Below are positions 1-64,000 of a DNA stretch of 64,000 nucleotides, one piece after another; position 1 is the stretch's first letter; every line of letters starts with the position of its first letter. The DNA comes from Natrinema salsiterrestre. GTDB taxonomy: Archaea > Halobacteriota > Halobacteria > Halobacteriales > Natrialbaceae. The notes under the pieces are model-generated. The model saw only the letters and a program-made list of their open reading frames with translations, was not told the DNA's origin and searched no databases. The position numbers and the translations under genes are program-made. The stretch is taken from NCBI RefSeq assembly GCF_029502005.1, contig NZ_JAMQOT010000005.1, positions 248,001-312,000 of the forward strand, written 5' to 3'.

Positions 1-82
1 TCCCGGCCGCGTCGCGGTCTCCCACGAGACCGTTGCAGAAACGAACGAAATCACGACGGTCGAGTATCCCGGGGACGAGTGA
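1..82 (+). CDS. C-terminal end of an unidentified protein (partial)
   Basis: An open frame enters from the left edge and ends with TGA at 80-82, giving the last 26 residues of a protein that ends in YPGDE. Codon use is that of the neighbouring halophile genes. The fragment is too short to name a family. It converges on the epimerase gene, which ends at 146 on the other strand. Confidence 0.5.
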   Translation, partial: PGRVAVSHETVAETNEITTVEYPGDE

Positions 83-145
83 CGCGCATCGATCGACCGT
101 CGATTTCGGGGCCCCGAACGCGGGTACGGCCGCCGGCCGATCCGA

Positions 146-529
146 TCAGTGTTCGACGAGTTCGATCAGGATGCCGCCAGTGTCTTTCGGGTGCAGGAAC
201 GCGACCGAGTGGCCCCACGCGCCCGGTCGGGGCTCCTCGTCGATCAGCGCCACCTCGTGATCGCGGACCGTCTCGAGGGCCCCCTCGATGTCGTCGGTCG
301 CGAGCGCGAGGTGATGAATTCCCGACCCGTTGTCCTCGAGGTACCGAGAAATCGTTCCCTCCTCGAGCGGTTCGAGCAGTTCGAAGTAGCCGTCGCCACA
401 CTCGAGGAAGACGACGCGGAGCCCGTCGAACTCCTCCTCGTGGGCCACCTCGAGGCCGAAGAGGTCGCCGTACAGTTCCGCAAGCGCCTGTGCGTCGTCG
501 GTCGCGATTCCGGCGTGATCGAAGTGCAT
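146..529 (-). CDS. mce: Methylmalonyl-CoA epimerase
   Basis: Protein of 127 aa, the normal length for this VOC-fold family. It interconverts (2R)- and (2S)-methylmalonyl-CoA so that the mutase can pass carbon between propionyl-CoA and succinyl-CoA. The paired beta-alpha-beta-beta-beta modules are visible. Likely metal ligands are His in FDHAGIA near residue 5, Glu in YFELLEP near 74, His in IHHLALA near 92 and Glu in ILIELVEH near the C-terminus. The ATG at 527-529 fits the family N-terminus. The mutase gene lies on the same strand upstream (3141-4823), but an unrelated sugar dehydrogenase gene stands between them, so the pair is not contiguous. Function is by family recognition. Confidence 0.88.
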   Translation of the reverse strand: MHFDHAGIATDDAQALAELYGDLFGLEVAHEEEFDGLRVVFLECGDGYFELLEPLEEGTISRYLEDNGSGIHHLALATDDIEGALETVRDHEVALIDEEPRPGAWGHSVAFLHPKDTGGILIELVEH

Positions 530-730
530 CTGGTTGTACTGGTCGGAGCGTCCGTGTTACTGTTATGATTTTTCGTGGTGTTCGTACGGGGGACGACGGT
601 GGCGGCGCGTCAGTCGAACTACGAGTTCAGTAGCGACCGTCTCGATTCGAATCGATGGGTGGCGATCGGTCCGATGCGGCTCCGGCGGTTCGAAAAAAGG
701 CGGTAATCGAACGACTCGTCGGTCGGACGG

Positions 731-2965
731 TTACTCGTCGACCGTCGCGTTCGATTCGTTGTCCGTCTCGTTCTCGAAGCCCTCCTCTTCGATTTCGGTC
801 TGATTCGCCGTCTCGTTTCCGGCATCGGTCTCGTTGCCCTCACTGTCACCGGCATCGGCTCCGCCATCGCCTTCCTCGGGCGGCGACAGCGACTCACCCT
901 CACCCGGCGGAACGATCTGCATGACCGCACCGGTGTCGCCTTCGGGGACGCCCGCCTGGTTCGCGAGCACGTAGACGTTGCCGTCGTCGTCCTGTCCGAA
1001 CTGCCGGACGAAGTACGGGAACGAGCCGTCTTCGGTTCCCGCGACCTGAAGTTCTTCCATGTCCCAGAGCTCGTCTCGCGGGACGACCTGTTCCTGACCG
1101 TCACCGTCGGCGGTCGGCATGTCGCCACCGGCCGTCTCGTTGGTAGCGTTGGTTTCGTTAGTCTCGTTCTCGAGGCCTTCCTGTTCGACATCCGGGGCGT
1201 CGGTCGCGTTGGTGGCGTTGGTGTCGTTAGTCTCGTTCACGAAGCCTTCCTGTTCGATTTCCGGGACGTCGGTCGCGTTAGTAGCGTTGGTGGCGTTGGT
1301 TTCGTTGCCGCCGGCGTCCTCGGCCATTTGTCCGCCTCCGCCGTCGGGCTCGGTGGCAGCGAGGAGCCGTCCCTGCGGACTCTGCCGGGCCGGATCAGCC
1401 GTCCAGTCGCCGAAGATGTACTTCCCGTTCAGCTCCTGCACGGCGTCGGCCTCGTAGACGTGACCGCCGACGATCGCGATGCCGACGATTTGCTCCTGAT
1501 ACGTGTGGGGGTACTCGACGATCGGGTCCTGAAGCTCCTGCCCGTCATAGGGCGCTTCGTCCGGGGCCGAGTCGGGACAGTCTTCGGGCGGACTGCCGGG
1601 GTTCTCCGTGCTGAAGCAGTGAGTCCCTTCCTTGACGTTCCAGCCGTAGTTCCCGCCCGACTCGACGATGTCGACTTCTTCGAAGAGGTTCTGTCCCACG
1701 TCGGCGACGAACAGTCGGTCGTCGCTGTCGAACGAGATGCCGAAGGGGTTCCGGAAGCCCCACGCGTAGTGTTCGGGGTATGCCTCCTCGGAATCGGCCA
1801 GCGGGTTGTCGTCCGGAATGCCGTACGGTCGATCGTCGCCCTCGGAATCGACGTCGATCCGCAGGATGCTCCCGAGCAGGTTCTCGCTGACGTCCTGCCC
1901 GTTTCCGCCCGCGTTGTCGTCGTACCAGTCCTCAACGTGGCCCTCCATGTCGTCGTTCGCCCCGCCGCCGTCACCCATGGGGACGTAGAGGTAGCCGTCG
2001 GGACCGAACGCCATCGGGCCGGCGTCGTGGTTGTACTGGGGTTTCTGGAACTCCATGAGAACGCGCTCCGACTCGGGATCCGCCGCGGTCATGTCATCGT
2101 TGGCCTGGAACTCGGAAACGACCTCGACGTGGCTCCAACCGTCCGGCGTCTCGTCGTTCGGCGGCGCACTGTAGTGGACGAACAAGCGCCCGTTCTCCGA
2201 GAAGTCGGGATGGGGGTCCACGCCGAGCAGCCCTCGTTCGTCGTACTCCGAGTTCGGATCCGCGTAGTCGCCCTGGAAGGTTCCCAGCTCGACCATCCGA
2301 TCGCTCACGTCGAGGAACGGCTCGTCCTGCAGTCCGTCGTCGGTGACGACCCAGAGTTCGCCGGTCTGGTCGGTGACGAAATAGCGGCCCTCGTCGGCGA
2401 CCGCCATGTCCGTCGGCGCGGTCATGCCCTCCGCGATCGTCTGGACGCCGATCTCGGTTCCCGACTGGAAGAAGCCCTCCATCTGGCCGGCCGCCTCCTG
2501 CTGGCCACCGCCGCCACTACTGAGTTCGATGCTCCCCCGCATCGTGTTGGGGTGGACGACACAGTAGTACTCGGCCATTTCGCTCGTCGCCTCGAACTCG
2601 AGGGTCTGCGTTTCTCCCTCGCCGGTGATGATCTCGGTGCTCTCGAGCTCGTTCCCCTCGGAATCGAGGATGGCGATGTTGTGGGCCGCGCCGTCGACGT
2701 TCTCCCAGGTGATCTCGTAGGTCGTTCCCTCCTGTAACTCGAGGGTCGGGTTCGTCTCGCCCTCGATATCCGAGGGGGACCGACCCATCCAGCCGCTCGT
2801 CTCGCCACCGAGTTCGATCGTTTCGGTGTCCTGACCGACGGTGACCCCGCCCAGAGCGGCGATACCACCCGCGGCCGCCGCCGCTTGCAGCACGCGGCGA
2901 CGGGACGGATAGTCGTCAGCGGCCTCGGTTACAGGAGTCGATCGCTCGTCGGGTTGCTCGCTCAT
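731..2965 (-). CDS. Exported cupredoxin-PQQ sugar dehydrogenase fusion (GSDH family)
   Basis: Protein of 744 aa starting at the ATG at 2963-2965. A Tat signal (SRRRVLQ near residue 20) and an Ala-rich stretch lead into a plastocyanin-like domain at about 45-160. Its type-1 copper ligands are a His in GAAHNI and the Cys, His and Met of CVVHPNTM. A beta-propeller glucose/sorbosone dehydrogenase domain follows at about 175-560, with LGVDPHPDF, WGFRNPFGISF and GGNYGWN blocks. Such enzymes oxidise aldose sugars with PQQ outside the cell, and the copper domain could take the electrons. The tail holds imperfect 23-residue repeats rich in Asn-X-Thr sequons. A T-run just past the stop (about 695-702) may terminate transcription. 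Substrate is unknown. Confidence 0.85.
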   Translation of the reverse strand: MSEQPDERSTPVTEAADDYPSRRRVLQAAAAAGGIAALGGVTVGQDTETIELGGETSGWMGRSPSDIEGETNPTLELQEGTTYEITWENVDGAAHNIAILDSEGNELESTEIITGEGETQTLEFEATSEMAEYYCVVHPNTMRGSIELSSGGGGQQEAAGQMEGFFQSGTEIGVQTIAEGMTAPTDMAVADEGRYFVTDQTGELWVVTDDGLQDEPFLDVSDRMVELGTFQGDYADPNSEYDERGLLGVDPHPDFSENGRLFVHYSAPPNDETPDGWSHVEVVSEFQANDDMTAADPESERVLMEFQKPQYNHDAGPMAFGPDGYLYVPMGDGGGANDDMEGHVEDWYDDNAGGNGQDVSENLLGSILRIDVDSEGDDRPYGIPDDNPLADSEEAYPEHYAWGFRNPFGISFDSDDRLFVADVGQNLFEEVDIVESGGNYGWNVKEGTHCFSTENPGSPPEDCPDSAPDEAPYDGQELQDPIVEYPHTYQEQIVGIAIVGGHVYEADAVQELNGKYIFGDWTADPARQSPQGRLLAATEPDGGGGQMAEDAGGNETNATNATNATDVPEIEQEGFVNETNDTNATNATDAPDVEQEGLENETNETNATNETAGGDMPTADGDGQEQVVPRDELWDMEELQVAGTEDGSFPYFVRQFGQDDDGNVYVLANQAGVPEGDTGAVMQIVPPGEGESLSPPEEGDGGADAGDSEGNETDAGNETANQTEIEEEGFENETDNESNATVDE
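1115..1315 (-). repeat. 69-bp in-frame tandem repeats encoding a sequon-rich linker
   Basis: Within the dehydrogenase gene, two close copies of a 23-residue unit (NETN-x-TNATNATD followed by an EQEG block) are followed by a third degenerate copy. The unit is 69 bp, so the frame is kept. The repeats carry many Asn-X-Thr sites, the acceptor motif for archaeal AglB N-glycosylation. Confidence 0.7.
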
Positions 2966-3140
2966 GTTGCGCTCACGACAGCGCCGTCGCCCGATATGAG
3001 GATAAACGGACCCGACCGTTCCCCCGAATTCCCCGCTCAATTGGATGTTATCTTCGAACCGCCGGACGGGAGCAGGTGTAAAACGAAATTACTCGAGCGA
3101 AATCGCCGGTGTTACTCGACTCCCGTTCGGCGTCGACCGC

Positions 3141-4823
<1,683 letters not shown>

Positions 4824-4911
4824 TATAGTTGTCGTGTACCGGGCGGGGCTTGAACTTTGATGAACACGTCAAGATTCCGCGCCGCGGTCGCGGCCCCTCA
4901 TCCGGATTTCC

Positions 4912-5238
4912 CTAGACGCTGTCCTCCGGGTCGTGTCGGGCCGCCATTCGCGACGCTTCCTCGGCGTACCGGTCCCGCGTCGCCGGATCGTCGACGGTCC
5001 CGAGCGCGTCGGGGGAGACGAGCAGTCCGGCCTTCGTCTCTCGAGCGGGGCCCGTAAAGCTCGTGAGCGCACGCTCGCGGCGGTGGTACCGCCGGCCGTT
5101 TTCGGTCGCGTACACGAGGATGACGATGTTGAGTTCGTCGTCCCCGTATGTTCGCTCGACGAGCCAGACGCGGGTCTCGTCGCGGTCGGTCTCGGACTCG
5201 GTGCTGCCGGTCGTCGACTCGGAATCCGTCGCGTTCAT
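4912..5238 (-). CDS. Conserved-looking hypothetical protein, 108 aa
   Basis: Start placed at ATG 5236-5238, giving a Thr/Ser/Glu-rich N-terminus. The body (about residues 25-75) is predicted beta-rich: RVWLVERTY, LNIVILVYAT, YHRRERALTSF. The C-terminus is acidic and helical. No catalytic motif, membrane segment or zinc site is visible, and I do not recognise the family. Composition is that of the core chromosome. It is divergent from the small membrane protein starting at 5295. Confidence 0.6.
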   Translation of the reverse strand: MNATDSESTTGSTESETDRDETRVWLVERTYGDDELNIVILVYATENGRRYHRRERALTSFTGPARETKAGLLVSPDALGTVDDPATRDRYAEEASRMAARHDPEDSV

Positions 5239-5294
5239 GACTGTCTGTCGTATCGGCACGGCCGCTTATGTCTCGAGGCGTCGATACACCGCGC

Positions 5295-5543
5295 ATGTCC
5301 AGGGACCCGTCCGGGCCGTCGGTGGCGACCGACGACGCGGGCGACCGCCGGCGCGCTGCCCGGTACGTGCTGCCGCTGCTCGCGATCGGCGTCGCGAACC
5401 TCGTGCTCTTGCTCCGGTGGGGACTGGACCCGCTCTGGGCGTTCGCGATCCTCCCGCCGACGGTGTTCCTCTCCGGTATCGGCTGGATCGCGTTTCGATA
5501 CGGCTTCGACGAGCGACCCACCGGCTCGGGATCGAACCGATGA
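5295..5543 (+). CDS. Small two-helix membrane protein, 82 aa
   Basis: Start chosen at ATG 5295. An upstream in-frame start at 5268 would add nine residues. After a hydrophilic N-terminus of about 22 residues come two hydrophobic helices (around 25-42 and 50-68) separated by a short turn containing WGLDPLW, then a charged tail. This is a haloarchaeal hypothetical membrane protein with no recognised function. Confidence 0.6.
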   Translation: MSRDPSGPSVATDDAGDRRRAARYVLPLLAIGVANLVLLLRWGLDPLWAFAILPPTVFLSGIGWIAFRYGFDERPTGSGSNR

Positions 5544-5571
5544 GACGCACCGGGTGGCTGCGATCACTGTC

Positions 5572-6162
5572 CTACCGACCCGTGTCGTACTTGTACGTCG
5601 CCGACTCCGGGTCGATGCCGAAGTCCTCCGGCGAATCGTCGTCGTCCACCTCCCCGCGCCCGTCCGGGGCCCGCTTGAACGCCTCTCGGAGCTCCTCCGG
5701 CATCCGAAACTCCGCGACGTCGATCGTCAACGGCACCGCCTCGGGATCGGACCCGTCGCGTTTGTCCTCGAGGCGCTCCCGCAGGACGGCCGGCAGGTCG
5801 GACTCGTCGATCCGCTGGAAGCCGAACTGGGCGAGATAGGCCCCTTCGCCGGTCAGGACGTAGACGGTATCGAACCCCTCGTCGCTGGCGTACTCCACCA
5901 GTCGCTCGACGATGTGTGCGCCGACGCCCTGTCCGCGCCAGCCCTCGAGGACGCCGATACTGGTCAGTTCACAGACGGCGTCGTCCGAGTCGCGGTCGGT
6001 CTTGTGGATTCGAATGCGGCCGAACCCGGCTTTCTCACCGGACTCTTCGTCGATCGCGACGACGTAGTCCCGGGAGCGAAACGCCGTCTCGTCGAGCCCC
6101 ATCGACTCGATGTGATCCAGCAACCAGACCTCCTCCCTGTTTTTCGCGTCCCGAACGTACAT
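5572..6162 (-). CDS. GNAT-family N-acetyltransferase
   Basis: Protein of 196 aa starting at ATG 6160-6162. The acetyl-CoA pyrophosphate loop is RGQGVG at about residue 84, within LEGWRGQGVGAHIVERLVEYA. This is preceded by a beta strand (ELTSIGV) and followed by TVYVLTGEGAYLAQFGFQRI, which is classical GNAT order. About 70 acidic residues follow the fold and end in a halophile-type tail. The substrate cannot be told from sequence; such enzymes acetylate small amines or protein N-termini and lysines. Confidence 0.82.
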   Translation of the reverse strand: MYVRDAKNREEVWLLDHIESMGLDETAFRSRDYVVAIDEESGEKAGFGRIRIHKTDRDSDDAVCELTSIGVLEGWRGQGVGAHIVERLVEYASDEGFDTVYVLTGEGAYLAQFGFQRIDESDLPAVLRERLEDKRDGSDPEAVPLTIDVAEFRMPEELREAFKRAPDGRGEVDDDDSPEDFGIDPESATYKYDTGR

Positions 6163-6179
6163 GATCGGACGTAGGAGGT

Positions 6180-6686
6180 GTGCGGCCAAAAGCGTTTGTG
6201 GGCTGCCAGTATCGCGCAGTCACCGTTTCGCGGTGCCTGCGGGCCGACCGGCCGGCAGTGGTCACCGAGTTGGCGGACAACTACTTCGAATCGTACGACA
6301 AACAGCGGATGATCATGGCCTCGCGGATCGTCGAATTCCGGGCCTGGAACGTCGGCGGCGGGGAGCTCCACGCGGGCTTCCAGCAACTATCCAAACTCGA
6401 CCATCAGCCCGAAGTCTACCGGAACCTCGCGTCGTCGACCGTCGACACGCACGTCTACGGCGAACTCGACCGGGAGCCGCTCCCGGAACTCGAGCTGACG
6501 GTTCACGGGGGTGACAGCGAGGAACTCCGCCGTCACTGGTGGGTCGCCTCCGACGGGAACGGCGACGACGAGGAAAAAGTCGTCCTCCTCGCACAGGAAC
6601 GAGGTCCCAACCAGTTCTACGGGTTCTGGACCGACCGGCCCACGGTCGTCGACGACGTCATCGCTCGCACGGAGTTCCTCGCCTGA
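6180..6686 (+). CDS. DICT-domain sensory protein
   Basis: The body from about residue 25 onward matches the DICT sensory domain as I know it: FESYDKQRMIMASRIVEFRA, LHAGFQQLSKL, YRNLA, THVYGELD, and a terminal LLAQERGPNQFYGFWT. DICT domains occur with two-component and diguanylate cyclase proteins and in haloarchaea as stand-alone or HTH-linked proteins. No kinase or HTH is attached here. The start is uncertain. A purine-rich GGAGGTG overlaps the GTG at 6180, other in-frame GTGs lie at 6198 and 6258, and the first 25 residues look non-coding. The true protein probably begins near the GTG at 6258. Confidence 0.6.
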   Translation: MRPKAFVGCQYRAVTVSRCLRADRPAVVTELADNYFESYDKQRMIMASRIVEFRAWNVGGGELHAGFQQLSKLDHQPEVYRNLASSTVDTHVYGELDREPLPELELTVHGGDSEELRRHWWVASDGNGDDEEKVVLLAQERGPNQFYGFWTDRPTVVDDVIARTEFLA

Positions 6687-6728
6687 GTCGCGTCGCGGCT
6701 CGATCGCTACCGAGGCGACTCCCTCCGA

Positions 6729-7073
6729 CTACCAGTCCGACGGCCCGCCGTCCGACAGCCGGGTTCGGAGTCGGCTCAAACGCGCCACTCGCGCCCAGAG
6801 GGCATATCCGCCGATCGCACCGAGCGAGGTGAGGAGCAGAAACGAGCAGAAGTACCAGGGCTTCGACTGAACCACGACCAGTCCCTTCGCGGGAGCGGGC
6901 ACGACGCCGAGCGCCAGCAGGTAGAACGCGGTGAGGAGCGCGAGCGAAGACCGGCGGTAGCCGTGCCAGTAGAGGATCCCCACGAGCACGCCCGAGAGCA
7001 ATCCGAGTTGGCCGGAGTGAAGCTCGGGAATCGTGCTAAAAATCGACGATAAGACAGTCTCGACTGTGGCCAT
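6729..7073 (-). CDS. Small three-helix membrane protein, 114 aa
   Basis: ATG at 7071-7073. Three hydrophobic segments are visible (about 22-38, 44-62 and 73-92), with a basic C-terminus (LSRLRTRL). Charge placement suggests a cytoplasmic C-terminus. No known family is recognised. It lies tail-to-tail with the DICT gene. Confidence 0.6.
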   Translation of the reverse strand: MATVETVLSSIFSTIPELHSGQLGLLSGVLVGILYWHGYRRSSLALLTAFYLLALGVVPAPAKGLVVVQSKPWYFCSFLLLTSLGAIGGYALWARVARLSRLRTRLSDGGPSDW

Positions 7074-7209
7074 GAATGCGTTGCTTCGCCGGAGACCCCG
7101 TATGAGTGCCCCTGCACCGATCCATGTACTATAACGGCGCCGAACGCGGGTTTCGACGGAGCACCGATCGCTCTCTTCGCGGAGAATCCTCGACTGTCAG
7201 CGCCTCCCC

Positions 7210-7292
7210 GAGCGATCGCCCAGCGGACACGCCGCTCGAGCGATCGCCCAGTGGACACGCCGCTCGAGCGATCACCCGGTGGACAGCGCTTC
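7210..7292. repeat. 28-bp direct tandem repeat, three copies
   Basis: A unit beginning gagcgatcgcccag and continuing through ggacacgccgctc recurs at 7210, 7238 and 7266, an exact 28-bp period. The first two copies are nearly identical and the third is diverged and shorter. The third copy covers the last codons and stop of the 308-aa gene, so the other two are copies of that gene's 3' end laid out downstream of it. Confidence 0.75.
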
Positions 7293-8198
7293 CTCGAGTC
7301 GGTCCTCGATGGCGTCCAGTTCCTCGCGAAGCTCTTCGCCCTCCGCTCCCTCGAGGTCGCCGATGCGGTCGGCGATCCCCTGCAATCGCGAGTACTTCTC
7401 GTCCTCGTCGACGCCGGTCTTCTGGACGTAGACGTCCTCGTCGACGTCGTAGACCGCCTCGTCCTCGAGCGCGGTGACGGCGAGGACGACGTCGAGCTTG
7501 TCCCGGTCGATGCCCGTGACCCACTCGCGCGGGATGCCGTGTTCGTCGAGCGCGTCGAAGACCGTCTCCTCGTCTCTGGGTCGCTGGCGCTCCCGGGTCG
7601 TCCGTCGGACGGTCCCGTACCGCCCGTGGAGTTCCTGTTCGGGCCCGAGTCGCTCGAGCAGCGGGTCCCTCGCGGACCGGCGCAACCGATCGGCACCGTG
7701 TTGGACGTCGGACGCGAGCACGTAGAGGTCCGTCAGCGAGTCGGTATCGAGCGCCGAGGGATCGTCGGCGTCGAGGCGCTCGAGCAGCGCGGCCAGCACC
7801 ATCGCGTCGTCGTGAACCCGATCGGGCGGCTCCCGCGCGTCCGCTGCCGACACGAGAAACGGGCTCTCCCCGCCGACGGCGTCGGGATCGTAGCTGATCT
7901 CGTCGTCGGAAACCCCGTACTCGTCGCCGAGCGTTACGATGCTGGCGTAGGGCTCGACCCCTGGTTGGAGGTGCCCGATCGACACCGCTCCTTCGTCGAG
8001 TTGCTCGAGGAAGACGACGAACTGCTCGCGCCAGAGCGGACGGGTCTCGCCGCTGTCGCCGAAGCGGACGACGATCCGGTCGTCGTCGGTCCGCTCGATC
8101 TCGAACGGACGGTCGGAGACCGGTGTCACCAGTTCAGACCCCGGCTCGAGGTCCTCGCAGTGCGTTCGGAGGGTCGTCCAGGTGTCGTCGGGTTCCAT
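7272..8198 (-). CDS. Hypothetical acidic protein, 308 aa
   Basis: ATG at 8196-8198 gives a protein beginning MEPDDTWTTL. The first 90 residues look like a compact alpha/beta domain (PFEIERTDDDRIVVRFGD, LWREQFVVFLEQL). The middle is helical (MVLAALLERLDADD, VLASDVQHGADRL). The last 70 residues form likely coiled coil (DRIGDLEGAEGEELREELD). There is no transmembrane segment, zinc site or catalytic motif. It ends inside a 28-bp tandem repeat, which may extend or erode its 3' end in relatives. I do not recognise the family. Confidence 0.6.
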   Translation of the reverse strand: MEPDDTWTTLRTHCEDLEPGSELVTPVSDRPFEIERTDDDRIVVRFGDSGETRPLWREQFVVFLEQLDEGAVSIGHLQPGVEPYASIVTLGDEYGVSDDEISYDPDAVGGESPFLVSAADAREPPDRVHDDAMVLAALLERLDADDPSALDTDSLTDLYVLASDVQHGADRLRRSARDPLLERLGPEQELHGRYGTVRRTTRERQRPRDEETVFDALDEHGIPREWVTGIDRDKLDVVLAVTALEDEAVYDVDEDVYVQKTGVDEDEKYSRLQGIADRIGDLEGAEGEELREELDAIEDRLEEALSTG

Positions 8199-8342
8199 AG
8201 TCGGAGTACGACGAGCGAGCGCAAAAAGCGCGGCCACGAATCTGCCACCGCGGTCTCGCTCGCCGGACGGTGGCGTCGTCAAAACGCCGGAGGAGCGGAC
8301 GGCTCGAGGGGATGCTTACCGCCGACCGTGAGAGGCGGCCGA

Positions 8343-8999
8343 CTACCGGAGAACCGAGGGGAGTTTCGAGAGGGACGGAATGTGATGGGTCGGCGTCACG
8401 GCGGTCTCGTCTCGGCCGCTCTCAGCGGACCGCGAGAGCAACGCCGAATCGATCCCGGCGTTGTCCGCCGCCCGCACGTCGACCGCCCGGTCGCCGACGT
8501 ACAGCGCGGATTCCGCCTCGAGAGCGTCCATGGCGGCCTCGATGTTCGTCGGATCGGGCTTGCGCCGATCGAGCCCGTCGGGAGTCAGCGGACAGCCGTA
8601 GACGGTCTCGAACGGCGATCGGAGCCCGAACCGGTCGAGCAGCGTCGAGACGACGGTCGGGTGGTTGTCGCTGACGATTCCGAGCGGGCGCTCGAGCGAC
8701 CGTACGACGGCGACGTCGTCGTAGGCCGATCGCAGTCCGCGCTCGACCTCTTCGCGCTGAGTCCGAACCATCTCGCGGGCGGCCTGCGCGCAGAAGACGT
8801 CGGTTTCGATATCGAGGGTCTGACACCGCGCGGCGATCGATTCGAAATCGCCGGATACGAGTTCCCGGAACGTCTCGGCCGCCGGTCCGGATCGGCCGAG
8901 TTTCTCGTACGTTCGTCCGAGGGCATCGGAGAGCCGCTCGGGCGAGGGCGTCTCGACCACGACCCCGTCGAAGTCGAACAGGACCGCGTCGTATTGCAT
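8343..8999 (-). CDS. HAD-superfamily hydrolase
   Basis: Protein of 218 aa from ATG 8997-8999. All four HAD motifs are present: motif I FDFDGVVVET (nucleophile Asp near residue 8), motif II IVSDN near 112, motif III Lys in RRKPDP near 148, and motif IV GDRAVDVRAADNAG near 170. An alpha-helical cap (about 20-85) between motifs I and II makes it a subclass I phosphatase or phosphoglycolate-phosphatase-like enzyme. The substrate is not identifiable. Confidence 0.82.
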   Translation of the reverse strand: MQYDAVLFDFDGVVVETPSPERLSDALGRTYEKLGRSGPAAETFRELVSGDFESIAARCQTLDIETDVFCAQAAREMVRTQREEVERGLRSAYDDVAVVRSLERPLGIVSDNHPTVVSTLLDRFGLRSPFETVYGCPLTPDGLDRRKPDPTNIEAAMDALEAESALYVGDRAVDVRAADNAGIDSALLSRSAESGRDETAVTPTHHIPSLSKLPSVLR

Positions 9000-9054
9000 T
9001 GTCGGCTGGAAGTTCAGCTCCCGGAACAATAATTGTATCTGATATGTGTGGGTC

Positions 9055-9290
9055 GAATTGTCACGTTTTGCACACGGTGTCGACGGAACGCAAAGGTGAA
9101 CTACCCCTGCCTACTCACTCGCGGCTACTGCCGCTCGTTCCTTGAGGAAGGAGCTTCCTGCTTCGACGACACGACTTGCGGACACTGAACGAGCGTCCAC
9201 AGCGGTCGCAGTCTCCACAGGCGTTCGAAAATCGCTGTGCGATTTTCGCAGCCCATCAGAATCGCACTGCAATTCTGAGGACGTTGCTTT
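9055..9290 (-). ncRNA. Probable omega RNA region at the tnpB 3' end
   Basis: On the tnpB-sense strand the 3' end of the gene and the adjoining downstream bases hold two strong hairpins inside the coding sequence. One is a perfect 9-bp stem (9226-9234 with 9240-9248, 5-nt loop). The other is a 7-bp stem (9256-9262 with 9272-9278). TnpB nucleases use an RNA overlapping the 3' end of their gene, whose guide lies just beyond the element's right end. Boundaries here are an inference. Confidence 0.35.
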
Positions 9291-10445
9291 GGAGTGAACC
9301 ACTCCTAGCTTCGACAACCCGCGCGATTTCACGTTCAACGCGGCGTTCCAATCCCTATCCACCTCGAACCCACATGACGGACACGAGTGCTCGCGAACCC
9401 ACAATGGTTTCTCGGTCTCCACACCACACGACGCGCATTCTTTCGTCGTCCCACATGGGTCGACTTCAACTACGTGGCAGCCGTTCTTTCGACCGTGGTG
9501 CTTGAGGATGGTGATGAAGTTACGCCACCCAACCTCAGCCTTGTTCTGCGCGTTGCCATCCGCTTCCAGCATCGACTTCACATGGAGATTCTCGACGAAC
9601 ACGGCGTCGTACGCTGTCGTGTAGAAGTGCGCGAGCTTGTGCTTGTAATCGCTCTTTTTGCTCGACATTCTCGCGTGAACCTCAGCTACTCGACGGCGTT
9701 GCTTCTCCCAGTTGTTCGACCCATGCTGCTTGCGAGAGAGCGACCGTTGCTCGCGTTCGAGTCGCTCTCGTTCTTCGGACAAGTCGAGCCGCCCGATGGA
9801 CCGACTGTCCGAGTCGTGAACAAAGTTGAGGACGCCAAGGTCGAGGCCTACGCTATCTTCAGAGCCGATGTCGTCTACATCGGGTTTCTCTGTCTCGTCG
9901 GTGCTGATGCAGAACGAGGCATACCACGCTCCCGTGGGTTCCTTCTTCACTGTGACTTCCTTGATAGCGTGGTGCTCGGGCAAGTCACGGTGGAGCCGGA
10001 TTGGAATCTCCACCGTTTCGCCGCGGATTTTCTTCAAACGGAGAATTGCTCGGTCTCTCGGGCCACTCTTTTTGTCGAGTTCGAAGCCCGATTGCCGATA
10101 CGTGAAACTCCTGTACTCACGTGGAGACTTCCAATTCAATGAGCCAACATCGTGTCCCTTGGCTTTCAGTTTGGCGAGATTGTTGATGTTGGTACGAATA
10201 CGTTCGACAGCTTTCTGTAACACGGTGGAGTAGACCCGTTTCAGGTCCGTCCACTGTTGCTTGAGTTGTGGGAGGTCGTCTCGGACTTGCCAGACTCGCT
10301 GTCGAAGCGTACCCTCGTCTTCTCGTATCTGGTTGAATTCGTACAGTGCGTGGTTGTAGACTTGTCGCACGATGTCACGGGTCCAGTCGAGACTCTCGCG
10401 CTGTTCGGTCGTTGGCAAGAGTCTGTATCGTGGACTGTACTCCAT
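9111..10445 (-). CDS. tnpB: IS1341/IS605-type TnpB, RNA-guided nuclease
   Basis: Protein of 444 aa starting at ATG 10443-10445. The N-terminal part is the helical and wedge region typical of haloarchaeal OrfB. The RuvC-like triad is intact: Asp in GLDLGVLNF near residue 203, Glu in VFVENLHVKSM near 287, and Asp in DRDWNAALN near 369. A four-Cys zinc ribbon (CASCG and CPSCG) lies between the second and third. No tnpA transposase is nearby, so it is a solo tnpB (IS1341-like). Known TnpBs cut DNA guided by an omega RNA made from the element's 3' end. The gene appears complete, so activity is possible. Confidence 0.93.
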   Translation of the reverse strand: MEYSPRYRLLPTTEQRESLDWTRDIVRQVYNHALYEFNQIREDEGTLRQRVWQVRDDLPQLKQQWTDLKRVYSTVLQKAVERIRTNINNLAKLKAKGHDVGSLNWKSPREYRSFTYRQSGFELDKKSGPRDRAILRLKKIRGETVEIPIRLHRDLPEHHAIKEVTVKKEPTGAWYASFCISTDETEKPDVDDIGSEDSVGLDLGVLNFVHDSDSRSIGRLDLSEERERLEREQRSLSRKQHGSNNWEKQRRRVAEVHARMSSKKSDYKHKLAHFYTTAYDAVFVENLHVKSMLEADGNAQNKAEVGWRNFITILKHHGRKNGCHVVEVDPCGTTKECASCGVETEKPLWVREHSCPSCGFEVDRDWNAALNVKSRGLSKLGVVHSKATSSELQCDSDGLRKSHSDFRTPVETATAVDARSVSASRVVEAGSSFLKERAAVAASE

Positions 10446-10472
10446 GCGACTTATTATCATCTATGTATTGTA

Positions 10473-10484
10473 GTTTATTAATAC
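10473..10484 (-). promoter_or_regulatory. TATA-like box upstream of tnpB
   Basis: On the tnpB strand the sequence attaataaac lies about 30-38 nt before the ATG in an AT-rich stretch. That is the spacing expected for a short-leader archaeal promoter. Confidence 0.4.
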
Positions 10485-10526
10485 CTTTGCCGAGAGTTGT
10501 TTGAGAGTCGTGCGGGCACTGTATCT

Positions 10527-10576
10527 CCGCCCTACTCGCTCGGCTTCGCCTCGCTCCTTGAGGACGGGGGCTTAGC
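10527..10576 (-). mobile_element. Remnant of another tnpB 3' tail / right end
   Basis: Read on the minus strand, this stretch encodes VLKERGEAE and resembles the last codons of the adjacent tnpB (FLKERAAVAASE plus stop). It shares the run cctcaagga-cgag and the ending gagtag. It lies upstream of the intact tnpB, where no tail belongs. The simplest reading is the scar of an earlier, deleted or excised element of the same type. It now sits next to the promoter of the aldehyde oxidoreductase gene. Confidence 0.5.
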
Positions 10577-10583
10577 GCCCTAT

Positions 10584-10592
10584 CCTTTAAGC
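10584..10592 (+). promoter_or_regulatory. TATA-like box of the aldehyde oxidoreductase gene
   Basis: The sequence ctttaagc lies 29-37 nt ahead of the ATG at 10621, which suits a leaderless or short-leader transcript. Confidence 0.4.
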
Positions 10593-10620
10593 TAAGACCC
10601 CTCGACTGCTAATGTGTATC

Positions 10621-12288
10621 ATGCTCCACGCGGACGGGCCACTGCTCACCGTCGACGTCGGTGAGCGAACTGCGACCGAGAGCACCATCGACGAAACGCT
10701 CGAGGCGGCCGTCGGCGGACGGGCCCTCGCGACCGCCCTCGCCCACGAACGGATCCCGTTCGACGCGGACCCGTTCGGCCCCGAGAACCGCGCGTATCTC
10801 GCCACGGGGCCGCTCCAGCAGTCCCGGATGTCCTTTACCGGTCGAATGAACATGACGGCCCTCTCGCCGCTGACGGACGGGCTGGTCTCGACCAACGCCG
10901 GCGGCTATCTCTCTCGGAACTTCGTCGAGACGGGGATCAGCGTCCTCGAGCTCGCCGGCGAGAGCGACGAGTTGCTGGCCGTCCACGTCACCGATCGGGG
11001 CGTCGAGTTCGAGGCAGTGCCGGAACTCGAGGGCGCGACGGTGCCCGAGACCTCCGCCTACGCGGCCGAGCATCACGACCTCGGCCCGGAGAACTGCATC
11101 GCGATCGGCCCGGCCGGCGAGAACGGGGTCCGGTTCGCCTCGGTGATGACCTTCGACTCGCGGGCGTTCGGCCGCGGCGGCCTCGGCGCCGTTCTGGGAT
11201 CGAAGAACGTCAAGTGCGTCACCTTCGAGGGGGACAGCGCGCCGCCCGTCGAGATCCCGGATCCGCCGGAGACGGACGTCCACCGGGAGGCGGCACAGTC
11301 GGACGACAGGATGCGACGGCAGGGAACGACGGGCGGCACCGAATTCATCAACGACAACTTCGCGCTTCCCACCCGCTACTTCAGCGAGTACGAGTTCGAG
11401 CACGCCGATCGGATCGGCGGCAACGCCGTCGAGGCGAAGAAGTACAAGAAGGGCGCGTGCTCGGCCTGCGCCTACGCGTGCAAGCTCCCGACTCGAGACG
11501 AGGACGCCGGCGTCGAAACTGAAGGACCCGAGTTCGAGACCGTCTACGCATTCGGCTCGAGCCAGGGCGTGGGCGACATCGTCGACGTGATGAAAGCGAA
11601 CGAGCTGTGTGACTCCCTCGGGATGGACACGATCTCGGCCGGCGTCACCGTCGCGGCCTACCTCGCGAGCGAGGACGAGTTCGGAAACGCCGAACTCGCC
11701 CGGGAGATCACCGAGAAGATCGCCTATCGGGAGGGGATCGGCGACGCGCTCGCGGAGGGCGTCGCCCGCTGCCACGACGAGCTCGGCGTCGACGACTACA
11801 CCGTCAAGGGCATGGAGTTCGCCGCCCACGACGGACGCGTCCTCCACGGCCAGGGGCTCTCCTACGCGCTCGCGAACCGGGGCGCGGACCACATGTACGC
11901 CGGCATGTTGACCCTCGAGTACAGCGGCGAACTCGACCCGGAGGGCACCCTCGGAAAGGCCGAGCGGCTCGTCCGCGAGGAGAACGCGGCGGCGTTCCGG
12001 GACACGGGCATCGTCTGCGCGTTCGGCAGCGATTACGTCACCGAGGACCGGCTGGAAGCGCTGTTCGACGCCGACTACGAGGATCTCATGGAAATCGGGG
12101 CACGAACCGTCCGCCTCGAGCGCCACTTCAACAACCGGCGGGGGTTCGACCGGAGCGACGATGGACTGCCCTACGAGATCCCCGACCTCGAGGCCGCGAT
12201 CGACGAGTATTACGCGGCCCGGGGCTGGACCGACGACGGAATCGTCCCGGACGCGGCGCTCGAGTCGGTCGCGCCGTCGGCGGATTGA
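10621..12288 (+). CDS. Tungsten-dependent aldehyde:ferredoxin oxidoreductase family protein
   Basis: Protein of 555 aa. An upstream ATG at 10612 would add three residues. The N-terminal fold binds bis-pterin (VGGRALAT near 30; TGPLQQSRMSFTGR near 65-80). FGRGGLGAVLGSKNVK near 185 is the typical AOR block. The [4Fe-4S] ligands are CSACAYAC near 283-290, with a further Cys in the C-terminal third (GIVCAFGSD). The CDSLGMDTISAG segment is the usual cofactor-contact block. Members oxidise aldehydes to acids and pass electrons to ferredoxin; the substrate here is unknown. It converges with the MoaD-like gene, which fits pterin cofactor use. Confidence 0.9.
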   Translation: MLHADGPLLTVDVGERTATESTIDETLEAAVGGRALATALAHERIPFDADPFGPENRAYLATGPLQQSRMSFTGRMNMTALSPLTDGLVSTNAGGYLSRNFVETGISVLELAGESDELLAVHVTDRGVEFEAVPELEGATVPETSAYAAEHHDLGPENCIAIGPAGENGVRFASVMTFDSRAFGRGGLGAVLGSKNVKCVTFEGDSAPPVEIPDPPETDVHREAAQSDDRMRRQGTTGGTEFINDNFALPTRYFSEYEFEHADRIGGNAVEAKKYKKGACSACAYACKLPTRDEDAGVETEGPEFETVYAFGSSQGVGDIVDVMKANELCDSLGMDTISAGVTVAAYLASEDEFGNAELAREITEKIAYREGIGDALAEGVARCHDELGVDDYTVKGMEFAAHDGRVLHGQGLSYALANRGADHMYAGMLTLEYSGELDPEGTLGKAERLVREENAAAFRDTGIVCAFGSDYVTEDRLEALFDADYEDLMEIGARTVRLERHFNNRRGFDRSDDGLPYEIPDLEAAIDEYYAARGWTDDGIVPDAALESVAPSAD

Positions 12289-12318
12289 AAGGTCGCGATG
12301 CTGGCCCGACGCGACCGG

Positions 12319-12600
12319 TTAGCCCCCGTAGACCGACGGCACCAGTCGGATCACCGCGTCCTCGTCCAGATCCGTCTCGAGGCCGTCGATGTGGACGACG
12401 TTCTTTTCGTCCTTCGTGACGACGGTGTCACCCGACAGCCCGTCCCCGCTGCCGGCCACGAGTTCGCCCTCGAGTTCCGGGTACGCCGCCTCGAGTTCGA
12501 CAAGTAGTTCGCCGACGGTTTCGGCGTCCGTTTCGAAACGAACGGTCTTCTCGCCGACGATGTCGCGAAAGGGCCCGAAGAAGACGCACTCGAGTTGCAC
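12319..12600 (-). CDS. MoaD / SAMP-family ubiquitin-like protein
   Basis: Protein of 93 aa with a beta-grasp pattern and a C-terminal Gly-Gly (VYGG). The diglycine can be thiocarboxylated for molybdopterin/tungstopterin sulfur transfer, or used for archaeal SAMP protein conjugation. Its stop lies 30 nt from the stop of the AOR gene on the opposite strand. This pairing suggests a role in the AOR pterin cofactor, but a modifier role cannot be excluded. Start ATG 12598-12600. Confidence 0.85.
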   Translation of the reverse strand: MQLECVFFGPFRDIVGEKTVRFETDAETVGELLVELEAAYPELEGELVAGSGDGLSGDTVVTKDEKNVVHIDGLETDLDEDAVIRLVPSVYGG

Positions 12601-12653
12601 GGCGTGATGTTCGACGCGAGACGTCTTGTAGTCGACGGCCTTTCGCTACACGA

Positions 12654-13211
12654 TTACGCCACGTCGTCCGGCACGTCGAAATCGTGGAAGTGTTCGCCCT
12701 TCTCTTTGCTGAGGATGTCCAGCGCCGCCGATGCGCCGTCGCCCGCGGCGATGACGGCCTGCCACTCCTCGTCTCGGACCGTCGCGCCCGTCGCGTACAG
12801 GTCGTCGATGCTCGTCTCCGTATCGAGGTCGACGTCGACGGTACCGTCCTCGTCGAACTCCACGTCGAGGTCCTCGGCCATCGAGCGGTCCGCACCGGTC
12901 GCGAGCACGACGTAGTCCGCATCGTACTCGCCGTCCTCGGTGTCGACCCGGAAGCCGTCGTCACCGGGATCGACGTCGGTGACTGCCTCCCCGACGCGAA
13001 CGTCGGCACCGCGGTCCCGGACCTGGCCGCGCGTGAGTGCCATGAACTCGCTGCCGCTAATGCTCCGGATCCCGGGATAGTTGAACAGGTGGGCCTTGTG
13101 CATCCACGTCTCGTCGGTGTCGAAGACGACGGTCTCGAGGCCGTTCTTCGCGGTGAAGAGGGCTGCGCTCAGGCCGGCGGGGCCACCGCCGACGATGACG
13201 ACGTCTGGCAT
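12654..13211 (-). CDS. Short thioredoxin-reductase-like FAD protein
   Basis: Protein of 185 aa from ATG 13209-13211. A dinucleotide-binding loop VVIVGGGPAGLSAA opens the protein, and a second FAD contact, LYATGATV with GDGASAA, is near the C-terminus. It is about 60 percent of normal TrxB length: the inserted NADPH domain and the redox CxxC are missing, and there is no Cys pair at all. It may be a flavoprotein that takes electrons from a partner, as in reductases that do not use NADPH. It follows the MoaD-like gene on the same strand order (53-nt gap), possibly co-transcribed. Confidence 0.72.
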   Translation of the reverse strand: MPDVVIVGGGPAGLSAALFTAKNGLETVVFDTDETWMHKAHLFNYPGIRSISGSEFMALTRGQVRDRGADVRVGEAVTDVDPGDDGFRVDTEDGEYDADYVVLATGADRSMAEDLDVEFDEDGTVDVDLDTETSIDDLYATGATVRDEEWQAVIAAGDGASAALDILSKEKGEHFHDFDVPDDVA

Positions 13212-13394
13212 GGGCGATCCGACCACGAACGACGAAATAAACGATTTCACCGACCTGCGTGACTCTCACGAGCGACTACATACGGACGCCGATATCGTCT
13301 ACTGGTTTGACGGGACCTCGAGAGGAGGCCGGGAAGACGGACCGATCCGCCGCGACCGCAATCCTGTTGATATTCCTCCCCCGAGGCGAACCCA

Positions 13395-14597
13395 GTGGCA
13401 ACCGCGACGGAGCTTCGGCGGTCCCTCTGGGTGCTGGTCGCGGCAGCGACGCTGACGGTCATGGCGGGGGCGATCCTCGGCCCGATCGTGCCCCAGATCC
13501 AGCGTGAACTCGGCGTCTCCGGCGCCGCGGCCGGTCTCATCATCACGACCCACGGCGGCGTGATCGTCCTCGCGAGCCCGCTCGTGGGATCGCTCGTCGA
13601 TCGAATCGGCCCCCGCCGCCCCTTCGTCGGCGGCCTGCTCGTCTACGGCCTCGGCGGCGGCGCGGGACTGGTCGTCGACTCGTATTACCCGCTGCTGGCC
13701 TCTCGAGTCGTCCTCGGGCTCGGCACCGCCGGGGTCTACACGTCGATTACCGTGCTCATCTACGAGCTCTACGAGGGACAGGCGATGGAGCGCGCGCTCG
13801 GCTATCGGAGCAGCGCGAACAGCGCCGGCGCCGCAGTCTGGCCGCTGATCGGCGGCGCCGCCGGTGCCCTCGCGTGGAACGCCCCGTTCGGCGTCTATCT
13901 CCTCGCGCTCCCGCTGGGCCTCCTCGCCGCGGCGACGATCCCCGACACGCGTTCCTCGAGCGACGCTGACGATGCGGCCGCAGATGGGAGCGGGAGGAGC
14001 GACGAGACGTCCGGCGGTATCGCCGAGCTCCTCGCCGTGTTCCGCGATCGGCCCGCGCTTCCCCTCGTGTACGTGCTGTACTTCGGTGCGAACGCGTTGC
14101 TGTACGTGATCGTCGTCTTTTACCCGCAGTTCCTCGCCGGGATCGGCGTGACTGCATCCCTGGATATCAGCCTCTATCTGGCGGCGAACGGTGCCGCGGG
14201 CGGCGTCTCGGCTCTCGCGTACGACCGGCTGCTGCGGTACGGCGGCCGGTCGACGCTCGTAGGAGCGGCGTTCGTCCTCTGGACGGCCGGGTTCGGAATC
14301 GCGACGGTGGTGGGAACCGCCGTCGGTGCAGCGCTGCCGGTGATACTGTTCGGTCTCGGTCTCGGGCTGGTGTTCCCGTCGACGTTCGCGTGGGTCGAAG
14401 CGTTCGCACCGGCCGACCGGCAAGGCCAGTTCAGTTCCTACGTCGCCTCGTTCGGCTACACGGGACAGTTCCTCTCGCCGGTACTGTTCGGCGCGCTCGT
14501 TCCGTTCGCGGGCGTCGAAGGCGTCTTCGCCGCCGCCGCTGCCGTCGCCGGCGTCGCCGCAGTCGGGCTCGGAGCACACCGCTTCCGCGGTGGGTAG
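13395..14597 (+). CDS. MFS transporter
   Basis: Protein of 400 aa, initiated at GTG 13395, with 11-12 hydrophobic helices. The cytoplasmic loop 2-3 signature GSLVDRIGPRRP near residue 68 is the MFS motif A. A hydrophilic Asp/Ser-rich loop near 190-215 splits the two six-helix halves, and GLGLVFPSTFAWVE is seen in the second half. Family members move small solutes or drugs with proton symport or antiport. The substrate is unknown. Confidence 0.85.
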   Translation: MATATELRRSLWVLVAAATLTVMAGAILGPIVPQIQRELGVSGAAAGLIITTHGGVIVLASPLVGSLVDRIGPRRPFVGGLLVYGLGGGAGLVVDSYYPLLASRVVLGLGTAGVYTSITVLIYELYEGQAMERALGYRSSANSAGAAVWPLIGGAAGALAWNAPFGVYLLALPLGLLAAATIPDTRSSSDADDAAADGSGRSDETSGGIAELLAVFRDRPALPLVYVLYFGANALLYVIVVFYPQFLAGIGVTASLDISLYLAANGAAGGVSALAYDRLLRYGGRSTLVGAAFVLWTAGFGIATVVGTAVGAALPVILFGLGLGLVFPSTFAWVEAFAPADRQGQFSSYVASFGYTGQFLSPVLFGALVPFAGVEGVFAAAAAVAGVAAVGLGAHRFRGG

Positions 14598-14701
14598 AAG
14601 CGGAGTCCACGTCTCCCGTGGGATGGACGGACGTTCGAGCGGGCACTCTCACCCCTGATCCCTTTTTCACCGGGTGTGGATAGCACGAGTCGGTGATCCC
14701 A

Positions 14702-16276
14702 GTGTCGGACGATATCGAACCCGCATCCGAATCCCCGCGACCGGAGTCGCTGTGGCTGGCCACGACTCCGACGACCGACTACGACCCCCTCGAGGACGGC
14801 CTCGACGTCGACGTGGCAGTCGTCGGCGGCGGCATCACCGGACTGAGCGCGGCGATCAATCTGAAAGAGACCGGTCGAAGCGTCGCCGTCCTCGAGTCGG
14901 ATCGAATCGTCGAGAGTACCACCGGTCACACGACGGCGAAACTGACCTCCCAGCACGGGCTGTACTACGAGCCGCTCGCCTCTCGGTTCGGTGAGGAGAA
15001 AGCGAGGCAGTACGCGAACGCCAACGAGGCGGCGATTGACGAAGTCGAACGCCGCGTCGAGGATGCCGAGATCGACTGTGACTTCCGCCGGACGGACGCG
15101 TACACGTACGCCGCCTCGGCCGACGATCTCGAGCGGGTCCGCGACGAGGTCGACGCGGCCCGGCGGCTCGGCCTGCCGGCCTCGTACGTCGAGGAAACGC
15201 CGCTCCCGTTCGACGTCGACGGGGCGGTCCGCTTCGACGACCAGGCCCAGTTCCACCCGCGGAAGTATCTGCTCGCCATCGCCGAAGGGGTCCACGGTGA
15301 CGGCAGCTACGTCTTCGAGGAGACGCGGGCGCTCGACGTCGATCCCGGATCGCCGTGCCGCGTCGAGACGGAGCGCGGCGACGTCGTCGCCGACGACGTG
15401 GTCGTCGCGACCCACTTCCCGGTCCTCGACCGCGCCGGGTACTTCGCGCGGATGCACCCCCACCGCGCGTATCTGCTCGCGGTTCGAATCGACGGAACGG
15501 TGCCCGAGGGGATGTTCTACAACACCGCGTCGCCGCCGGCGACGATGCGGCCGTATTCGGTCGCCGACGATACGGAAACCGCTGACGATGAGGACGAAGC
15601 GCTCCTGATCGTCGGCGGCCAGAGCCACGAGCCGGGACTCGACGGACCGCCGACCTCCGAGCGGTACCGGCGCTGCGAGGCGTTCGCCCGCGAGCACTTC
15701 GACGTCGAGTCGGTCGAGTACCGCTGGTCGACGATGGACTACTATCCGGTCGATCAGGTTCCCCTCATCGGACCGATCGATCCGCTGTCGGAGCACGTCT
15801 ACGTCGGAACGGGGTTCAAAGGCTGGGGAATGACGACCGGCACCGCCGCGGGGATGATCCTCACCGATCTGATCACCGAGGGATCGAACCCCTGGGCCGA
15901 CGTGTTCGACCCGCAGCGACTGACGCCCGGCGCCTCCGCGAAGCGCTTCCTCGAGGAGAACGCGAAAGTCGGCGGCAGTTTCGTGGGCGACCGGATCAAG
16001 TCGCTGCTCGCGTCGCTCGGGTCCGACGGTGCGAGCAACATCCCCCGGGGCGACGCCCGCGTCGTTCGCCGCGCGAGCCAGCCCGTCGGACTCTACCGCG
16101 ACGATTCGGGGACGACCCACGCCGTCTCTGCGACCTGTCCCCACATGGGGTGTCTGGTGCGGTGGAACGACGCCGAGCGGACCTGGGACTGCCCCTGTCA
16201 CGGCTCGCGGTTCACTCACGAGGGCGAGGTCCTGTCCGGACCCGCCGTCGAGGGACTGCTGTACCGAGAGCTGTAG
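14702..16276 (+). CDS. FAD-dependent oxidoreductase with C-terminal Rieske domain
   Basis: Protein of about 524 aa. GTG 14702 is taken as start; GTG 14693 would add three residues. The first 400 residues are a DAO/DadA-type FAD domain: AVVGGGITGLSAA near 40, LESDRIVESTTGHTTAKLT near 65, and YVGTGFKGWGMTTGTAAG near 375. The last 90 residues are a Rieske [2Fe-2S] domain with CPHMGC and CPCHG, so both Cys-His pairs are present. Such fusions are known in bacteria and haloarchaea as probable amine or sugar-acid dehydrogenases feeding the respiratory chain. Substrate unknown. Confidence 0.88.
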   Translation: MSDDIEPASESPRPESLWLATTPTTDYDPLEDGLDVDVAVVGGGITGLSAAINLKETGRSVAVLESDRIVESTTGHTTAKLTSQHGLYYEPLASRFGEEKARQYANANEAAIDEVERRVEDAEIDCDFRRTDAYTYAASADDLERVRDEVDAARRLGLPASYVEETPLPFDVDGAVRFDDQAQFHPRKYLLAIAEGVHGDGSYVFEETRALDVDPGSPCRVETERGDVVADDVVVATHFPVLDRAGYFARMHPHRAYLLAVRIDGTVPEGMFYNTASPPATMRPYSVADDTETADDEDEALLIVGGQSHEPGLDGPPTSERYRRCEAFAREHFDVESVEYRWSTMDYYPVDQVPLIGPIDPLSEHVYVGTGFKGWGMTTGTAAGMILTDLITEGSNPWADVFDPQRLTPGASAKRFLEENAKVGGSFVGDRIKSLLASLGSDGASNIPRGDARVVRRASQPVGLYRDDSGTTHAVSATCPHMGCLVRWNDAERTWDCPCHGSRFTHEGEVLSGPAVEGLLYREL

Positions 16277-16300
16277 GCGGGCTGTGAGAGCCGCTCGCTC

Positions 16301-17041
16301 CTACAGAAGGGAGACCGCGTGGAGATCGATCCGGTTCGGCTCCGGAACCGATCCGCTCGAGACGGCGTCGCTCCCCCGCTCCTCCGCGGTCCCGGTCTCG
16401 TCGCCCGGAAGCACGATGACGCCCTTGGCCAGCAGCGGCGCGATCACGCCGGCCACGACGGTCCGGGGATCCGACAGCGGCGCGCGGACGACGACGCGAT
16501 CGTCCGCTCCGAGGTCGTACTCCTCGAGAACGCCGCGTGCGGCCTCGAGTACTTGCGCGTGAGTGACGGTTCGATCGCCGTCGGTGAGGATGGTGGTCTC
16601 GGGATCGATCGAGAGCGGCGGGAACGACGGGTTCTCGCTCCAGAGGCCCGCGTCGAAGTGGTGGACGTCCGGCGCGTCGGGTTCGTCGCCGTAGCCGACC
16701 CGCTGCGCGCCGCGGGGGAGCTCGTAGTCCGCGAGCCGGTCGACGGGCGCGACGAGCGTTCGGAAGTCGTCCTCGGCCGCGAGATCTCTCGGCGGGTCGA
16801 ACCGGGTTGTTCCCTCGAGCAGCGTCGTTCCGAAGAAGGCGAGCAGCGCGAGGGGACCGTCGCCGACGACGCCGACGGTGACCCCGTCGCGAACCCCGGC
16901 GTGCCGCAGGAAGTTGCCGGCCTTCCACGACGTCGTACACAGCCAGTGGTAGTCGTACTCCCGGCCCGTCGCGTCGACGAGCGCGATGGTGTCGTCGCGG
17001 AGCTCGCGGGTGAGCAGGTCGTCGACCGTCCCAGCGTTCAT
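16301..17041 (-). CDS. Short ANL-superfamily (AMP-ligase-like) protein
   Basis: Protein of 246 aa from ATG 17039-17041. It resembles only the N-terminal part of AMP-forming acyl-CoA or acetyl-CoA ligases: YDYHWLCTTSWKAGNFLRHAGVRDG, GVVGDGPLALLAFFGTTLLEG, and later VTHAQVLEAARGVLEEYDLGADDRVVV. The P-loop (SGTTG-type) and the C-terminal catalytic Lys domain are absent, so adenylation is unlikely. It has no visible frameshift and ends cleanly, which suggests a stable reduced paralogue rather than a broken gene. Role unknown. Confidence 0.6.
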   Translation of the reverse strand: MNAGTVDDLLTRELRDDTIALVDATGREYDYHWLCTTSWKAGNFLRHAGVRDGVTVGVVGDGPLALLAFFGTTLLEGTTRFDPPRDLAAEDDFRTLVAPVDRLADYELPRGAQRVGYGDEPDAPDVHHFDAGLWSENPSFPPLSIDPETTILTDGDRTVTHAQVLEAARGVLEEYDLGADDRVVVRAPLSDPRTVVAGVIAPLLAKGVIVLPGDETGTAEERGSDAVSSGSVPEPNRIDLHAVSLL

Positions 17042-17153
17042 ACAGGAGACTGAGGGCCGGGGCGGAAAAAGCGCGCCGACTCACTATGACGGCACGCTCG
17101 GTTTGTACCCTCATACGACGGGACTCGTCGGCGACGTCGACGACTGCCGACGC

Positions 17154-17747
17154 TCAGTCGTCCGCGGCGGCCGGCTCGGCGTGATCGATGTCTGTTCCGA
17201 GACACTCGAGGAATTCTGCGAGCCACTCGGGATGATCCGGCCACGCCTGCCCCGTCACGAGATTCCCGTCGCGCGTCACGCCCTCCGCCCAGTCGCCGCC
17301 GGCGGTTCGGACGTCCGTCTCGAGCGCCGGATAGCCGGTACAGGTCCGGCCCTCGAGGACGTCCGCCGCGGCGAGGAGCTGGACGCCGTGACACAGGCAG
17401 GCGACGGGTTTGTCTTCCGCGAAGAAGTGTCGGACGTGCTCGAGGACCTCCTCGTAGGTCCGGAGGTACTCGGGTGCGCGGCCGCCCGGAACCACCAGCG
17501 CGTCGTACTCGGCGGGATCGACGGCGTCGAAGTCGTGATTCAGTTCGAACCGGTGACCGGGTTTCTCGGTGTAGGTCTGGTCGCCCTCGAAGTCGTGGAC
17601 GGCCGTCGGACAGGTGTCGCCGCTCTCTTTCTCCGGGCAGACGGCGTGGACGTCGTGCCCGATCATCTCGAGCGCCTGAAACGGCACCATTACCTCGTAG
17701 TCCTCGACGAAGTCGCCGGCGAGGAGCAGGATTCGCTGTGGCGGCAT
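17154..17747 (-). CDS. DJ-1/PfpI family protein
   Basis: Protein of 197 aa from ATG 17745-17747 ([18 protein letters not shown]). The nucleophile-elbow Cys-His lies in [13 protein letters not shown] near residue 105, with the upstream Glu in the EDYEVMVP segment near 16. The family includes deglycases, intracellular proteases and chaperones (YhbO/PfpI-like). The Cys-His-Glu set suggests a catalytic member, possibly a glyoxalase or deglycase. It is a single-gene unit; the upstream gene at 17896 is divergent. Confidence 0.85.
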
Positions 17748-17895
17748 GTGCGTTCGGTACTTCGGTCGCACCGGCCATAATCTATGTTGAATGCTATCAT
17801 GACACTCACGCAGGTGGACGGATATCGTTCGCCCCAGTCGCGACCCGCGCGTATCGGGCGAGCGTTCTATGTGTCCGGTAGTCCTCAGTGACCAC

Positions 17896-18162
17896 ATGGA
17901 ACTCGTCTCGACACCGGCACTGGACTGTTCGGCGTGTGGTGACCGGATCGAAGACACCGGCTACATACCGGCGACCGAACGCGACGACGGATACGAACCG
18001 CTGGCCGACGGGACGGTCTGCGAGGCGTGTGGATTCAGCGAGATCGGACTGATGGGGTGTGCGCCCGAACTCGAGGACGTGATCGATGCCGGTACCGACG
18101 ATATCCTCCTGTACGTCCGCACGACGGACGACGGGATCGACGTGGTGAGTACGAAGAGGTAG
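17896..18162 (+). CDS. Small zinc-ribbon protein, 88 aa
   Basis: ATG 17896 ([16 protein letters not shown]). Two Cys pairs, CSAC near residue 11 and CEAC near 45, make a probable zinc ribbon. The rest is acidic alpha/beta. No DNA-binding extension is seen. It is divergent from the DJ-1 gene and is of a type common in haloarchaea without assigned function. Confidence 0.65.
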
Positions 18163-18705
18163 TCAGTTACAGCAACTGGAGGCGATAACGGGAGTGTTAC
18201 CACATTATGTGGGGAACAGAGTTAGATATCAACGACCTCGAGATTACAGTGGCGAGAAACGACGGACCTGATCGCATCGTCGCTATCAGCTCCGCTCCGA
18301 GACATCACCAGATGCTCGCCGTCCGAAATCGATCCACCGAAGTCAATTGCCATATTGCCACCGGTTTCGGACCACCAGTCCCCAGCCGAACACCCATTGG
18401 CAGGGGGCGCCAACGCTGGCCCTCCCCGTCAGCGTTTCTCCGCAGCAACGATACGCATCGGGAGCGACCGGACTACTCGGTACGAACCGGCATCGGAAGG
18501 ACCTCTTCGCTGCAGTCGCTTGCGCTCGGTGTTCGTACCGACGGCAGAGGGGGAGTCTACAGACAGCTACGAGGTCGTGGCAACTCGCGATCAGCAGGCG
18601 GGTTCTCAACAAGCGACCGGATCCCGTCCCCCACGCACGGGTTCGTACGGGACTCGACGGTTGCGTACCGCAGGCCGGGCCACGGGACCGGATACACGAT
18701 TCGGC
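18163..18705. other. 543-bp region without a supported gene
   Basis: This lies between the zinc-ribbon gene and the dnaJ stop. It opens with an imperfect palindrome (18195-18218: TGTT, CCACAT, ATGTGG, AACA arms) that could be a terminator or an element end. Several overlapping open frames cross it on both strands, but none has a plausible start, family resemblance or halophile codon bias. It may be the remains of a mobile element. Confidence 0.4.
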
Positions 18706-19890
18706 CTAGAACGCCCGCTTGATCTTCTCGAAGAAGCCTTCCTTCACTTCGATCTCGTCGCCGCCGGCTTCCGCGAACTCCTCGAGCGCCTCGCGCTGAT
18801 CCTCGTTGAGGCTCTCGGGGGTGACGACCTGCACTTTCACGTAGAGGTCGCCCTGTCCGCGACCGCGCAGGCGCGGCATGCCCTTCCCCTCGAGACGGAA
18901 CGTCTCGCCGCTCTGGGTCCCCTCCGGGATCTCGAACTCGACACCGCCCTCGAGGGTGGGGACGGTGACGGTGTCGCCGAAGGTGGCCTGCGGGAACGAG
19001 ATCGGGAGCCGGTAGCGCAGGTCGTCGCCCTCCCGTTCGAACTCCTCGTGCTCCCGAATCGACACGTCAATCAGCAGGTCCCCGTGGGGACCGCCTTCGG
19101 GGCTCGGCGCGCCCTCGCCTTCCATTCGGAGGGTCTGGCCCTCCTGAATCCCGGCCGGCACCTCGACGGTCAGCGTCGCCTCGTTACGGACGTAGCCCTC
19201 GCCGCGACACTCGTCGCAAGTTTCGGAGTACAGGGTGCCCTCGCCCTCACAGCGGGGACAGGCGGTCGTCTGCTGGACCCGACCCAGCGGCGTCTGCTGG
19301 ACCTGCGTCACCTGCCCGCGGCCCTGACACTGTGAACAGGTTTCCGCGTCGGCCTCGGCCGGGTGGCCCTCGCCCTCGCAGACGTCACACTCCTCCGGGC
19401 GCTCGACGGTGAACTGCTTCTCCGCGCCCTCGTAGGCCTCCTCGAGATCGATCTCGAGTTCGGTTCGGAGGTCTCGTCCTTTGCGCGGCCGGCGGCGACC
19501 GCGACCGCCGCCACCACCGCCGCCGAAGACCTGTTCGAAGAGGTCGCCGAGCCCGCCGCCGCCCATGCCACCGCCGCCCATGCCGCCACCGCCCATGCCG
19601 CCGAACGGACCGCCGCCCATGCCGCCGGCACCGCCGGACTCGCTGGCGTCGAAGCCGTGCTTCTCGGCCTGCTCGTAGCGGTCGTGGCCCATCTGATCGT
19701 AGGCCTCGCGCTTCTCCTCGTCGGTCAGGACCTGCTTCGCCTTCTGGATTTTCTTGAATTTCTCCTCGGCATCCGGGTCGTCGCTGACGTCCGGATGGTA
19801 CTCGGTGGCCTTCGACCGATACGCCTGTTTGATCTCCTCGGTAGACGCGTCGGAGCTCACGCCGAGAACATCGTAGAAGTCCTCGCTCAT
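18706..19890 (-). CDS. dnaJ: Chaperone protein DnaJ (Hsp40)
   Basis: Protein of 394 aa, start ATG 19888-19890. The J domain (1-70) has YHPDVS, supplying the HPD that triggers DnaK ATP hydrolysis. A Gly/Met/Phe-rich linker (about 85-140) contains repeated GGGMGG units. Four CxxCxGxG zinc-finger repeats follow at about 155-215 (CDVCEGEG, CSQCQGRG, CPRCEGEG, CDECRGEG), then the substrate-binding C-terminal domains. It delivers unfolded proteins to DnaK. It lies 200 nt downstream of dnaK on the same strand, the usual archaeal order grpE-dnaK-dnaJ. Confidence 0.97.
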   Translation of the reverse strand: MSEDFYDVLGVSSDASTEEIKQAYRSKATEYHPDVSDDPDAEEKFKKIQKAKQVLTDEEKREAYDQMGHDRYEQAEKHGFDASESGGAGGMGGGPFGGMGGGGMGGGGMGGGGLGDLFEQVFGGGGGGGRGRRRPRKGRDLRTELEIDLEEAYEGAEKQFTVERPEECDVCEGEGHPAEADAETCSQCQGRGQVTQVQQTPLGRVQQTTACPRCEGEGTLYSETCDECRGEGYVRNEATLTVEVPAGIQEGQTLRMEGEGAPSPEGGPHGDLLIDVSIREHEEFEREGDDLRYRLPISFPQATFGDTVTVPTLEGGVEFEIPEGTQSGETFRLEGKGMPRLRGRGQGDLYVKVQVVTPESLNEDQREALEEFAEAGGDEIEVKEGFFEKIKRAF

Positions 19891-20093
19891 TGGTTGTTCC
19901 ACCGTTACTCGGTTGAGACACTTGAAACGAACGTTCCGCACGTACCGTTTTCCGCCTCGGGTTCGCTCGCTTCGCTCACTCACCGCTCGGCGCAAAAATC
20001 TACGCTAAAAAGGCCGCTCGCGGGTGCAGTGCTTCTGCCCCGACAGCAGCGTCTGAGTTAGTTAGACTACGCCTGGAAGGTGACGAAGCCTCG

Positions 20094-22040
20094 CTACTCC
20101 TCGTCTTCGTCGTCGTCGAAGTCGACGTCCTCGAAGTCCGCGTCGACGAACTCCTCGTCCTCATCGCCGGTAGCGCCGGCTTCCGGGCCGGGGTTCGGGC
20201 CGCCGCCCATACCGCCGGGACCTGCGCCTGCGGCACCGCCAGCGCCAGCCGCACCGCCGGCACCTGCTGCGCCGCCGGCACCTGCTGCGCCCGCGTCGGC
20301 GTCCTGGTAGATCTGCTTGCCGATCTCCTGCAGTTCCTCGCTCAGGTTCTCGGTCGCGGTCTCGATATCGTCTGCGTCCGCGTCGTCGTCGTCGATCGTC
20401 TCCTCGAGATCCTCGATCGCGCCCTCGATGTCGCCGCGGAGGTCGTCGTCGACCTGCTCGTCGTTCTCCTCGAGCAGCGTTTCGGCGCGCTGGATCGTGG
20501 CCTCGGCGGTGTTGCGGGCCTCGATCCGCTGGCGCTTTTGCTGGTCCTCTTCGGCGTGTTTCTCGGCCTCTTCTTGCATCTTCTCGATCTGCTCGTCGGA
20601 GAGACCGGCACCGCCCTCGATGGTGATCTCCTCGGTGGTGCCGCTGCCCTTGTCCTCGGCCGAGACGTTGACGATGCCGTTCTCGTCGATCGAGAACGTG
20701 ACCTCGATCTGCGGCGTTCCGGCGGGGGCCGGCGGGATGCCGGTCAGGTGGAACTCGCCGAGCATTTCGTTTTCTTCGGCCAGCTCGCGCTCGCCCTGGA
20801 AGACCCGGACCTGCACCGTGGTCTGGTTGTCTGCCGCGGTCGTGAAGATCTTCGACTCCTCGGTCGGAATCGTCGTGTTCTTCTCGATGAGTCGCTCGAA
20901 GAGGCCGCCTTTGACCTCGATACCGAGCGAGAGCGGGGTGACGTCGAGCAGCACGATGTCGTCGACCTCGCCGCCGAGGACGCCGCCCTGAATCGCCGCG
21001 CCCAGCGCGACGGCCTCGTCGGGGTTGACGTTCTTCTGGGGCTCCTTGCCGGTCAGCTCCTCGACCTTCTCCGCGACCTGTGGCATTCGCGTCGAGCCGC
21101 CGACCAGCAGGACTTCGTCGATCTCGTCCTCGTCGTAGCCCGCGTCCTCGAGCGCCTGCTCGGTCGGCTCGACGGTCCGGTCGATCAGATCCTGCGTGAG
21201 CGACTCGAACTTGGCGCGCGTCATCGACTCCTCGAGGTGGATCGGGCCGTCGTCGGTCGCGGTGATGAAGGGCAGGTTGATCTCCGTCTCCTTGCGCGAG
21301 GAGAGTTCGATCTTGGCCTCCTCGGCGGCGTCCTTGAGCCGCTGGAGGGCCTGCCGGTCGTCTCGCAGGTCGATACCGTGTTCGTCCTCGAACTCGTCTG
21401 CGAGCCAGTCGATGATCGCCTCGTCCCAGTCGTCGCCGCCGAGGTCGTTGTCACCGTTGGTCGCGACGACCTCGTAGACGCCGCCGCCGAGATCGAGAAT
21501 GGAAACGTCGAACGTCCCGCCGCCGAGGTCGTAGACGAGGACGGTCTGATCCTGATCGTCCTCGAGGCCGTAGGCCATCGACGCGGCCGTCGGCTCGTTG
21601 ATGATGCGCTCGACCTCGAAGCCGGCGATCTCGCCGGCGTCTTTGGTCGCTTGGCGCTGCCGATCGGAGAAGTACGCGGGGACCGTGATGACGGCTTTCT
21701 CGACGTCGTCGCCGAGGTAGTCCTCGGCGTCGCGTTTGATCTTCTGGAGGATCATCGCCGAGATCTCTTCGGGCGTATACTCCTCGCCCTCGATCTCTAC
21801 CGTGTAGTCCTCTTCGCCGATGTGGCGCTTGATCGACGCGATCGTCTTCTCCGGATTCTGGATCGCCTGGTTCTTCGCCGGTTTGCCGACGAGTCGCTCG
21901 TCGTCGGTAAAGGCGACGACGGAGGGCGTCGTCCGTTCGCCTTCCGCGTTGACGATGATCTCCGGATCGCCGCCTTCCATCACCGCGAACGCGCTGTTCG
22001 TCGTCCCGAGGTCGATTCCGAGAATCTTGTTGCTGGCCAT
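20094..22040 (-). CDS. dnaK: Chaperone protein DnaK (Hsp70)
   Basis: Protein of 648 aa, start ATG 22038-22040. The nucleotide-binding domain has GIDLGTTNS near residue 8, [13 protein letters not shown] near 168 and [10 protein letters not shown] near 305. The substrate domain follows with [10 protein letters not shown] near 362. The C-terminal lid ends in a low-complexity AGAGGA-type repeat and then a very acidic EEVD-less tail (DDDEDEE). It is an ATP-driven folding chaperone working with DnaJ and GrpE. A TATA-like box lies just upstream. Confidence 0.98.
20217..20292 (-). repeat. Short AGAGGA-coding repeat in the dnaK tail
   Basis: Near-identical 18-bp units (GCCGGCGCAGCAGGTGCC type on the sense strand) encode consecutive GAGGAA segments in the flexible C-terminus of DnaK. 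Copy number is likely to vary between strains. Confidence 0.6.
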
Positions 22041-22065
22041 CGTGGGCGGGTATTGTGCGCACTTT

Positions 22066-22075
22066 GTTTTAAAGG
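22066..22075 (-). promoter_or_regulatory. TATA-like box of dnaK
   Basis: On the dnaK strand, ctttaaaac lies about 27-35 nt before the ATG. The position fits a short-leader archaeal transcript. No specific heat-shock operator is recognised. Confidence 0.5.
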
Positions 22076-22196
22076 TTACTAGGAACGAGCGGGGTCCGAA
22101 TTAAACGCGTCTGAGTGGGGTCAAACCGCTAATCGGCGTACTTTGGCCGCAGTAAAAACGGCAGTAAGATCCGGCGCGCCCCGATCGATCGAGAGA

Positions 22197-22283
22197 GATA
22201 GTAGCCACTGACAGTCACTGTACACCGAATCGAGCGACTGCGTTGCGAGTAGTGTGGAACTAGCTTCAGTGGCGACGATAGTC
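22197..22283. mobile_element. Palindromic repeat element, copy 1 (MITE-like)
   Basis: About 87 bp with inverted ends. It starts gatagtagccactg and finishes cagtggcgacgatagtc, so the ends are imperfect inverted repeats of an ATAGT-N-GCCACTG core. The interior (atcgagcgactgcgttgcgagt) is a weak hairpin. A second copy with the same ends lies at 59833-59920. It sits between dnaK and the grpE stop. Confidence 0.65.
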
Positions 22284-22297
22284 AGCGCCGTCTTCGC

Positions 22298-23422
22298 TCA
22301 CGACTCGTCCGCGTCGGCGCTCGTATCGTCGCTGTCGTCCGCGGCGACTTCGCCGCCGAGTTCGATCGCATCGTCCCCGTCATCGGGTTCGGAACCGTCG
22401 TCGCTCTCGACCTCGGCCGAATCGTCGGCGTCAGAAGACTCGCCATCGACCGCCTCGGCACCGTCGCCGTCGCCGGATCTCTCGTCGGATCCGTCCGCCG
22501 TCTCACCGTCGCCGCTATCGTCAGCGAGTTCCCCGTTCGAAACGGTCACCTGGGCGTTCTGAATGACCTTGTCGCCCATCTCGTAGCCGGGGGTGTACAC
22601 GTCGGCGACGGTCCCTTCGGGCTGATCGCTGTCGACCTGCATCATGACCTCGTGGCGCTGCGGATCGGACTCCGTCCCCGGCTCGGGATCGATCTCCGCG
22701 ACGTTTTCGTCCTCGAGGATGCGATCGAACTCGCGCAGCGTCATCTCGACGCCGTCTCGGAGACTCTCCGCGTCGCCGCTGTCCTCCTCGAGCGCGCGTT
22801 TGAGGTTGTCGCGGACGCCGATGAGCCGCTCGACGAGGTCCTCGGTGGCGCGGTCTTTGATCTGCTGTTGGCGCTTTTTCGCCCGTTTCTTGTAGTTCTG
22901 GAAGTCGGCCTGCTTGCGCTTCAGCCGACTCTTCAGATCCTCGACCTCGTCCTCGTACTCCTCGAGGTCGTCCTGTAACTCGCCGATGGTCTCGGCCTGA
23001 GAGTCGATCCGTTCGGTGAGATCATCGAGTTCCTCGCGCTGGTGTTTGACGGTCCCGTTGAGATCGCGAGCCTCTTCGACGATGGCCTTGACCTTGCGCG
23101 CGAGGTCCTCGTCGTACTCCGACGCCTGATCGAGGATTTCCTGGACGTCCGTGCTCGTTTCGGGTCCGTCAGCGGACGCGTCGTCCGCGTCCGTGCTCGT
23201 CTCGGACCCGGCGGTCGCGTCGATCTCCCCGTCGGTCGCCTCGCCGCTCGAGTCAGCGTTCTCTGCCGCAGGGTCCGATGTGGAGTCCTTCGAGTCGGGA
23301 GTCGGTTCCGGTTCCCCATCCGACGACTCCACGGGATCCACGTCGGCCGTCTCGCCGTCGTCGGATTCCTCCTCGGACGGGACACCCTGGGCGGACGAAT
23401 TCGTGCCCTCGTCTTCGCTCAT
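22298..23422 (-). CDS. grpE: Nucleotide exchange factor GrpE, with long acidic extensions
   Basis: Protein of 374 aa, start ATG 23420-23422. The GrpE core lies at about 150-280: a long coiled coil (LDDLTERIDSQAETIGEL, LKSRLKRKQADFQNYKKRAKKR) followed by LIGVRDNLKRALE, EMTLREFDRIL and the beta-wing PQRHEVMMQV with VADVYTPGYEMGDKVIQNAQVTV. GrpE releases ADP from DnaK. Typical GrpE is about 200 aa; here about 145 residues of Ser/Asp/Glu-rich disordered sequence precede the core and about 85 follow it. Confidence 0.93.
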   Translation of the reverse strand: MSEDEGTNSSAQGVPSEEESDDGETADVDPVESSDGEPEPTPDSKDSTSDPAAENADSSGEATDGEIDATAGSETSTDADDASADGPETSTDVQEILDQASEYDEDLARKVKAIVEEARDLNGTVKHQREELDDLTERIDSQAETIGELQDDLEEYEDEVEDLKSRLKRKQADFQNYKKRAKKRQQQIKDRATEDLVERLIGVRDNLKRALEEDSGDAESLRDGVEMTLREFDRILEDENVAEIDPEPGTESDPQRHEVMMQVDSDQPEGTVADVYTPGYEMGDKVIQNAQVTVSNGELADDSGDGETADGSDERSGDGDGAEAVDGESSDADDSAEVESDDGSEPDDGDDAIELGGEVAADDSDDTSADADES

Positions 23423-23586
23423 GTCCCAGTCAACGAACACCGGTAATAAAAGGGTTGAGGTACCCGGATCGTCGGCGGCCGAACGAGACGACCTACCGCG
23501 ACACGCGTACACCGAATGTGCCGTCTGAACTGACGCCGGGCACCCTTCCCGACAGTATATTGTATCGTCTCCCCCGAGTGTGACCC

Positions 23587-25023
23587 GTGACGAGGCGTGC
23601 GACCGACGAACCGACCAGGATCGCCCTGCGGTACGAGGACGGCACGATCCGAATCGACGGGCTCGAGGAGTCGTCGGTCTCGCCGTCATCGATTCGGACG
23701 GCAGTTTCCGACCTCGAGTCCGATCAGCGAACCGGCTGTTGGCGGGTTCCCGCGGGCGGCTACGCCGACCTCCGAGCGGCGCTGGCGCGAACGGACGCGG
23801 GAGTCGACGACCGCGTCCTCGATCTCGCCTCAGTCTCGGACCTCCACTCGGCGTACGAACTCCGCGAGTACCAGACGACGGCGCTCGAGGCCTGGCTCGA
23901 AACCGACCGCTGGGCCGACACGGCCCTCGAGACAGTCTCCGGAGCGCCCGCCGGCGTCCTCGAACTGCCCACCGGAAGCGGGAAGACCGTCATCGCCCTG
24001 AAAGCGATCGAACGGCTCTCGGTGCCGACGCTCGTCGTCGTTCCGACCATCGACCTGCTCGAGCAGTGGGAGCGGGAACTCGAACGGGAGTTCGGGGAGC
24101 CGATCGGTCGGTTCGGCGGGGGCGAGCAGCGACTCGAGCCGATCACGGTTTCGACGTACGACTCGGCGTACCTGAAAGCCGATTCGGTGGGCGATCGGTT
24201 CGGGATCGTCGTCTTCGACGAGGTCCACCACCTCGGCGGCGAGGGGTATCGAGAGATCGCGCGGCTGCTGGCCGCCCCCGCGCGACTGGGTCTGACGGCC
24301 ACGTTCGAGCGACCAGACGGCGCACACGAGGTCATCGAAGACGTCGTCGGACCGCTCGTCCACCGCGTCGACGTGGACGAACTCGCCGGTGACCACCTCG
24401 CGAACTACGACGTCAAGCGACTCGCGGTCTCGCTCACCCCCGACGAGCGCGAGGAGTACGAGCGAAACCAGGAGGTGTTCACGGACTACCTCGCGACGTC
24501 GACCATCGACATGCGAAGCGGCTCGGACTATCAGGAACTCGTCAAGCGCTCCGGCAACGACCCCGAAGCGCGCGAGGCCCTGCTCGCACGCCAGCGGGCG
24601 CGAGAGATCATGTTCGGCAGCGAGGCCAAACTCGACGCACTCGCGGGAATCCTCGACGATCACCGCGGCGAGCGCACGATCGTGTTCACGGCCCACAACG
24701 ATCTCGCGTACGACGTCAGCGAGCGGTTTCTGATCCCGACGATCACGCACCAGACCGGTACCGCGGAGCGACGGGAGATCTTGGAGCGGTTCCGCGAGGG
24801 CACCTACACACGGATCGCCACCTCCAACGTGCTTGACGAGGGGGTCGACGTCCCGGACGCGTCCGTCGCAGTCGTGCTCTCGGGCAGCGGCAGCGAACGG
24901 GAGTTCGTTCAGCGACTCGGGCGGATCCTCCGTCCGAAAGCGGACGGCGGGCGAGCGATTCTCTACGAGGTAATCTCCGACGATACGAGCGAGGAGCGGG
25001 TCGCGGGCCGTCGTCGCGACTAA
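23587..25023 (+). CDS. XPB/Rad25-family DNA helicase
   Basis: Protein of 478 aa from GTG 23587. An N-terminal damage-recognition-like segment precedes helicase domain 1: LREYQTTALEAW near 95, Walker A LPTGSGKTV near 127, DEVHH near 212, and LTATFERPDGAH near 238. Helicase domain 2 has ERTIVFTAHNDLAYDV, TSNVLDEGVDVPDASVAV and QRLGRILRPK (motif VI) near 440. XPB opens DNA in nucleotide excision repair or transcription; archaeal XPB acts with the nuclease Bax1, encoded at 27254. They share strand and region but are separated by three other loci. Confidence 0.88.
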   Translation: MTRRATDEPTRIALRYEDGTIRIDGLEESSVSPSSIRTAVSDLESDQRTGCWRVPAGGYADLRAALARTDAGVDDRVLDLASVSDLHSAYELREYQTTALEAWLETDRWADTALETVSGAPAGVLELPTGSGKTVIALKAIERLSVPTLVVVPTIDLLEQWERELEREFGEPIGRFGGGEQRLEPITVSTYDSAYLKADSVGDRFGIVVFDEVHHLGGEGYREIARLLAAPARLGLTATFERPDGAHEVIEDVVGPLVHRVDVDELAGDHLANYDVKRLAVSLTPDEREEYERNQEVFTDYLATSTIDMRSGSDYQELVKRSGNDPEAREALLARQRAREIMFGSEAKLDALAGILDDHRGERTIVFTAHNDLAYDVSERFLIPTITHQTGTAERREILERFREGTYTRIATSNVLDEGVDVPDASVAVVLSGSGSEREFVQRLGRILRPKADGGRAILYEVISDDTSEERVAGRRRD

Positions 25024-25076
25024 CTACCGCAGTCGTTCGTCCGCGGGGGAGTGAACGCGATGGGGGCGGCCCGGAG

Positions 25077-25476
25077 ATGGAGCCTCTATTACCCCGGTCG
25101 TGGAACGCGCACAACTGCGACGGCTCGGAAATCTACGGAGATATCGATCCCGGCGACGTCGAACACCGCGAAGTCGGCGCGGGACTGTTAGAGGAGGAGG
25201 TGGCACCGAGCTCGTCGATGGCACACCTCTACCGCGGGGAGGCCGTCTAACTGGCCGGTCATCGTCATGAGCGGCGTCCTCACGTGGGGCTTCTCGGGCC
25301 GAACACGACCGCAGTACATCCTTTTGTCGGGCATCGCGGCGCTGACCGCCTTCTTGCTCATGGAGGCACCGTTCAACGCGGTCGGCGCAGTGATCGTCGC
25401 GATCTGGGGGACCGACTCCGTCGGCAAACTCGTCGGGTTCTTTCGGCGACGGCTCCGGTCCGGGTCCGAGAACTGA
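25077..25476 (+). pseudogene. Decayed DUF2270 family gene
   Basis: Two adjoining pieces in different frames match what I know of DUF2270 membrane proteins. The first (25077-25250) has DVEHREVGAGLLEEEVAPSS and MAHLYRGEAV, then stops. The second (about 25251-25476, read from 25267 as ATG) resumes with VMSGVLTWGFSG, PQYILLSGIAALTAFLLMEA. Roughly 45 bp between them (the NRMxxWRxRLDxTTNW segment) seem lost, with a frameshift. After MEA the sequence no longer matches and ends with a different hydrophobic helix and a basic tail. The 69-aa second piece could still be made as a small membrane protein. Confidence 0.6.
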
Positions 25477-25604
25477 CGCGCCGGTCGGCCGAACCGAGCG
25501 CTGGATCGCCCGTCGTCTACCGAAGCGGTATCGACGTCCCGGGTATCAGGCCCATTGAGTATCCATGGCTACGTGTTATCCGGTTTGTTCGTGATGTCGT
25601 CCAC

Positions 25605-26384
25605 GTGCCAATAGCTCCAGATCCAGCGGAGATATTCGATCGGGCAGTCGCGGAAGGCGAGCGACGGCTCGACCAGTCACTGCTCGAGCTCGCGGCGACC
25701 AGCTTCATCGCGGGATTCACGATCGTGTTCGGCATCGCCACGCTCGGGGTCGTCGACGGGTTGGTCGAACCGCAGTACGGTGACGTCGCGCATATCGCGG
25801 GCGCACTCACCTTCGGGGTCGGCGTCGTCTTCCTGGTCGTGGGCCGATCGGAGCTGTTCAACGAGAACTTCCTCGATCCGGCCGCGGCGGCGATCGACCA
25901 GGACGGGTCGTGGCTGCTTGGACCGCTCCTCCGCCTGTGGACCGTCACCCTCGTCGGCAACCTCCTCGGCGGATTCCTCTTTGCGTTCGTCTTCGCCGTC
26001 GATGGCGTCCTCCCGTCCGGTTCGGCGCACGCGCTGTCCCGGACGGCCGAAGAGATCGTTCATCGGCCGATGAGGGGGATGTTCGCGAGCGCCGTCATCG
26101 GCGGTGCGCTCGTGAGCTTACTGTCGTTTCTCCTTCAGGGCGTCAACAGCGTTCGGAGCCGTATCACGATGGCCTACATCGTCGGGTTTCTGTTGGCCCT
26201 CGGACCCTTCGACCACGTCATCGTCACTGCGATCCACGTCTTCTTCGGACTTCTCTTCGACGCTGCGATCGGCTACGGAGCGCTGGCCGAAACGATCGTC
26301 GTTGCGACTGCGGGAAACTTCGTGGGTGGAATCGGTCTCGTTACGTTCACCCACGTTGCCCAGGTGAAGGGTGCAGAGAAATGA
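25605..26384 (+). CDS. Formate/nitrite transporter (FNT) family channel
   Basis: Protein of 259 aa from GTG 25605 (first residues PIAPDPAEIFDRAVAEGE). Six hydrophobic helices are present. FNT-like features include GVVFLVVGRSELFNENFLDP near 82, the loop around GNLLGGFLFAFV near 128 and ITMAYIVGFLLALGPFDHVIV near 200 with a His-lined pore. FNT channels pass formate, nitrite or hydrosulfide as the acid or anion. The cargo is not decided. The start is chosen because upstream codons are not FNT-like. Confidence 0.8.
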   Translation: MPIAPDPAEIFDRAVAEGERRLDQSLLELAATSFIAGFTIVFGIATLGVVDGLVEPQYGDVAHIAGALTFGVGVVFLVVGRSELFNENFLDPAAAAIDQDGSWLLGPLLRLWTVTLVGNLLGGFLFAFVFAVDGVLPSGSAHALSRTAEEIVHRPMRGMFASAVIGGALVSLLSFLLQGVNSVRSRITMAYIVGFLLALGPFDHVIVTAIHVFFGLLFDAAIGYGALAETIVVATAGNFVGGIGLVTFTHVAQVKGAEK

Positions 26385-26551
26385 ACGCTCCACGAATGGC
26401 TGTCCCGCCGCGTCCAGTTGGGGGGTGCTCGGTGGCCCATCCCGTTCGACCCTCGTCTGATCAGGGCGGCGCGAGTTCGTCGGACCGATCGCTCGACCGG
26501 CAGCATACGCAGCGAAAAGGCGTTTCGGTGGGACGGATGTAGTCACACGGC

Positions 26552-27115
26552 ATGACCGACCAGCGCGAAACCGACTGGGAGTTCGACGTCGAGTTCGCGG
26601 ACGCGCTCGAGACGGTGCCGGACGACCAGTTCGACCCCGACCGGTTCGTTCCGGGCGTCGGTCCGCTGTCGGCGGACGTGATGCTCGTCGGGGAGGCCCC
26701 GGGCGAGCAGGAAGTCGCTCAGGGCGAGCCGTTCGTCGGGCAGGCCGGGAACCAACTGGATCGAGCGCTCGAAGCGATCGGCCACGACCGGCGAGATCTG
26801 TACGTTACGAATCTGGTCAAGGTGCGACCGCCGGAGAACCGCGACCCGTACGTCGACGAAATCGACGCCTGGTGGCCGGTACTCGAGGCCGAGATCGAAC
26901 GCGTCGATCCGGCCGTGATCGTCCCGCTGGGGAGTTTCGCGACGGCCGAGATCCTCGACACCGACGAAACGATTACCGACCTCCACGGGCGGGAATTCGA
27001 ACGTGACGGCCGGGTCATCGTGCCGGCGTTCCATCCCGCCGCGGCGCTGTACGATCGGAGCAAGGTCGACGCCGTCGAAGCGGATCTGCGGACGGCCCTC
27101 GAGGCGACGCGATGA
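26552..27115 (+). CDS. Uracil-DNA glycosylase superfamily protein (family 4-like, no cysteine)
   Basis: Protein of 187 aa, start ATG 26552. Motif 1 is LVGEAPGEQEV near residue 51, with PFVGQAGNQLD following as in family 4 UDGs. The C-terminal motif 2 is VPAFHPAAAL near 152. Family 4 enzymes carry four Cys that bind [4Fe-4S]; this protein contains no Cys at all, so it must be stable without the cluster. It should remove uracil from DNA, next to XPB and Bax1 in a repair neighbourhood. Catalysis is inferred, not proven. Confidence 0.82.
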   Translation: MTDQRETDWEFDVEFADALETVPDDQFDPDRFVPGVGPLSADVMLVGEAPGEQEVAQGEPFVGQAGNQLDRALEAIGHDRRDLYVTNLVKVRPPENRDPYVDEIDAWWPVLEAEIERVDPAVIVPLGSFATAEILDTDETITDLHGREFERDGRVIVPAFHPAAALYDRSKVDAVEADLRTALEATR

Positions 27116-27253
27116 GAGCGGGTCCGTCTCAGATAGAGCGTCGTCCCGACCGAACCCAAGACGTTGGAGTACAACCATCCGGCCGTCCGCCGTGCCGGTC
27201 GCGGATCGACGCGTCCGGGCGACTTTTGACCCCGACGCGCCGAGTGAGAGTCG

Positions 27254-28837
27254 ATGCTGAGGAAGAACCTGCTCCGCGTGTCGCGAGCCGGGGGCGGCTA
27301 CCGCCCCCAGTTCGCCGACCGCGAGCACCGCCCGCTCGCCGCTCGAGTCATCGGCACCTATCAGGGCCACGTCGGCGAGTCGCGTGCGGAACTCGAGGCC
27401 GCACTGACCGCGCTCGAACGGGAATCCGACGATTTCAAGCTCGTGCGCGGCCTCTCGGCGCTGCTCGATCGGGAGGCGACCTTCGAGACGAACGTCGAGA
27501 TCGATCCTGAGCGGGCCCGCAGAGCCGCATTCGAGGCGGCCGAAACGGTCGGCGTCGTCACGGAAGACGAGCGCACGACGGCGCTCGTTCGGGCGAGTGA
27601 CTCGCTCGGGGTCTCCGCCGACGAACTCGAGACTGCCCTCTACGCGGACCTCGAGGAGCGGCAGGTCCTGACGGCGGTCGAGCCGCGCTGGGATCCGAAC
27701 GGACTGATCGCCCAGTACAACCTCTCGCTCGCACAGACGGCGCTGTTCGACGCGACCGAGGTACGAGTGCGATCGAGCGACCCGAGGGCCCTGATTTCGA
27801 CGATCAAGCGCCTGCGTCTGATGTACGAGATTCGACGACTCGACGGCGAGTCCGCCGAGTCCCCGGACGGAAGATCGGCCGTCTCCGAACGCGAGGTCGT
27901 CGTGACCGGCCCGACGCGCCTCTTTCGGGCGACACGGCGGTACGGAACGCGGTTCGCTCGCCTGTTGCGGACCGTCGCGACGAGCGAGCGGTGGGCACTC
28001 GAGGCGACGATCGACGATCGGGGGACCGAACGCACGCTCGCGCTCTCCGACGGGGATCCGATTCGGATCCCCGACGCCGAACCGATCGCTGACGTGACGT
28101 TCGATAGCGGCGTCGAAGCCGACTTCGCCGCCCGGTTCTCGAATCTGGACCTCGACTGGACCCTCGTCCGCGAACCGGAGCCGCTCGCGACGGGAACGCG
28201 GGTGATGATCCCGGATTTCTCTTTCGAGTACGATCCGACCGGAACGGCCCGTAGCGACTCGGGAGAAGACGGTCACAGCGACTTCCGCCTCTACTTCGAG
28301 ATCATGGGCTTCTGGACGCCCGAGTACGTCGCGAAGAAGCTCTCCCAGCTCGCCGACCTCGAGGACGTCGACATGCTCGTCGCGGTCGACGAATCGCTTG
28401 GCGTCGGCGAGGAGGTCGCGGCCCGCGACCACCGGGCGATCCCCTACTCGGGGACGGTTCGAGTGAAAGACGTCGCCGACGTCCTCCGGGAGTACGAACG
28501 GCAGCTGGTCGCCGAGAGCGCGGCCCGACTCCCCGACGAGCTGCGACCCGAGGAAGACGTGCTCTCGCTCGAGACGCTCGCCGCTGCCCGCGGTGTGAGC
28601 ACGGACGCCCTCGCGGACGCGGCCACGCCCGAGCACGAACGGGTCGGGCGGACGCTGATTCGGCCGACAGTCATCGAATCGCTCGCCGCGGAGATCGAGT
28701 CGGGGATGGAACTCGCGGAGGCCGAGGCGGTGCTCGAGGAGTACGATATCGCCGACTCGAGTGCGGTACTCTCCCGACTCGGCTATCGAGTCGAATGGGA
28801 CGGGCTGGCCGGCGGTGTTCTCGCCGACCGGGAGTAG
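27254..28837 (+). CDS. Bax1 (DUF790) nuclease, partner of XPB
   Basis: Protein of 527 aa, start ATG 27254. It begins MLRKNLLRVSRAGGGYRPQF, the DUF790 signature, followed by VIGTYQGHVGESR and RALISTIKRLRLMYEIRR in the NTD/PUA-like region. The C-terminal half holds a PD-(D/E)XK-type nuclease core: MIPDFSFEYD near 320 and FRLYFEIMGFWTPEYVAKK near 345. Known archaeal Bax1 binds XPB and cuts 3' of a bubble in an excision-like reaction. Confidence 0.88.
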   Translation: MLRKNLLRVSRAGGGYRPQFADREHRPLAARVIGTYQGHVGESRAELEAALTALERESDDFKLVRGLSALLDREATFETNVEIDPERARRAAFEAAETVGVVTEDERTTALVRASDSLGVSADELETALYADLEERQVLTAVEPRWDPNGLIAQYNLSLAQTALFDATEVRVRSSDPRALISTIKRLRLMYEIRRLDGESAESPDGRSAVSEREVVVTGPTRLFRATRRYGTRFARLLRTVATSERWALEATIDDRGTERTLALSDGDPIRIPDAEPIADVTFDSGVEADFAARFSNLDLDWTLVREPEPLATGTRVMIPDFSFEYDPTGTARSDSGEDGHSDFRLYFEIMGFWTPEYVAKKLSQLADLEDVDMLVAVDESLGVGEEVAARDHRAIPYSGTVRVKDVADVLREYERQLVAESAARLPDELRPEEDVLSLETLAAARGVSTDALADAATPEHERVGRTLIRPTVIESLAAEIESGMELAEAEAVLEEYDIADSSAVLSRLGYRVEWDGLAGGVLADRE

Positions 28838-28956
28838 TCGATGCGGAAGTCGTCGACGGGAAACGTACTGCGTTGGGCCGACCGACCCGGCGACGGACTG
28901 GGAACCAACGTGTGTTGTACTTACGCTTAAAATGGTGAAGCCCTACGTATCGAGTA

Positions 28957-29403
28957 GTGTCCCAGTCCTCCTCCAGCGACTCGGTCTCTCTCCTCCTCGT
29001 CGAGGACAATCCCGGCGACGTCCGACTTATAAAGGAAGCCTTCAAATCCGCCGGGTTCGCGACGACGTTTCACACGGTCAGCGACGGCGACGCCGCGCTG
29101 GAGTTCCTTCGAGAGCACGCGGCGTCCGAAACGAGCCCCGATCTGATACTTTTGGATCTGAACCTCCCGAAAACGAGCGGGTTCGAAGTGCTCGAGGGAA
29201 TCAGGGACGATCCGAAACTGCCGTCGGTGCCGGTGCTCGTCCTGACGAGTTCGGCGGCGACCGAGGACGTCGTCAAGAGTTACGAACTGTGTGCGAACGC
29301 CTATCTCACCAAGCCGACCGACCCGGACGAGTTCGCCGATATCGGCCGGGCGGTCGAAGCGTTCTGGATCGACGAGGCGACGCTGCCGCCGCTGCCGTCG
29401 TAA
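28957..29403 (+). CDS. Receiver-only response regulator
   Basis: Protein of 148 aa from GTG 28957. The CheY-like receiver has the acidic pocket in LLLVEDNPGD near residue 17, phospho-acceptor Asp in LILLDLNLPKTSG near 67, the Thr/Ser switch in VLVLTSSAATED near 95, and the conserved Lys in YLTKPTDP near 117. The Rcp1-like ending lacks any output domain. Its cognate kinase is not in the window. Confidence 0.88.
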   Translation: MSQSSSSDSVSLLLVEDNPGDVRLIKEAFKSAGFATTFHTVSDGDAALEFLREHAASETSPDLILLDLNLPKTSGFEVLEGIRDDPKLPSVPVLVLTSSAATEDVVKSYELCANAYLTKPTDPDEFADIGRAVEAFWIDEATLPPLPS

Positions 29404-29446
29404 GGTCGCTCCCCTCGATACCGGGGAGCGACCACGAGTAGTCTCG

Positions 29447-30034
29447 CTACGACTCGAGGTCTCGCTGTCGCCCCTTCGGAACCATCGAGCGGAGTTCGCC
29501 GTGGACGTAAAGGCCGACGCCGAGCGGTTCGAGCTCGCCTCCCTCGACGGCGTCGCCGTCTCGTACCGGTCGGCCCTCCGGTCCGACCCCGACCTCGTGG
29601 GCGGCGATGAGATACCCCCAGTCGCCGTCCCACCACTCGAGGTCCTGGTCCTCGCCACTCGCAAAGCGCCGCGCCTGCTCGCGGTCGAGTTCGATCACGC
29701 AGTCGGTCGCGCGGTGGCCGAACCGCTGGACGAAGTCCGTCGTGGGTTTCCAGTGTTCCTGCCGGGTGCGCAGGCAGGTCATGCCGATCGCTTCGATTCG
29801 GAGCGGGGTCGGGGCCTCGCCGCCGTAGATCCAGATCTTGCCCGCGCCCTTCTCCCAGAACGTGTAGTCGTCGAAGGTCTCGGGCGGAATCCCGAACCGG
29901 TCCGCGAAGAGGTCGACGACCTCCTCTCGCGTGGCTCGTCCCTCGACCGTGCGCTCGGCGTCGGTCGCCGGCAGCCGATCGAACCGCTGGCCGTCGTTCG
30001 TCTCGCGCTCGTCGCTCTCGCGTCCGTCGCTCAT
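29447..30034 (-). CDS. PUA-like RNA-binding protein, partner of the RNA methyltransferase
   Basis: Protein of 195 aa starting at ATG 30032-30034, overlapping the methyltransferase stop by 4 nt (ATGA), so translation is probably coupled. The C-terminal 100 residues resemble the PUA-like RNA-binding domain fused to bacterial RsmF-type methyltransferases, ending in EPLGVGLYVHGELRSMVPKGRQ. The middle has FGIPPETFDDYTFWEKGAGKIW. Here it is a separate chain. It likely helps the methyltransferase hold its rRNA or tRNA substrate. Confidence 0.7.
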   Translation of the reverse strand: MSDGRESDERETNDGQRFDRLPATDAERTVEGRATREEVVDLFADRFGIPPETFDDYTFWEKGAGKIWIYGGEAPTPLRIEAIGMTCLRTRQEHWKPTTDFVQRFGHRATDCVIELDREQARRFASGEDQDLEWWDGDWGYLIAAHEVGVGPEGRPVRDGDAVEGGELEPLGVGLYVHGELRSMVPKGRQRDLES

Positions 30035-30942
30035 TCGGCGGTCACCTCCAGTTTCGCGACGAAGAAACCGCCGGTGTCGTTCTGATGCGGGTAGATTCGC
30101 GCCGCGTTCTCGAGGCTCGAGTCGAACGCGTCGCCGTCCCACTCGGTCAGTCCCGGCGAGTGCTCGAGGGCCAGATCGAAGTCGACGACGCGGCAGCCCT
30201 CCTCGTCCAGCGCGTGCTGGACGACGGCCTCGTTCTCCTCGGGCGCGAAGGTACACGTCGAGTAGACCACCGTGCCGCCCTCGCGAGTGGCCTGGATCGC
30301 CCGGCGGATGATTCCCTTCTGGATGCCCGCGACGGAGGAGATGTGTCCTTCGGACCAGTTGTCCAGCGCGTCGGGGTTCTTCCGGATCGTCCCCTCGCAG
30401 GAACAGGGGGCGTCGACGAGGGTCCGATCGAAGCGGTCGAAGTCGAACCGCTCGAGCGAGTAGTTTCGGGCGTCGTCGTTGGTCACCGCGAGGCTGGTCG
30501 CGCCGAGGCGCTCGGCGTTGAATCGGAGCGCGGAGATGCGCCCGAGGTTGTTGTCGTTCGCGACGACCGTCCCGCGGTCGTCCATCAGCGCCGCGATCTG
30601 GGTCGCCTTGCTTCCGGGGGCGGCACAGCAGTCCCAGACGCGCTCGCCGGGATCGGGATCGAGAACGACCGGCGGCACCGCCGAGACCTCCTCCTGGCCG
30701 GTGGTGAAGCCGTGGAACGAGGACCAGGTCGAGCCCGGCGAGTCCGTCTCGAGGCGCAGCACGCGCGGGTTCCAGTCCGCCTGCTCGTAGGTCACGCCCT
30801 CCTCCGCGAGGGCCTCGAGCGCTCGCTCGACCGAGGCCTTGATCGTGTTCACGCGGACGGCGTTGCCGAGCGGCCGCTGGCAGGCCGCCAGAAACGCGTC
30901 GAAATCGTCGATAATCGGTCGATACCGCTCGAGTGGCTCCAT
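30031..30942 (-). CDS. RsmB/NOP2/NSUN-family RNA m5C methyltransferase
   Basis: Protein of 303 aa, start ATG 30940-30942. SAM-binding motif I lies in VWDCCAAPGSKATQIA near 108, motif IV is DAPCSCEG near 182, and motif VI is YSTCTFAPEENE near 232, so both catalytic Cys (in PC and TC) are present. The protein methylates C5 of cytosine in rRNA or tRNA. It lacks the PUA-like tail, which is encoded by the overlapping next gene. Confidence 0.92.
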   Translation of the reverse strand: MEPLERYRPIIDDFDAFLAACQRPLGNAVRVNTIKASVERALEALAEEGVTYEQADWNPRVLRLETDSPGSTWSSFHGFTTGQEEVSAVPPVVLDPDPGERVWDCCAAPGSKATQIAALMDDRGTVVANDNNLGRISALRFNAERLGATSLAVTNDDARNYSLERFDFDRFDRTLVDAPCSCEGTIRKNPDALDNWSEGHISSVAGIQKGIIRRAIQATREGGTVVYSTCTFAPEENEAVVQHALDEEGCRVVDFDLALEHSPGLTEWDGDAFDSSLENAARIYPHQNDTGGFFVAKLEVTAE

Positions 30943-31063
30943 CGGCCGTTGGTTCGAGCGGGCAGCGCTTGTGGGTTTCGAAGCCGACGGGAGGGGACGG
31001 GACGTCGATCAGCCGCGTTTCCGTCGCCCTCGATTTTATGCCGCTGTCGATCGATATCAGGAT

Positions 31064-31810
31064 ATGGCAAGAATCCGCGTTCAGGGACCGGAAGCGGACC
31101 TCGAGAACCCGATGCTCGTCGAGGGGTTTCCGGGCGTCGGTCTCGTCGGAAAGATCGCGACCGACCACCTCATCGAGCAACTGGATATGCGCTATCACGC
31201 GAGCGTCCACTGCAAGGGACTGCCCCGGATCGGCGTCTACCGAAGCGGTGACCGGACGGCGCAGCCTCCCGTGCGACTCTACGTCAGCGACGAGCACGAT
31301 CTCCTCGCCCTGCAGAGCGACGCGCCGATCAATTCACAGGCGGTCGAGAGCGTCTCCGACTGCTTGACCGGCTGGATCGTCGATCGGGAAGCCACGCCGC
31401 TCTATCTCAGCGGGCTCCCCGCAGAACGGGAGGCCGAGGACCGACCCGACATCTACGGGATCGCGACCGGGGACGCCGGCAAACGACTCGAGGCGACCGA
31501 CATTCCGGTTCCGCCCGAGGACGGCGTCATCACCGGGCCGACGGGGGCGCTCATCAACCGCGCCGCACACGAGAACTACGGCAGCGTCGGTCTCGTCGTC
31601 GAGTGTGACCACCAGTTCCCGGATCCCGAGGCCGCGAGCGTCCTGCTCGAGGACGGGATCGGGCAGGTCGCGGACCTCGAGGTGGACGTCCGGGAGCTCG
31701 TCGACCGCGCGGAGGAGATCCGCGCGAAACGGGAGGAGTTGGCCCAGCAGATGCAGGCGATCGGACAGGACGAGAGTTCGCAGGCACAGCCGCTGCGGAT
31801 GTATCAGTGA
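31064..31810 (+). CDS. PAC2-family proteasome assembly chaperone
   Basis: Protein of 248 aa, start ATG 31064. The fold opens MLVEGFPGVGLVGKIATDHLIEQL, the PAC2 signature, with the GPTGALINRAA and YGSVGLVVECDHQFPDP blocks later. A C-terminal helix (about 205-235, RAEEIRAKREELAQQMQ) and a short tail ending in LRMYQ could carry an HbYX-like contact for the 20S proteasome. PbaA/PbaB-type relatives help assemble or bind the archaeal proteasome. Confidence 0.85.
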   Translation: MARIRVQGPEADLENPMLVEGFPGVGLVGKIATDHLIEQLDMRYHASVHCKGLPRIGVYRSGDRTAQPPVRLYVSDEHDLLALQSDAPINSQAVESVSDCLTGWIVDREATPLYLSGLPAEREAEDRPDIYGIATGDAGKRLEATDIPVPPEDGVITGPTGALINRAAHENYGSVGLVVECDHQFPDPEAASVLLEDGIGQVADLEVDVRELVDRAEEIRAKREELAQQMQAIGQDESSQAQPLRMYQ

Positions 31811-31918
31811 CGGATTCGGACGGGTTTGCAGCCGTTTTCGACCGATTCGGATCGGTACCGACGATTGCTCCGACCGACCGACGGCCAGATTCACGCCCGA
31901 TAGCGTCGAAAATCGAGC

Positions 31919-31930
31919 TAACATATATCG
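31919..31930 (+). promoter_or_regulatory. TATA-like box of the amidase gene
   Basis: The sequence taacatatatcg lies 23-34 nt before the ATG at 31953, so the transcript is probably leaderless. Confidence 0.5.
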
Positions 31931-31952
31931 TACTTCGTGTGGGAGTTGTGGT

Positions 31953-33377
31953 ATGTCACGCGAGACGGAACTCACGGGGCTTTCCGCGACGGAGCTCGCG
32001 GCCCGAATCCGAACCGGCGACGTCACGGCGACCGACGCCGTCGAGGCACACCTCGAGCGAATCGACTCCCTCGACGGCGAGATCAACGCGTTCGTCACCG
32101 TCTGCGAGGACGAAGCGCTCGAGGCGGCCGCGGAAGCGGATCGGGCGCTCGAGGACGGAGCGGACGTCGGCCCGCTCCACGGCGTCCCCCTCGCGCTGAA
32201 GGACCTCGGTTCGGTGAAGGAGGGCGTCCGCCACACGTACGGCTCCGCGCTCTTCGCGGACCACGTCGCCGATCGGACCTCGGCGATCGTCGAGCGCCTC
32301 GAGGACGCCGGCGCGATCGTGATCGGAAAGACGAACACGCCGGAGTTGGGTCACAAGGGCACGACGGATAACGAACTGATCGGCGCGACGGCGTCGCCGA
32401 TCGACACCGACCTGAACGCGGGCGGCTCCTCCGGCGGCTCGGCCGCGGCGCTCGCAGCGGGTATGACCCCCATCGCGACGGGCAGCGACGCGGGCGGCTC
32501 GCTGCGCATTCCGGCCGCGGCCTGCGGCGTCTACGGGTTCAAACCGACCTTCGGCCTGATACCGGACGACGGCAGGCCGAGCGCGTTCGGTCGGGAACTC
32601 CAGCACACAACGAAGGGGCCCATGACTCGAACCGTCGAGGACGCAGCGCTCTTGCTCTCGCTGATGGACGGCCCCCACCCCGACGATCCGAACAGCGTCC
32701 CCGTCGATATCGACTACCGCGACGCGGTCGAGCGGCCGATCGACGACTACCGGATCGCCTACAGTCCCGACCTCGACGCCTTCCCGATCGACGACGACGT
32801 GCGTGCGGTCGTCGACGACGCGGTCACCGCGTTCGCGGATGCGGGTGCGACGGTCGACACGGTTCCGCTCGACCACGGCTATTCGATGGCCGAACTGAGC
32901 GAGGCCGCGATGCCGGCGTACACGACCTCCGTCCTCGAGAGCGCGACGGTCATCGAGGAGGCCCACGGCGTCGACTTTCTGGAGCGGTCCGACGAGGTCT
33001 CCGACAGCCTGCTCGCGATGTTGCACGTCGGGGAGGAGTACGGCCCCGAAGACGTCGCTCGGTCCGGCATCGTCCGGACCGGCGTGTACGACGCGGTTCA
33101 GGACCTGTTCGCCGACTACGACCTGCTCGTGGCACCGACGCTCTCGCGGGCGGATCTCGGTCTTTACGAGGATCTCGAGGCCGAAGCCTGGGATTGGCCG
33201 CTGACCTGGCCCTTCAACTGGACCGGCCACCCCGTCGCGTCCGCGCCCGCCGGACTGACCGACCGCGGTCACCCCGTCGGTCTCCAGCTCGTCGGCCGCC
33301 GGTTCGCCGACGACGAGATCCTCGCGGCGAGCGCGGCGCTCGAGCGCGAGCGGCCCTGGAACCACCTCTACGAGTAG
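31953..33377 (+). CDS. Amidase (amidase signature family)
   Basis: Protein of 474 aa, start ATG 31953. The Ser-cisSer-Lys triad is visible: Lys in LHGVPLALKD near residue 77, cis-Ser in AGGSSGGSAAA near 155, and nucleophile Ser in GSDAGGSLRIPA near 178. ATASPIDTDLNAGGSS is the usual approach to the signature. The fold is full length, with the family C-terminus (VGLQLVGRRFADDEIL). It cleaves amides; it may act on a small molecule, since no glutamyl-tRNA amidotransferase partners are adjacent. Confidence 0.9.
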   Translation: MSRETELTGLSATELAARIRTGDVTATDAVEAHLERIDSLDGEINAFVTVCEDEALEAAAEADRALEDGADVGPLHGVPLALKDLGSVKEGVRHTYGSALFADHVADRTSAIVERLEDAGAIVIGKTNTPELGHKGTTDNELIGATASPIDTDLNAGGSSGGSAAALAAGMTPIATGSDAGGSLRIPAAACGVYGFKPTFGLIPDDGRPSAFGRELQHTTKGPMTRTVEDAALLLSLMDGPHPDDPNSVPVDIDYRDAVERPIDDYRIAYSPDLDAFPIDDDVRAVVDDAVTAFADAGATVDTVPLDHGYSMAELSEAAMPAYTTSVLESATVIEEAHGVDFLERSDEVSDSLLAMLHVGEEYGPEDVARSGIVRTGVYDAVQDLFADYDLLVAPTLSRADLGLYEDLEAEAWDWPLTWPFNWTGHPVASAPAGLTDRGHPVGLQLVGRRFADDEILAASAALERERPWNHLYE

Positions 33378-33505
33378 CGATCGAGCGAATCACGGTCACC
33401 GTTCACAGCCCTCGTTCGGCCGCTTTGCGGGGTATTCCGCTGTCGCAAGGCGAACCGATGACCGGTACCAAAACCCATTTTCGCGTCCTGGGCGTTCGGT
33501 CGGAC

Positions 33506-34348
33506 ATGGGAACTCACGACGCCGAAGCGATCGCACCGGAGACGTGTCCGACCGCGAACGGCATGCCGATGCTCGGCCTCGGCACCTGGCAGAACGACGA
33601 TCCCGAGCAGTGCGCCGAGAGCGTCCAGACGGCCCTCGAGACGGGGTATCGACACATCGACACCGCTCAGGCCTACGACAACGAGGAAGCCGTCGGGGAG
33701 GGCATCGCGGCCGCCGACGTCGACCGCGAGGACGTCTTCCTCGCGACCAAGATCTGGATCTCGAATCTCGCCCGCGAGGACGTCCTCGAGACGGCTCGCG
33801 CGAGCCTGGATCGGCTCGGCGTCGACTACGTCGACCTGCTGTACGTCCACTGGCCGTCCGGAGAGTACGACGCCGAGGAAACGCTGTCGGCCCTCTCGGA
33901 ACTGTACGAGGAGGGACTGATCGAGAACGTCGGCGTCAGTAACTTCCGGCCAGAGGATCTCGCGGTCGCCGTCGACGTCTGCGACGCGCCGATCTTCGCG
34001 AATCAGGTCGAACTGCACCCGCTGCTTCCCCAGGAAGCGATTCGGGAAGCCTGCGACGAGTACGATATCGAAGTCGTCGGCTACTCGCCGCTGGCCCGCG
34101 GACAGGTCTTCGACCGGCCCGAAATCCGGGAGATCGCGGAAAAGCACGGCGCAAGCGAGGCGCAGGTCAGCCTCGCCTGGGCGCGCGAGAAGGGCGTCAC
34201 CACGATTCCGAAGGCGACGGGCGGGGACCACATCGGCGACAACTGGGAATCGCTGACGGTCGACCTCGATCGGGAGGACCGCGATACGATCGACGCGATC
34301 GACGAGACGAGTCGCGCGGTCGACCCCGACTTCGCGCCCTGGAACTGA
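33506..34348 (+). CDS. Aldo/keto reductase
   Basis: Protein of 280 aa; ATG 33506 is preferred, with an alternative ATG at 33458. Catalytic tetrad residues are visible: Asp and Tyr in HIDTAQAYDNEEAVG near 48-53, Lys in LATKIW near 77, and His in LYVHWP near 108. Later GYSPLARG and the NADPH motif TTIPKATGGDHI near 235 are seen. It reduces aldehydes or ketones with NAD(P)H. The physiological substrate is unknown. Confidence 0.9.
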   Translation: MGTHDAEAIAPETCPTANGMPMLGLGTWQNDDPEQCAESVQTALETGYRHIDTAQAYDNEEAVGEGIAAADVDREDVFLATKIWISNLAREDVLETARASLDRLGVDYVDLLYVHWPSGEYDAEETLSALSELYEEGLIENVGVSNFRPEDLAVAVDVCDAPIFANQVELHPLLPQEAIREACDEYDIEVVGYSPLARGQVFDRPEIREIAEKHGASEAQVSLAWAREKGVTTIPKATGGDHIGDNWESLTVDLDREDRDTIDAIDETSRAVDPDFAPWN

Positions 34349-34516
34349 TCGGCGCGGCGACTGCGGGTTCCGTTCGATTTTCTCGAGATCGTCTCTTCGG
34401 TTATCGTCCCTGAGATTCGGCGTCCGAGATCGGAGACGCGACCGACTCGCTGTCGACGTATCACCGCGGAAGAAAAAGCAGGAAAGTTTACGGTACATCG
34501 GCTTTTTGGCTCGCGT

Positions 34517-35284
34517 ATGTCTACCCGCTCACGAAGCGGTGGCGGAGGGTTCGTCGGCGCGGTCAGAGCCGACATTCAGCGGTTACACGGGGCCTGGATG
34601 GAGATCGTCTTCCCCCGGCAACGCGGCCGCGGCCACTCCGTCATGGGCAAGTGGAAACCCGAGACGCTTCCGCAGAAGATCGGCTATCACGGCTGGAGCG
34701 TCCTCGGGATCCTCGGCCTGTTCGCCCTCTATCCGCTTACCGTCATCGGCCTCGGTACCCGCTACTACGCGGCGAAACTCGACTCGACCAGAACCAGACT
34801 GGGGATCGTCGGCGTCACGGGCGTCGCGCTACTCGGCTGGGGGCTGCTGACACTCGCATGGGGTGCGATGTCATACATGGAACAGGTCGCCATCCCCATC
34901 GATTCGGTCCTCGCCGTCGCAGCGGCGAGCGGCGTCGCGACGGTATCGACCGCACTCGCGGCGACGACATCGAAGGTCGGCGGCCGCGGTACGACGGTCG
35001 GTCTCGCTTACCCCTTCGCGATGACGGCGCTGTTCCTGCCACCCGTCGTCGCCGCGCTCGTCACCCCGTCGCTGCATCCCTACGTCCTCGATCCCAGCTA
35101 CGACTTCGCCGTCTGGGTCCTCGACAACGTGTTGTTCGTCGGCGGCGTCAGCGAGTACCTCCGATCGAACTTCACCCTCGAGGGAGCCGCCTACGCCGCG
35201 ATGTGGGTCGGCATCTCCTTCCCGCTGGGGTGGTTCCTCGGCGGCGTCGTCACGCTGGCGAATCTCGTTCGACCCTCGGAGTAG
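34517..35284 (+). CDS. Integral membrane protein, 255 aa
   Basis: ATG 34517. After a basic, Gly/Arg-rich N-terminus (RSGGGGF, then ERGRG-type segment) come about five hydrophobic helices (about 62-82, 96-118, 126-148, 165-188 and 225-250). No transporter or enzyme motif is recognised. It is a haloarchaeal hypothetical. Confidence 0.6.
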   Translation: MSTRSRSGGGGFVGAVRADIQRLHGAWMEIVFPRQRGRGHSVMGKWKPETLPQKIGYHGWSVLGILGLFALYPLTVIGLGTRYYAAKLDSTRTRLGIVGVTGVALLGWGLLTLAWGAMSYMEQVAIPIDSVLAVAAASGVATVSTALAATTSKVGGRGTTVGLAYPFAMTALFLPPVVAALVTPSLHPYVLDPSYDFAVWVLDNVLFVGGVSEYLRSNFTLEGAAYAAMWVGISFPLGWFLGGVVTLANLVRPSE

Positions 35285-35374
35285 TCTCGTCGCTGCGTTT
35301 CTGTTTCGGTCAACACTCGTGAACGGACTGCCGATTCCCGATATCATTAGGGGCCTCCTTCCTAACGGCCGCAT

Positions 35375-35566
35375 ATGGAGTTCGACCTTCCGAAGACTGC
35401 AGCCGTGTTCGTCGTCGTGATTGCGATCGGTGTCGGCGGCTTGATCGGTATGGACGTGATGCCGATGAACGTCATGTTGATGATGGTCGCACCGTCGATG
35501 ATCGCGTTCGGGTTGCTCATGCTCGTCCTCGGTGTCAAACACGGCGAGTACCGAACCGCTCACTGA
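35375..35566 (+). CDS. Small two-helix membrane protein, 63 aa
   Basis: ATG 35375. Two hydrophobic helices (about 7-27 and 30-52) are linked by a Met-rich turn (MDVMPMNVMLMM), with a short polar tail. The gene lies 90 nt after the 255-aa membrane protein on the same strand. No function is known to me, though small proteins of this shape are frequent in haloarchaea. Confidence 0.6.
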   Translation: MEFDLPKTAAVFVVVIAIGVGGLIGMDVMPMNVMLMMVAPSMIAFGLLMLVLGVKHGEYRTAH

Positions 35567-35756
35567 CTCGGTATCCGACGTACCGCCTCGACCGCTCGAA
35601 TCGGTTCGAGAAACACCGCGACGGCGGCGTCCTGACCGTCGATCGGGCCGCTGAAATCGATCCAGAGCGTACGATTTCTCCGTTAGCTACGCCGTTCCAA
35701 CGTGACCTACCCCTTCCCGCGACAGAAATGCAATCGATTTCCGTCGTTGACCGTCG

Positions 35757-36602
35757 TTACTCACCCCACACTCGCCAGTAAAAATCGCTATGCGGAATGT
35801 CCGATCCGGGTTCGTAGTTTCTGTTACTCCGCACCTGAACGCATGCATTGATCTGTTGTGGGCTACTCCACGAACTCCAGAAACCGGTCGCGTCTTTCAG
35901 TTCGACGGTGACGTGTCCGGCGTCGTCGACATTCACACTTTTGTTGTGTTGGTAGGTTTCGCTCGTCGATGCCTGACCCGAAATCCCGACCGTTCCACCC
36001 GGCGTCGAGATGTCGAAACCGACGTCGGCCGTATCCCCTTTATTGACTCGAGAAGACGGTGAGAAGTCCGTCACCTCGACGCTACCGTCAGTGACGTCTA
36101 ACTTGCTTCTGATCGCCCCGAGTTGCCAGATCGTCTGCGGTTTTCCGTTCGACCACATCCAGAAGAAGTAGATTCGCTTGTCCGATTCGGCCCTGTATTC
36201 GCCCCGATACATCGAAAGCGTGTTTTCGACTTTACCCATCACATCGTTCCCGGGACAGCAGGTGACGTCGTACTCCAGATTCCAGCCACCGACCCAGCCG
36301 AGATTGGTCGTATCGATGTCCGCGCTCTGTGTTCCGATCTCATCCGAAGAGGCTGCCGTCGGAACGATATCACGTGCGGGGATATCGTACTCCTCGGCTT
36401 TCTCTTCGGCGTACGTGATCATCTCGTCTTCGGATAGCATATTCTCTCCGGACAGTTCTAGTGCCGCGCCGTCCGAATCCGAGAGTTCGTCCCGTCTGTC
36501 GGAGGCGTCGTTCGAATCGACCGTCGCGCCAGCGACGGTTCCGCTGATGAAACTTCCAGTCAGTGCTGTCCCAGCCGCCGTCAAGAGAGTCCGTTTTCTC
36601 AT
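35757..36602 (-). CDS. Exported orphan protein with Cys-Cys motif, 281 aa
   Basis: Start ATG 36600-36602. The N-terminus (MRKRTLLTAAGTALTG followed by Ser/Gly/Ala) is a signal peptide, probably Tat-type given the basic KR pair. The mature part has an acidic linker, then a beta-rich domain from about residue 95: LGWVGGWNLEYDVTCCPG, KRIYFFWMWSNGKPQTIWQ, and an aromatic C-terminus (FWSSWSSPQQ, FYWRVWG). The Cys pair and a later single Cys could form disulfides. Base composition is lower in GC than the neighbours and the upstream region is AT-rich. It resembles no family I recognise; an exported toxin or adhesin is only a guess. Confidence 0.55.
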   Translation of the reverse strand: MRKRTLLTAAGTALTGSFISGTVAGATVDSNDASDRRDELSDSDGAALELSGENMLSEDEMITYAEEKAEEYDIPARDIVPTAASSDEIGTQSADIDTTNLGWVGGWNLEYDVTCCPGNDVMGKVENTLSMYRGEYRAESDKRIYFFWMWSNGKPQTIWQLGAIRSKLDVTDGSVEVTDFSPSSRVNKGDTADVGFDISTPGGTVGISGQASTSETYQHNKSVNVDDAGHVTVELKDATGFWSSWSSPQQINACVQVRSNRNYEPGSDIPHSDFYWRVWGE

Positions 36603-36837
36603 GTCTGCATCTGCTTCTTAGTTACTGTAATTTAATATTTCTACTAATATTATCAAATACTGATGTAGCTTCAAAACTACATATAGGAAGGCGTGGATAC
36701 GACGGGAAAGCAATGCTACGGCAACGAGACTACCGGAAATCAGAGGGCCTGAAACGGACTACTGATAGCGGTACTTACGACGCAAAAATACGATACCGAT
36801 CAATGATCGGCGAACTGTAAGTCGATCGATCGGCAGC

Positions 36838-37809
36838 TTACATGTAGCCGAGGTCGCGCAGGCGCTCCATCAGGTCCTCCTTGTCCTGGGCGCGGCCGGC
36901 GCGCTCGGTGGTTCCCTCGAGGTCCTGCAGCCAGGCGGGGTCCTCGGTGTTCTTTTCGGTGCTGATCTCGCTGCCGAGCGAGCGGAAGCCGGCGAAGTAC
37001 TTCGGCGAGATCGGGACGTCGTCCTGGTCGACGCCCTCGGGGAGGTCGTCGTCGGCTTCGGGGACGTAGCCCTCCTCGGGGAAGTTCTCGACGGTGTCCG
37101 GCACCACGAAGTTCCAGAAGGCCTCCCACACTGCGGCCTCGTCGAACTGCAGGATGGGCTGGATGCGGTCGTGGGGCGGGTAGATGTCGGGATCGTGGCG
37201 CGGCGAGAAGAACGTCTCGTCGGCGCGGGCCTCCTGCTCGTCCCAGCGGACGCCGGAGATGACGCCGTCGATATCGTACTCCTCGAGCGCGTCGTTGAGC
37301 GCGACCGTCTTCAGCAGGTGGTTGCCGACGTAGGTGTCGAGCAGGAACGGGAACGTGTCCTCCTCGTACTCGAGGATGTCCCGGACGTGGTGCTGATTGT
37401 GCTCGGAGAGCTCGGAGATGTCGATGTCGTCGCCGGGCTCGAGGCCGTGTTCGTCGACGTACTCGCCGATGTCCTCGTTGCGCGCGTAGATTACCTCGAG
37501 GTCCCACTCGTCGGCCCAGTGGTCGACGAAGTCGTGGATCTCGTCGAAGTGCTGGTAGTGGTCGATGAACACTGCGGGCGGTACCTCGAGGTCGAAGCGG
37601 TCCGCGACCTCCTTGATGAAGTACAGCGTGAGCGTCGAGTCCTTGCCGCCGGTCCACATGACCGCCGGGTTCTCGTACTCCTCGAGGCCCTCGCGGGTGA
37701 CCTCGATCGCCTTCTCGATCTTGTCCTGAATGTGCTGGTAATCGACGGGGTCTTCGCCGGTACCGTCGTCGTAATCGACGTCGACGTACTCTGGGAAGTT
37801 CTCGGTCAT
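36838..37809 (-). CDS. Phosphoadenosine-phosphosulfate reductase-family protein
   Basis: Protein of 323 aa, start ATG 37807-37809. The PP-loop is VMWTGGKDSTLTLY near residue 52 (SGGxDS class, Ser replaced by Thr). Substrate-side features include ISGVRWDEQEARADETFFSPRHDP near 185. No Cys is present that could form the ECGLH-type active site of true PAPS reductase. CysD-like sulfate adenylyltransferase or another PP-loop ATP-pyrophosphatase role is therefore possible. Acidic tail as usual. Confidence 0.8.
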   Translation of the reverse strand: MTENFPEYVDVDYDDGTGEDPVDYQHIQDKIEKAIEVTREGLEEYENPAVMWTGGKDSTLTLYFIKEVADRFDLEVPPAVFIDHYQHFDEIHDFVDHWADEWDLEVIYARNEDIGEYVDEHGLEPGDDIDISELSEHNQHHVRDILEYEEDTFPFLLDTYVGNHLLKTVALNDALEEYDIDGVISGVRWDEQEARADETFFSPRHDPDIYPPHDRIQPILQFDEAAVWEAFWNFVVPDTVENFPEEGYVPEADDDLPEGVDQDDVPISPKYFAGFRSLGSEISTEKNTEDPAWLQDLEGTTERAGRAQDKEDLMERLRDLGYM

Positions 37810-38144
37810 CTCGTAATTATATCTAATTAGGAGTTGTAAATCCTTTGGGTCGGCGGAAAGGCCTGTCGACATCTCGGACCGTTCAGCGTTCGTCTCCGGG
37901 CCCGCGTCTCCCCCTCGTAGTCCATCCTGTGACGTCGCTGCCGACTGGATCGAGTGAGCGGCCGCAATTCGGATCGCTCGAGTCCCCCCGCTGATTCCAC
38001 GACTGGGGCGCGTGGAACGGGCAGCGTCGACGGTAACGGAAAATATTTCGATCGGCAGCCGGACTGGCGGTGAACTGGGAAGGGAACCCCGATTCGAGGG
38101 GCGACAAACGAACGTATTACTTCCCCCGTCACGACTGTCACCAT
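37810..38144. other. 335-bp divergent intergenic region
   Basis: This lies between the PAPS-reductase-family gene (leftward) and the SDR gene (rightward), so it holds both promoters. An AT-rich stretch at 37810-37840 (attatatctaattagg) is next to the first. The rest shows no gene, repeat or RNA structure that I can support. Confidence 0.4.
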
Positions 38145-38885
38145 ATGACGAATCTAGACGGCGAGACGATTATCGTCACCGGTGCGAGCAAGGGACTGGG
38201 TCGATCGATGGCGCTTCACCTCTCCGAGCTCGGTGCGAACGTCGTCCTCACGGCCCGAAGCGAAGGCGAACTCGAGGCCGTCGCTGCGGAAGCGGCCGGC
38301 GAAACGCTGGTCGCGCCGGCGGACGTTCGCGACTCCGACGCGGTCGACGACGTCGTTCGCTCGACGATCGATCGGTTCGGCCGCGTCGACACGCTGATCA
38401 ACAACGCCGGGATCCCGGGCGAGCACTTCGGCGACGAGCGCGGCTCCATCCTCAATACGGACGAAGGCGAGTGGGATCGCATCATGGAAGTTAATCTCAA
38501 AGGAGTCTACCTGTTTACGAAGCGCGTCCTCGAGGCGATGCTCGAGACCGGCCAGGAGTCGGGGAACGTCCTCAACGTCTCCTCGGGCCTCGGGAGATAC
38601 GCGGTGCCCAACGCGTCGCCCTACATTACGTCCAAGTGGGGACTCGAGGGGTTCACTCGCGCGATCGCGCTCGAGGTGGAGGGCGACGGGATCAACGTCA
38701 ACGCGATCGATCCCGGCGGGCGGGTCAACACGCAGATCTGGGGGCACTTGCCCGAAGACGAGCGCGCGGAGATCCTCCAGCCCGACGTGATGGACGACGC
38801 CGCCGCCTCGCTCGCGGCTCAGGGTGCCGACGGCGCGACCGGCGAATCGAAGACCACCGAGGAGTGGGAAGCGCACTTCGAGTGA
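38145..38885 (+). CDS. Short-chain dehydrogenase/reductase (SDR)
   Basis: Protein of 246 aa, start ATG 38145. The cofactor loop is VTGASKGLGRSMA near residue 12, NNAG occurs at about 84, catalytic Ser is in LNVSSGLG near 145, and YxxxK is YITSKW near 158. Asn is present in the usual tetrad position (MEVNLKG). NAD(P)-dependent alcohol or ketone oxidoreductase; the C-terminal TGESKTTEEWEAHFE is acidic. Substrate unknown. Confidence 0.9.
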   Translation: MTNLDGETIIVTGASKGLGRSMALHLSELGANVVLTARSEGELEAVAAEAAGETLVAPADVRDSDAVDDVVRSTIDRFGRVDTLINNAGIPGEHFGDERGSILNTDEGEWDRIMEVNLKGVYLFTKRVLEAMLETGQESGNVLNVSSGLGRYAVPNASPYITSKWGLEGFTRAIALEVEGDGINVNAIDPGGRVNTQIWGHLPEDERAEILQPDVMDDAAASLAAQGADGATGESKTTEEWEAHFE

Positions 38886-38962
38886 CGGTACCGCCGTCGG
38901 GTTCGAGCGGGGAGCGGACGTCGATCGCGACGGTCGAGCGGGACCACAGAACGCACGAGCCG

Positions 38963-39283
38963 TCAGGGCGATCCGAGCCGCCCCTGACACCCGTGACAAA
39001 ACGACACATCAGCTCGATTGCGCGTTCCACACGCCGGACAGCGGACGGTCGACGAGTCGTCGGTCTGGATTCCGACCCCCCTCGCCACTACTGCGAGCAC
39101 GTCGTCCCGTTCGGTGACGTCGTGGTCGGCCCCGCGAGTCCGCGCCCACTCGTTGATCAGATCGTCGTCGCGCAACCGCTCGAGCCCCCTGATCAGACCC
39201 AGGAAGCAAAGCGTCGGCGCGATCATCACGAAGGCCGCCACGGCGAGCCGACCGAGAGTCTCGTACGGCCCCGGATCGTCCAT
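38963..39283 (-). CDS. Membrane-anchored zinc-ribbon protein, 106 aa
   Basis: ATG 39281-39283. One hydrophobic helix at about 13-33 is followed by a charged linker and a C-terminal zinc ribbon with CPAC and CHGC pairs. The layout is that of small haloarchaeal membrane zinc-ribbon proteins of unknown role. It lies tail-to-tail with the SDR gene. Confidence 0.65.
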   Translation of the reverse strand: MDDPGPYETLGRLAVAAFVMIAPTLCFLGLIRGLERLRDDDLINEWARTRGADHDVTERDDVLAVVARGVGIQTDDSSTVRCPACGTRNRADVSFCHGCQGRLGSP

Positions 39284-39374
39284 AGGCACGATTCGCCGTG
39301 TGGAGTACAAATCGTTACCGCCGACCGAGCGGTCGCCGCAGCGATCGAGTAGGGCGTCGTCGCGACGGCAACAG

Positions 39375-40643
39375 TCACGGGGCGGGGATCACGCGATAGA
39401 GCCCACCCCCGTCGACACCGGTTCCGAGGACGTAGAGTTCCCCCTCCTCGTCGCGGCCAAAGGAGAGGAGTCGCTCGAGTCGCTCCCCGTTCGCGACCTC
39501 GACGACGGTGGTCGGCCACAGGTCGTTCCCGTCTTCGGGACGAGTGGCAGCGAACAACCGTCCCGAAGCCAGAAAGTCGCCGAAAACGTATGCGTCCGCC
39601 AGTGACGGTACTCTCTCACCGTCGTACACGTAGCCGCCGATGACCGAGACGCCCGCCACCCCCGTTTCCGCGTTCTCGCGCGGATATTCGATGATCGGAT
39701 CGAGGAGCGGCTCACCACCGCGAACGTCCCCCGGCGTCTCGTCCGGACACTCGTCGGCGTCGTAGCAGTGAGTCCCCTCCTTGATGTTCCAGCCGTAGTT
39801 TCCGCCCTTCTCCACGAGGTTGACTTCCTCGTAGTCGTTCTCGCCGACGTCCGCGGCGAAGAGGTCGCCGTCGTCGAACGAGATCCGCCACGGGTTCCGA
39901 AAGCCCCACGCGTAGTACTCGTCGAGTCCCCTTCGACCGACCAGCGGATTGCCGTCCGGTACCGCGTACGCCTTCTCCCCCGCTCGTTCGTCGACGTCCA
40001 GACGCAAGATGCCGCCCAGAAAGTCCGTGGTCACGTCTTGCCCGCCCCCGCCGCCACCCCCGCCGGCTCCGATGGCGACGTAGCAGTAGCCGTCCGGCCC
40101 GAAGGCGATATCGCCGCCGTTGTGGTAGTTCTTCGGTTGCGGGATCTCGAGGATCACTCGCTCGGAGCCCGGTTTCGCCCGCCCGCCGTCGTCGGTAGCC
40201 TCGAACGCCGCGAGGACGCCCGTGTGATCGAAGTCCGCCGGCGTTCCGGATCGAGACGGCGAACTGTAGTGGACGAACAGGCGACGATTCTCGGCGAAGT
40301 CGGGATGCAGGCTCAGTCCCAGCAGGCCTCGTTCGCCACCGGTCACGACCGTTTCGCGCAGGTCCAGAAACGGCTCGTCGCGCCGGCCGTCCGACTCGTG
40401 AGCGTAGAGACGGCCGTCCCGTTCCGCGACGTATCGTCGGTCGCCATCGGCCGCGAATTCGACGGCCACGGGCGCTTCCAGTCCGCCGAGGACTCTCTCG
40501 AGGCCGACCGTCTCCGGCAGCCGGTCGATACTCGCGGGCGACTCGGGGTCAGTGACGGCCGATCCGATCGAGGACCCGGCGAGTCCCGTCGCACCGGCGA
40601 CTGCCATCGACAGGAAGCGCCGTCGGCCAGTGGGAGATACCAT
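39375..40643 (-). CDS. Exported PQQ-dependent sugar dehydrogenase (GSDH family)
   Basis: Protein of 422 aa, start ATG 40641-40643. Tat signal GRRRFLSM at residues 6-13, then the beta-propeller directly (EAPVAVEFAADGD, GLLGLSLHPDF, YYAWGFRNPWRISF, GGNYGWNIKEGTHC). It is a paralogue of the 744-aa fusion at 731-2965 but lacks the cupredoxin domain and sequon-rich tail. A Gly8 run lies mid-protein. It should oxidise aldose sugars outside the cell with PQQ; the electron acceptor is unknown. Confidence 0.85.
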   Translation of the reverse strand: MVSPTGRRRFLSMAVAGATGLAGSSIGSAVTDPESPASIDRLPETVGLERVLGGLEAPVAVEFAADGDRRYVAERDGRLYAHESDGRRDEPFLDLRETVVTGGERGLLGLSLHPDFAENRRLFVHYSSPSRSGTPADFDHTGVLAAFEATDDGGRAKPGSERVILEIPQPKNYHNGGDIAFGPDGYCYVAIGAGGGGGGGGQDVTTDFLGGILRLDVDERAGEKAYAVPDGNPLVGRRGLDEYYAWGFRNPWRISFDDGDLFAADVGENDYEEVNLVEKGGNYGWNIKEGTHCYDADECPDETPGDVRGGEPLLDPIIEYPRENAETGVAGVSVIGGYVYDGERVPSLADAYVFGDFLASGRLFAATRPEDGNDLWPTTVVEVANGERLERLLSFGRDEEGELYVLGTGVDGGGLYRVIPAP

Positions 40644-40743
40644 AGCGCTCGTCGTACGACTTCGAGATGCAAATAGCCGTGTGGGCTCGAGAGCGGCCGC
40701 TGTCGGGAGACGAAGCGTCCCGACTGAACGTCACCGATGGCGT

Positions 40744-41328
40744 TCAGTCAGTGATGAACTTGTTATCTCGCCAGTTGACGCCGCCCTGGCCCGAGCCGTG
40801 GTCGCGCGGCCCTTCGACGACCTCGATGTCGGCCGGTCGCGGTTCGCCGTCGACGATGCGGGTCGCCTCGAGATCGCCGTCGCGTTCCGAGATCGCCGTC
40901 AGGGTACCTTTCTCGGCGGCCTCGGCGATCCCACAGAGGACGAGGAACATCTGGTACTGCAACAGCGAGTTCTGGAGGACGGTCTCGCGGTCGCCCTTGA
41001 ACGCGGCGAACTCGACGAGTTCCGACTCGATCTCCTCTTCCTCTTCCTCGTCCCAGCTGAAGGACTTCTGTCGGCGCTCGTCGGGGTCTTCCTCGTAGAC
41101 CCGGTTTTCCGTGACGCTGGCCTTGAGCTGGGCCGTCGGGGTGTACTTGCTGACCGACTGATCCTCGGCGACGGCCTTCAGAATCAGCGTGTTGTTCCGC
41201 CGCGTGATCTCGACGTCGGTGATTCCTTCGGGAAAGGTCGCGTCGTCGATATGCTCGCGAAGGTCTTCGAGGGGCAATTCGAGCGTCGAATGGAGCCGAT
41301 AAACGTGTCTGGATTCCTCTGTTGACAT
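40744..41328 (-). CDS. Conserved-looking acidic protein, 194 aa
   Basis: Start ATG 41326-41328. The N-terminal half is beta-rich (VYRLHSTLELPLEDL, VEITRRNNTLILKAVAED), then a Glu-rich stretch (EEEEEEIESELVE) and a helical middle (LLQYQMFLVLCGIAEAAEKG). The C-terminus ends DHGSGQGGVNWRDNKFI. An AT-rich segment with cttatatga near 41380 is a likely promoter, about 50 nt upstream. No family function is known to me. Confidence 0.6.
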   Translation of the reverse strand: MSTEESRHVYRLHSTLELPLEDLREHIDDATFPEGITDVEITRRNNTLILKAVAEDQSVSKYTPTAQLKASVTENRVYEEDPDERRQKSFSWDEEEEEEIESELVEFAAFKGDRETVLQNSLLQYQMFLVLCGIAEAAEKGTLTAISERDGDLEATRIVDGEPRPADIEVVEGPRDHGSGQGGVNWRDNKFITD

Positions 41329-41447
41329 TGTGGGAAGGTGTGTACGGCGATACTCGTGATCTGCTAGTACGAGCGCGTGACTTATATGACCTGCTATTAA
41401 ATCCGTGACGTTTCGGAACAGATAAATCAACGCAGCGGTCGCGACAA

Positions 41448-41792
41448 TTATGCGCTCGTGAGCGTCTCCTCGAGCTCGCCGCGTTCGTCGAGTTCCTCGA
41501 GCACGTCCGAGCCGCCGACGAATTCGCCGTCGACGAACGTTTGCGGAATGGTCTCCCAGTCGCTTCGGTCCGCCAGCGCCGCTCGGAACTCGTCGAGCGA
41601 CTCGAGGACGTCGACGGTCTCGTAGTCGTCGCGATACTGGTCGATCAGGCCGAGCGCCTTGCGGGAGTAGCCACACTGGGGCATCAGTTCCGTTCCCTTC
41701 ATGAAGAGAACGACCTCGTTCTCCTCGATGGCGTCGGCGACCTGCTCGTTGACTTCGTCCTGGTCGAGACCCTGATTCGGTGGGAACTCCAT
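41448..41792 (-). CDS. Monothiol glutaredoxin (Grx4/PICOT-like)
   Basis: Protein of 114 aa from ATG 41790-41792 (MEFPPNQG). Upstream in-frame ATGs at 41798 and 41819 are possible. The active site is MPQCGYSRKAL near residue 42, a single Cys, matching the CGFS class. The family sequence VVLFMKGT precedes it, and TIPQTFVDGEFVGGSDVL is the glutathione-contact block. CGFS proteins carry Fe-S clusters or glutathione, but haloarchaea mostly use gamma-glutamylcysteine, so the thiol partner is uncertain. Confidence 0.85.
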   Translation of the reverse strand: MEFPPNQGLDQDEVNEQVADAIEENEVVLFMKGTELMPQCGYSRKALGLIDQYRDDYETVDVLESLDEFRAALADRSDWETIPQTFVDGEFVGGSDVLEELDERGELEETLTSA

Positions 41793-41938
41793 ACCCATCC
41801 ATACGGCCGTGACGGGCATATGCCTTGCGTCATCGGCACTCGGAAAGCCGGACTCGAATCCCGACCGATGTCGGGTCCGAAACGAGAGGGGCCTACTACT
41901 GGAAGAATGCTGGAAGAACGCGGAACGCGGTAGATCCG

Positions 41939-42736
41939 TCAGTCCGCCGCAGTCGGCGTTTCGAGGACCTCGAGTTTCTCCGCGGCGTAGCCGAAGACGT
42001 TCCGATAGCCGTTCGACGACATGAGAACCGGGTAGAACGACTCGTCGGCGATCTGCTCGTCGCCGTCGGCGGCGGCGAAGGGTGCGCCCGCTTCGACCTC
42101 GGTGAAGTTCTCGACGAAAACCTCGTAGCTGTCGGCGTCACCCTTGTCGATGACGTCGGTGAGCCGGTAGACCGGCAGATCCTTGTAGATCGTGTCGCCC
42201 GGTAGCGCGCCCACTGCAGTGAGAAACGCGCGAGTCAGTCGATCGGCGTTTTGTGCGGCCGTCTCCGAGCCCTGCAGGCCGCACTCGACTTCGACGGTGT
42301 CGACGGCCGAGAAGAGTCGCCCCTCCGCGAAGTTACTCGTCTCGACCATCGCCGTCACGGGGAGTTGGGGAACGATCTCTTTGGCCGTCTCGCTGACGCC
42401 GTTGACGATCGCGAACGGATCGGCGTGACTCTGCGTCGAGTGCATCGAGAAGGTCAGACACCCCTCGAGTTCCGCGACGAGTTCGTTCGCGAGTTTCCCT
42501 TCGTGTGTCTTCGCGTTCGGATCGCCGGGGAACGCACGGTTGAGGTCTTCGTCGATGAAGCGAACCCGCCGTTCCAGCGCCTCTTCGTTCGCGATGATGA
42601 GTTTGACGGGCCGTTTGACGGTCGGGCGTTCGTCGAGCAGCCGCTCGACGGCCCGGACGCCACAGGGTTCGTCCCCGTGAACGCCCGCGACGACTGCGAC
42701 TTCCGGCGTCCCCGACCCAATCTGTGCGACTTTCAT
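41939..42736 (-). CDS. Succinylglutamate desuccinylase/aspartoacylase-family zinc hydrolase
   Basis: Protein of 265 aa, start ATG 42734-42736. Zinc ligands are in GVHGDEP near residue 20 (His, Glu) and SMHSTQSH near 98 (His). FIDEDLNRAFPG near 60 is the substrate arginine block. The catalytic Glu is likely in VEVECGLQG near 150. It cleaves N-acyl amino acids such as succinyl or acetyl aspartate/glutamate, but the substrate is undetermined. Confidence 0.85.
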   Translation of the reverse strand: MKVAQIGSGTPEVAVVAGVHGDEPCGVRAVERLLDERPTVKRPVKLIIANEEALERRVRFIDEDLNRAFPGDPNAKTHEGKLANELVAELEGCLTFSMHSTQSHADPFAIVNGVSETAKEIVPQLPVTAMVETSNFAEGRLFSAVDTVEVECGLQGSETAAQNADRLTRAFLTAVGALPGDTIYKDLPVYRLTDVIDKGDADSYEVFVENFTEVEAGAPFAAADGDEQIADESFYPVLMSSNGYRNVFGYAAEKLEVLETPTAAD

Positions 42737-42920
42737 TACCTATTACTTGGGCTGAGACGGGAAAGGCGATTCGGTCTCTCACAACCCGAACCGGTCACCG
42801 GTCGCGAACGACCGCCGGCGTCCGTGCCAGCGTCACCCACTAATCACCCGTTTCCCGACCCCGTCTCGGTCGACCTGTCACGACCGACGACCGACGATCG
42901 ACGACGGCGACGGCGACCGG

Positions 42921-43406
42921 TCAGTCCTCGAGCGACTCGGCGTAGTCGTAGTCGGCGGGACCGGCGATCGGCCGCTCGCCGTCGAGCGGGATCCGCCAGC
43001 CGTCGATTTGCGCGGGGTCCTCGAGCGCGTTGGTAAGTGCGGTTCGGACCGCGAGCACGTCGACGCCGTAGTAGTCGTTCGGGACGCCGTGCAGGTACTG
43101 GAGGGCGGTCTCGAAGAGGCTCCGCATTCCGTCGTCGTTCGCGAAATCGACGCGTTTGTAGGCACCTGCCGCGACCTGCACCATCCCGTGGCAGTACTTG
43201 CTCTCGGTGGTGCCGTTGCCGTAGTTATACCATTCGTCCTCGAAGCAATCGTGCGACTCGTGGAACGCACCGTCGTTGAACAGTCGAACGCCGTGTCCCG
43301 TCGCACGGCGGAGCGTCGCGTGGTCCCACCGGCCCGCGGACGGCTGCCATCCCGTCGGGTTGCCGGCGGGTGCCTCGACGGTGGAGTCGCGGGTGTGCTC
43401 GTCCAT
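42921..43406 (-). CDS. DUF309 family protein
   Basis: Protein of 161 aa, start ATG 43404-43406. The core matches DUF309: [25 protein letters not shown] near 40-65, then [18 protein letters not shown]. The FHxxHDxxEdxW-type arrangement suggests a helical bundle with possible metal or ligand binding. Function is not established. Confidence 0.85.
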
Positions 43407-43497
43407 GATCGTACGGAGGAGCGCCGAGCGGGTAATTTCGTCGGTTCCGTGCCCCGATCGCGCGGAGGCACCGGTTTTATTTCACTCCGCCCGGTAC

Positions 43498-43635
43498 ATG
43501 AACCAGATGCCTCAACCGTACGGCCGGTGCCCGCAGTGTGGTGAGCGCCTCTACGCCCACATCGAGGGCGGCTACCAGTGTCTGAACTGCGATCGGCGAT
43601 ATACGGAGTCGGAGATCGACGAACGAACGGCGTAA
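43498..43635 (+). CDS. 45-aa zinc-ribbon protein
   Basis: ATG 43498, with a second ATG at 43507. Two CPxCG-like pairs, CPQC and CLNC, spaced about 18 residues apart, form a zinc ribbon with an acidic tail. It is one of several tiny zinc proteins in this window. Confidence 0.65.
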   Translation: MNQMPQPYGRCPQCGERLYAHIEGGYQCLNCDRRYTESEIDERTA

Positions 43636-43741
43636 TCCGGTACGGATCGGCCGTCTCGACCGGTCCGGTGCTCGGCCGCTCCCGGCGATCCCTCGAGTCC
43701 GGCCCGGGAACGCTTAGGAGGCCGCGCACTGAGGCAGAGAT

Positions 43742-44170
43742 ATGCTACCGGATTTCGTCTGGGACCGACACTCGAACCCGAAAAGCGGGTGGACCCGCCT
43801 GCTCGCGTATCCCGTATTGATCGCCGCCGGCTTCACGCGCCGATGGCGGCTACTCGCGCTGACGGTGGCGTTTCTCGTCTGCAATCCGCTCTTGTTTCCC
43901 GAGCCGGAGTCCGAATCGGACGACTGGATGCATACCGTCGTCCGCGCCGAACAGCAGTGGAGCGATCGCGGACGGCCGTTCATCGGACTGGGATTTCCGC
44001 AGATACTGAACCTGCTCCAGCTGCCGGTGTTCGCGTCCAACATCTACGCAGTGTACGAGCGACGACCCGTCGCGACGGTCGTCACGACCGCGGCGACGAT
44101 GGGACTGAAACTGTGGTTCGTCGCCGAACTGGTCCGACGATACGATCCCGCAGACGGGTCGACGTCGTGA
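43742..44170 (+). CDS. DUF6653-like membrane protein
   Basis: Protein of 142 aa, start ATG 43742. The N-terminal WDRHSNPKSGWTR followed by helices, then NPLLFPEPES, and a C-terminal helix, resembles DUF6653 as I remember it. Three or four hydrophobic helices are visible. No catalytic motif; function unknown. Confidence 0.65.
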   Translation: MLPDFVWDRHSNPKSGWTRLLAYPVLIAAGFTRRWRLLALTVAFLVCNPLLFPEPESESDDWMHTVVRAEQQWSDRGRPFIGLGFPQILNLLQLPVFASNIYAVYERRPVATVVTTAATMGLKLWFVAELVRRYDPADGSTS

Positions 44171-44264
44171 GTTCGTTGCCGACGCGATCGAGCGGTGGGG
44201 CGGCGTTCGCTCGAGCGGTGAATCGCACGATTTAACCGCTATGAGAGTCGAGAGACGACTGCGT

Positions 44265-44347
44265 GCGAGGGTAGCCAAGCGGTCAACGGCGGCGGACTCA
44301 AGATCCGCTCTCGTAGGAGTTCGTGGGTTCGATCCCCTCCCCTCGCA
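44265..44347 (+). tRNA. tRNA-Leu (CAA)
   Basis: An 83-nt class II tRNA. The acceptor GCGAGGG (44265-44271) pairs with CCCTCGC (44340-44346), followed by an A discriminator, with no encoded CCA. The anticodon stem GCGGA/TCCGC closes the loop CTCAAGA, giving anticodon CAA. The long variable arm (ctcgtaggag) is the Leu/Ser feature, and the T loop is TTCGATC. No intron is present. The T stem (GTGGG/CCCTC) has one T-T mismatch at the second pair. Confidence 0.93.
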
Positions 44348-44758
44348 CTCACCACAGTGCGCGGCAAGACGGAGCGTCTTGCCCTCGCAAACTTCTGACG
44401 AGGACCGATATAGGAGAACAGCGACCGGTTCGTCGTTACGTGGTGGCTCCCGTCTGTGCTTGTCGTCCCGTCTGTGCTTGTCGAACTGACACGGCTGCGC
44501 GCTCGTTCGTGCGCGGAAGCGAGAGACTCGAGACGCCGAGATGTGGTGCTACGGCAGACCGACGTACCGCTGTCTGTTGAACAGGTAGATACCCGACCGT
44601 GATCGTATTGAACCGACCGTCGAGAGCCCGATGGTGGTCGGCGGCGATCGAATACTCGCGCTCGAGGGAGCGGCCAGTCCCCGGAGTGACTGTTCAACTG
44701 CACGCGATGTGTCGCCCGGATTTATAGCCTCGACCGTGGGAGGCGGCCACGGAGACCC
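44348..44758. other. 411-bp region without a gene; includes an 18-bp tandem duplication
   Basis: Lies between tRNA-Leu and the protoglobin gene. At 44448-44483 an 18-bp unit (tcccgtctgtgcttgtcg) is repeated exactly twice in tandem. No supported gene or RNA. Its right part should contain the protoglobin promoter. Confidence 0.4.
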
Positions 44759-45349
44759 ATGAGTAGCGACCAGATCCCCGGTTACGACTACGGTGCCGAC
44801 GAGATTCCCGACGCGCCGATCAGCACGGACGAGTTCGAGCGGCTCCAGCGAACGGTGCTCTTCGACGAGGACGACGAGGAATATCTGCGGATGGCCGGCG
44901 ACGTTCTGGAGGGACAGATCGACGACGTCCTCGAGGTGTGGTACGGCTTCGTCGCGGATCACGACTTCCTGGTGTACTACTTTACCGACGGCGACGGCAA
45001 TCCAGACGAGGAGTACCTCGAGCGGGTCCGCGAGCGGTTCGGGCAGTGGATCCGCGATACCTGTGACGCGCCGTACGACCGGGAGTGGCTGGCGTACCAG
45101 TTCGAGATCGGCCGGCGGCACACGCGAGAAAAGAAAAACGAAGTCGACGACGCCGACGCGGTCGATCACATCGATATGCGATACCTCGTGGCGTTCGTCT
45201 ATCCGATCACGGCCACGATACGGGAGTTTCTCGCTGACAGCGATCACTCCGAGGCGGACGTCGACGCGATGTACCACGCCTGGTTCAAGTCCGTCGTGTT
45301 GCAGGTGACGCTCTGGACGTACGCGTACGTCCCCGACGAGAACTGGTGA
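44759..45349 (+). CDS. Protoglobin
   Basis: Protein of 196 aa, start ATG 44759. The whole length follows the Methanosarcina protoglobin pattern: IPGYDYGADE at the N-terminus, VWYGFVADHDFLVYYF near 62-77, and the proximal heme His in EIGRRHTREKKNEVDD near residue 120, then RYLVAFVYPITATI and MYHAWFKSVVLQVTLWTYAYV. The heme protein binds O2, CO or NO through the buried site with access tunnels. No methyl-accepting or output domain is attached. Confidence 0.9.
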   Translation: MSSDQIPGYDYGADEIPDAPISTDEFERLQRTVLFDEDDEEYLRMAGDVLEGQIDDVLEVWYGFVADHDFLVYYFTDGDGNPDEEYLERVRERFGQWIRDTCDAPYDREWLAYQFEIGRRHTREKKNEVDDADAVDHIDMRYLVAFVYPITATIREFLADSDHSEADVDAMYHAWFKSVVLQVTLWTYAYVPDENW

Positions 45350-45420
45350 CGGTCGATCCGACGGGCCGGCTCGAGCATCGTAGCACGACCACTTTTCACT
45401 CCCGCCCGCCGAGAAGGGCC

Positions 45421-46224
45421 ATGAACGACCCCGCATCGGACCACGATCGCGCGGCCGTCGCGGCTCGCGCAGCCCGCGACGGTGCCGCCGTCGCGGCGGA
45501 CTCGTTTCGGACCGATCTCGCAGTCGAGGAGAAGGACGGAAAGACGGACGTCGTGACGCAGGTCGATCGCGACGCACAGGCGGCCGTCATCGAGACCATC
45601 CGGGAGGCGTTCCCCGACGACCCGATCGTCGGCGAGGAGGCCGACGCGCTGAAGGAGGTCCCCGAAACGGGCCCGGCATGGATCGTCGATCCCATCGACG
45701 GCACGAACAACTACGTCAGCGGCTCGCGGGCGTTCGGGACTGCCGTCGCGGCCGTCGCGGACGGCGAACCGGTCGGGGCGGCGTTCGACTGTCCCGCGCT
45801 CTCGGACACGTACAGCGTCGGTCCCGAAGGGGCGTCTCGGAACGACGACCCGCTGTCGGTCAGCGACTGCACCGACCCGGAAGCCGCCACCGTCTGTCCG
45901 ACCTTCTGGTGGGATTTCGACCAGCGCGACCAGTACGCCGCGGCCGCCCGCGCGGTCGTCGAGCGATTCGGCGACATGCGCCGGTACGGCTGCGCGCAAC
46001 TCGAGCTCGCGATGGTCGCCTCGGGTGGACTCGAGGGGACGATGACGAATCTACAGGTGAACCCGTGGGACACCGTCGCCGGCGTCGGGCTGATCCGCGA
46101 GGCCGGCGGCGTCGTGACCGATCTCGAGGGGGACCGCTGGCGACACGACAGCACGGGGCTGGTGGCGTCGAACGGGGAGATCCACGACGAATTGCTCGCG
46201 GCCGCCCGCGAGATCGAGGCGTGA
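45421..46224 (+). CDS. Inositol monophosphatase family phosphatase
   Basis: Protein of 267 aa, start ATG 45421. Motifs of Mg-dependent IMPase/FBPase: VGEEAD near residue 65, WIVDPIDGTNNYV near 84, and NPWDTVAGVGLIREAGG near 205. The enzyme dephosphorylates inositol phosphate, fructose bisphosphate or a related sugar. It lies 72 nt after protoglobin on the same strand; the link could be chance. Confidence 0.88.
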   Translation: MNDPASDHDRAAVAARAARDGAAVAADSFRTDLAVEEKDGKTDVVTQVDRDAQAAVIETIREAFPDDPIVGEEADALKEVPETGPAWIVDPIDGTNNYVSGSRAFGTAVAAVADGEPVGAAFDCPALSDTYSVGPEGASRNDDPLSVSDCTDPEAATVCPTFWWDFDQRDQYAAAARAVVERFGDMRRYGCAQLELAMVASGGLEGTMTNLQVNPWDTVAGVGLIREAGGVVTDLEGDRWRHDSTGLVASNGEIHDELLAAAREIEA

Positions 46225-46311
46225 GCCGACACGCGTTCGCGGTCACCCAGCCGGATAGTCCGTCGCGTTGAAACCGGAAACGGTAAGCGGCCCCCACTAC
46301 CCGATTCGGGT

Positions 46312-47439
46312 ATGGACGACTTCATCGAGCGGTTCGGGGCCGAGCGGGTGTGGGCCGCGACCGTCGCGACGCTCGTCGCCATCGTCGGACTCGGCGCGAT
46401 CCTCTTCCCCCAGCAGGTGTACGTCGAGTTCATCTGGCAGTACTACTGGGGGCCGGTCGTCGCCGACGCCCATAGCTGGAGCTGCGTCGCCTGGGCCGAC
46501 GGGCAACAAATCCCCTGCGACGACGCCGGTGCAGGTGCCGGCCCGACCGCCGAGCCCGGCTACACGTTCGTCTCCTACGCCGGCTACATCCCGACGCTGG
46601 TCCTGTTACTGGTCGGGATCATCTTCCTCCTCCGGCGTCTCGGGATCGAACGGTTCCGGAGAGCCTTCTTCGCCCTGTTCCCGTTCATGCTCTTCGGCGG
46701 GGCACTGCGGGTCGTCGAGGACGCCAACGCCGCCGCCTTCGCGGCGACCGGCGAGATGGCGATCCAGCTCCCGTGGTCGGGGCTCATCATCAGCCCGCTG
46801 ATCTACTTCACCGTCTTCTTCATCGCCCTCTTCGCGCTCGTCGCTTCCATCTGGCTCGATCGCAACGGCTACGTCTCGGGGTACGAGTATCCGCTGGCTG
46901 GATTCGGGACGGCCATACTGACCCTCACGGTCGGCTACCTCGCCTACGTCGCGGCGACGGAGCCGTACGCGCAGTTCTATCCCCTCATTCCGCTGGTCAT
47001 CCTCGTCGGCGCGACCCTGACGACGGCGATCACGTGGGCCGCGATCGGTCGCTACGCTCCCGAACTGAACCGCGGCACCGAGTCGATGGGGATCGTCGTC
47101 ATCTGGGCGCACGCGGTCGACGGGGTCGCGAACGTCGTCGGCCTCGACTGGGCGACCTCGCTGGGGCTGCGGGCGAACCTCGTCCCGAAGCACCCGGTCA
47201 ACAGAGCCATCGCCGAGACGACCGCCGACGTGCTTCCCGCTAACATCGTCTCGCTTACCGGCTCGGCCTGGCCGTTCCTGCTCGTGAAGATCGCCGCGGC
47301 CGTCTTCATCATCTGGATCTTCGACGAGACGGTCTTCGAGGACAGCCCGCGCTACGCGATCCTGCTCATGATCACCGTCGTCGCCGTCGGGCTCGGCCCC
47401 GGGACCCGCGACATGCTGCGGGCGACGTTCGGCGTCTGA
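46312..47439 (+). CDS. DUF63 family membrane protein
   Basis: Protein of 375 aa, start ATG 46312. Eight or so hydrophobic helices. DUF63 features: [32 protein letters not shown] and [21 protein letters not shown] periplasmic-type loop after helix 1 has two Cys (WSCVAW and IPCDD). The family is widespread in archaea and its function is unknown. Confidence 0.85.
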
Positions 47440-47596
47440 TCGGCTCGGTTCGGTTTTTCGACGGCTCGTGTGCTATCGTCACACGTCGATTTCGATCCCG
47501 TCGCCCGTTCCGGACCGGCTGTCTCACTGACCGTGTTCGCGAGGGGACCGTCTGGTGAAGGCGAACATATTACAAAGCGTACTCTCATGTGAGCGT

Positions 47597-48634
47597 ATGG
47601 TCGAGACACCGGTTCGCGAATACGCCTCACAGCACGAGGCGATGAGCGAGTTGCCGCTGATCACGCAGTCGGCCGAGGTAACTGAGGTGGTGAAGATGGA
47701 CGAGGACCGCCGGTCGGAAGTGACCGCGGCACTCAACCGCTGGCTCGAAGACGCGGGCCTCGACGAACAGTACGGCCCGGTGTCGGGTCCGGCCGACTGG
47801 GACGGCCTCGGCGAGCGGCTGGTCGACGCCGGCGAAGCAGCGCTCGCGCGTCGAGTCGCGACGTTGACCGACCGCTACGAGCGGCCGAAACCGATGCTCG
47901 TCCGCGCTCGCTTCGGGCCGGACATCGACTTCCTCGCCGGGCAGTACGTCGGGCTCGCGTACAACGGCACCCCGCGCGCGTACTCGATCGCGAACTCCCC
48001 GACGGAGGACGAACTCGAGATCTGCGTCAGACGAGTGCCGGGCGGGAAGCTCTCGCCGCAGGTCTGTGACGATCTCACCGTCGGAGAGACGGTAACGGTT
48101 CGCGGACCCTACGGGGAACTCGTCTTGCAGGACCGCTCGCCGCGAGACATGGTCTTTCTCGCGACTGGCACCGGTGTCGCGCCGTTCAAGGGGATGATCG
48201 ACTACATTTTCGAGACCGATCGCGACCGATTCGAGGGCGAAGAGAGGGACGTCTGGCTATTCCTGGGGACCGCGTGGCTCGACGATCTGCCCTACTACGA
48301 GGCGTTCCGAGCGCTGCAGCGCGAGCACGACAACTTCCACTTCGTTCCCTGCCTGAGCCGCGAACCCATCCTCTCGGACTGGGACGGCGAGTCCGACTAT
48401 GTCCAGCACGCGCTCCTGAAGCACACCGACGCCGCCACCGTGACGGCACCGCTCGGCGACCGGCTCGAGCGCTGGCTCCGCCGGAAGCCCGACTCTAGCG
48501 TCGAGGCGCGGTTGGACCCGACCGACGTCGACGTCTACGCGTGTGGCATCAATGCGATGGTGTACAGCCTCGTCAAGGCCGTCGAGCGGCTCGGCGTGCC
48601 ATCCGAACGCATCGAGTCGGAAGGATTCGGGTAA
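47597..48634 (+). CDS. FNR-type flavin oxidoreductase
   Basis: Protein of 345 aa; ATG 47597 chosen (MVETPVREYAS), though an earlier start at 47555 is open. A helical N-terminal extension of about 90 residues precedes the ferredoxin-NADP+ reductase fold: FAD contact RAYSIANSPTED near 140, the GPYGELVL loop, and the NAD(P) site VFLATGTGVAPFKG near 190. CGINAMVYSL near 318 is the usual C-terminal block. It moves electrons between NAD(P)H and a one-electron carrier. Confidence 0.85.
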   Translation: MVETPVREYASQHEAMSELPLITQSAEVTEVVKMDEDRRSEVTAALNRWLEDAGLDEQYGPVSGPADWDGLGERLVDAGEAALARRVATLTDRYERPKPMLVRARFGPDIDFLAGQYVGLAYNGTPRAYSIANSPTEDELEICVRRVPGGKLSPQVCDDLTVGETVTVRGPYGELVLQDRSPRDMVFLATGTGVAPFKGMIDYIFETDRDRFEGEERDVWLFLGTAWLDDLPYYEAFRALQREHDNFHFVPCLSREPILSDWDGESDYVQHALLKHTDAATVTAPLGDRLERWLRRKPDSSVEARLDPTDVDVYACGINAMVYSLVKAVERLGVPSERIESEGFG

Positions 48635-48729
48635 TCGGGTGTTCGAGTCGTCGCCTCAATCTCACGACCCGTCGAAACAAACGCGTTCGAAAATAGTGCG
48701 GCGTCGGCCGTTTCACCGACGGCCGAGCG

Positions 48730-50934
48730 TTACAGTTCGTCCGTCTCGACGCCGTCGTCGCCGTCTTCTCCGCGGAGCACCTCGAGCGCCGCATCGAAGT
48801 GCGCCTGCGTAAGCACGATGTCCTCGACGGCCGTCGGCGTCTCCTCGGACTGGGACTGGACGTGCTCGCGAACGGCCGTCGTCGCCGCCTCCCGACACAG
48901 CGACGCCAGATCGGCACCCACGAAGCCGTCCGTCTCGGCCGCGAGGGAATCGATATCGACGTCGTCGGCCAGCGGCCGGTTCCGGGTGTGGATCTTCAGG
49001 ATCTCGAGTCTGGTCTCCTCGTCCGGCTCGCCGACCTCGATCTTGCGCTCGATCCGACCCGCTCGGGTCAGGGCGTCGTCGATGAGGTCGGGTCGGTTCG
49101 TGGCTGCGATGACGATCACGTCCTCGAGTTCCTCGAGACCGTCGAGCTCAGTGAGGAGTTGACTGACGACGCGTTCGCCGACGTTCGAATCGCTGCCGCC
49201 GCTCCCGCGCTTCGTCGCGATGGAGTCGATCTCGTCGAAGAAGATCACGGTCGGTGCGTTCGATCGGGCCTTCTCGAAGATCTCTCGGACGCCCTTCTCG
49301 GATTCGCCGACGTACTTGTCGAACAGCTCGGGTCCTTTGATCGAGATGAAGTTCGAATTGGCTTCGTTCGCGACGGCCTTCGCGAGCAGCGTCTTCCCGG
49401 TACCCGGCGGCCCGTGGAGCATGATGCCCTTCGGCGACTGGAGGTCGACCTGCTTGTACGCGTCGGGGTACTCCATCGGCCACTGGATGGCCTCCTGCAG
49501 TCGGGCCTTGGTCTCCGCGAGCCCGCCGACGTCGTCCCAGGTGACGTCGGGCGTCTCGACGAAGACCTCACGGAGCGCGCTGGGCGATATCTCCCGGAGC
49601 GCCGTCCGCATGTCCCGCTCGGTCACCTCGAGCGTCTCGAGCGTCTCGGCGTCGATCTCGTCGCCGTCGAGGTCGAGGTCCGGCCGAACGCGCCGGAGGG
49701 CGTTCATCGCCGCTTCGCGGACGAGGCTCTCGAGGTCCGCGCCGACGAAGCCGTGCGTGTTCTCGGCGTACTGCTCGAGATCGACCGACTCGGCGATCGG
49801 CATCTCGCGGGTGTGGATCTGGAGGATCTCTTTCCGGCCCTGCGTGTCCGGCGCGCCGATCTCGATCTCGCGATCGAAGCGGCCGCCGCGGCGGAGCGCG
49901 TTGTCGATCGAGTCGACCCGGTTCGTCGTCCCGATGACGGTCACCTGCCCGCGGTCCTCGAGGCCGTCCATCAGGGAGAGCAGCTGCGCGACGACGCGGC
50001 GCTCGACGTCGCCCTGCGTGTCGTCTCGCTTCGGGGCGATGGAGTCGATCTCGTCGATGAAGATGATCGCCGGTTCGTTCTCGCCGGCCTCCTCGAAGAC
50101 CTCGCGCAGGCGCTCCTCGCTCTCGCCGTGGTACTTCGACATGATCTCCGGCCCGGAGATCGTCGAGAAGTTAGCGTCGATCTCGTTGGCGACCGCTTTC
50201 GCGATCAGGGTCTTGCCGGTTCCGGGCGGTCCGTGGAGCAAGACGCCCTGGGGCGGCTCGATGCCCAGCGCCTGGAACAGCTCGGGGTGCGTCATCGGCA
50301 GCTCGATCATCTCCCGAACCTGGTCGAGCTCGTCGTCGAGTCCGCCGACGTCCTCGTATGCGACTCCCGGCGGTTCGGCGCTGTCAGTCGCTTCGGTTCC
50401 GCGTTCGACATCGACGTCCTCGACGGACTGGTCGGCCACCGTAATGTTCGTCGACTGCGTGACGACCACGGTCCCGTCCGGGTCCGTATCGACGATTCGG
50501 ATCGGGATCCGGCGACTGGATCGCCCCATCATGGAGCCGAATCCGAGCGCCAGTGGCACGGTCTGTCCGGCCTGCACCGCGCGGTTGGCGAGCTTCTCGC
50601 GGAGATACGAGGCGAGATCGCCGCGGATCTGCAGCCCGTCGGGCAGTGCGACGGACAGTTCGTCCGCCGGTGCCACGTCGGCCCCCTCGACCGCCACGAA
50701 CTGATCGATTCTCGAGCCGGTGGTCTTCCGCGTCTGACTGTCGACGTCGACGACACCGCGCTGTTGTTCGCCGGGTCGGCCCGGTCGGACGCGGGCGACT
50801 GCGGCCCCTGCATCGCCCCGGATGGTGACGAAGTCGCCGCTGGAAACGCCGAGTTCCTCCATGGCCTCGCGATCGATCGCTGCGATACCTTTCCCCGCAC
50901 TCTGCCGGTCAAGTGGTTTGACAAGTAGTTTCAT
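48730..50934 (-). CDS. cdc48: CDC48/p97-type AAA+ ATPase
   Basis: Protein of 734 aa, start ATG 50932-50934. An N-terminal CDC48 domain (about 1-180) precedes two AAA modules. D1 has GPPGTGKT near 234 and IIFIDEIDS near 290; D2 has GPPGTGKT near 507 and VIFFDEIDS near 563. Both arginine-finger regions follow ([22 protein letters not shown]). The acidic C-terminus lacks a clear HbYX. It unfolds proteins for degradation or complex disassembly in archaea. Confidence 0.96.
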
Positions 50935-51230
50935 AAGATTCTGTTTGCGCGCCCAAGCTGTTCCCGTACGAGAACTGCTGATACCTCGGACTACCGAGAG
51001 AAGTACAGCGCTGGACTTGGTGTATACAATGGGCCACGCCGGAAATAGGTGTGGCCCAGACAGTTACGCTCGCGAACAATTTCCGAATACGGACGGGAGC
51101 GCCATCGCGTCGAGCGGTCGATCGCTCGCCGAAGCAGTTTCGACGAGGACGGGACGAGTCCCCGGCCCGCGGAAGCGACCGCTCGTCGTTTCGGGAACGC
51201 CTTTACAACCGCGGGCTCTACCCCGCTGTA

Positions 51231-52121
51231 ATGACTGACGAGACCGAGACCGCGAAGGCGGGCTGGTTTTCCGATCTGGACTCGGGGGATCTCGAGGCCG
51301 CCGAGGACGCGATTACGGAGGGCGAAGCTAAAGCGCCGCGCGAGTGGCCGGCCATCGCCGTCGAGTCCGGCTACACCGACTCGAGGGACGAATACTACGA
51401 TCGGCTGCATGAGGCGACGATGACCGCGACTCGAGCGGAGGTGCGCGAGCGCGAGCGGGCGGACGATCAGCAGCTGGTTCACGCGATCAGGGCGATGGAC
51501 GACTGCAGTCGGACGGCGAACGAACTCGCGGAACGGCTGGCGGAGTGGGCCGGCACCGTCGACCCCGACGCCGGGACCGGCGTCGAGTACGCGCGCACGC
51601 TGGCTCGCGGGGAGAGCGAAGACGGACTCGAGGAGCCCGCGATCCGCTCGCTGGCCGAACGGGTGGCGGGCCTCGCGGACGAGGCCGACGAGCTTCGGGA
51701 GTTCGTCGAGCGCCAGACGCCGGCCGTCGCGCCGAACCTCTCGGCGCTGGCCGAGCCGGTGCTGGCGGCGCGGCTGATCTCCCTCGCCGGGGGACTCGAG
51801 GAGCTCGCGAAGAAGCCCAGCGGGACGGTGCAGGTCCTCGGCGCGGAGGACGCGCTGTTCGCCCACCTGCGGGGGCACGCGCCGTCGCCCAAGCACGGGA
51901 TCATCTACACGCACGACGCGGTGCGGGGGACCCACCCCGAGAATCGGGGCTCGGCGGCGCGTGCAGTGGCCGGCAAGCTCTCGATCGCGGCCCGCGTCGA
52001 TCACTACTCGGGCGAGTTGAAACCCGAACTCGAGGCCGAACTCACAGAACGGATCGAGACGATTCAGGCCCGGACGACGGACGAGGACGTCGACAGCGAC
52101 GGAGGTGCGGACGATGAGTGA
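51231..52121 (+). CDS. NOP5/NOP56 core protein of box C/D RNP
   Basis: Protein of 296 aa, start ATG 51231. The C-terminal NOP domain has PNLSALAEPVLAARLISLAGGLEELAKKPSGTVQVLGAE near 165-205 and HGIIYTHDAVRG near 220, the rRNA-contact block. It scaffolds fibrillarin on box C/D sRNAs for 2'-O-methylation. Eukaryotic-length N-terminal coiled coil is reduced. The gene overlaps fibrillarin by 8 nt, so expression is linked. Confidence 0.94.
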   Translation: MTDETETAKAGWFSDLDSGDLEAAEDAITEGEAKAPREWPAIAVESGYTDSRDEYYDRLHEATMTATRAEVRERERADDQQLVHAIRAMDDCSRTANELAERLAEWAGTVDPDAGTGVEYARTLARGESEDGLEEPAIRSLAERVAGLADEADELREFVERQTPAVAPNLSALAEPVLAARLISLAGGLEELAKKPSGTVQVLGAEDALFAHLRGHAPSPKHGIIYTHDAVRGTHPENRGSAARAVAGKLSIAARVDHYSGELKPELEAELTERIETIQARTTDEDVDSDGGADDE

Positions 52122-52749
52122 ACAGCTTCCCGAGGGAGTCCAGCGCCGCGAATTCGACGGGACCGAGCGACTCGCGACGCGAGGGGAGCCGGTCTACGGC
52201 GAGCCGACGGACGGCGAGTGGCGCGCGTGGAACCCCCACCGATCGAAGCTGGGTGCCATGCTCGAGCTGGGGATGGACACCGCCCTCTCGGGGGGCGAAA
52301 CGGTCCTCTATCTGGGTGCGGCGAGCGGGACGACCGTGAGCCACGTCGCGGATTTCGCCGGGCCGACCTACGCGGTGGAGTTCGCCCCGCGGCCGGTCCG
52401 GGACCTGCTCTCCGCCGCTGAATCGCGCGAGCGGCTCTTTCCGCTCCTGAAGGACGCCCGGAAGCCCGCGACCTACGCCCACGTCGTCGAGTCGGACGTG
52501 GACGTGCTCGTGCAGGACGTGGCGACGCGGGGGCAGGCGCGGGTGGCGCTCGAGAACCGGCAGTTCCTAGCCGACGACGGGCGGTTGTTGTTGGCGGTGA
52601 AGGCGCGAAGTGAGGACGTGACTCGAGAGCCAGAAACTGTGTTCGAGGACGTTCGCGAGGAGTTGTCAGAGGGGTACGAGGTGCTAGAGGCGCGGCGGCT
52701 CGAGGAGTATCACGCGGATCATCTCGGGATCGTGGCGCGGCCGCGTTGA
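52114..52749 (+). CDS. flpA: Fibrillarin, rRNA/tRNA 2'-O-methyltransferase
   Basis: Protein of 211 aa from ATG 52114; a GTG at 52105 is less likely. The SAM fold has VLYLGAASGTTVSHVAD near residue 67, YAVEFAPRPVRDLL near 90 and the VDVLVQDVATRGQA segment near 130. It methylates ribose O2' guided by box C/D RNA together with NOP5, which directly precedes and overlaps it. Confidence 0.95.
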   Translation: MSEQLPEGVQRREFDGTERLATRGEPVYGEPTDGEWRAWNPHRSKLGAMLELGMDTALSGGETVLYLGAASGTTVSHVADFAGPTYAVEFAPRPVRDLLSAAESRERLFPLLKDARKPATYAHVVESDVDVLVQDVATRGQARVALENRQFLADDGRLLLAVKARSEDVTREPETVFEDVREELSEGYEVLEARRLEEYHADHLGIVARPR

Positions 52750-53141
52750 GTTTGGGTATCTCCTAAATTAGATACTATCCGTAAGGTTCAAATAATTGGA
52801 TAGAAAAGATAGGAGGGAACCAATCCTCTTCGGGTGGAGGCTTTTCGCCCGTAAATCTCCACGACCGTAGAGAGTTACTTTACAGAATTTGGTTTTGAAG
52901 CCTGTCATAGCTTGGAAGATACATTCTAACTTGGTTCTGACCTGATAAAAAGAACGTATTCTGCTCCACATCAAAAACCCCTCGGCGAGTGTCCCCAAGG
53001 GGACTGAGCTAAAAAATTACACCGCCCCTGCCACAGCCTCCGCAATCTCCAGTTGAATCACATGTAATAGGGGTGGGCGATATGGGTCTATCCGCGGCAT
53101 TTTTGGTATTGATTTTAAATATATTTCCTTATATGAAACTT
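52750..53141. other. AT-rich left part of an island, no firm gene
   Basis: Composition falls sharply right after fibrillarin. A minus-strand open frame (52768-52998, 76 aa, basic and Lys-rich) has no start signal or family that I can support and may be a transposase remnant. Around 52979-53002 the arms cccct and agggg frame a small hairpin. Confidence 0.35.
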
Positions 53142-53897
53142 TCATTTCATACCTTCATCATACAGATCGGAGTGTTCGATCGACGCATCAACATTGTATT
53201 CATCAACTATGTCTGTGACCAAATCACTAAACCAGTCTGGAGATGTTGGTGACACATAAACAGCGTCTATCAATGAGTCAACATCAACAGAGACATATTC
53301 CCCACTAGGAAGATCACTTAGCGGTGTTTGACCATCTTCCGTGATTACATCCCATCGTGCAAATACAAACCTAATCTCATTTTCATGCTCAAAGCTTCGG
53401 CGTTTAAAAAATGCAGGTGATAACAGGTTGTTTTCGGGCAGTAATATGTCATCATAGTCTACATAATGGACCTTGCCAGATATGATTGAATGCTGTGACT
53501 CATCAAATGCGGACTTCACTTGTTCTGGAGTAGACCTTACCGCAATGCCTTGATCATTACTTAAATACAGGTCCCACATCGCGGCCGATTGATAGTCATT
53601 TTCATGCCAACAATTAGCAAATGTGATGGATTTCGACAATTGGAGAAAATCTGTGATTTCTTTTACTTTATTTTGGGGTATCTCTGTGTCTGCGTATCGG
53701 TCTTGGATGGTTGAATAGTTGTTGTCCGGTACTTTGCCCTCAAAAGGATCTTCAAACTGATCAACTCTATTGAACCACATAGATTTATTTTGCAAAATAG
53801 AAATAAATTGAGTGAAATCCATATATCGCCAAATAAACTGGTCAGGATTTGGTTTTTGAATTGACCATCGATCTTGACTATCATTTTCAGCAGTCAT
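53142..53897 (-). CDS. DUF2971 family protein
   Basis: Protein of 251 aa from ATG 53895-53897. The body fits DUF2971: an N-terminal segment with FNRVDQFEDPFEG near 43, CWHENDYQSAAMWDLY near 95-110 and FKRRSFEHENEIRFVF near 165-180. The gene is AT-rich, unlike its neighbours, and probably acquired horizontally. DUF2971 is common in mobile and defence-rich regions but has no settled activity; a nuclease-like or abortive role is only a possibility. Confidence 0.8.
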   Translation of the reverse strand: MTAENDSQDRWSIQKPNPDQFIWRYMDFTQFISILQNKSMWFNRVDQFEDPFEGKVPDNNYSTIQDRYADTEIPQNKVKEITDFLQLSKSITFANCWHENDYQSAAMWDLYLSNDQGIAVRSTPEQVKSAFDESQHSIISGKVHYVDYDDILLPENNLLSPAFFKRRSFEHENEIRFVFARWDVITEDGQTPLSDLPSGEYVSVDVDSLIDAVYVSPTSPDWFSDLVTDIVDEYNVDASIEHSDLYDEGMK

Positions 53898-54143
53898 TAA
53901 GCATCCTATGGACCTGCTCGAATACAAAACCCCCAGAGGTTCCATGTAGACTGAACCCGATTCTCAAATATGCACACAAGATTGCACTCGCTGTGTGTAT
54001 AATCGAATCTATCCGCTTCTTGGATCGCCGTCTTTTTTCCAAATTGGTTGATGTGTTCCGCCAATCTAAGGTGAAAATAGACCATTCAGACAGTCGAAAA
54101 ACTAGTATTCTCGGACTCCTGTGTACGTGTTTGTGAATTAGAG

Positions 54144-54287
54144 CTAGCCTGATTCCTCTTCGACCTCTTCAACTTCGTCAAGTAGCTCAGTTATTACATC
54201 GTCAAAACTATCGCCTGGATCTTTCCGCAGAGTAAGCCGCTTCCAGGTTTCCGTAGAAACGGTTACTGTCGTTGTCTCATCGGCCAT
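54144..54287 (-). CDS. 47-aa antitoxin-like ribbon-helix-helix protein
   Basis: ATG at 54285-54287 begins MADETTTVTVSTETWKRL, and TAG is at 54144-54146. The TVTVxxETWKRL-x4-KxPGDSFDDVITELL pattern is that of short archaeal VapB-type antitoxins. No PIN or other toxin gene is next to it, so it may be an orphan or act on a distant toxin. It lies in the same AT-rich island as the DUF2971 gene. Confidence 0.7.
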   Translation of the reverse strand: MADETTTVTVSTETWKRLTLRKDPGDSFDDVITELLDEVEEVEEESG

Positions 54288-54488
54288 AGAGCCACTATGA
54301 AACCCTGATCTCAAAGTTTTGCGTATATCATGATATGACTTTTCTACTATACGATGGTTTTATTGAGTCATGAGATAATGAAATAGATGAGGAGCTAAAC
54401 ACGGACCTATCTCTCAGGTCTTGAACCAGCGGACCGGTGCTGAGACACCGAGTCCGCGAGAAGCTCCCGAAATCCACCTCCGGAAGCC

Positions 54489-54998
54489 ATGTTAGACGAC
54501 AATTCGCGGGACCTTCAAAACCCCGCTCGAGCAGATGCATCACCCCCAACTAACGACCCACCCCGGTCTGACGGCAGTGAGCCGAGTGAAACGAACCGAT
54601 CTGCGTCAGACCTCCGTGCTGACGGGAGCACCACCTGGATCGGCCTCACCGCCTTCCAGCGCGACTGTCTCGAGGCGGTCGCCCGCTGTGACCACACGAG
54701 CGAGACCACCGACGAGCGCGCGCTTACGTACGCCCTCGAGTACGCCTACCCCTACATCGACTACGCCCAGCTCCAATCGAATCTGGCCACGCTCGTCGCC
54801 CACGAGCTGGTCACCAGCCGGCGAGTCGATGAATCGACGAGCGAGTACACCCCCACCGACGCGGGGCGCGCGCTGGTGGCGCGGCGCGCCACCCAGCTCG
54901 CGGCCGCCTGCGGCGTCGCGATCGGGGACCGCTCCGCCGCGGAGCTCGAGGCGCTCGAGGACGCGGCCGCCCCGCCGAAATGCGAGCGGGACGGATGA
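54489..54998 (+). CDS. PadR-like winged-helix regulator
   Basis: Protein of 169 aa, start ATG 54489. A disordered polar N-terminus (about 1-48) precedes a winged helix: LTAFQRDCLEAVARC near 52, a helical stretch, then LVTSRRVDESTSEYTPTDAGRALV near 110. The C-terminus is helical. The form is that of haloarchaeal PadR-type DNA-binding proteins. Its stop overlaps the ATG of the zinc-ribbon gene by 3-4 nt. Confidence 0.7.
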   Translation: MLDDNSRDLQNPARADASPPTNDPPRSDGSEPSETNRSASDLRADGSTTWIGLTAFQRDCLEAVARCDHTSETTDERALTYALEYAYPYIDYAQLQSNLATLVAHELVTSRRVDESTSEYTPTDAGRALVARRATQLAAACGVAIGDRSAAELEALEDAAAPPKCERDG

Positions 54999-55135
54999 CC
55001 GGGGCTCGAGGCGAGGATCCGATACGCTGTCCCGACTGCGGCGCGGTGATCCCCGAACGCGACCCGCTGATCGGCTGGTGGCTCTGCGACGATTGTACGG
55101 TCGCCGTCACCGACGACGGCACGCGGATCGCGTGA
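54995..55135 (+). CDS. 46-aa zinc-ribbon protein
   Basis: Starts ATG 54995 within the previous gene's stop (ATGA), so the two are probably translationally coupled. Cys pairs CPDC and CDDC flank the ERDPLIGWWL segment. A decayed copy of this gene lies at 55484-55573. Confidence 0.75.
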   Translation: MTGARGEDPIRCPDCGAVIPERDPLIGWWLCDDCTVAVTDDGTRIA

Positions 55136-55319
55136 TCGGCGACCTCGCGGGATTTTTCGAGATCGCGACTCGATCGATCCCACGCGCTGTGTCGTGAGCC
55201 GATCGCACTGGCACCGCCCGCAGTTGGATTCGAGCTTGTCGCCCCCGCTCGAGGAGATCACGAGCACTAGGAGTGTACTCACCAGCACGTTTTTGCGAAC
55301 GGAACTGGTATCCAGCGCT

Positions 55320-55472
55320 GTGAGCCTCACCACCGACGACCTCGCCGACTTCATGGCCGACGACCCGGAGGACGACGAAGACGTGCCGCTCGGTGATGCA
55401 CTCGCGGAACTGGCGGTCGACGTCGACACCGATGCCGACGAAGCGGTCCGAGACGTTCGCGAACACTTCTGA
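55320..55472 (+). CDS. Small acidic protein, 50 aa
   Basis: GTG start at 55320 gives MSLTTDDLADFMADDPEDDE and a helical acidic end (VRDVREHF). An earlier in-frame start at 55194 would add 42 residues that look non-coding. No family recognised; it lies between the zinc-ribbon gene and its decayed copy. Confidence 0.45.
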   Translation: MSLTTDDLADFMADDPEDDEDVPLGDALAELAVDVDTDADEAVRDVREHF

Positions 55473-55483
55473 AATTCGTCCCC

Positions 55484-55573
55484 GTTACGTTCGAACGCGA
55501 CCCGCTGATCGGCTGGTAGCTTTGCGACGACTGCGTGCTCGCGGTCGACGAGGACGGGACGCGAGTCACCTGA
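55484..55573 (+). pseudogene. Decayed second copy of the zinc-ribbon gene
   Basis: The frame reads VTFERDPLIGW, a TAG stop, then LCDDCVLAVDEDGTRVT and TGA. It is clearly related to ERDPLIGWWLCDDC of the gene at 54995, with the second Trp replaced by a stop and the 5' part with the first Cys pair gone. Segmental duplication followed by decay is the simplest reading. Confidence 0.75.
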
Positions 55574-55623
55574 GAGGATGGCTCGAGACGCGCGAAGTGG
55601 TGGGAAAAAACGGATGGCGATCG

Positions 55624-56232
55624 CTACAGGTCCGACTCGTTGTCCGTCGTCTCGTTGTCGATCAGCTCATCGTCCTCCATCGTCTCGTTATCTGCCGTCT
55701 CGTTCATCCCCTCCTCGAGCGTGACCATCGCGTCGTCGGTCACCGGCTCGCCGTCTTCCGTGTAGGGATCGTCGGCCTCGGGGAAGTCGTACGTCTCGTT
55801 GTCGTTCGTGTCCTGATGGGCCATCGCGATCAGGACCTGACTCTCCTCGAGGGACTCGTTGAGCTCGACGGTCACGTTCTCGTGCTCGCCGGAGTCGAGG
55901 TAGGTGGAGTTACCCAGGACTTCGCCGGGCTCGTAGTCCTCGGACATGTTCGTCACCGTCTCGTTTTCGGACGCGTTCTCGTCGGTGAGGGCGGCCGCGT
56001 GGATGACGGCGAAGCCACCCTCGGGCAGCGTCGTGTTGTTGACTACGACTGCGGTCCCGTTCGACGTCTGGTTCTCGAACGTCACGTTGGCCGTTTCGTT
56101 CTCGGTTTCGTTGTCGGTCTCGTTCACCTGTGTCGCGACGCCGCCGTCGGTCGCGGCGAACGCGAAGCTCGCCCCTGAGAGGAGAACGAGCGTCGCGACG
56201 ACTACGACACCGATAGATCTTGCGCGGTGCAT
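55624..56232 (-). CDS. Exported DUF7282-like protein rich in Asn-X-Thr sequons
   Basis: Protein of 202 aa from ATG 56230-56232. A hydrophobic signal peptide (IGVVVVATLVLLSGASFAFA) precedes a domain with AVVVNNTTLPEGGFAVIHAAAL and GNSTYLDSGEHENVTVELNESL, as in DUF7282 haloarchaeal surface proteins. Asn-X-Ser/Thr sites are very frequent, and the tail (ETADNETMEDDELIDNE) is acidic. It is probably N-glycosylated and cell-surface; function unknown. Confidence 0.75.
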   Translation of the reverse strand: MHRARSIGVVVVATLVLLSGASFAFAATDGGVATQVNETDNETENETANVTFENQTSNGTAVVVNNTTLPEGGFAVIHAAALTDENASENETVTNMSEDYEPGEVLGNSTYLDSGEHENVTVELNESLEESQVLIAMAHQDTNDNETYDFPEADDPYTEDGEPVTDDAMVTLEEGMNETADNETMEDDELIDNETTDNESDL

Positions 56233-56689
56233 TGCGTCACGTAGAACCGCCGTAGCTCGGCAAAAATCGGAAGATTCGTTCGACCGTTTCGGGGTCAGAA
56301 ACCCACACATTCGGGAGCGGGCGCGAGCGAGGTAATCGAGTTATTCCGATTGTTAGTGTCGAAATCATATTCGTAATATCATTTTCTGTGGTGGAGTCGT
56401 CCGCAGAGACGTCCGAACTCGCAGTAGCGGTGAGGGAGATCCGCCGAGCCTCGACCGTCTGCGCTCTCGTTCGGTCACACTCACAATCCGTCGATCGGTC
56501 CCGTCGGAGTCGAGACGGGTGTCGCCGGGACGCCTCGAAATTACGTCGCGACGCGACGGAACCCCGTCTGAACTGGTCTCGAGCCCCGACGACCGGGGTC
56601 CCCCGCCGACGACGGAGTAGCCGGCTCCGCTCGCTACTGTCGGGCCCCCGGAAGGCTCATAAGAGTCGGCCCCTCACCCCGACATCACG
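56233..56689. other. 457-bp region without a supported gene
   Basis: Between the exported protein (leftward) and a zinc-ribbon gene (rightward). An AT-rich patch at 56345-56392 may be promoter. Open frames here show no start, family or composition in favour of coding. Confidence 0.4.
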
Positions 56690-56809
56690 ATGGACCGATA
56701 TGCGGATCGACAGTGCCCGGAATGCAACGGCAAGCAGATCGCGCGGGCCGACGGCTCGATCTGGTGTCCGAACTGCGCCCTGTTTAGCCCCGAGAAATCG
56801 AGCCCGTGA
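56690..56809 (+). CDS. 39-aa zinc-ribbon protein
   Basis: ATG 56690, TGA 56807-56809. CPEC and CPNC pairs with 16 residues between form a compact zinc site. Another member of the tiny haloarchaeal zinc proteins; role unknown. Confidence 0.65.
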   Translation: MDRYADRQCPECNGKQIARADGSIWCPNCALFSPEKSSP

Positions 56810-56952
56810 GGGGACCGATCGGGCGATCACACGGGACCGATCAGTCGCCGTAGTATCGACTCCGGGAGATCGCCACCCAGGGGAGAGACGCTGTCGGCGA
56901 CCGCTCGAGCGCGGTAGTACGGTCGCGACGACGTCCGGCAATCGTATCGGAT

Positions 56953-56964
56953 AAAAAATATAAG
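56953..56964 (+). promoter_or_regulatory. TATA-like box of the acyl-CoA ligase gene
   Basis: The sequence aaaaatataagg lies 26-37 nt before the ATG at 56990, the spacing of a leaderless archaeal promoter. Upstream bases are AT-rich. Confidence 0.55.
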
Positions 56965-56989
56965 GTACTTCGTCGTACGTATCTGTGGT

Positions 56990-58583
56990 ATGTCAGAACA
57001 CCCCACGATAGGAGACACGCTCGAGCAGACGGTCGATCGCCACCCCGAGCGCGACGCGATCGTCTATCCGCGGAAGGACCAGCGGTGGACCTACGCGGAA
57101 TTCGATAACCGAGTCGATCGGCTGGCGAACGCCTTCCTCGAGGCCGGCATCGAAAAGGGAGATCGGGTCGCGACGGTGCTGTACAACGGGTCGGAGATGG
57201 CCCTTACCGTCTACGCGTGCGCGAAAATCGGGGCCGTCTTCACCCCGCTGAACTTCCGGCTGCCGGCGGGCGAGATCGAGTACATCGTCGACGACGCCGA
57301 GGCCGAGATGGTACTCTTCGAGGCCGCGACGCGGGAGGCGGTCGAGGGCGCGACCGAACCTCGAGACCGTCGGCGACTACGTCTTCATCGACGACGACCG
57401 CGAGGACGTGCCGGACTACGCGAGCGGGTTCTACGAGCTGCTCGAGTCGGGCTCCCCCGACCGGCCCGACGTTCGCGTCGACGAAGACGACGTCTACGCG
57501 TTCATCTACACGTCGGGGACGACGGGTCGGCCGAAGGGCGTCGTCCACGAACACCGGAACATGGTCGAGCACAACCTCCTGTGTATCGCGGAGGGAAGGA
57601 TTACGCGGGACGACGTCGGCCTGTCAGTGATGCCGCTGTATCACTGCGCCGAACTCCACTGCAACCTCTTCCCGCGGGTTCACCGCGGCGCGACCAGCGT
57701 CATCCACCACGAGTTCGACCCCCGGGCGGCCCTCGAGGCGGTGGAGGAGCACGACGTCACGCTCCTCTTCGCGGCGCCGACCGCGTGGAACGCGCTGTCG
57801 ATGACCGCCGCCGAACTGGACGTCGACGCGTCCTCGCTCCGACTCGGGCTGTACGGCGCGGCCCCGATGCCCGAACAGGTCCTCGAGAACTGTCGGGAAC
57901 ACCTCTGCGAGGACTACCTGCAGGCCTACGGGATGACCGAGATCGGCCCCGCCGGCGTCTTTCAGCCGCCGGAGGACCAGCTCTCGAAACAGGGAACCGC
58001 CGGGTTGCCCGCGCTCAACCACGAACTTCGCATCGTCGAGCCCGACGCGGACCCCGATCGAGAGGTCGATCGCGGCGAGATCGGCGAGATCCTGATCGCC
58101 AGTCCGTGTACGATGCGGGAGTACTGGAACCGGCCCGAGGCGACCGAGCGGTCGCTGCGCGAGGCCGACGGCACGACGTGGTACTACACCGGCGACCTGG
58201 GATACCGCGACGAGGACGGCTACCTCACCGTCGTCGACCGGAAGGACGACATGATCGTCTCCGGCGGCGAGAACATCTATCCCGCCGCCGTCGAGGACGT
58301 CCTGTTCGCACACGACGGGGTCGACGAAGCGGCCGTCGTCGGCGAGCCCGACGACGAGTGGGGGGAGCTCGTCACCGCCTACGTCGTCGCCGACGACGGC
58401 GTCGACGCGGCCGCGCTCGACTCGTTCCTCCTCGAGAGCGACCGGCTCGCCGATTTCAAGCGACCGCGGACGTACTACTTCGTCGACGACCTCCCCAAGA
58501 ACCCCAGCGGCAAGATCCAGAAGTTCAAACTCCGCGAGGACGAGGCGGACCTCGAGCCCGAGGCCGAAACCGTCGCGTCCTGA
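56990..58583 (+). pseudogene. Frameshifted AMP-forming acyl-CoA ligase
   Basis: The N-terminal part (from ATG 56990: IGDTLEQTVDRHPERDAIVYP, EIEYIVDDAEAEMVLFEAATR) stays in frame until about 57358, then the reading shifts by one base. The rest continues in a second frame through 58583 as a normal ANL enzyme: FIYTSGTTGRPKGVVHEHRN near 57505, the QAYGMTEIGP motif, TGDLGYRDEDGYLTVVDRKDDM, and the catalytic Lys in [11 protein letters not shown] at the end. The joined protein would be about 530 aa, full length. A real mutation, a sequencing error or programmed slippage are all possible; the sequence shown cannot make one chain. Confidence 0.85.
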
Positions 58584-58671
58584 TCGGCACCGTCGGGACA
58601 CCGGCCCGACGTTCCGGCCGAACGCTCCGACTCCAAACCGTATTTACTATCGGGGCCGAAAGCTGGGCACG

Positions 58672-59757
58672 ATGGAACGCGGGTCCCGAGAATCGTTCAC
58701 GCGCATGGGTACGTTGGGGATCGAGGAGGAGTGCTTCGTCGTCGACGAGGACGGCCGCCCCACCAGCGGGACCGACGAACTCGTCTACGAACACGATCCG
58801 CCGGAGATCCTCGAGGGGCGGCTGGATCACGAACTGTTCAAGTTCGTCATCGAGACCCAGACGCCGCTGATCGAAGAGCCCGGCGACGCCCGCGACTCGC
58901 TGCTCGCGATCCGGCGGGCGCTTCTCGAACACGCCGAAAATTACGGCTACCGGATATCGGCCGCCGGCCTCCACCCGCTCGCGAAGTGGCGCGAACTCGA
59001 GCACGCGGAGAAACCGCGGTACCGCTCGCAACTCGATCGCATCCAGTATCCACAGCATCGGAACACGACGGCGGGCGTCCACGTCCACGTCGGCGTCGAC
59101 GACGCGGACAAGGCGGTCTGGATCGCCAACGAACTCCGATGGTACGTGCCGATCATGCTCGCGCTGTCGGCGAACTCGCCGTATTGGAACGGCTTCGACA
59201 CCGGCCTCCAGTCCGCCCGCGCGAAGATTTTCGAGGCGCTTCCCAACACCGGGATGCCCACCTACTTCGAAGATTTCGAGGCGTTCGACCGGTTCGAGCG
59301 ACGGATGCTCGAGACCGAATCGATCAACGACCGGGGCGAACTCTGGTACGACGTGCGCCCGCACACGGCTCACGGCACGGTCGAACTCCGAACGCCGGAC
59401 GGACAGGCCGATCCCGAAATCGTGCTGGCGTTCGTCGAGTACGCCCACGCGCTCGTCGAGGCGCTGGCCGAGGCCTACGAGGACGGGACGAGCGGGCACC
59501 GCCACCGCCGGGAACTGCTCGACGAAAACAAGTGGCGGGCCATCCGCTACGGGCAGGACGCCTCCTTCATCGACCGCGAACTCGAGGGGACCGTCGACCT
59601 GGGCGAACTCGTCGACCGCGAGTGCGAGCGGCTGGGAATCGACGGCATCAAGCGCGTCTACGAGCGCGAGAGCGGCGCGGATCGACAGCGACGGTTGCTC
59701 GAGGAGGACGGGGCGGACGCGCTGTGCGAATCGCTGTTCCTGCGAGACGAGGTGTAG
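58672..59757 (+). CDS. gshA: Glutamate-cysteine ligase, archaeal GshA
   Basis: Protein of 361 aa, start ATG 58672. It begins the GCS2-type fold with [17 protein letters not shown] near 13-28, and has [14 protein letters not shown] near 136 and [21 protein letters not shown] near 165. [10 protein letters not shown] is present near 243. Haloarchaea make gamma-glutamylcysteine as their main thiol rather than glutathione, and this enzyme forms it from glutamate, cysteine and ATP. Confidence 0.92.
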
Positions 59758-59832
59758 TCCCGCCAGTCGATCGGTTCCGGTCGGAGGATCACGGCCGACC
59801 GCCCGCACTCGTCGATATCTGGGTTCTCCGGC

Positions 59833-59920
59833 GGAGATAGTAGCCACTGCAGGTCAATGAGCCCGATCGCACGATAGCCGTGCGATCAGCGTGCGAATAG
59901 TCACAGTGGCGACTATAGTT
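59833..59920. mobile_element. Palindromic repeat element, copy 2 (MITE-like)
   Basis: About 88 bp. It opens ggagatagtagccactg and closes cagtggcgactatagtt, imperfect inverted ends sharing ATAGT-N-GCCACTG. The interior has a perfect 9-bp hairpin (59865-59873 gatcgcacg with 59879-59887 cgtgcgatc). The same ends frame copy 1 at 22197-22283. It lies between gshA and an HTH gene, inside non-coding DNA. Confidence 0.7.
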
Positions 59921-60040
59921 CGATCGACGCCCTTGCCCGAAGCGGAGCGTCGCGCCACCCGCTACGATCCGCTACCCCGATACCCCCGCCCCCGCAAAGG
60001 TTTAACTCCGCGCGAAGCCTCATCCTGTACGAGCAGACAC

Positions 60041-60679
60041 ATGAGTTCCGACGACACTGACGAGCACCCGGGCGACGGTGCGAACGACGGAGACGAATCG
60101 CTCGAGGGGTCGACCGATTTCGTCGACCACGAGGGAGAGGAGTTCGGCCGAAACCCGACGGTCGAAGAACTCGATCAGCGGATCGTCGACTTGCTGTCGT
60201 GGATTCTGGACACGGAAACCCGCGCGAAGATCTACGTGTTCCTGTTGGCCAACCCCGGAAGCACCTCCGAGGAGGTCGCGAAGGGGACCGGGCTCTATCC
60301 CAGCACCGTCCGCGAAGCGCTGGCGGAGCTCCACGACGAAGAGCGCGTCACGCGAGAAAAGCGTGCCAACGAGGGGGCCGGGAACAACCCCTACGAGTAC
60401 ACGGCGATCCAGCCGAGCGACCTCGTCGGCGGGGTCGTCGATCAGGTCCAGCGGGAGCTGAATACCATCTTCACCCTCGATCGGGTCCTCGACCGGGAGG
60501 AAGAACGCGAGCCCAGCGTCGAACCCGGAGACGACGTCGAACCGGTGACGATCACCGTCGACGACACGGCGCCGATGCCGCCCGAGGAATCGGAATCGAA
60601 CGACGATTCCGACGCCGGGGCCGGCACCGACGTCGTCGAGTTCGAAGACGACGACATCGACGACGAAGACGACGATTAG
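60041..60679 (+). CDS. Winged-helix transcription regulator with acidic tail
   Basis: Protein of 212 aa, start ATG 60041. A disordered acidic start is followed by a helix-turn-helix: DLLSWILDTETRAKIYVFLLANPGS (about 50-72), then the recognition part VAKGTGLYPSTVREALAELHDEERV near 78-102 and the beta wing TREKRANEGAGNNPYEYTAI. The last 60 residues are very acidic (DDDIDDEDDD). It is an ArsR/TrmB-like haloarchaeal regulator; targets unknown. A TATA-like gtttaact lies 34-41 nt upstream. Confidence 0.78.
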   Translation: MSSDDTDEHPGDGANDGDESLEGSTDFVDHEGEEFGRNPTVEELDQRIVDLLSWILDTETRAKIYVFLLANPGSTSEEVAKGTGLYPSTVREALAELHDEERVTREKRANEGAGNNPYEYTAIQPSDLVGGVVDQVQRELNTIFTLDRVLDREEEREPSVEPGDDVEPVTITVDDTAPMPPEESESNDDSDAGAGTDVVEFEDDDIDDEDDD

Positions 60680-60695
60680 GCCGTCGTCCGAACCG

Positions 60696-61823
60696 TCACT
60701 CCGCCTCGAGTTCGAGGATCTCGGGTCGCTCGAGTTCGAGGTCCCGATCGACCGCCTCGACGGTCGTCGTCGGCCAGCGGTCCGTCGCCGTCAGGACCTC
60801 GAGTTCGTCGTCGGTGACGAGGACCGTGTCCTCGCTTTTCGCGCCCCGGACGGTCGGGTTCCACGCGTAGGCCATCGGCGTTTCGACGGTGGCATCGTGC
60901 TCCGGCGTGGCGATCCACTCCCGGCCGGCGAAGCCAGCGGCCCCGCCCTGATGGTGGTGTTCCCACTCGCCCTCGTAGCCGACTCCGTCGTAGGCGTTCT
61001 GGATGGCGGCGAAGACGTCGCCTGCGGTGCCGTCGCTTCCGTCCCCACGCCGTTCGTTCGTCGCCTCCGCCCGGGTCGCCGCCAGCGCCGTCGCCTCGAC
61101 GCGAGCGGCGGCTTCGTGGCGCTCAGCGAGCCACGACGGCGGATCGAAGGCGACGGTACGGGTACAGCTCGCGTGAAGCCCGGCCCGCTGGGCGGTCACG
61201 GAGACGAGCGCGTAGTCGCCGAGTTCGGCCTCGGTCGGCGTGTAGTGGCGGTACTGCTGGGCGCGTTCCGATCCACCCACGAGCACGACGGGGGCTTCGA
61301 TGTCCCGCGCCGAGAGGGCGATCCGCAGGGCGGAGGCCACTTCGTGTTCCGTATCTCCCGACTGGAGTTCCCGGCAGACCGCCTCGACGGCCGACGCCGT
61401 CTGCTCGCCGAGTTCGCGATACCGCTCTCGGTCCCGCTCGGTCAGCGGTTGACGAAGTGCGGTCGGATCGACCTCTTCGAAGCCGGGGATCTCGACGTCC
61501 GCTGCGGCCCGTTCCTCGCTCCCGACGGCGTCTTCGATCGCGTCCGCCAGGGACGACGCGTACCAGGGAAACCGCTCGACCGAGACCTCGTCGGACTCGA
61601 GGTCGGGGAGCTCTTCGGCCGCGATGCGATCGGCTTCGATATTGTTCGTCACGAGAGTGAAGTCGTCGCCGTCGTACCCGACTGCAGCGACGCCGGTATC
61701 GCCCTCCCGATCGATCACGCTGTTGCCGCCGGTGAGCCACGCAAACGAGTTCGGGCGGGCGAACCAGACCGAGTCGAGATCGTGGGACTCGAGGAAGGCC
61801 TCGAGTCGCTCGCGTTTGTCCAT
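60696..61823 (-). CDS. M24-family peptidase homologue lacking expected metal ligands
   Basis: Protein of 375 aa from ATG 61821-61823. Creatinase-type N-terminal part (LDSVWFARPNSFAWLTGG near 16-33) and pita-bread C-terminal part. In M24 enzymes two Asp occur in a DxGAxxxGYxSDxTRT segment; here the equivalent segment is LVSVTAQRAGLHASCTRTV, with Ser at both positions. Late His residues (EHHHQGG) and Glu are partly kept. It may be a non-metal member like creatinase, or non-catalytic. Reaction unknown. Confidence 0.72.
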   Translation of the reverse strand: MDKRERLEAFLESHDLDSVWFARPNSFAWLTGGNSVIDREGDTGVAAVGYDGDDFTLVTNNIEADRIAAEELPDLESDEVSVERFPWYASSLADAIEDAVGSEERAAADVEIPGFEEVDPTALRQPLTERDRERYRELGEQTASAVEAVCRELQSGDTEHEVASALRIALSARDIEAPVVLVGGSERAQQYRHYTPTEAELGDYALVSVTAQRAGLHASCTRTVAFDPPSWLAERHEAAARVEATALAATRAEATNERRGDGSDGTAGDVFAAIQNAYDGVGYEGEWEHHHQGGAAGFAGREWIATPEHDATVETPMAYAWNPTVRGAKSEDTVLVTDDELEVLTATDRWPTTTVEAVDRDLELERPEILELEAE

Positions 61824-62185
61824 GTCAGGTGCTGGCGAGGGCGACTCTTGAATGCGGCGAACACTGAGCCGTCGGCCGCTCCCGGACCCGTCCGAGCCCG
61901 TCGGCACGTGGCTCGAGTAACAGGTCGGACGCCGATACGCGACTCCCGACCGGGGTGATTCGATGCGGGTCGATAAAAACAGGCAGTTTCGGGAAACTAC
62001 CGATTCCCGTCGCGATACGAGTCGACTCTCGATTCGGCTCTCACCTCCCGTTCCATCGAACCGACTCGTTCGAATCCGCGATCAGGGCCGTTTCGATCGC
62101 GTATAGATCCATTAATTAAAATATATATTTTTGTGATAGCTACGGTGAAATTCAAGTAACAGGGAATGAAATCGACCCTATCGAA
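61824..62185. other. 362-bp divergent intergenic region, AT-rich at its right end
   Basis: Promoters of the M24 gene (leftward) and the MBL gene (rightward) must lie here. The right part (62108-62140, taattaaaatatatattttt) is the most AT-rich stretch near the end of the window, about 50-75 nt before the ATG at 62186. No gene seen. Confidence 0.45.
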
Positions 62186-63922
62186 ATGCGGGCATCGTAT
62201 CAAAACGCAAATATTCGCGGAGGGAACGAGTCGACGCTCCTCCGATTTACGACCGACGATGGAACGCGGGCCTGCATTCTCGTCGACGCCGGTGACGGCG
62301 TCGATCTCGATTCGTTGCTCGCGGACGACGAATATCTAAGCGCCGTCCTTCTCACGCACGCACACATCGACCACTACCGGACGCTCACCAGAAACGTTCG
62401 ACACAGCGCGCCGATTTATGCGACGCCGGCGACGGCGACCGTTCTCGAGCACGCACTGCCGGAAGCGCGGAAGGACAACGACCTCGGCGACGTCTCCGCC
62501 GCCCTCGATGCGCTCGAGCCGATCGACGACTGGACGTCGATCCTCCACGACCTCGAGGTGCGGCCGGTCAGTGCCGGCCATACACCCGGTGGGGCGGGCT
62601 TCGTAATTCGCTTTTACGACGAGAACGGAAGCGGCGAACTCCTGAACGGCGAACGGCACGTTTTGATAACGGGAGATTTCACGACGCGCCCCTGTGCGGG
62701 GTTTCCGGGACTGGAATCGAACTACCCGTTCGATATCGATACCGTGTTTCTGAACGCGTCGACCGAGGACTCCTATCCGACCGCGCTCAACGATTCGATA
62801 CAGACGATTCTCGAGCGGGCGTACGCCGGCTCTCGAGTCGTCGTCGCCACGAGCTCGTTGACCGGCGTTCAGTACGCGACGCTGTTGCGACACGTCACGG
62901 CAGCGCTCGATCGCGACCTTCCGATTACGCTCGTCGGACAGGCGGCCAAACTCCACAACGGACTCGAGTTGGACAGTTCCGGTATCGACACGCGGGAAGT
63001 GTTCGACCGACCCGCGGCAGTACTCGAGAGCGGCCGCGTGACGATCTGCGGTCCCGATACGCCGACGCGAGGCAGCGCGTCTCGACTCCTGGGTGCGATC
63101 GAGGACGATCCCGCCGGGGTCTTTCTCCAGATCGCGACGGGAAGCGCCGAGACGGTTTCGAACGTGCGCTGTACGACGCGGTACGTCGAACTCCGGAACC
63201 ACCCCGCCGCGGAAACGATCGACGAGTTCGTCCGCGATCTCGCTCCGAGGCACGTCGTGGTCAAGCACGCGCGGGGAGAGACGCTCAAGCGATTCCAGCG
63301 TCGCTTCGATCACTGTTTCACGTGGGGGACGAACGACGAGGAGATCCACCGCTTCTACCGGGACGGAGAGTGGCTCGCTCCCGGATGGATCGCCGAGACC
63401 ACCGCGAGACAGATCCGAACGAACAGACGGGCTCTCGTCCGGGACCAGCCGTTCGATGCCGACGGGACGTTGCCGCCCGTTCGGCGGGGACCGGTCGACC
63501 TCGACGCGGAAGGCATCGATCTCGACCCGCTCGAGAACGCCTTTCGTAGCACATCGAAAGACCCCTACGCGGCTTCGGATACGGATGCGACACCCGCGGA
63601 TATCGAGGCTGCGACCACGCCCGCCGATACCGACGTAGAGACGGCAGCTGCCGATCCAGCGATGAATCGGGGAGGGGGTGACGGCGACGGGTCGGTCGAG
63701 GCGGAACTCCTCGAGCGGCTCGAGGATATCGAAGCGAAGCTGGATTCTTCGGACGAAACCGTTCGGGCACGCGTTCTCACTGACGGAGACAGCGAGCAGT
63801 TCCTGCGGCTACTGGAACGGGCCGACGTCGACGCGGGGGACGTAGTCGAGATCGCGATCTCTCGATCGGGCACCGAATCCGAGTCCGAGTCTGAGTCTGA
63901 GTCTGAGTCTGAGTCTGAGTAG
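62186..63922 (+). CDS. MBL-fold, beta-CASP-type hydrolase with long acidic tail
   Basis: Protein of 578 aa, start ATG 62186. MBL motif HAHIDHYR near residue 58 supplies HxHxDH, with His in VSAGHTPGG near 131 and Asp in LITGDFTTRP near 160. A beta-CASP-like insert follows, and NHPAAETIDEFVRDLAPRHVVVKHARGE near 336-363 resembles motifs B and C of RNase J/CPSF nucleases. After residue 400 comes a charged helical region and finally an (ES)n tail. Nuclease or RNA-processing role is suggested by family only. Confidence 0.7.
   Translation: MRASYQNANIRGGNESTLLRFTTDDGTRACILVDAGDGVDLDSLLADDEYLSAVLLTHAHIDHYRTLTRNVRHSAPIYATPATATVLEHALPEARKDNDLGDVSAALDALEPIDDWTSILHDLEVRPVSAGHTPGGAGFVIRFYDENGSGELLNGERHVLITGDFTTRPCAGFPGLESNYPFDIDTVFLNASTEDSYPTALNDSIQTILERAYAGSRVVVATSSLTGVQYATLLRHVTAALDRDLPITLVGQAAKLHNGLELDSSGIDTREVFDRPAAVLESGRVTICGPDTPTRGSASRLLGAIEDDPAGVFLQIATGSAETVSNVRCTTRYVELRNHPAAETIDEFVRDLAPRHVVVKHARGETLKRFQRRFDHCFTWGTNDEEIHRFYRDGEWLAPGWIAETTARQIRTNRRALVRDQPFDADGTLPPVRRGPVDLDAEGIDLDPLENAFRSTSKDPYAASDTDATPADIEAATTPADTDVETAAADPAMNRGGGDGDGSVEAELLERLEDIEAKLDSSDETVRARVLTDGDSEQFLRLLERADVDAGDVVEIAISRSGTESESESESESESESE
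63878..63920 (+). repeat. 6-bp microsatellite encoding (Glu-Ser)n
   Basis: Tandem gagtct/gagtcc units at the end of the MBL gene encode alternating Glu and Ser just before the stop. A hexanucleotide unit keeps the frame as copy number changes, so length can vary between strains. Confidence 0.75.
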
Positions 63923-64000
63923 TCGAACCGATCCGGGTTCGTCCGGTGGGTCGTTACCCTACGCGGACACGGATCGCACGATACTCGTGACCGAGCGCTG

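Follow-up and report, generated by a model that had tools for sequence, protein, structure and literature searches.

A probable relic of a viral accessory-gene slot with a gene for a predicted DarT-like fold protein in Natrinema salsiterrestre

Positions 52978 to 54142 of the 64-kb stretch of DNA analysed here (the window, the coordinates of which are used throughout) are probably what is left of a slot for accessory genes in a replicon of the betapleolipovirus (Rep-Arvir/DUF7845) type. On the left, the slot would be bounded by the rolling-circle origin hairpin of that replicon, which is apparent from its sequence and takes its presumed function from the literature on SNJ2; on the right, it would be bounded by a palindrome that precedes a viral DUF7692 gene. 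In relatives, the genes between these borders have been exchanged as a block, in either orientation. The slot of the window holds one gene, the product of which is predicted to adopt an ADP-ribosyltransferase fold like that of the DNA-modifying toxin DarT and may be an enzyme of this kind; the VapB-like, PadR-like and Zn-ribbon genes to the right of the slot most likely form a separate module.

Composition and chromosomal location

The left chromosomal neighbour is the fibrillarin gene flpA (52105 to 52749, plus strand; Pfam PF01269, 3.6e-56), which was found in all 29 genomes of the genus, Natrinema as delimited by GTDB. Between this gene and the slot lies an AT-rich stretch (52750 to 52988, unstranded) without recognised features and without a border match. 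The preliminary description had proposed an AT-rich island at 52750 to 54488 that contains a DUF2971 gene and a VapB-like gene. The sharp drop in composition is real: the GC content is 0.418 at 52750 to 52988, 0.404 at 52989 to 54003 and 0.470 at 54144 to 54488, versus 0.653 in the rest of the window. The lowest value among 239 outside segments of 1 kb is 0.535, and the island lies about 7.8 standard deviations under their mean. Both genes are present, as revealed by matches to Pfam, PADLOC and phrog profiles. The DUF2971-like gene is foreign and patchily distributed; proteins like its product were found in 50 of the 391 haloarchaeal genomes sampled, 8 of the 21 genus members listed among them, and the comparison at the fibrillarin boundary that had been suggested disclosed no counterpart at this site in any of the 28 other genus genomes. 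One island comprising both genes, with its right edge at the PadR-like gene, had to be abandoned, as the module of the VapB-like gene recurs separately elsewhere. The surmise of a small defence or selfish locus is strengthened by the mobile-element borders and by the assignment of the DUF2971-like protein to a defence-candidate family (PADLOC PDC-S31), whereas the grouping of the two genes is lost.

The region between fibrillarin and the PadR-like gene is variable: the interval 3' of fibrillarin, read in 18 of the 28 relatives, varies in length and in content among the ORFs listed. When the island DNA (52750 to 54170) was searched against the 29 genus genomes, its counterparts consisted of two border repeats and a few short weak patches. 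Searching the ends of the island for target-site duplications and direct repeats yielded short, chance-like repeats and nothing more. An ORF at 52768 to 52998 was ruled out as a transposase relic, having no family match. ARAGORN calls a tRNA-Pro(cgg) at 51660 to 51754, within the Nop5 gene; the call is probably false, with no Rfam match there, and tRNA-Pro was dismissed as an integration site. Three smaller GC dips (0.50 to 0.58) occur at 9000 to 10700, 35250 to 37000 and 61750 to 62500, and an AMP-ligase-like gene at 56990 to 58870 is apparently split over two frames (ORFs 56990 to 58870 and 57408 to 58583), possibly by a frameshift or a sequencing error.

The border sequences

The two repeated stretches (52973 to 53083 and 53930 to 54142) flank the DUF2971-like gene and are found in 24 of the 29 genus genomes, including that of the window. 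Other copies enclose unrelated AT-rich genes, in both orientations. The left border block, delimited by the search of the genus DNA (52978 to 53083, plus strand), comprises a hairpin and about 90 conserved bp (ATTACA...CCAGTTGA); in the window, similarity sets in some 11 nt ahead of the hairpin, and nhmmer recognises the block there (E value 7e-21) when the window is left out of the model. The hairpin, GTGTCCCCAAGGGGAC (52989 to 53004, plus strand), is a predicted rolling-circle origin nick hairpin of the betapleolipovirus/Rep-Arvir type, here without rep. Its 16-mer has one exact match in the window, with 0.06 matches expected when up to two mismatches are allowed. Stem pair 6-13 alternates between C-G (21 of 42 aligned copies) and G-C (17 copies), and in an alignment of 15 distinct rows, representing 40 copies, 93.3% of the cells are paired versus 28-56% when the partner is slid. 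The covariation is of modest support because its score is reached by 8 of 500 shuffles and the signal stems from a single covarying pair.

The right border core (53918 to 54003, plus strand), identified through genus-wide repeats and nhmmer (E value 1.7e-11, again with a model built without the window), contains a palindrome of about 30 bp. In the window it reads AATATGCACACAAG...CTGTGTGTATAAT; the consensus is GAATATGCACACGAG-N6-CTCGTGTGCATATC. It is followed by the degraded remains of a viral DUF7692 gene (54004 to 54142, plus strand), namely its leader and initial codons, which were recognised by alignment and by blastn, with 66-68% identity to loci L212 and L209 up to the DUF7692 start.

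The order and orientation of the two borders are constant across the genus. For 33 of the 42 left ends in the loci retrieved, a right core follows within 7 kb downstream on that strand; for one left end it lies upstream, and in no case does it lie on the opposite strand. The first 20 loci (L209-L228) were chosen partly for matching both borders; in the second batch (L234-L253), a right core was found for 12 of 18 left ends. The left block is present in 84 of the 391 sampled genomes of the class, 77 of which belong to the family of the window.

These data bear on a simpler explanation, the transfer of a single gene from a low-GC donor into an intergenic site, where the flanking repeats would be older, unrelated debris. 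As might follow from such a transfer, the identity of the cargo protein to a Bacillaceae homologue (37%) approaches that to its best archaeal match (43%). However, the repeats lie within about 65 bp and 20 bp of the gene, in the same order and orientation as around other cargo, and a transfer of this kind appears quite improbable.

Relation to betapleolipovirus replicons

A DUF7845 rolling-circle rep gene precedes the hairpin in 19 of 36 copies, with the hairpin mostly about 180 bp from the rep end. The DUF7845 protein matches the Reps of the pleolipoviruses HRPV-3/9/10-13, HGPV-1, HHPV-3/4 and SNJ2, as well as phrog_3288, and genes beyond the slot belong to phrog_1979, 3526 and 2231. Replication of SNJ2 depends on the hairpin downstream of rep, in which a change that preserves the stem is tolerated whereas a change of the loop is not (passages of PMC13107129). 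The SNJ2 sequence displays the same GTGT-stem-YAAG-stem-A plan after rep as the hairpin of the genus, and the Rep-Arvir module of this betapleolipovirus shares an upstream inverted repeat with the rep-bearing genus copies (PMC13107129, in part). SNJ2 likewise carries a gene (gp18) between the origin and the NTPase. What is common to the hairpins is the plan; the 16-mer of the window has no match with up to three mismatches in the fetched stretch of SNJ2. By analogy with SNJ2, the hairpin may once have been an active origin.

In the window, the Rep-Arvir origin stem-loop is recognised only by its sequence plan and its homology to rep-bearing copies. The upstream inverted repeat and the rep gene are both absent, the whole 64-kb window contains no DUF7845 match and the ORFs of the island no viral structural match. 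A betapleolipovirus provirus would possess rep (DUF7845), NTPase and spike genes; the window retains a relic only. The lack of rep, inverted repeat and any structural gene, and the low identity of the leader, argue against the proposed relic. The passages of PMC13107129 that were searched describe neither copies with a hairpin and no rep, as in the window and elsewhere, nor cargo of this kind.

Exchange of the slot content

The ends of the slot are most clearly delineated by copies that lack rep. Among 14 of these, the mean pairwise identity is 0.28-0.29 across the 40 nt that precede the hairpin, whereas the two blocks of 20 nt from the hairpin onward reach 0.85 and 0.73. At the other end, the mean among ten copies is 0.79 and then 0.61 across the final 40 nt of the right core and 0.30 past it. 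At one orthologous site with the same outer flanks, the interior measures 264 bp in genome G002 and 234 bp in G012, where the slot is empty, and 1.05 kb in G017, where it is occupied by an insert that encodes a 300-aa protein with an RNxxxH motif, which we take to be HEPN-like. Locus L238 of genome G009 has 1265 bp in common with G019 (92.7% identity) from a point 3 nt ahead of the hairpin, and the DNA upstream is unrelated; the right flank of L238 is common to G014:C40 (90%) and L237 (92%) from inside the palindrome outward. Comparison of the sequences establishes the borders, their viral origin by homology and the exchange of content in relatives.

The exchange could proceed in two ways. IS91 and Helitron elements copy and move a segment by a rolling-circle mechanism. 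Similarly, the hairpin might be the start of a nick and the palindrome the stop, so that a Rep-Arvir protein acting in trans copies and moves the segment between them. The exact left end common to the 14 rep-less copies and the defined right end are in keeping with such cassettes, as are tandem copies in L214 and L234, a copy adjoining ordinary genes (for example, a HAD-hydrolase-like gene in L238) and the cargo common to G009 and G019 that ends at the hairpin. Yet neither a circular intermediate nor a duplication was seen, the flanks reveal no insertion-site consensus, and some rep-less copies have upstream DNA in common, which fits ordinary recombination between modular replicons; the upstream DNA that could be compared is short in L227, L239, L235 and L217. 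Mobilisation by Rep is regarded as unlikely, and exchange through homologous recombination at the conserved borders is favoured over Rep-driven rolling-circle copying. It is with considerable reserve that we propose haloarchaeal cassettes, bounded by the Rep-Arvir hairpin and the palindrome, that the Rep of a resident virus mobilises in trans. If they exist, such cassettes would encode neither transposase nor integrase themselves and would distribute single defence-like genes (KAP/PifA, CARF, OLD, GmrSD, DarT-like ART) over chromosomes, plasmids and proviruses. The slot raises the question, open to direct testing, of host genes being carried in trans by the rolling-circle Rep of a virus. A description of an origin-bounded slot was not encountered in the abstracts and passages that made up the literature searched.

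The tandem origin-hairpin slots of L214 and L234 contain separate cargo in each slot. In another genus (L043, 1483 to 3585), a slot that encloses different cargo has a DUF2971-like gene immediately beyond its right border.

The cargo protein of the window

The cargo gene is encoded on the minus strand at 53142 to 53897, within an ORF that extends to 53945 (267 aa), and its assignment is derived from PADLOC, an AF2 model and the resemblance to DarT. Translation more likely starts at M17 (53897) than at the first ATG, because residues 1-20 have a pLDDT below 50 and the right border extends over the first 16 codons. The Pfam family DUF2971 (PF11185) matches with 17.7 bits (E value 0.0093), under the curated cut-off of 22, so that the protein is termed DUF2971-like; among 60 aligned relatives, 49 match DUF2971 at E values of 0.01 or less. 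Stronger matches were obtained with phrog_34615 (2.6e-60) and with the defence-candidate family PADLOC PDC-S31 (PDLC04993; 2.1e-25, residues 28-263 of 267). Identity to the window protein is at most 43% over the full length in 24 aligned relatives. In two gammaproteobacterial loci (L143, 7497 to 8660, and L149, 7497 to 8648), a DUF2971-like domain follows an N-terminal extension of about 120-150 residues.

A sequence search of the PDB revealed no relative, the best match (E value 0.74) being unrelated. The AF2 model computed from 60 sequences has a pLDDT of 90.3 and a pTM of 0.86. In a Foldseek search of the PDB with this model, the top six matches are all DarT (E values of 1.9e-4 to 4e-3, TM 0.34-0.38), followed by non-significant others that include Tpt1/KptA. 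VIA yields Z scores of 8.1 for DarT, 6.8 for Tpt1, 5.2 for SopF and 4.4 for pierisin, with CteC also among the next rows; by its own caution, a Z near 8 can reflect a common arrangement. The rows of both searches with the predicted structure are mostly ADP-ribosyltransferases, with DarT first. Six matches at E values of 0.001 or less in a viral library are phage proteins that are uncharacterised, unnamed or, in one case, contain an ASCH domain. All 14 columns invariant in the 60 relatives are kept in the window protein; they include W39, D66, E69, W113, K181, H187, E188, E190 and R192.

The cargo product is confidently predicted to have an ADP-ribosyltransferase fold, the closest solved structure being DarT of DarTG (7omv, 7yk3), and judging from the model it may transfer ADP-ribose. 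Against the assignment to DarT stands the purely structural nature of the similarity, with an identity of about 10%. In contrast to DarT, the protein has no DarG macrodomain partner: no macrodomain match was found among the neighbouring ORFs scanned. The conserved WRY, DPFEG and HE-x-E-x-R residues are those of the cargo family itself and differ from DarT. For the PDC-S31 and phrog_34615 families, which the window protein matches, the libraries give no mechanism; a predicted fold and a genomic setting are supplied here. DUF2971, a family of unknown function, would gain a predicted enzyme fold with testable residues. In the literature searched, in part as abstracts and passages, a single paper names DUF2971 and the fold is apparently unreported; the search turned up no data on infection for a protein of this family.

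Possible functions of the cargo

The cargo of the slot in other genomes provides a context. Pfam families were tallied for 61 proteins (60 cargo proteins and that of the window), of which the window protein and 20 others were scanned singly with PADLOC. Six of these 20 match at 1e-5 or less, namely a PifA/KAP protein, a CARF3 protein, an OLD/AriA-like protein, the two ORFs of one DUF262/GmrSD-type pair and a methyltransferase; therefore, the slot holds real defence-type families. An enrichment is not demonstrated by 6 of 20 cargo versus 2 of 10 control proteins, both of the latter being housekeeping proteins (a CDC48-type ATPase and fibrillarin). The Pfam tallies also include GmrSD_N, Mrr_cat, KAP, N6 methylase and transposases.

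The likeliest reading is that the virus carried the cargo as a single-gene effector that excludes competing viruses, and that the host kept the gene after the virus decayed, a scenario to which we assign slightly less than an even chance. The effector would act by NAD-dependent modification of nucleic acid or of another essential target, and could protect the lysogen or host against other viruses. Alternatively, the enzyme might serve the virus itself, in counter-defence or host take-over, as does AcrIF11, an anti-CRISPR ADP-ribosyltransferase. Homologues in 24 IMG/VR contigs, retrieved by an alignment search after a single-protein search of viral contigs had found nothing, and in one Acinetobacter phage would suit this role, as would the existence of anti-CRISPR proteins with an ART fold (passages of PMC12421852). 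Other slot cargo resembles anti-phage families, however, and PADLOC classes PDC-S31 as a defence candidate, which makes a virus-serving enzyme rather doubtful.

An anti-virus effector would have parallels. The P2/P4 defence hotspots likewise have fixed flanks in small temperate elements and rotating antiviral genes (PMC9122126, in part); the slot differs in being archaeal, in having a rolling-circle origin hairpin as one border and in occurring also without rep. The pleolipovirus HHPV4 possesses the restriction endonuclease HHPV4I, an antiviral-type accessory gene of a betapleolipovirus as here, which according to the passages of PMC10101028 is gene 6 of HHPV4 and not among the genes between Rep and NTPase. 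With the slot, haloarchaea would gain a defined site of accessory genes, and two short sequence models could be used to collect candidate anti-virus genes. In bacteria, the P2/P4 hotspots have reportedly been mined for such genes.

The VapB-like gene and its partners

The VapB-like/DUF7557 protein of 47 aa (54144 to 54287, minus strand; PF02697, 7e-7; PF24434 DUF7557, 2.4e-6) is encoded just beyond the slot. Its partner is a winged-helix protein of 169 aa (54489 to 54998, plus strand) with sub-threshold wHTH matches, the end of which is overlapped by the gene of a 51-aa Zn-ribbon protein (54980 to 55135, plus strand; CPDC...CDDC motif read directly). The name PadR-like is justified as far as the winged helix is concerned, whereas the PadR score is 13.3 bits against a cut-off of 27. 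The PadR-like/Zn-ribbon pair also occurs in L121 and L124.

ART toxins often need antitoxins, as in DarTG, and the VapB-like gene lies next to the DUF2971-like gene and is read from the same strand. A toxin-antitoxin pair made up of the two is nevertheless very improbable and was rejected: they are separate modules with the viral right border between them, and five further genus genomes contain the VapB-like gene, with 83-93% identity, at places where no DUF2971 gene is near. In four of these five it is divergent to a PadR-like gene; G009 retains the VapB-like gene only. The segment from the VapB-like gene through the intergenic region to the first PadR-like codons (54166 to 54525) is 75-76% identical in G005, G007 and G014 and 68% in G013, where the copies adjoin the same kind of partner away from fibrillarin. 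Because it recurs elsewhere beside the same winged-helix/Zn-ribbon pair, the VapB-like gene is not considered cargo together with the DUF2971-like gene. At other fibrillarin loci, a winged-helix-like gene of 86-89 aa takes its place among the ORFs listed.

The earlier statement that no toxin adjoins the VapB-like gene is correct, as no PIN gene lies beside it and the adjacent PIN-domain toxin of a VapBC system is missing. The suggested search for a PIN toxin elsewhere gave 11 matches in the genome, none of them on this contig. The VapB-like gene need not be an antitoxin; from the recurrent arrangement, the VapB-like and PadR-like genes are better read as a putative small regulator pair than as an orphan antitoxin and its neighbour. 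At 55492 to 55573, the 3' half of the Zn-ribbon gene is repeated in degenerate form; this second copy matches the Zn-ribbon genes of several relatives.
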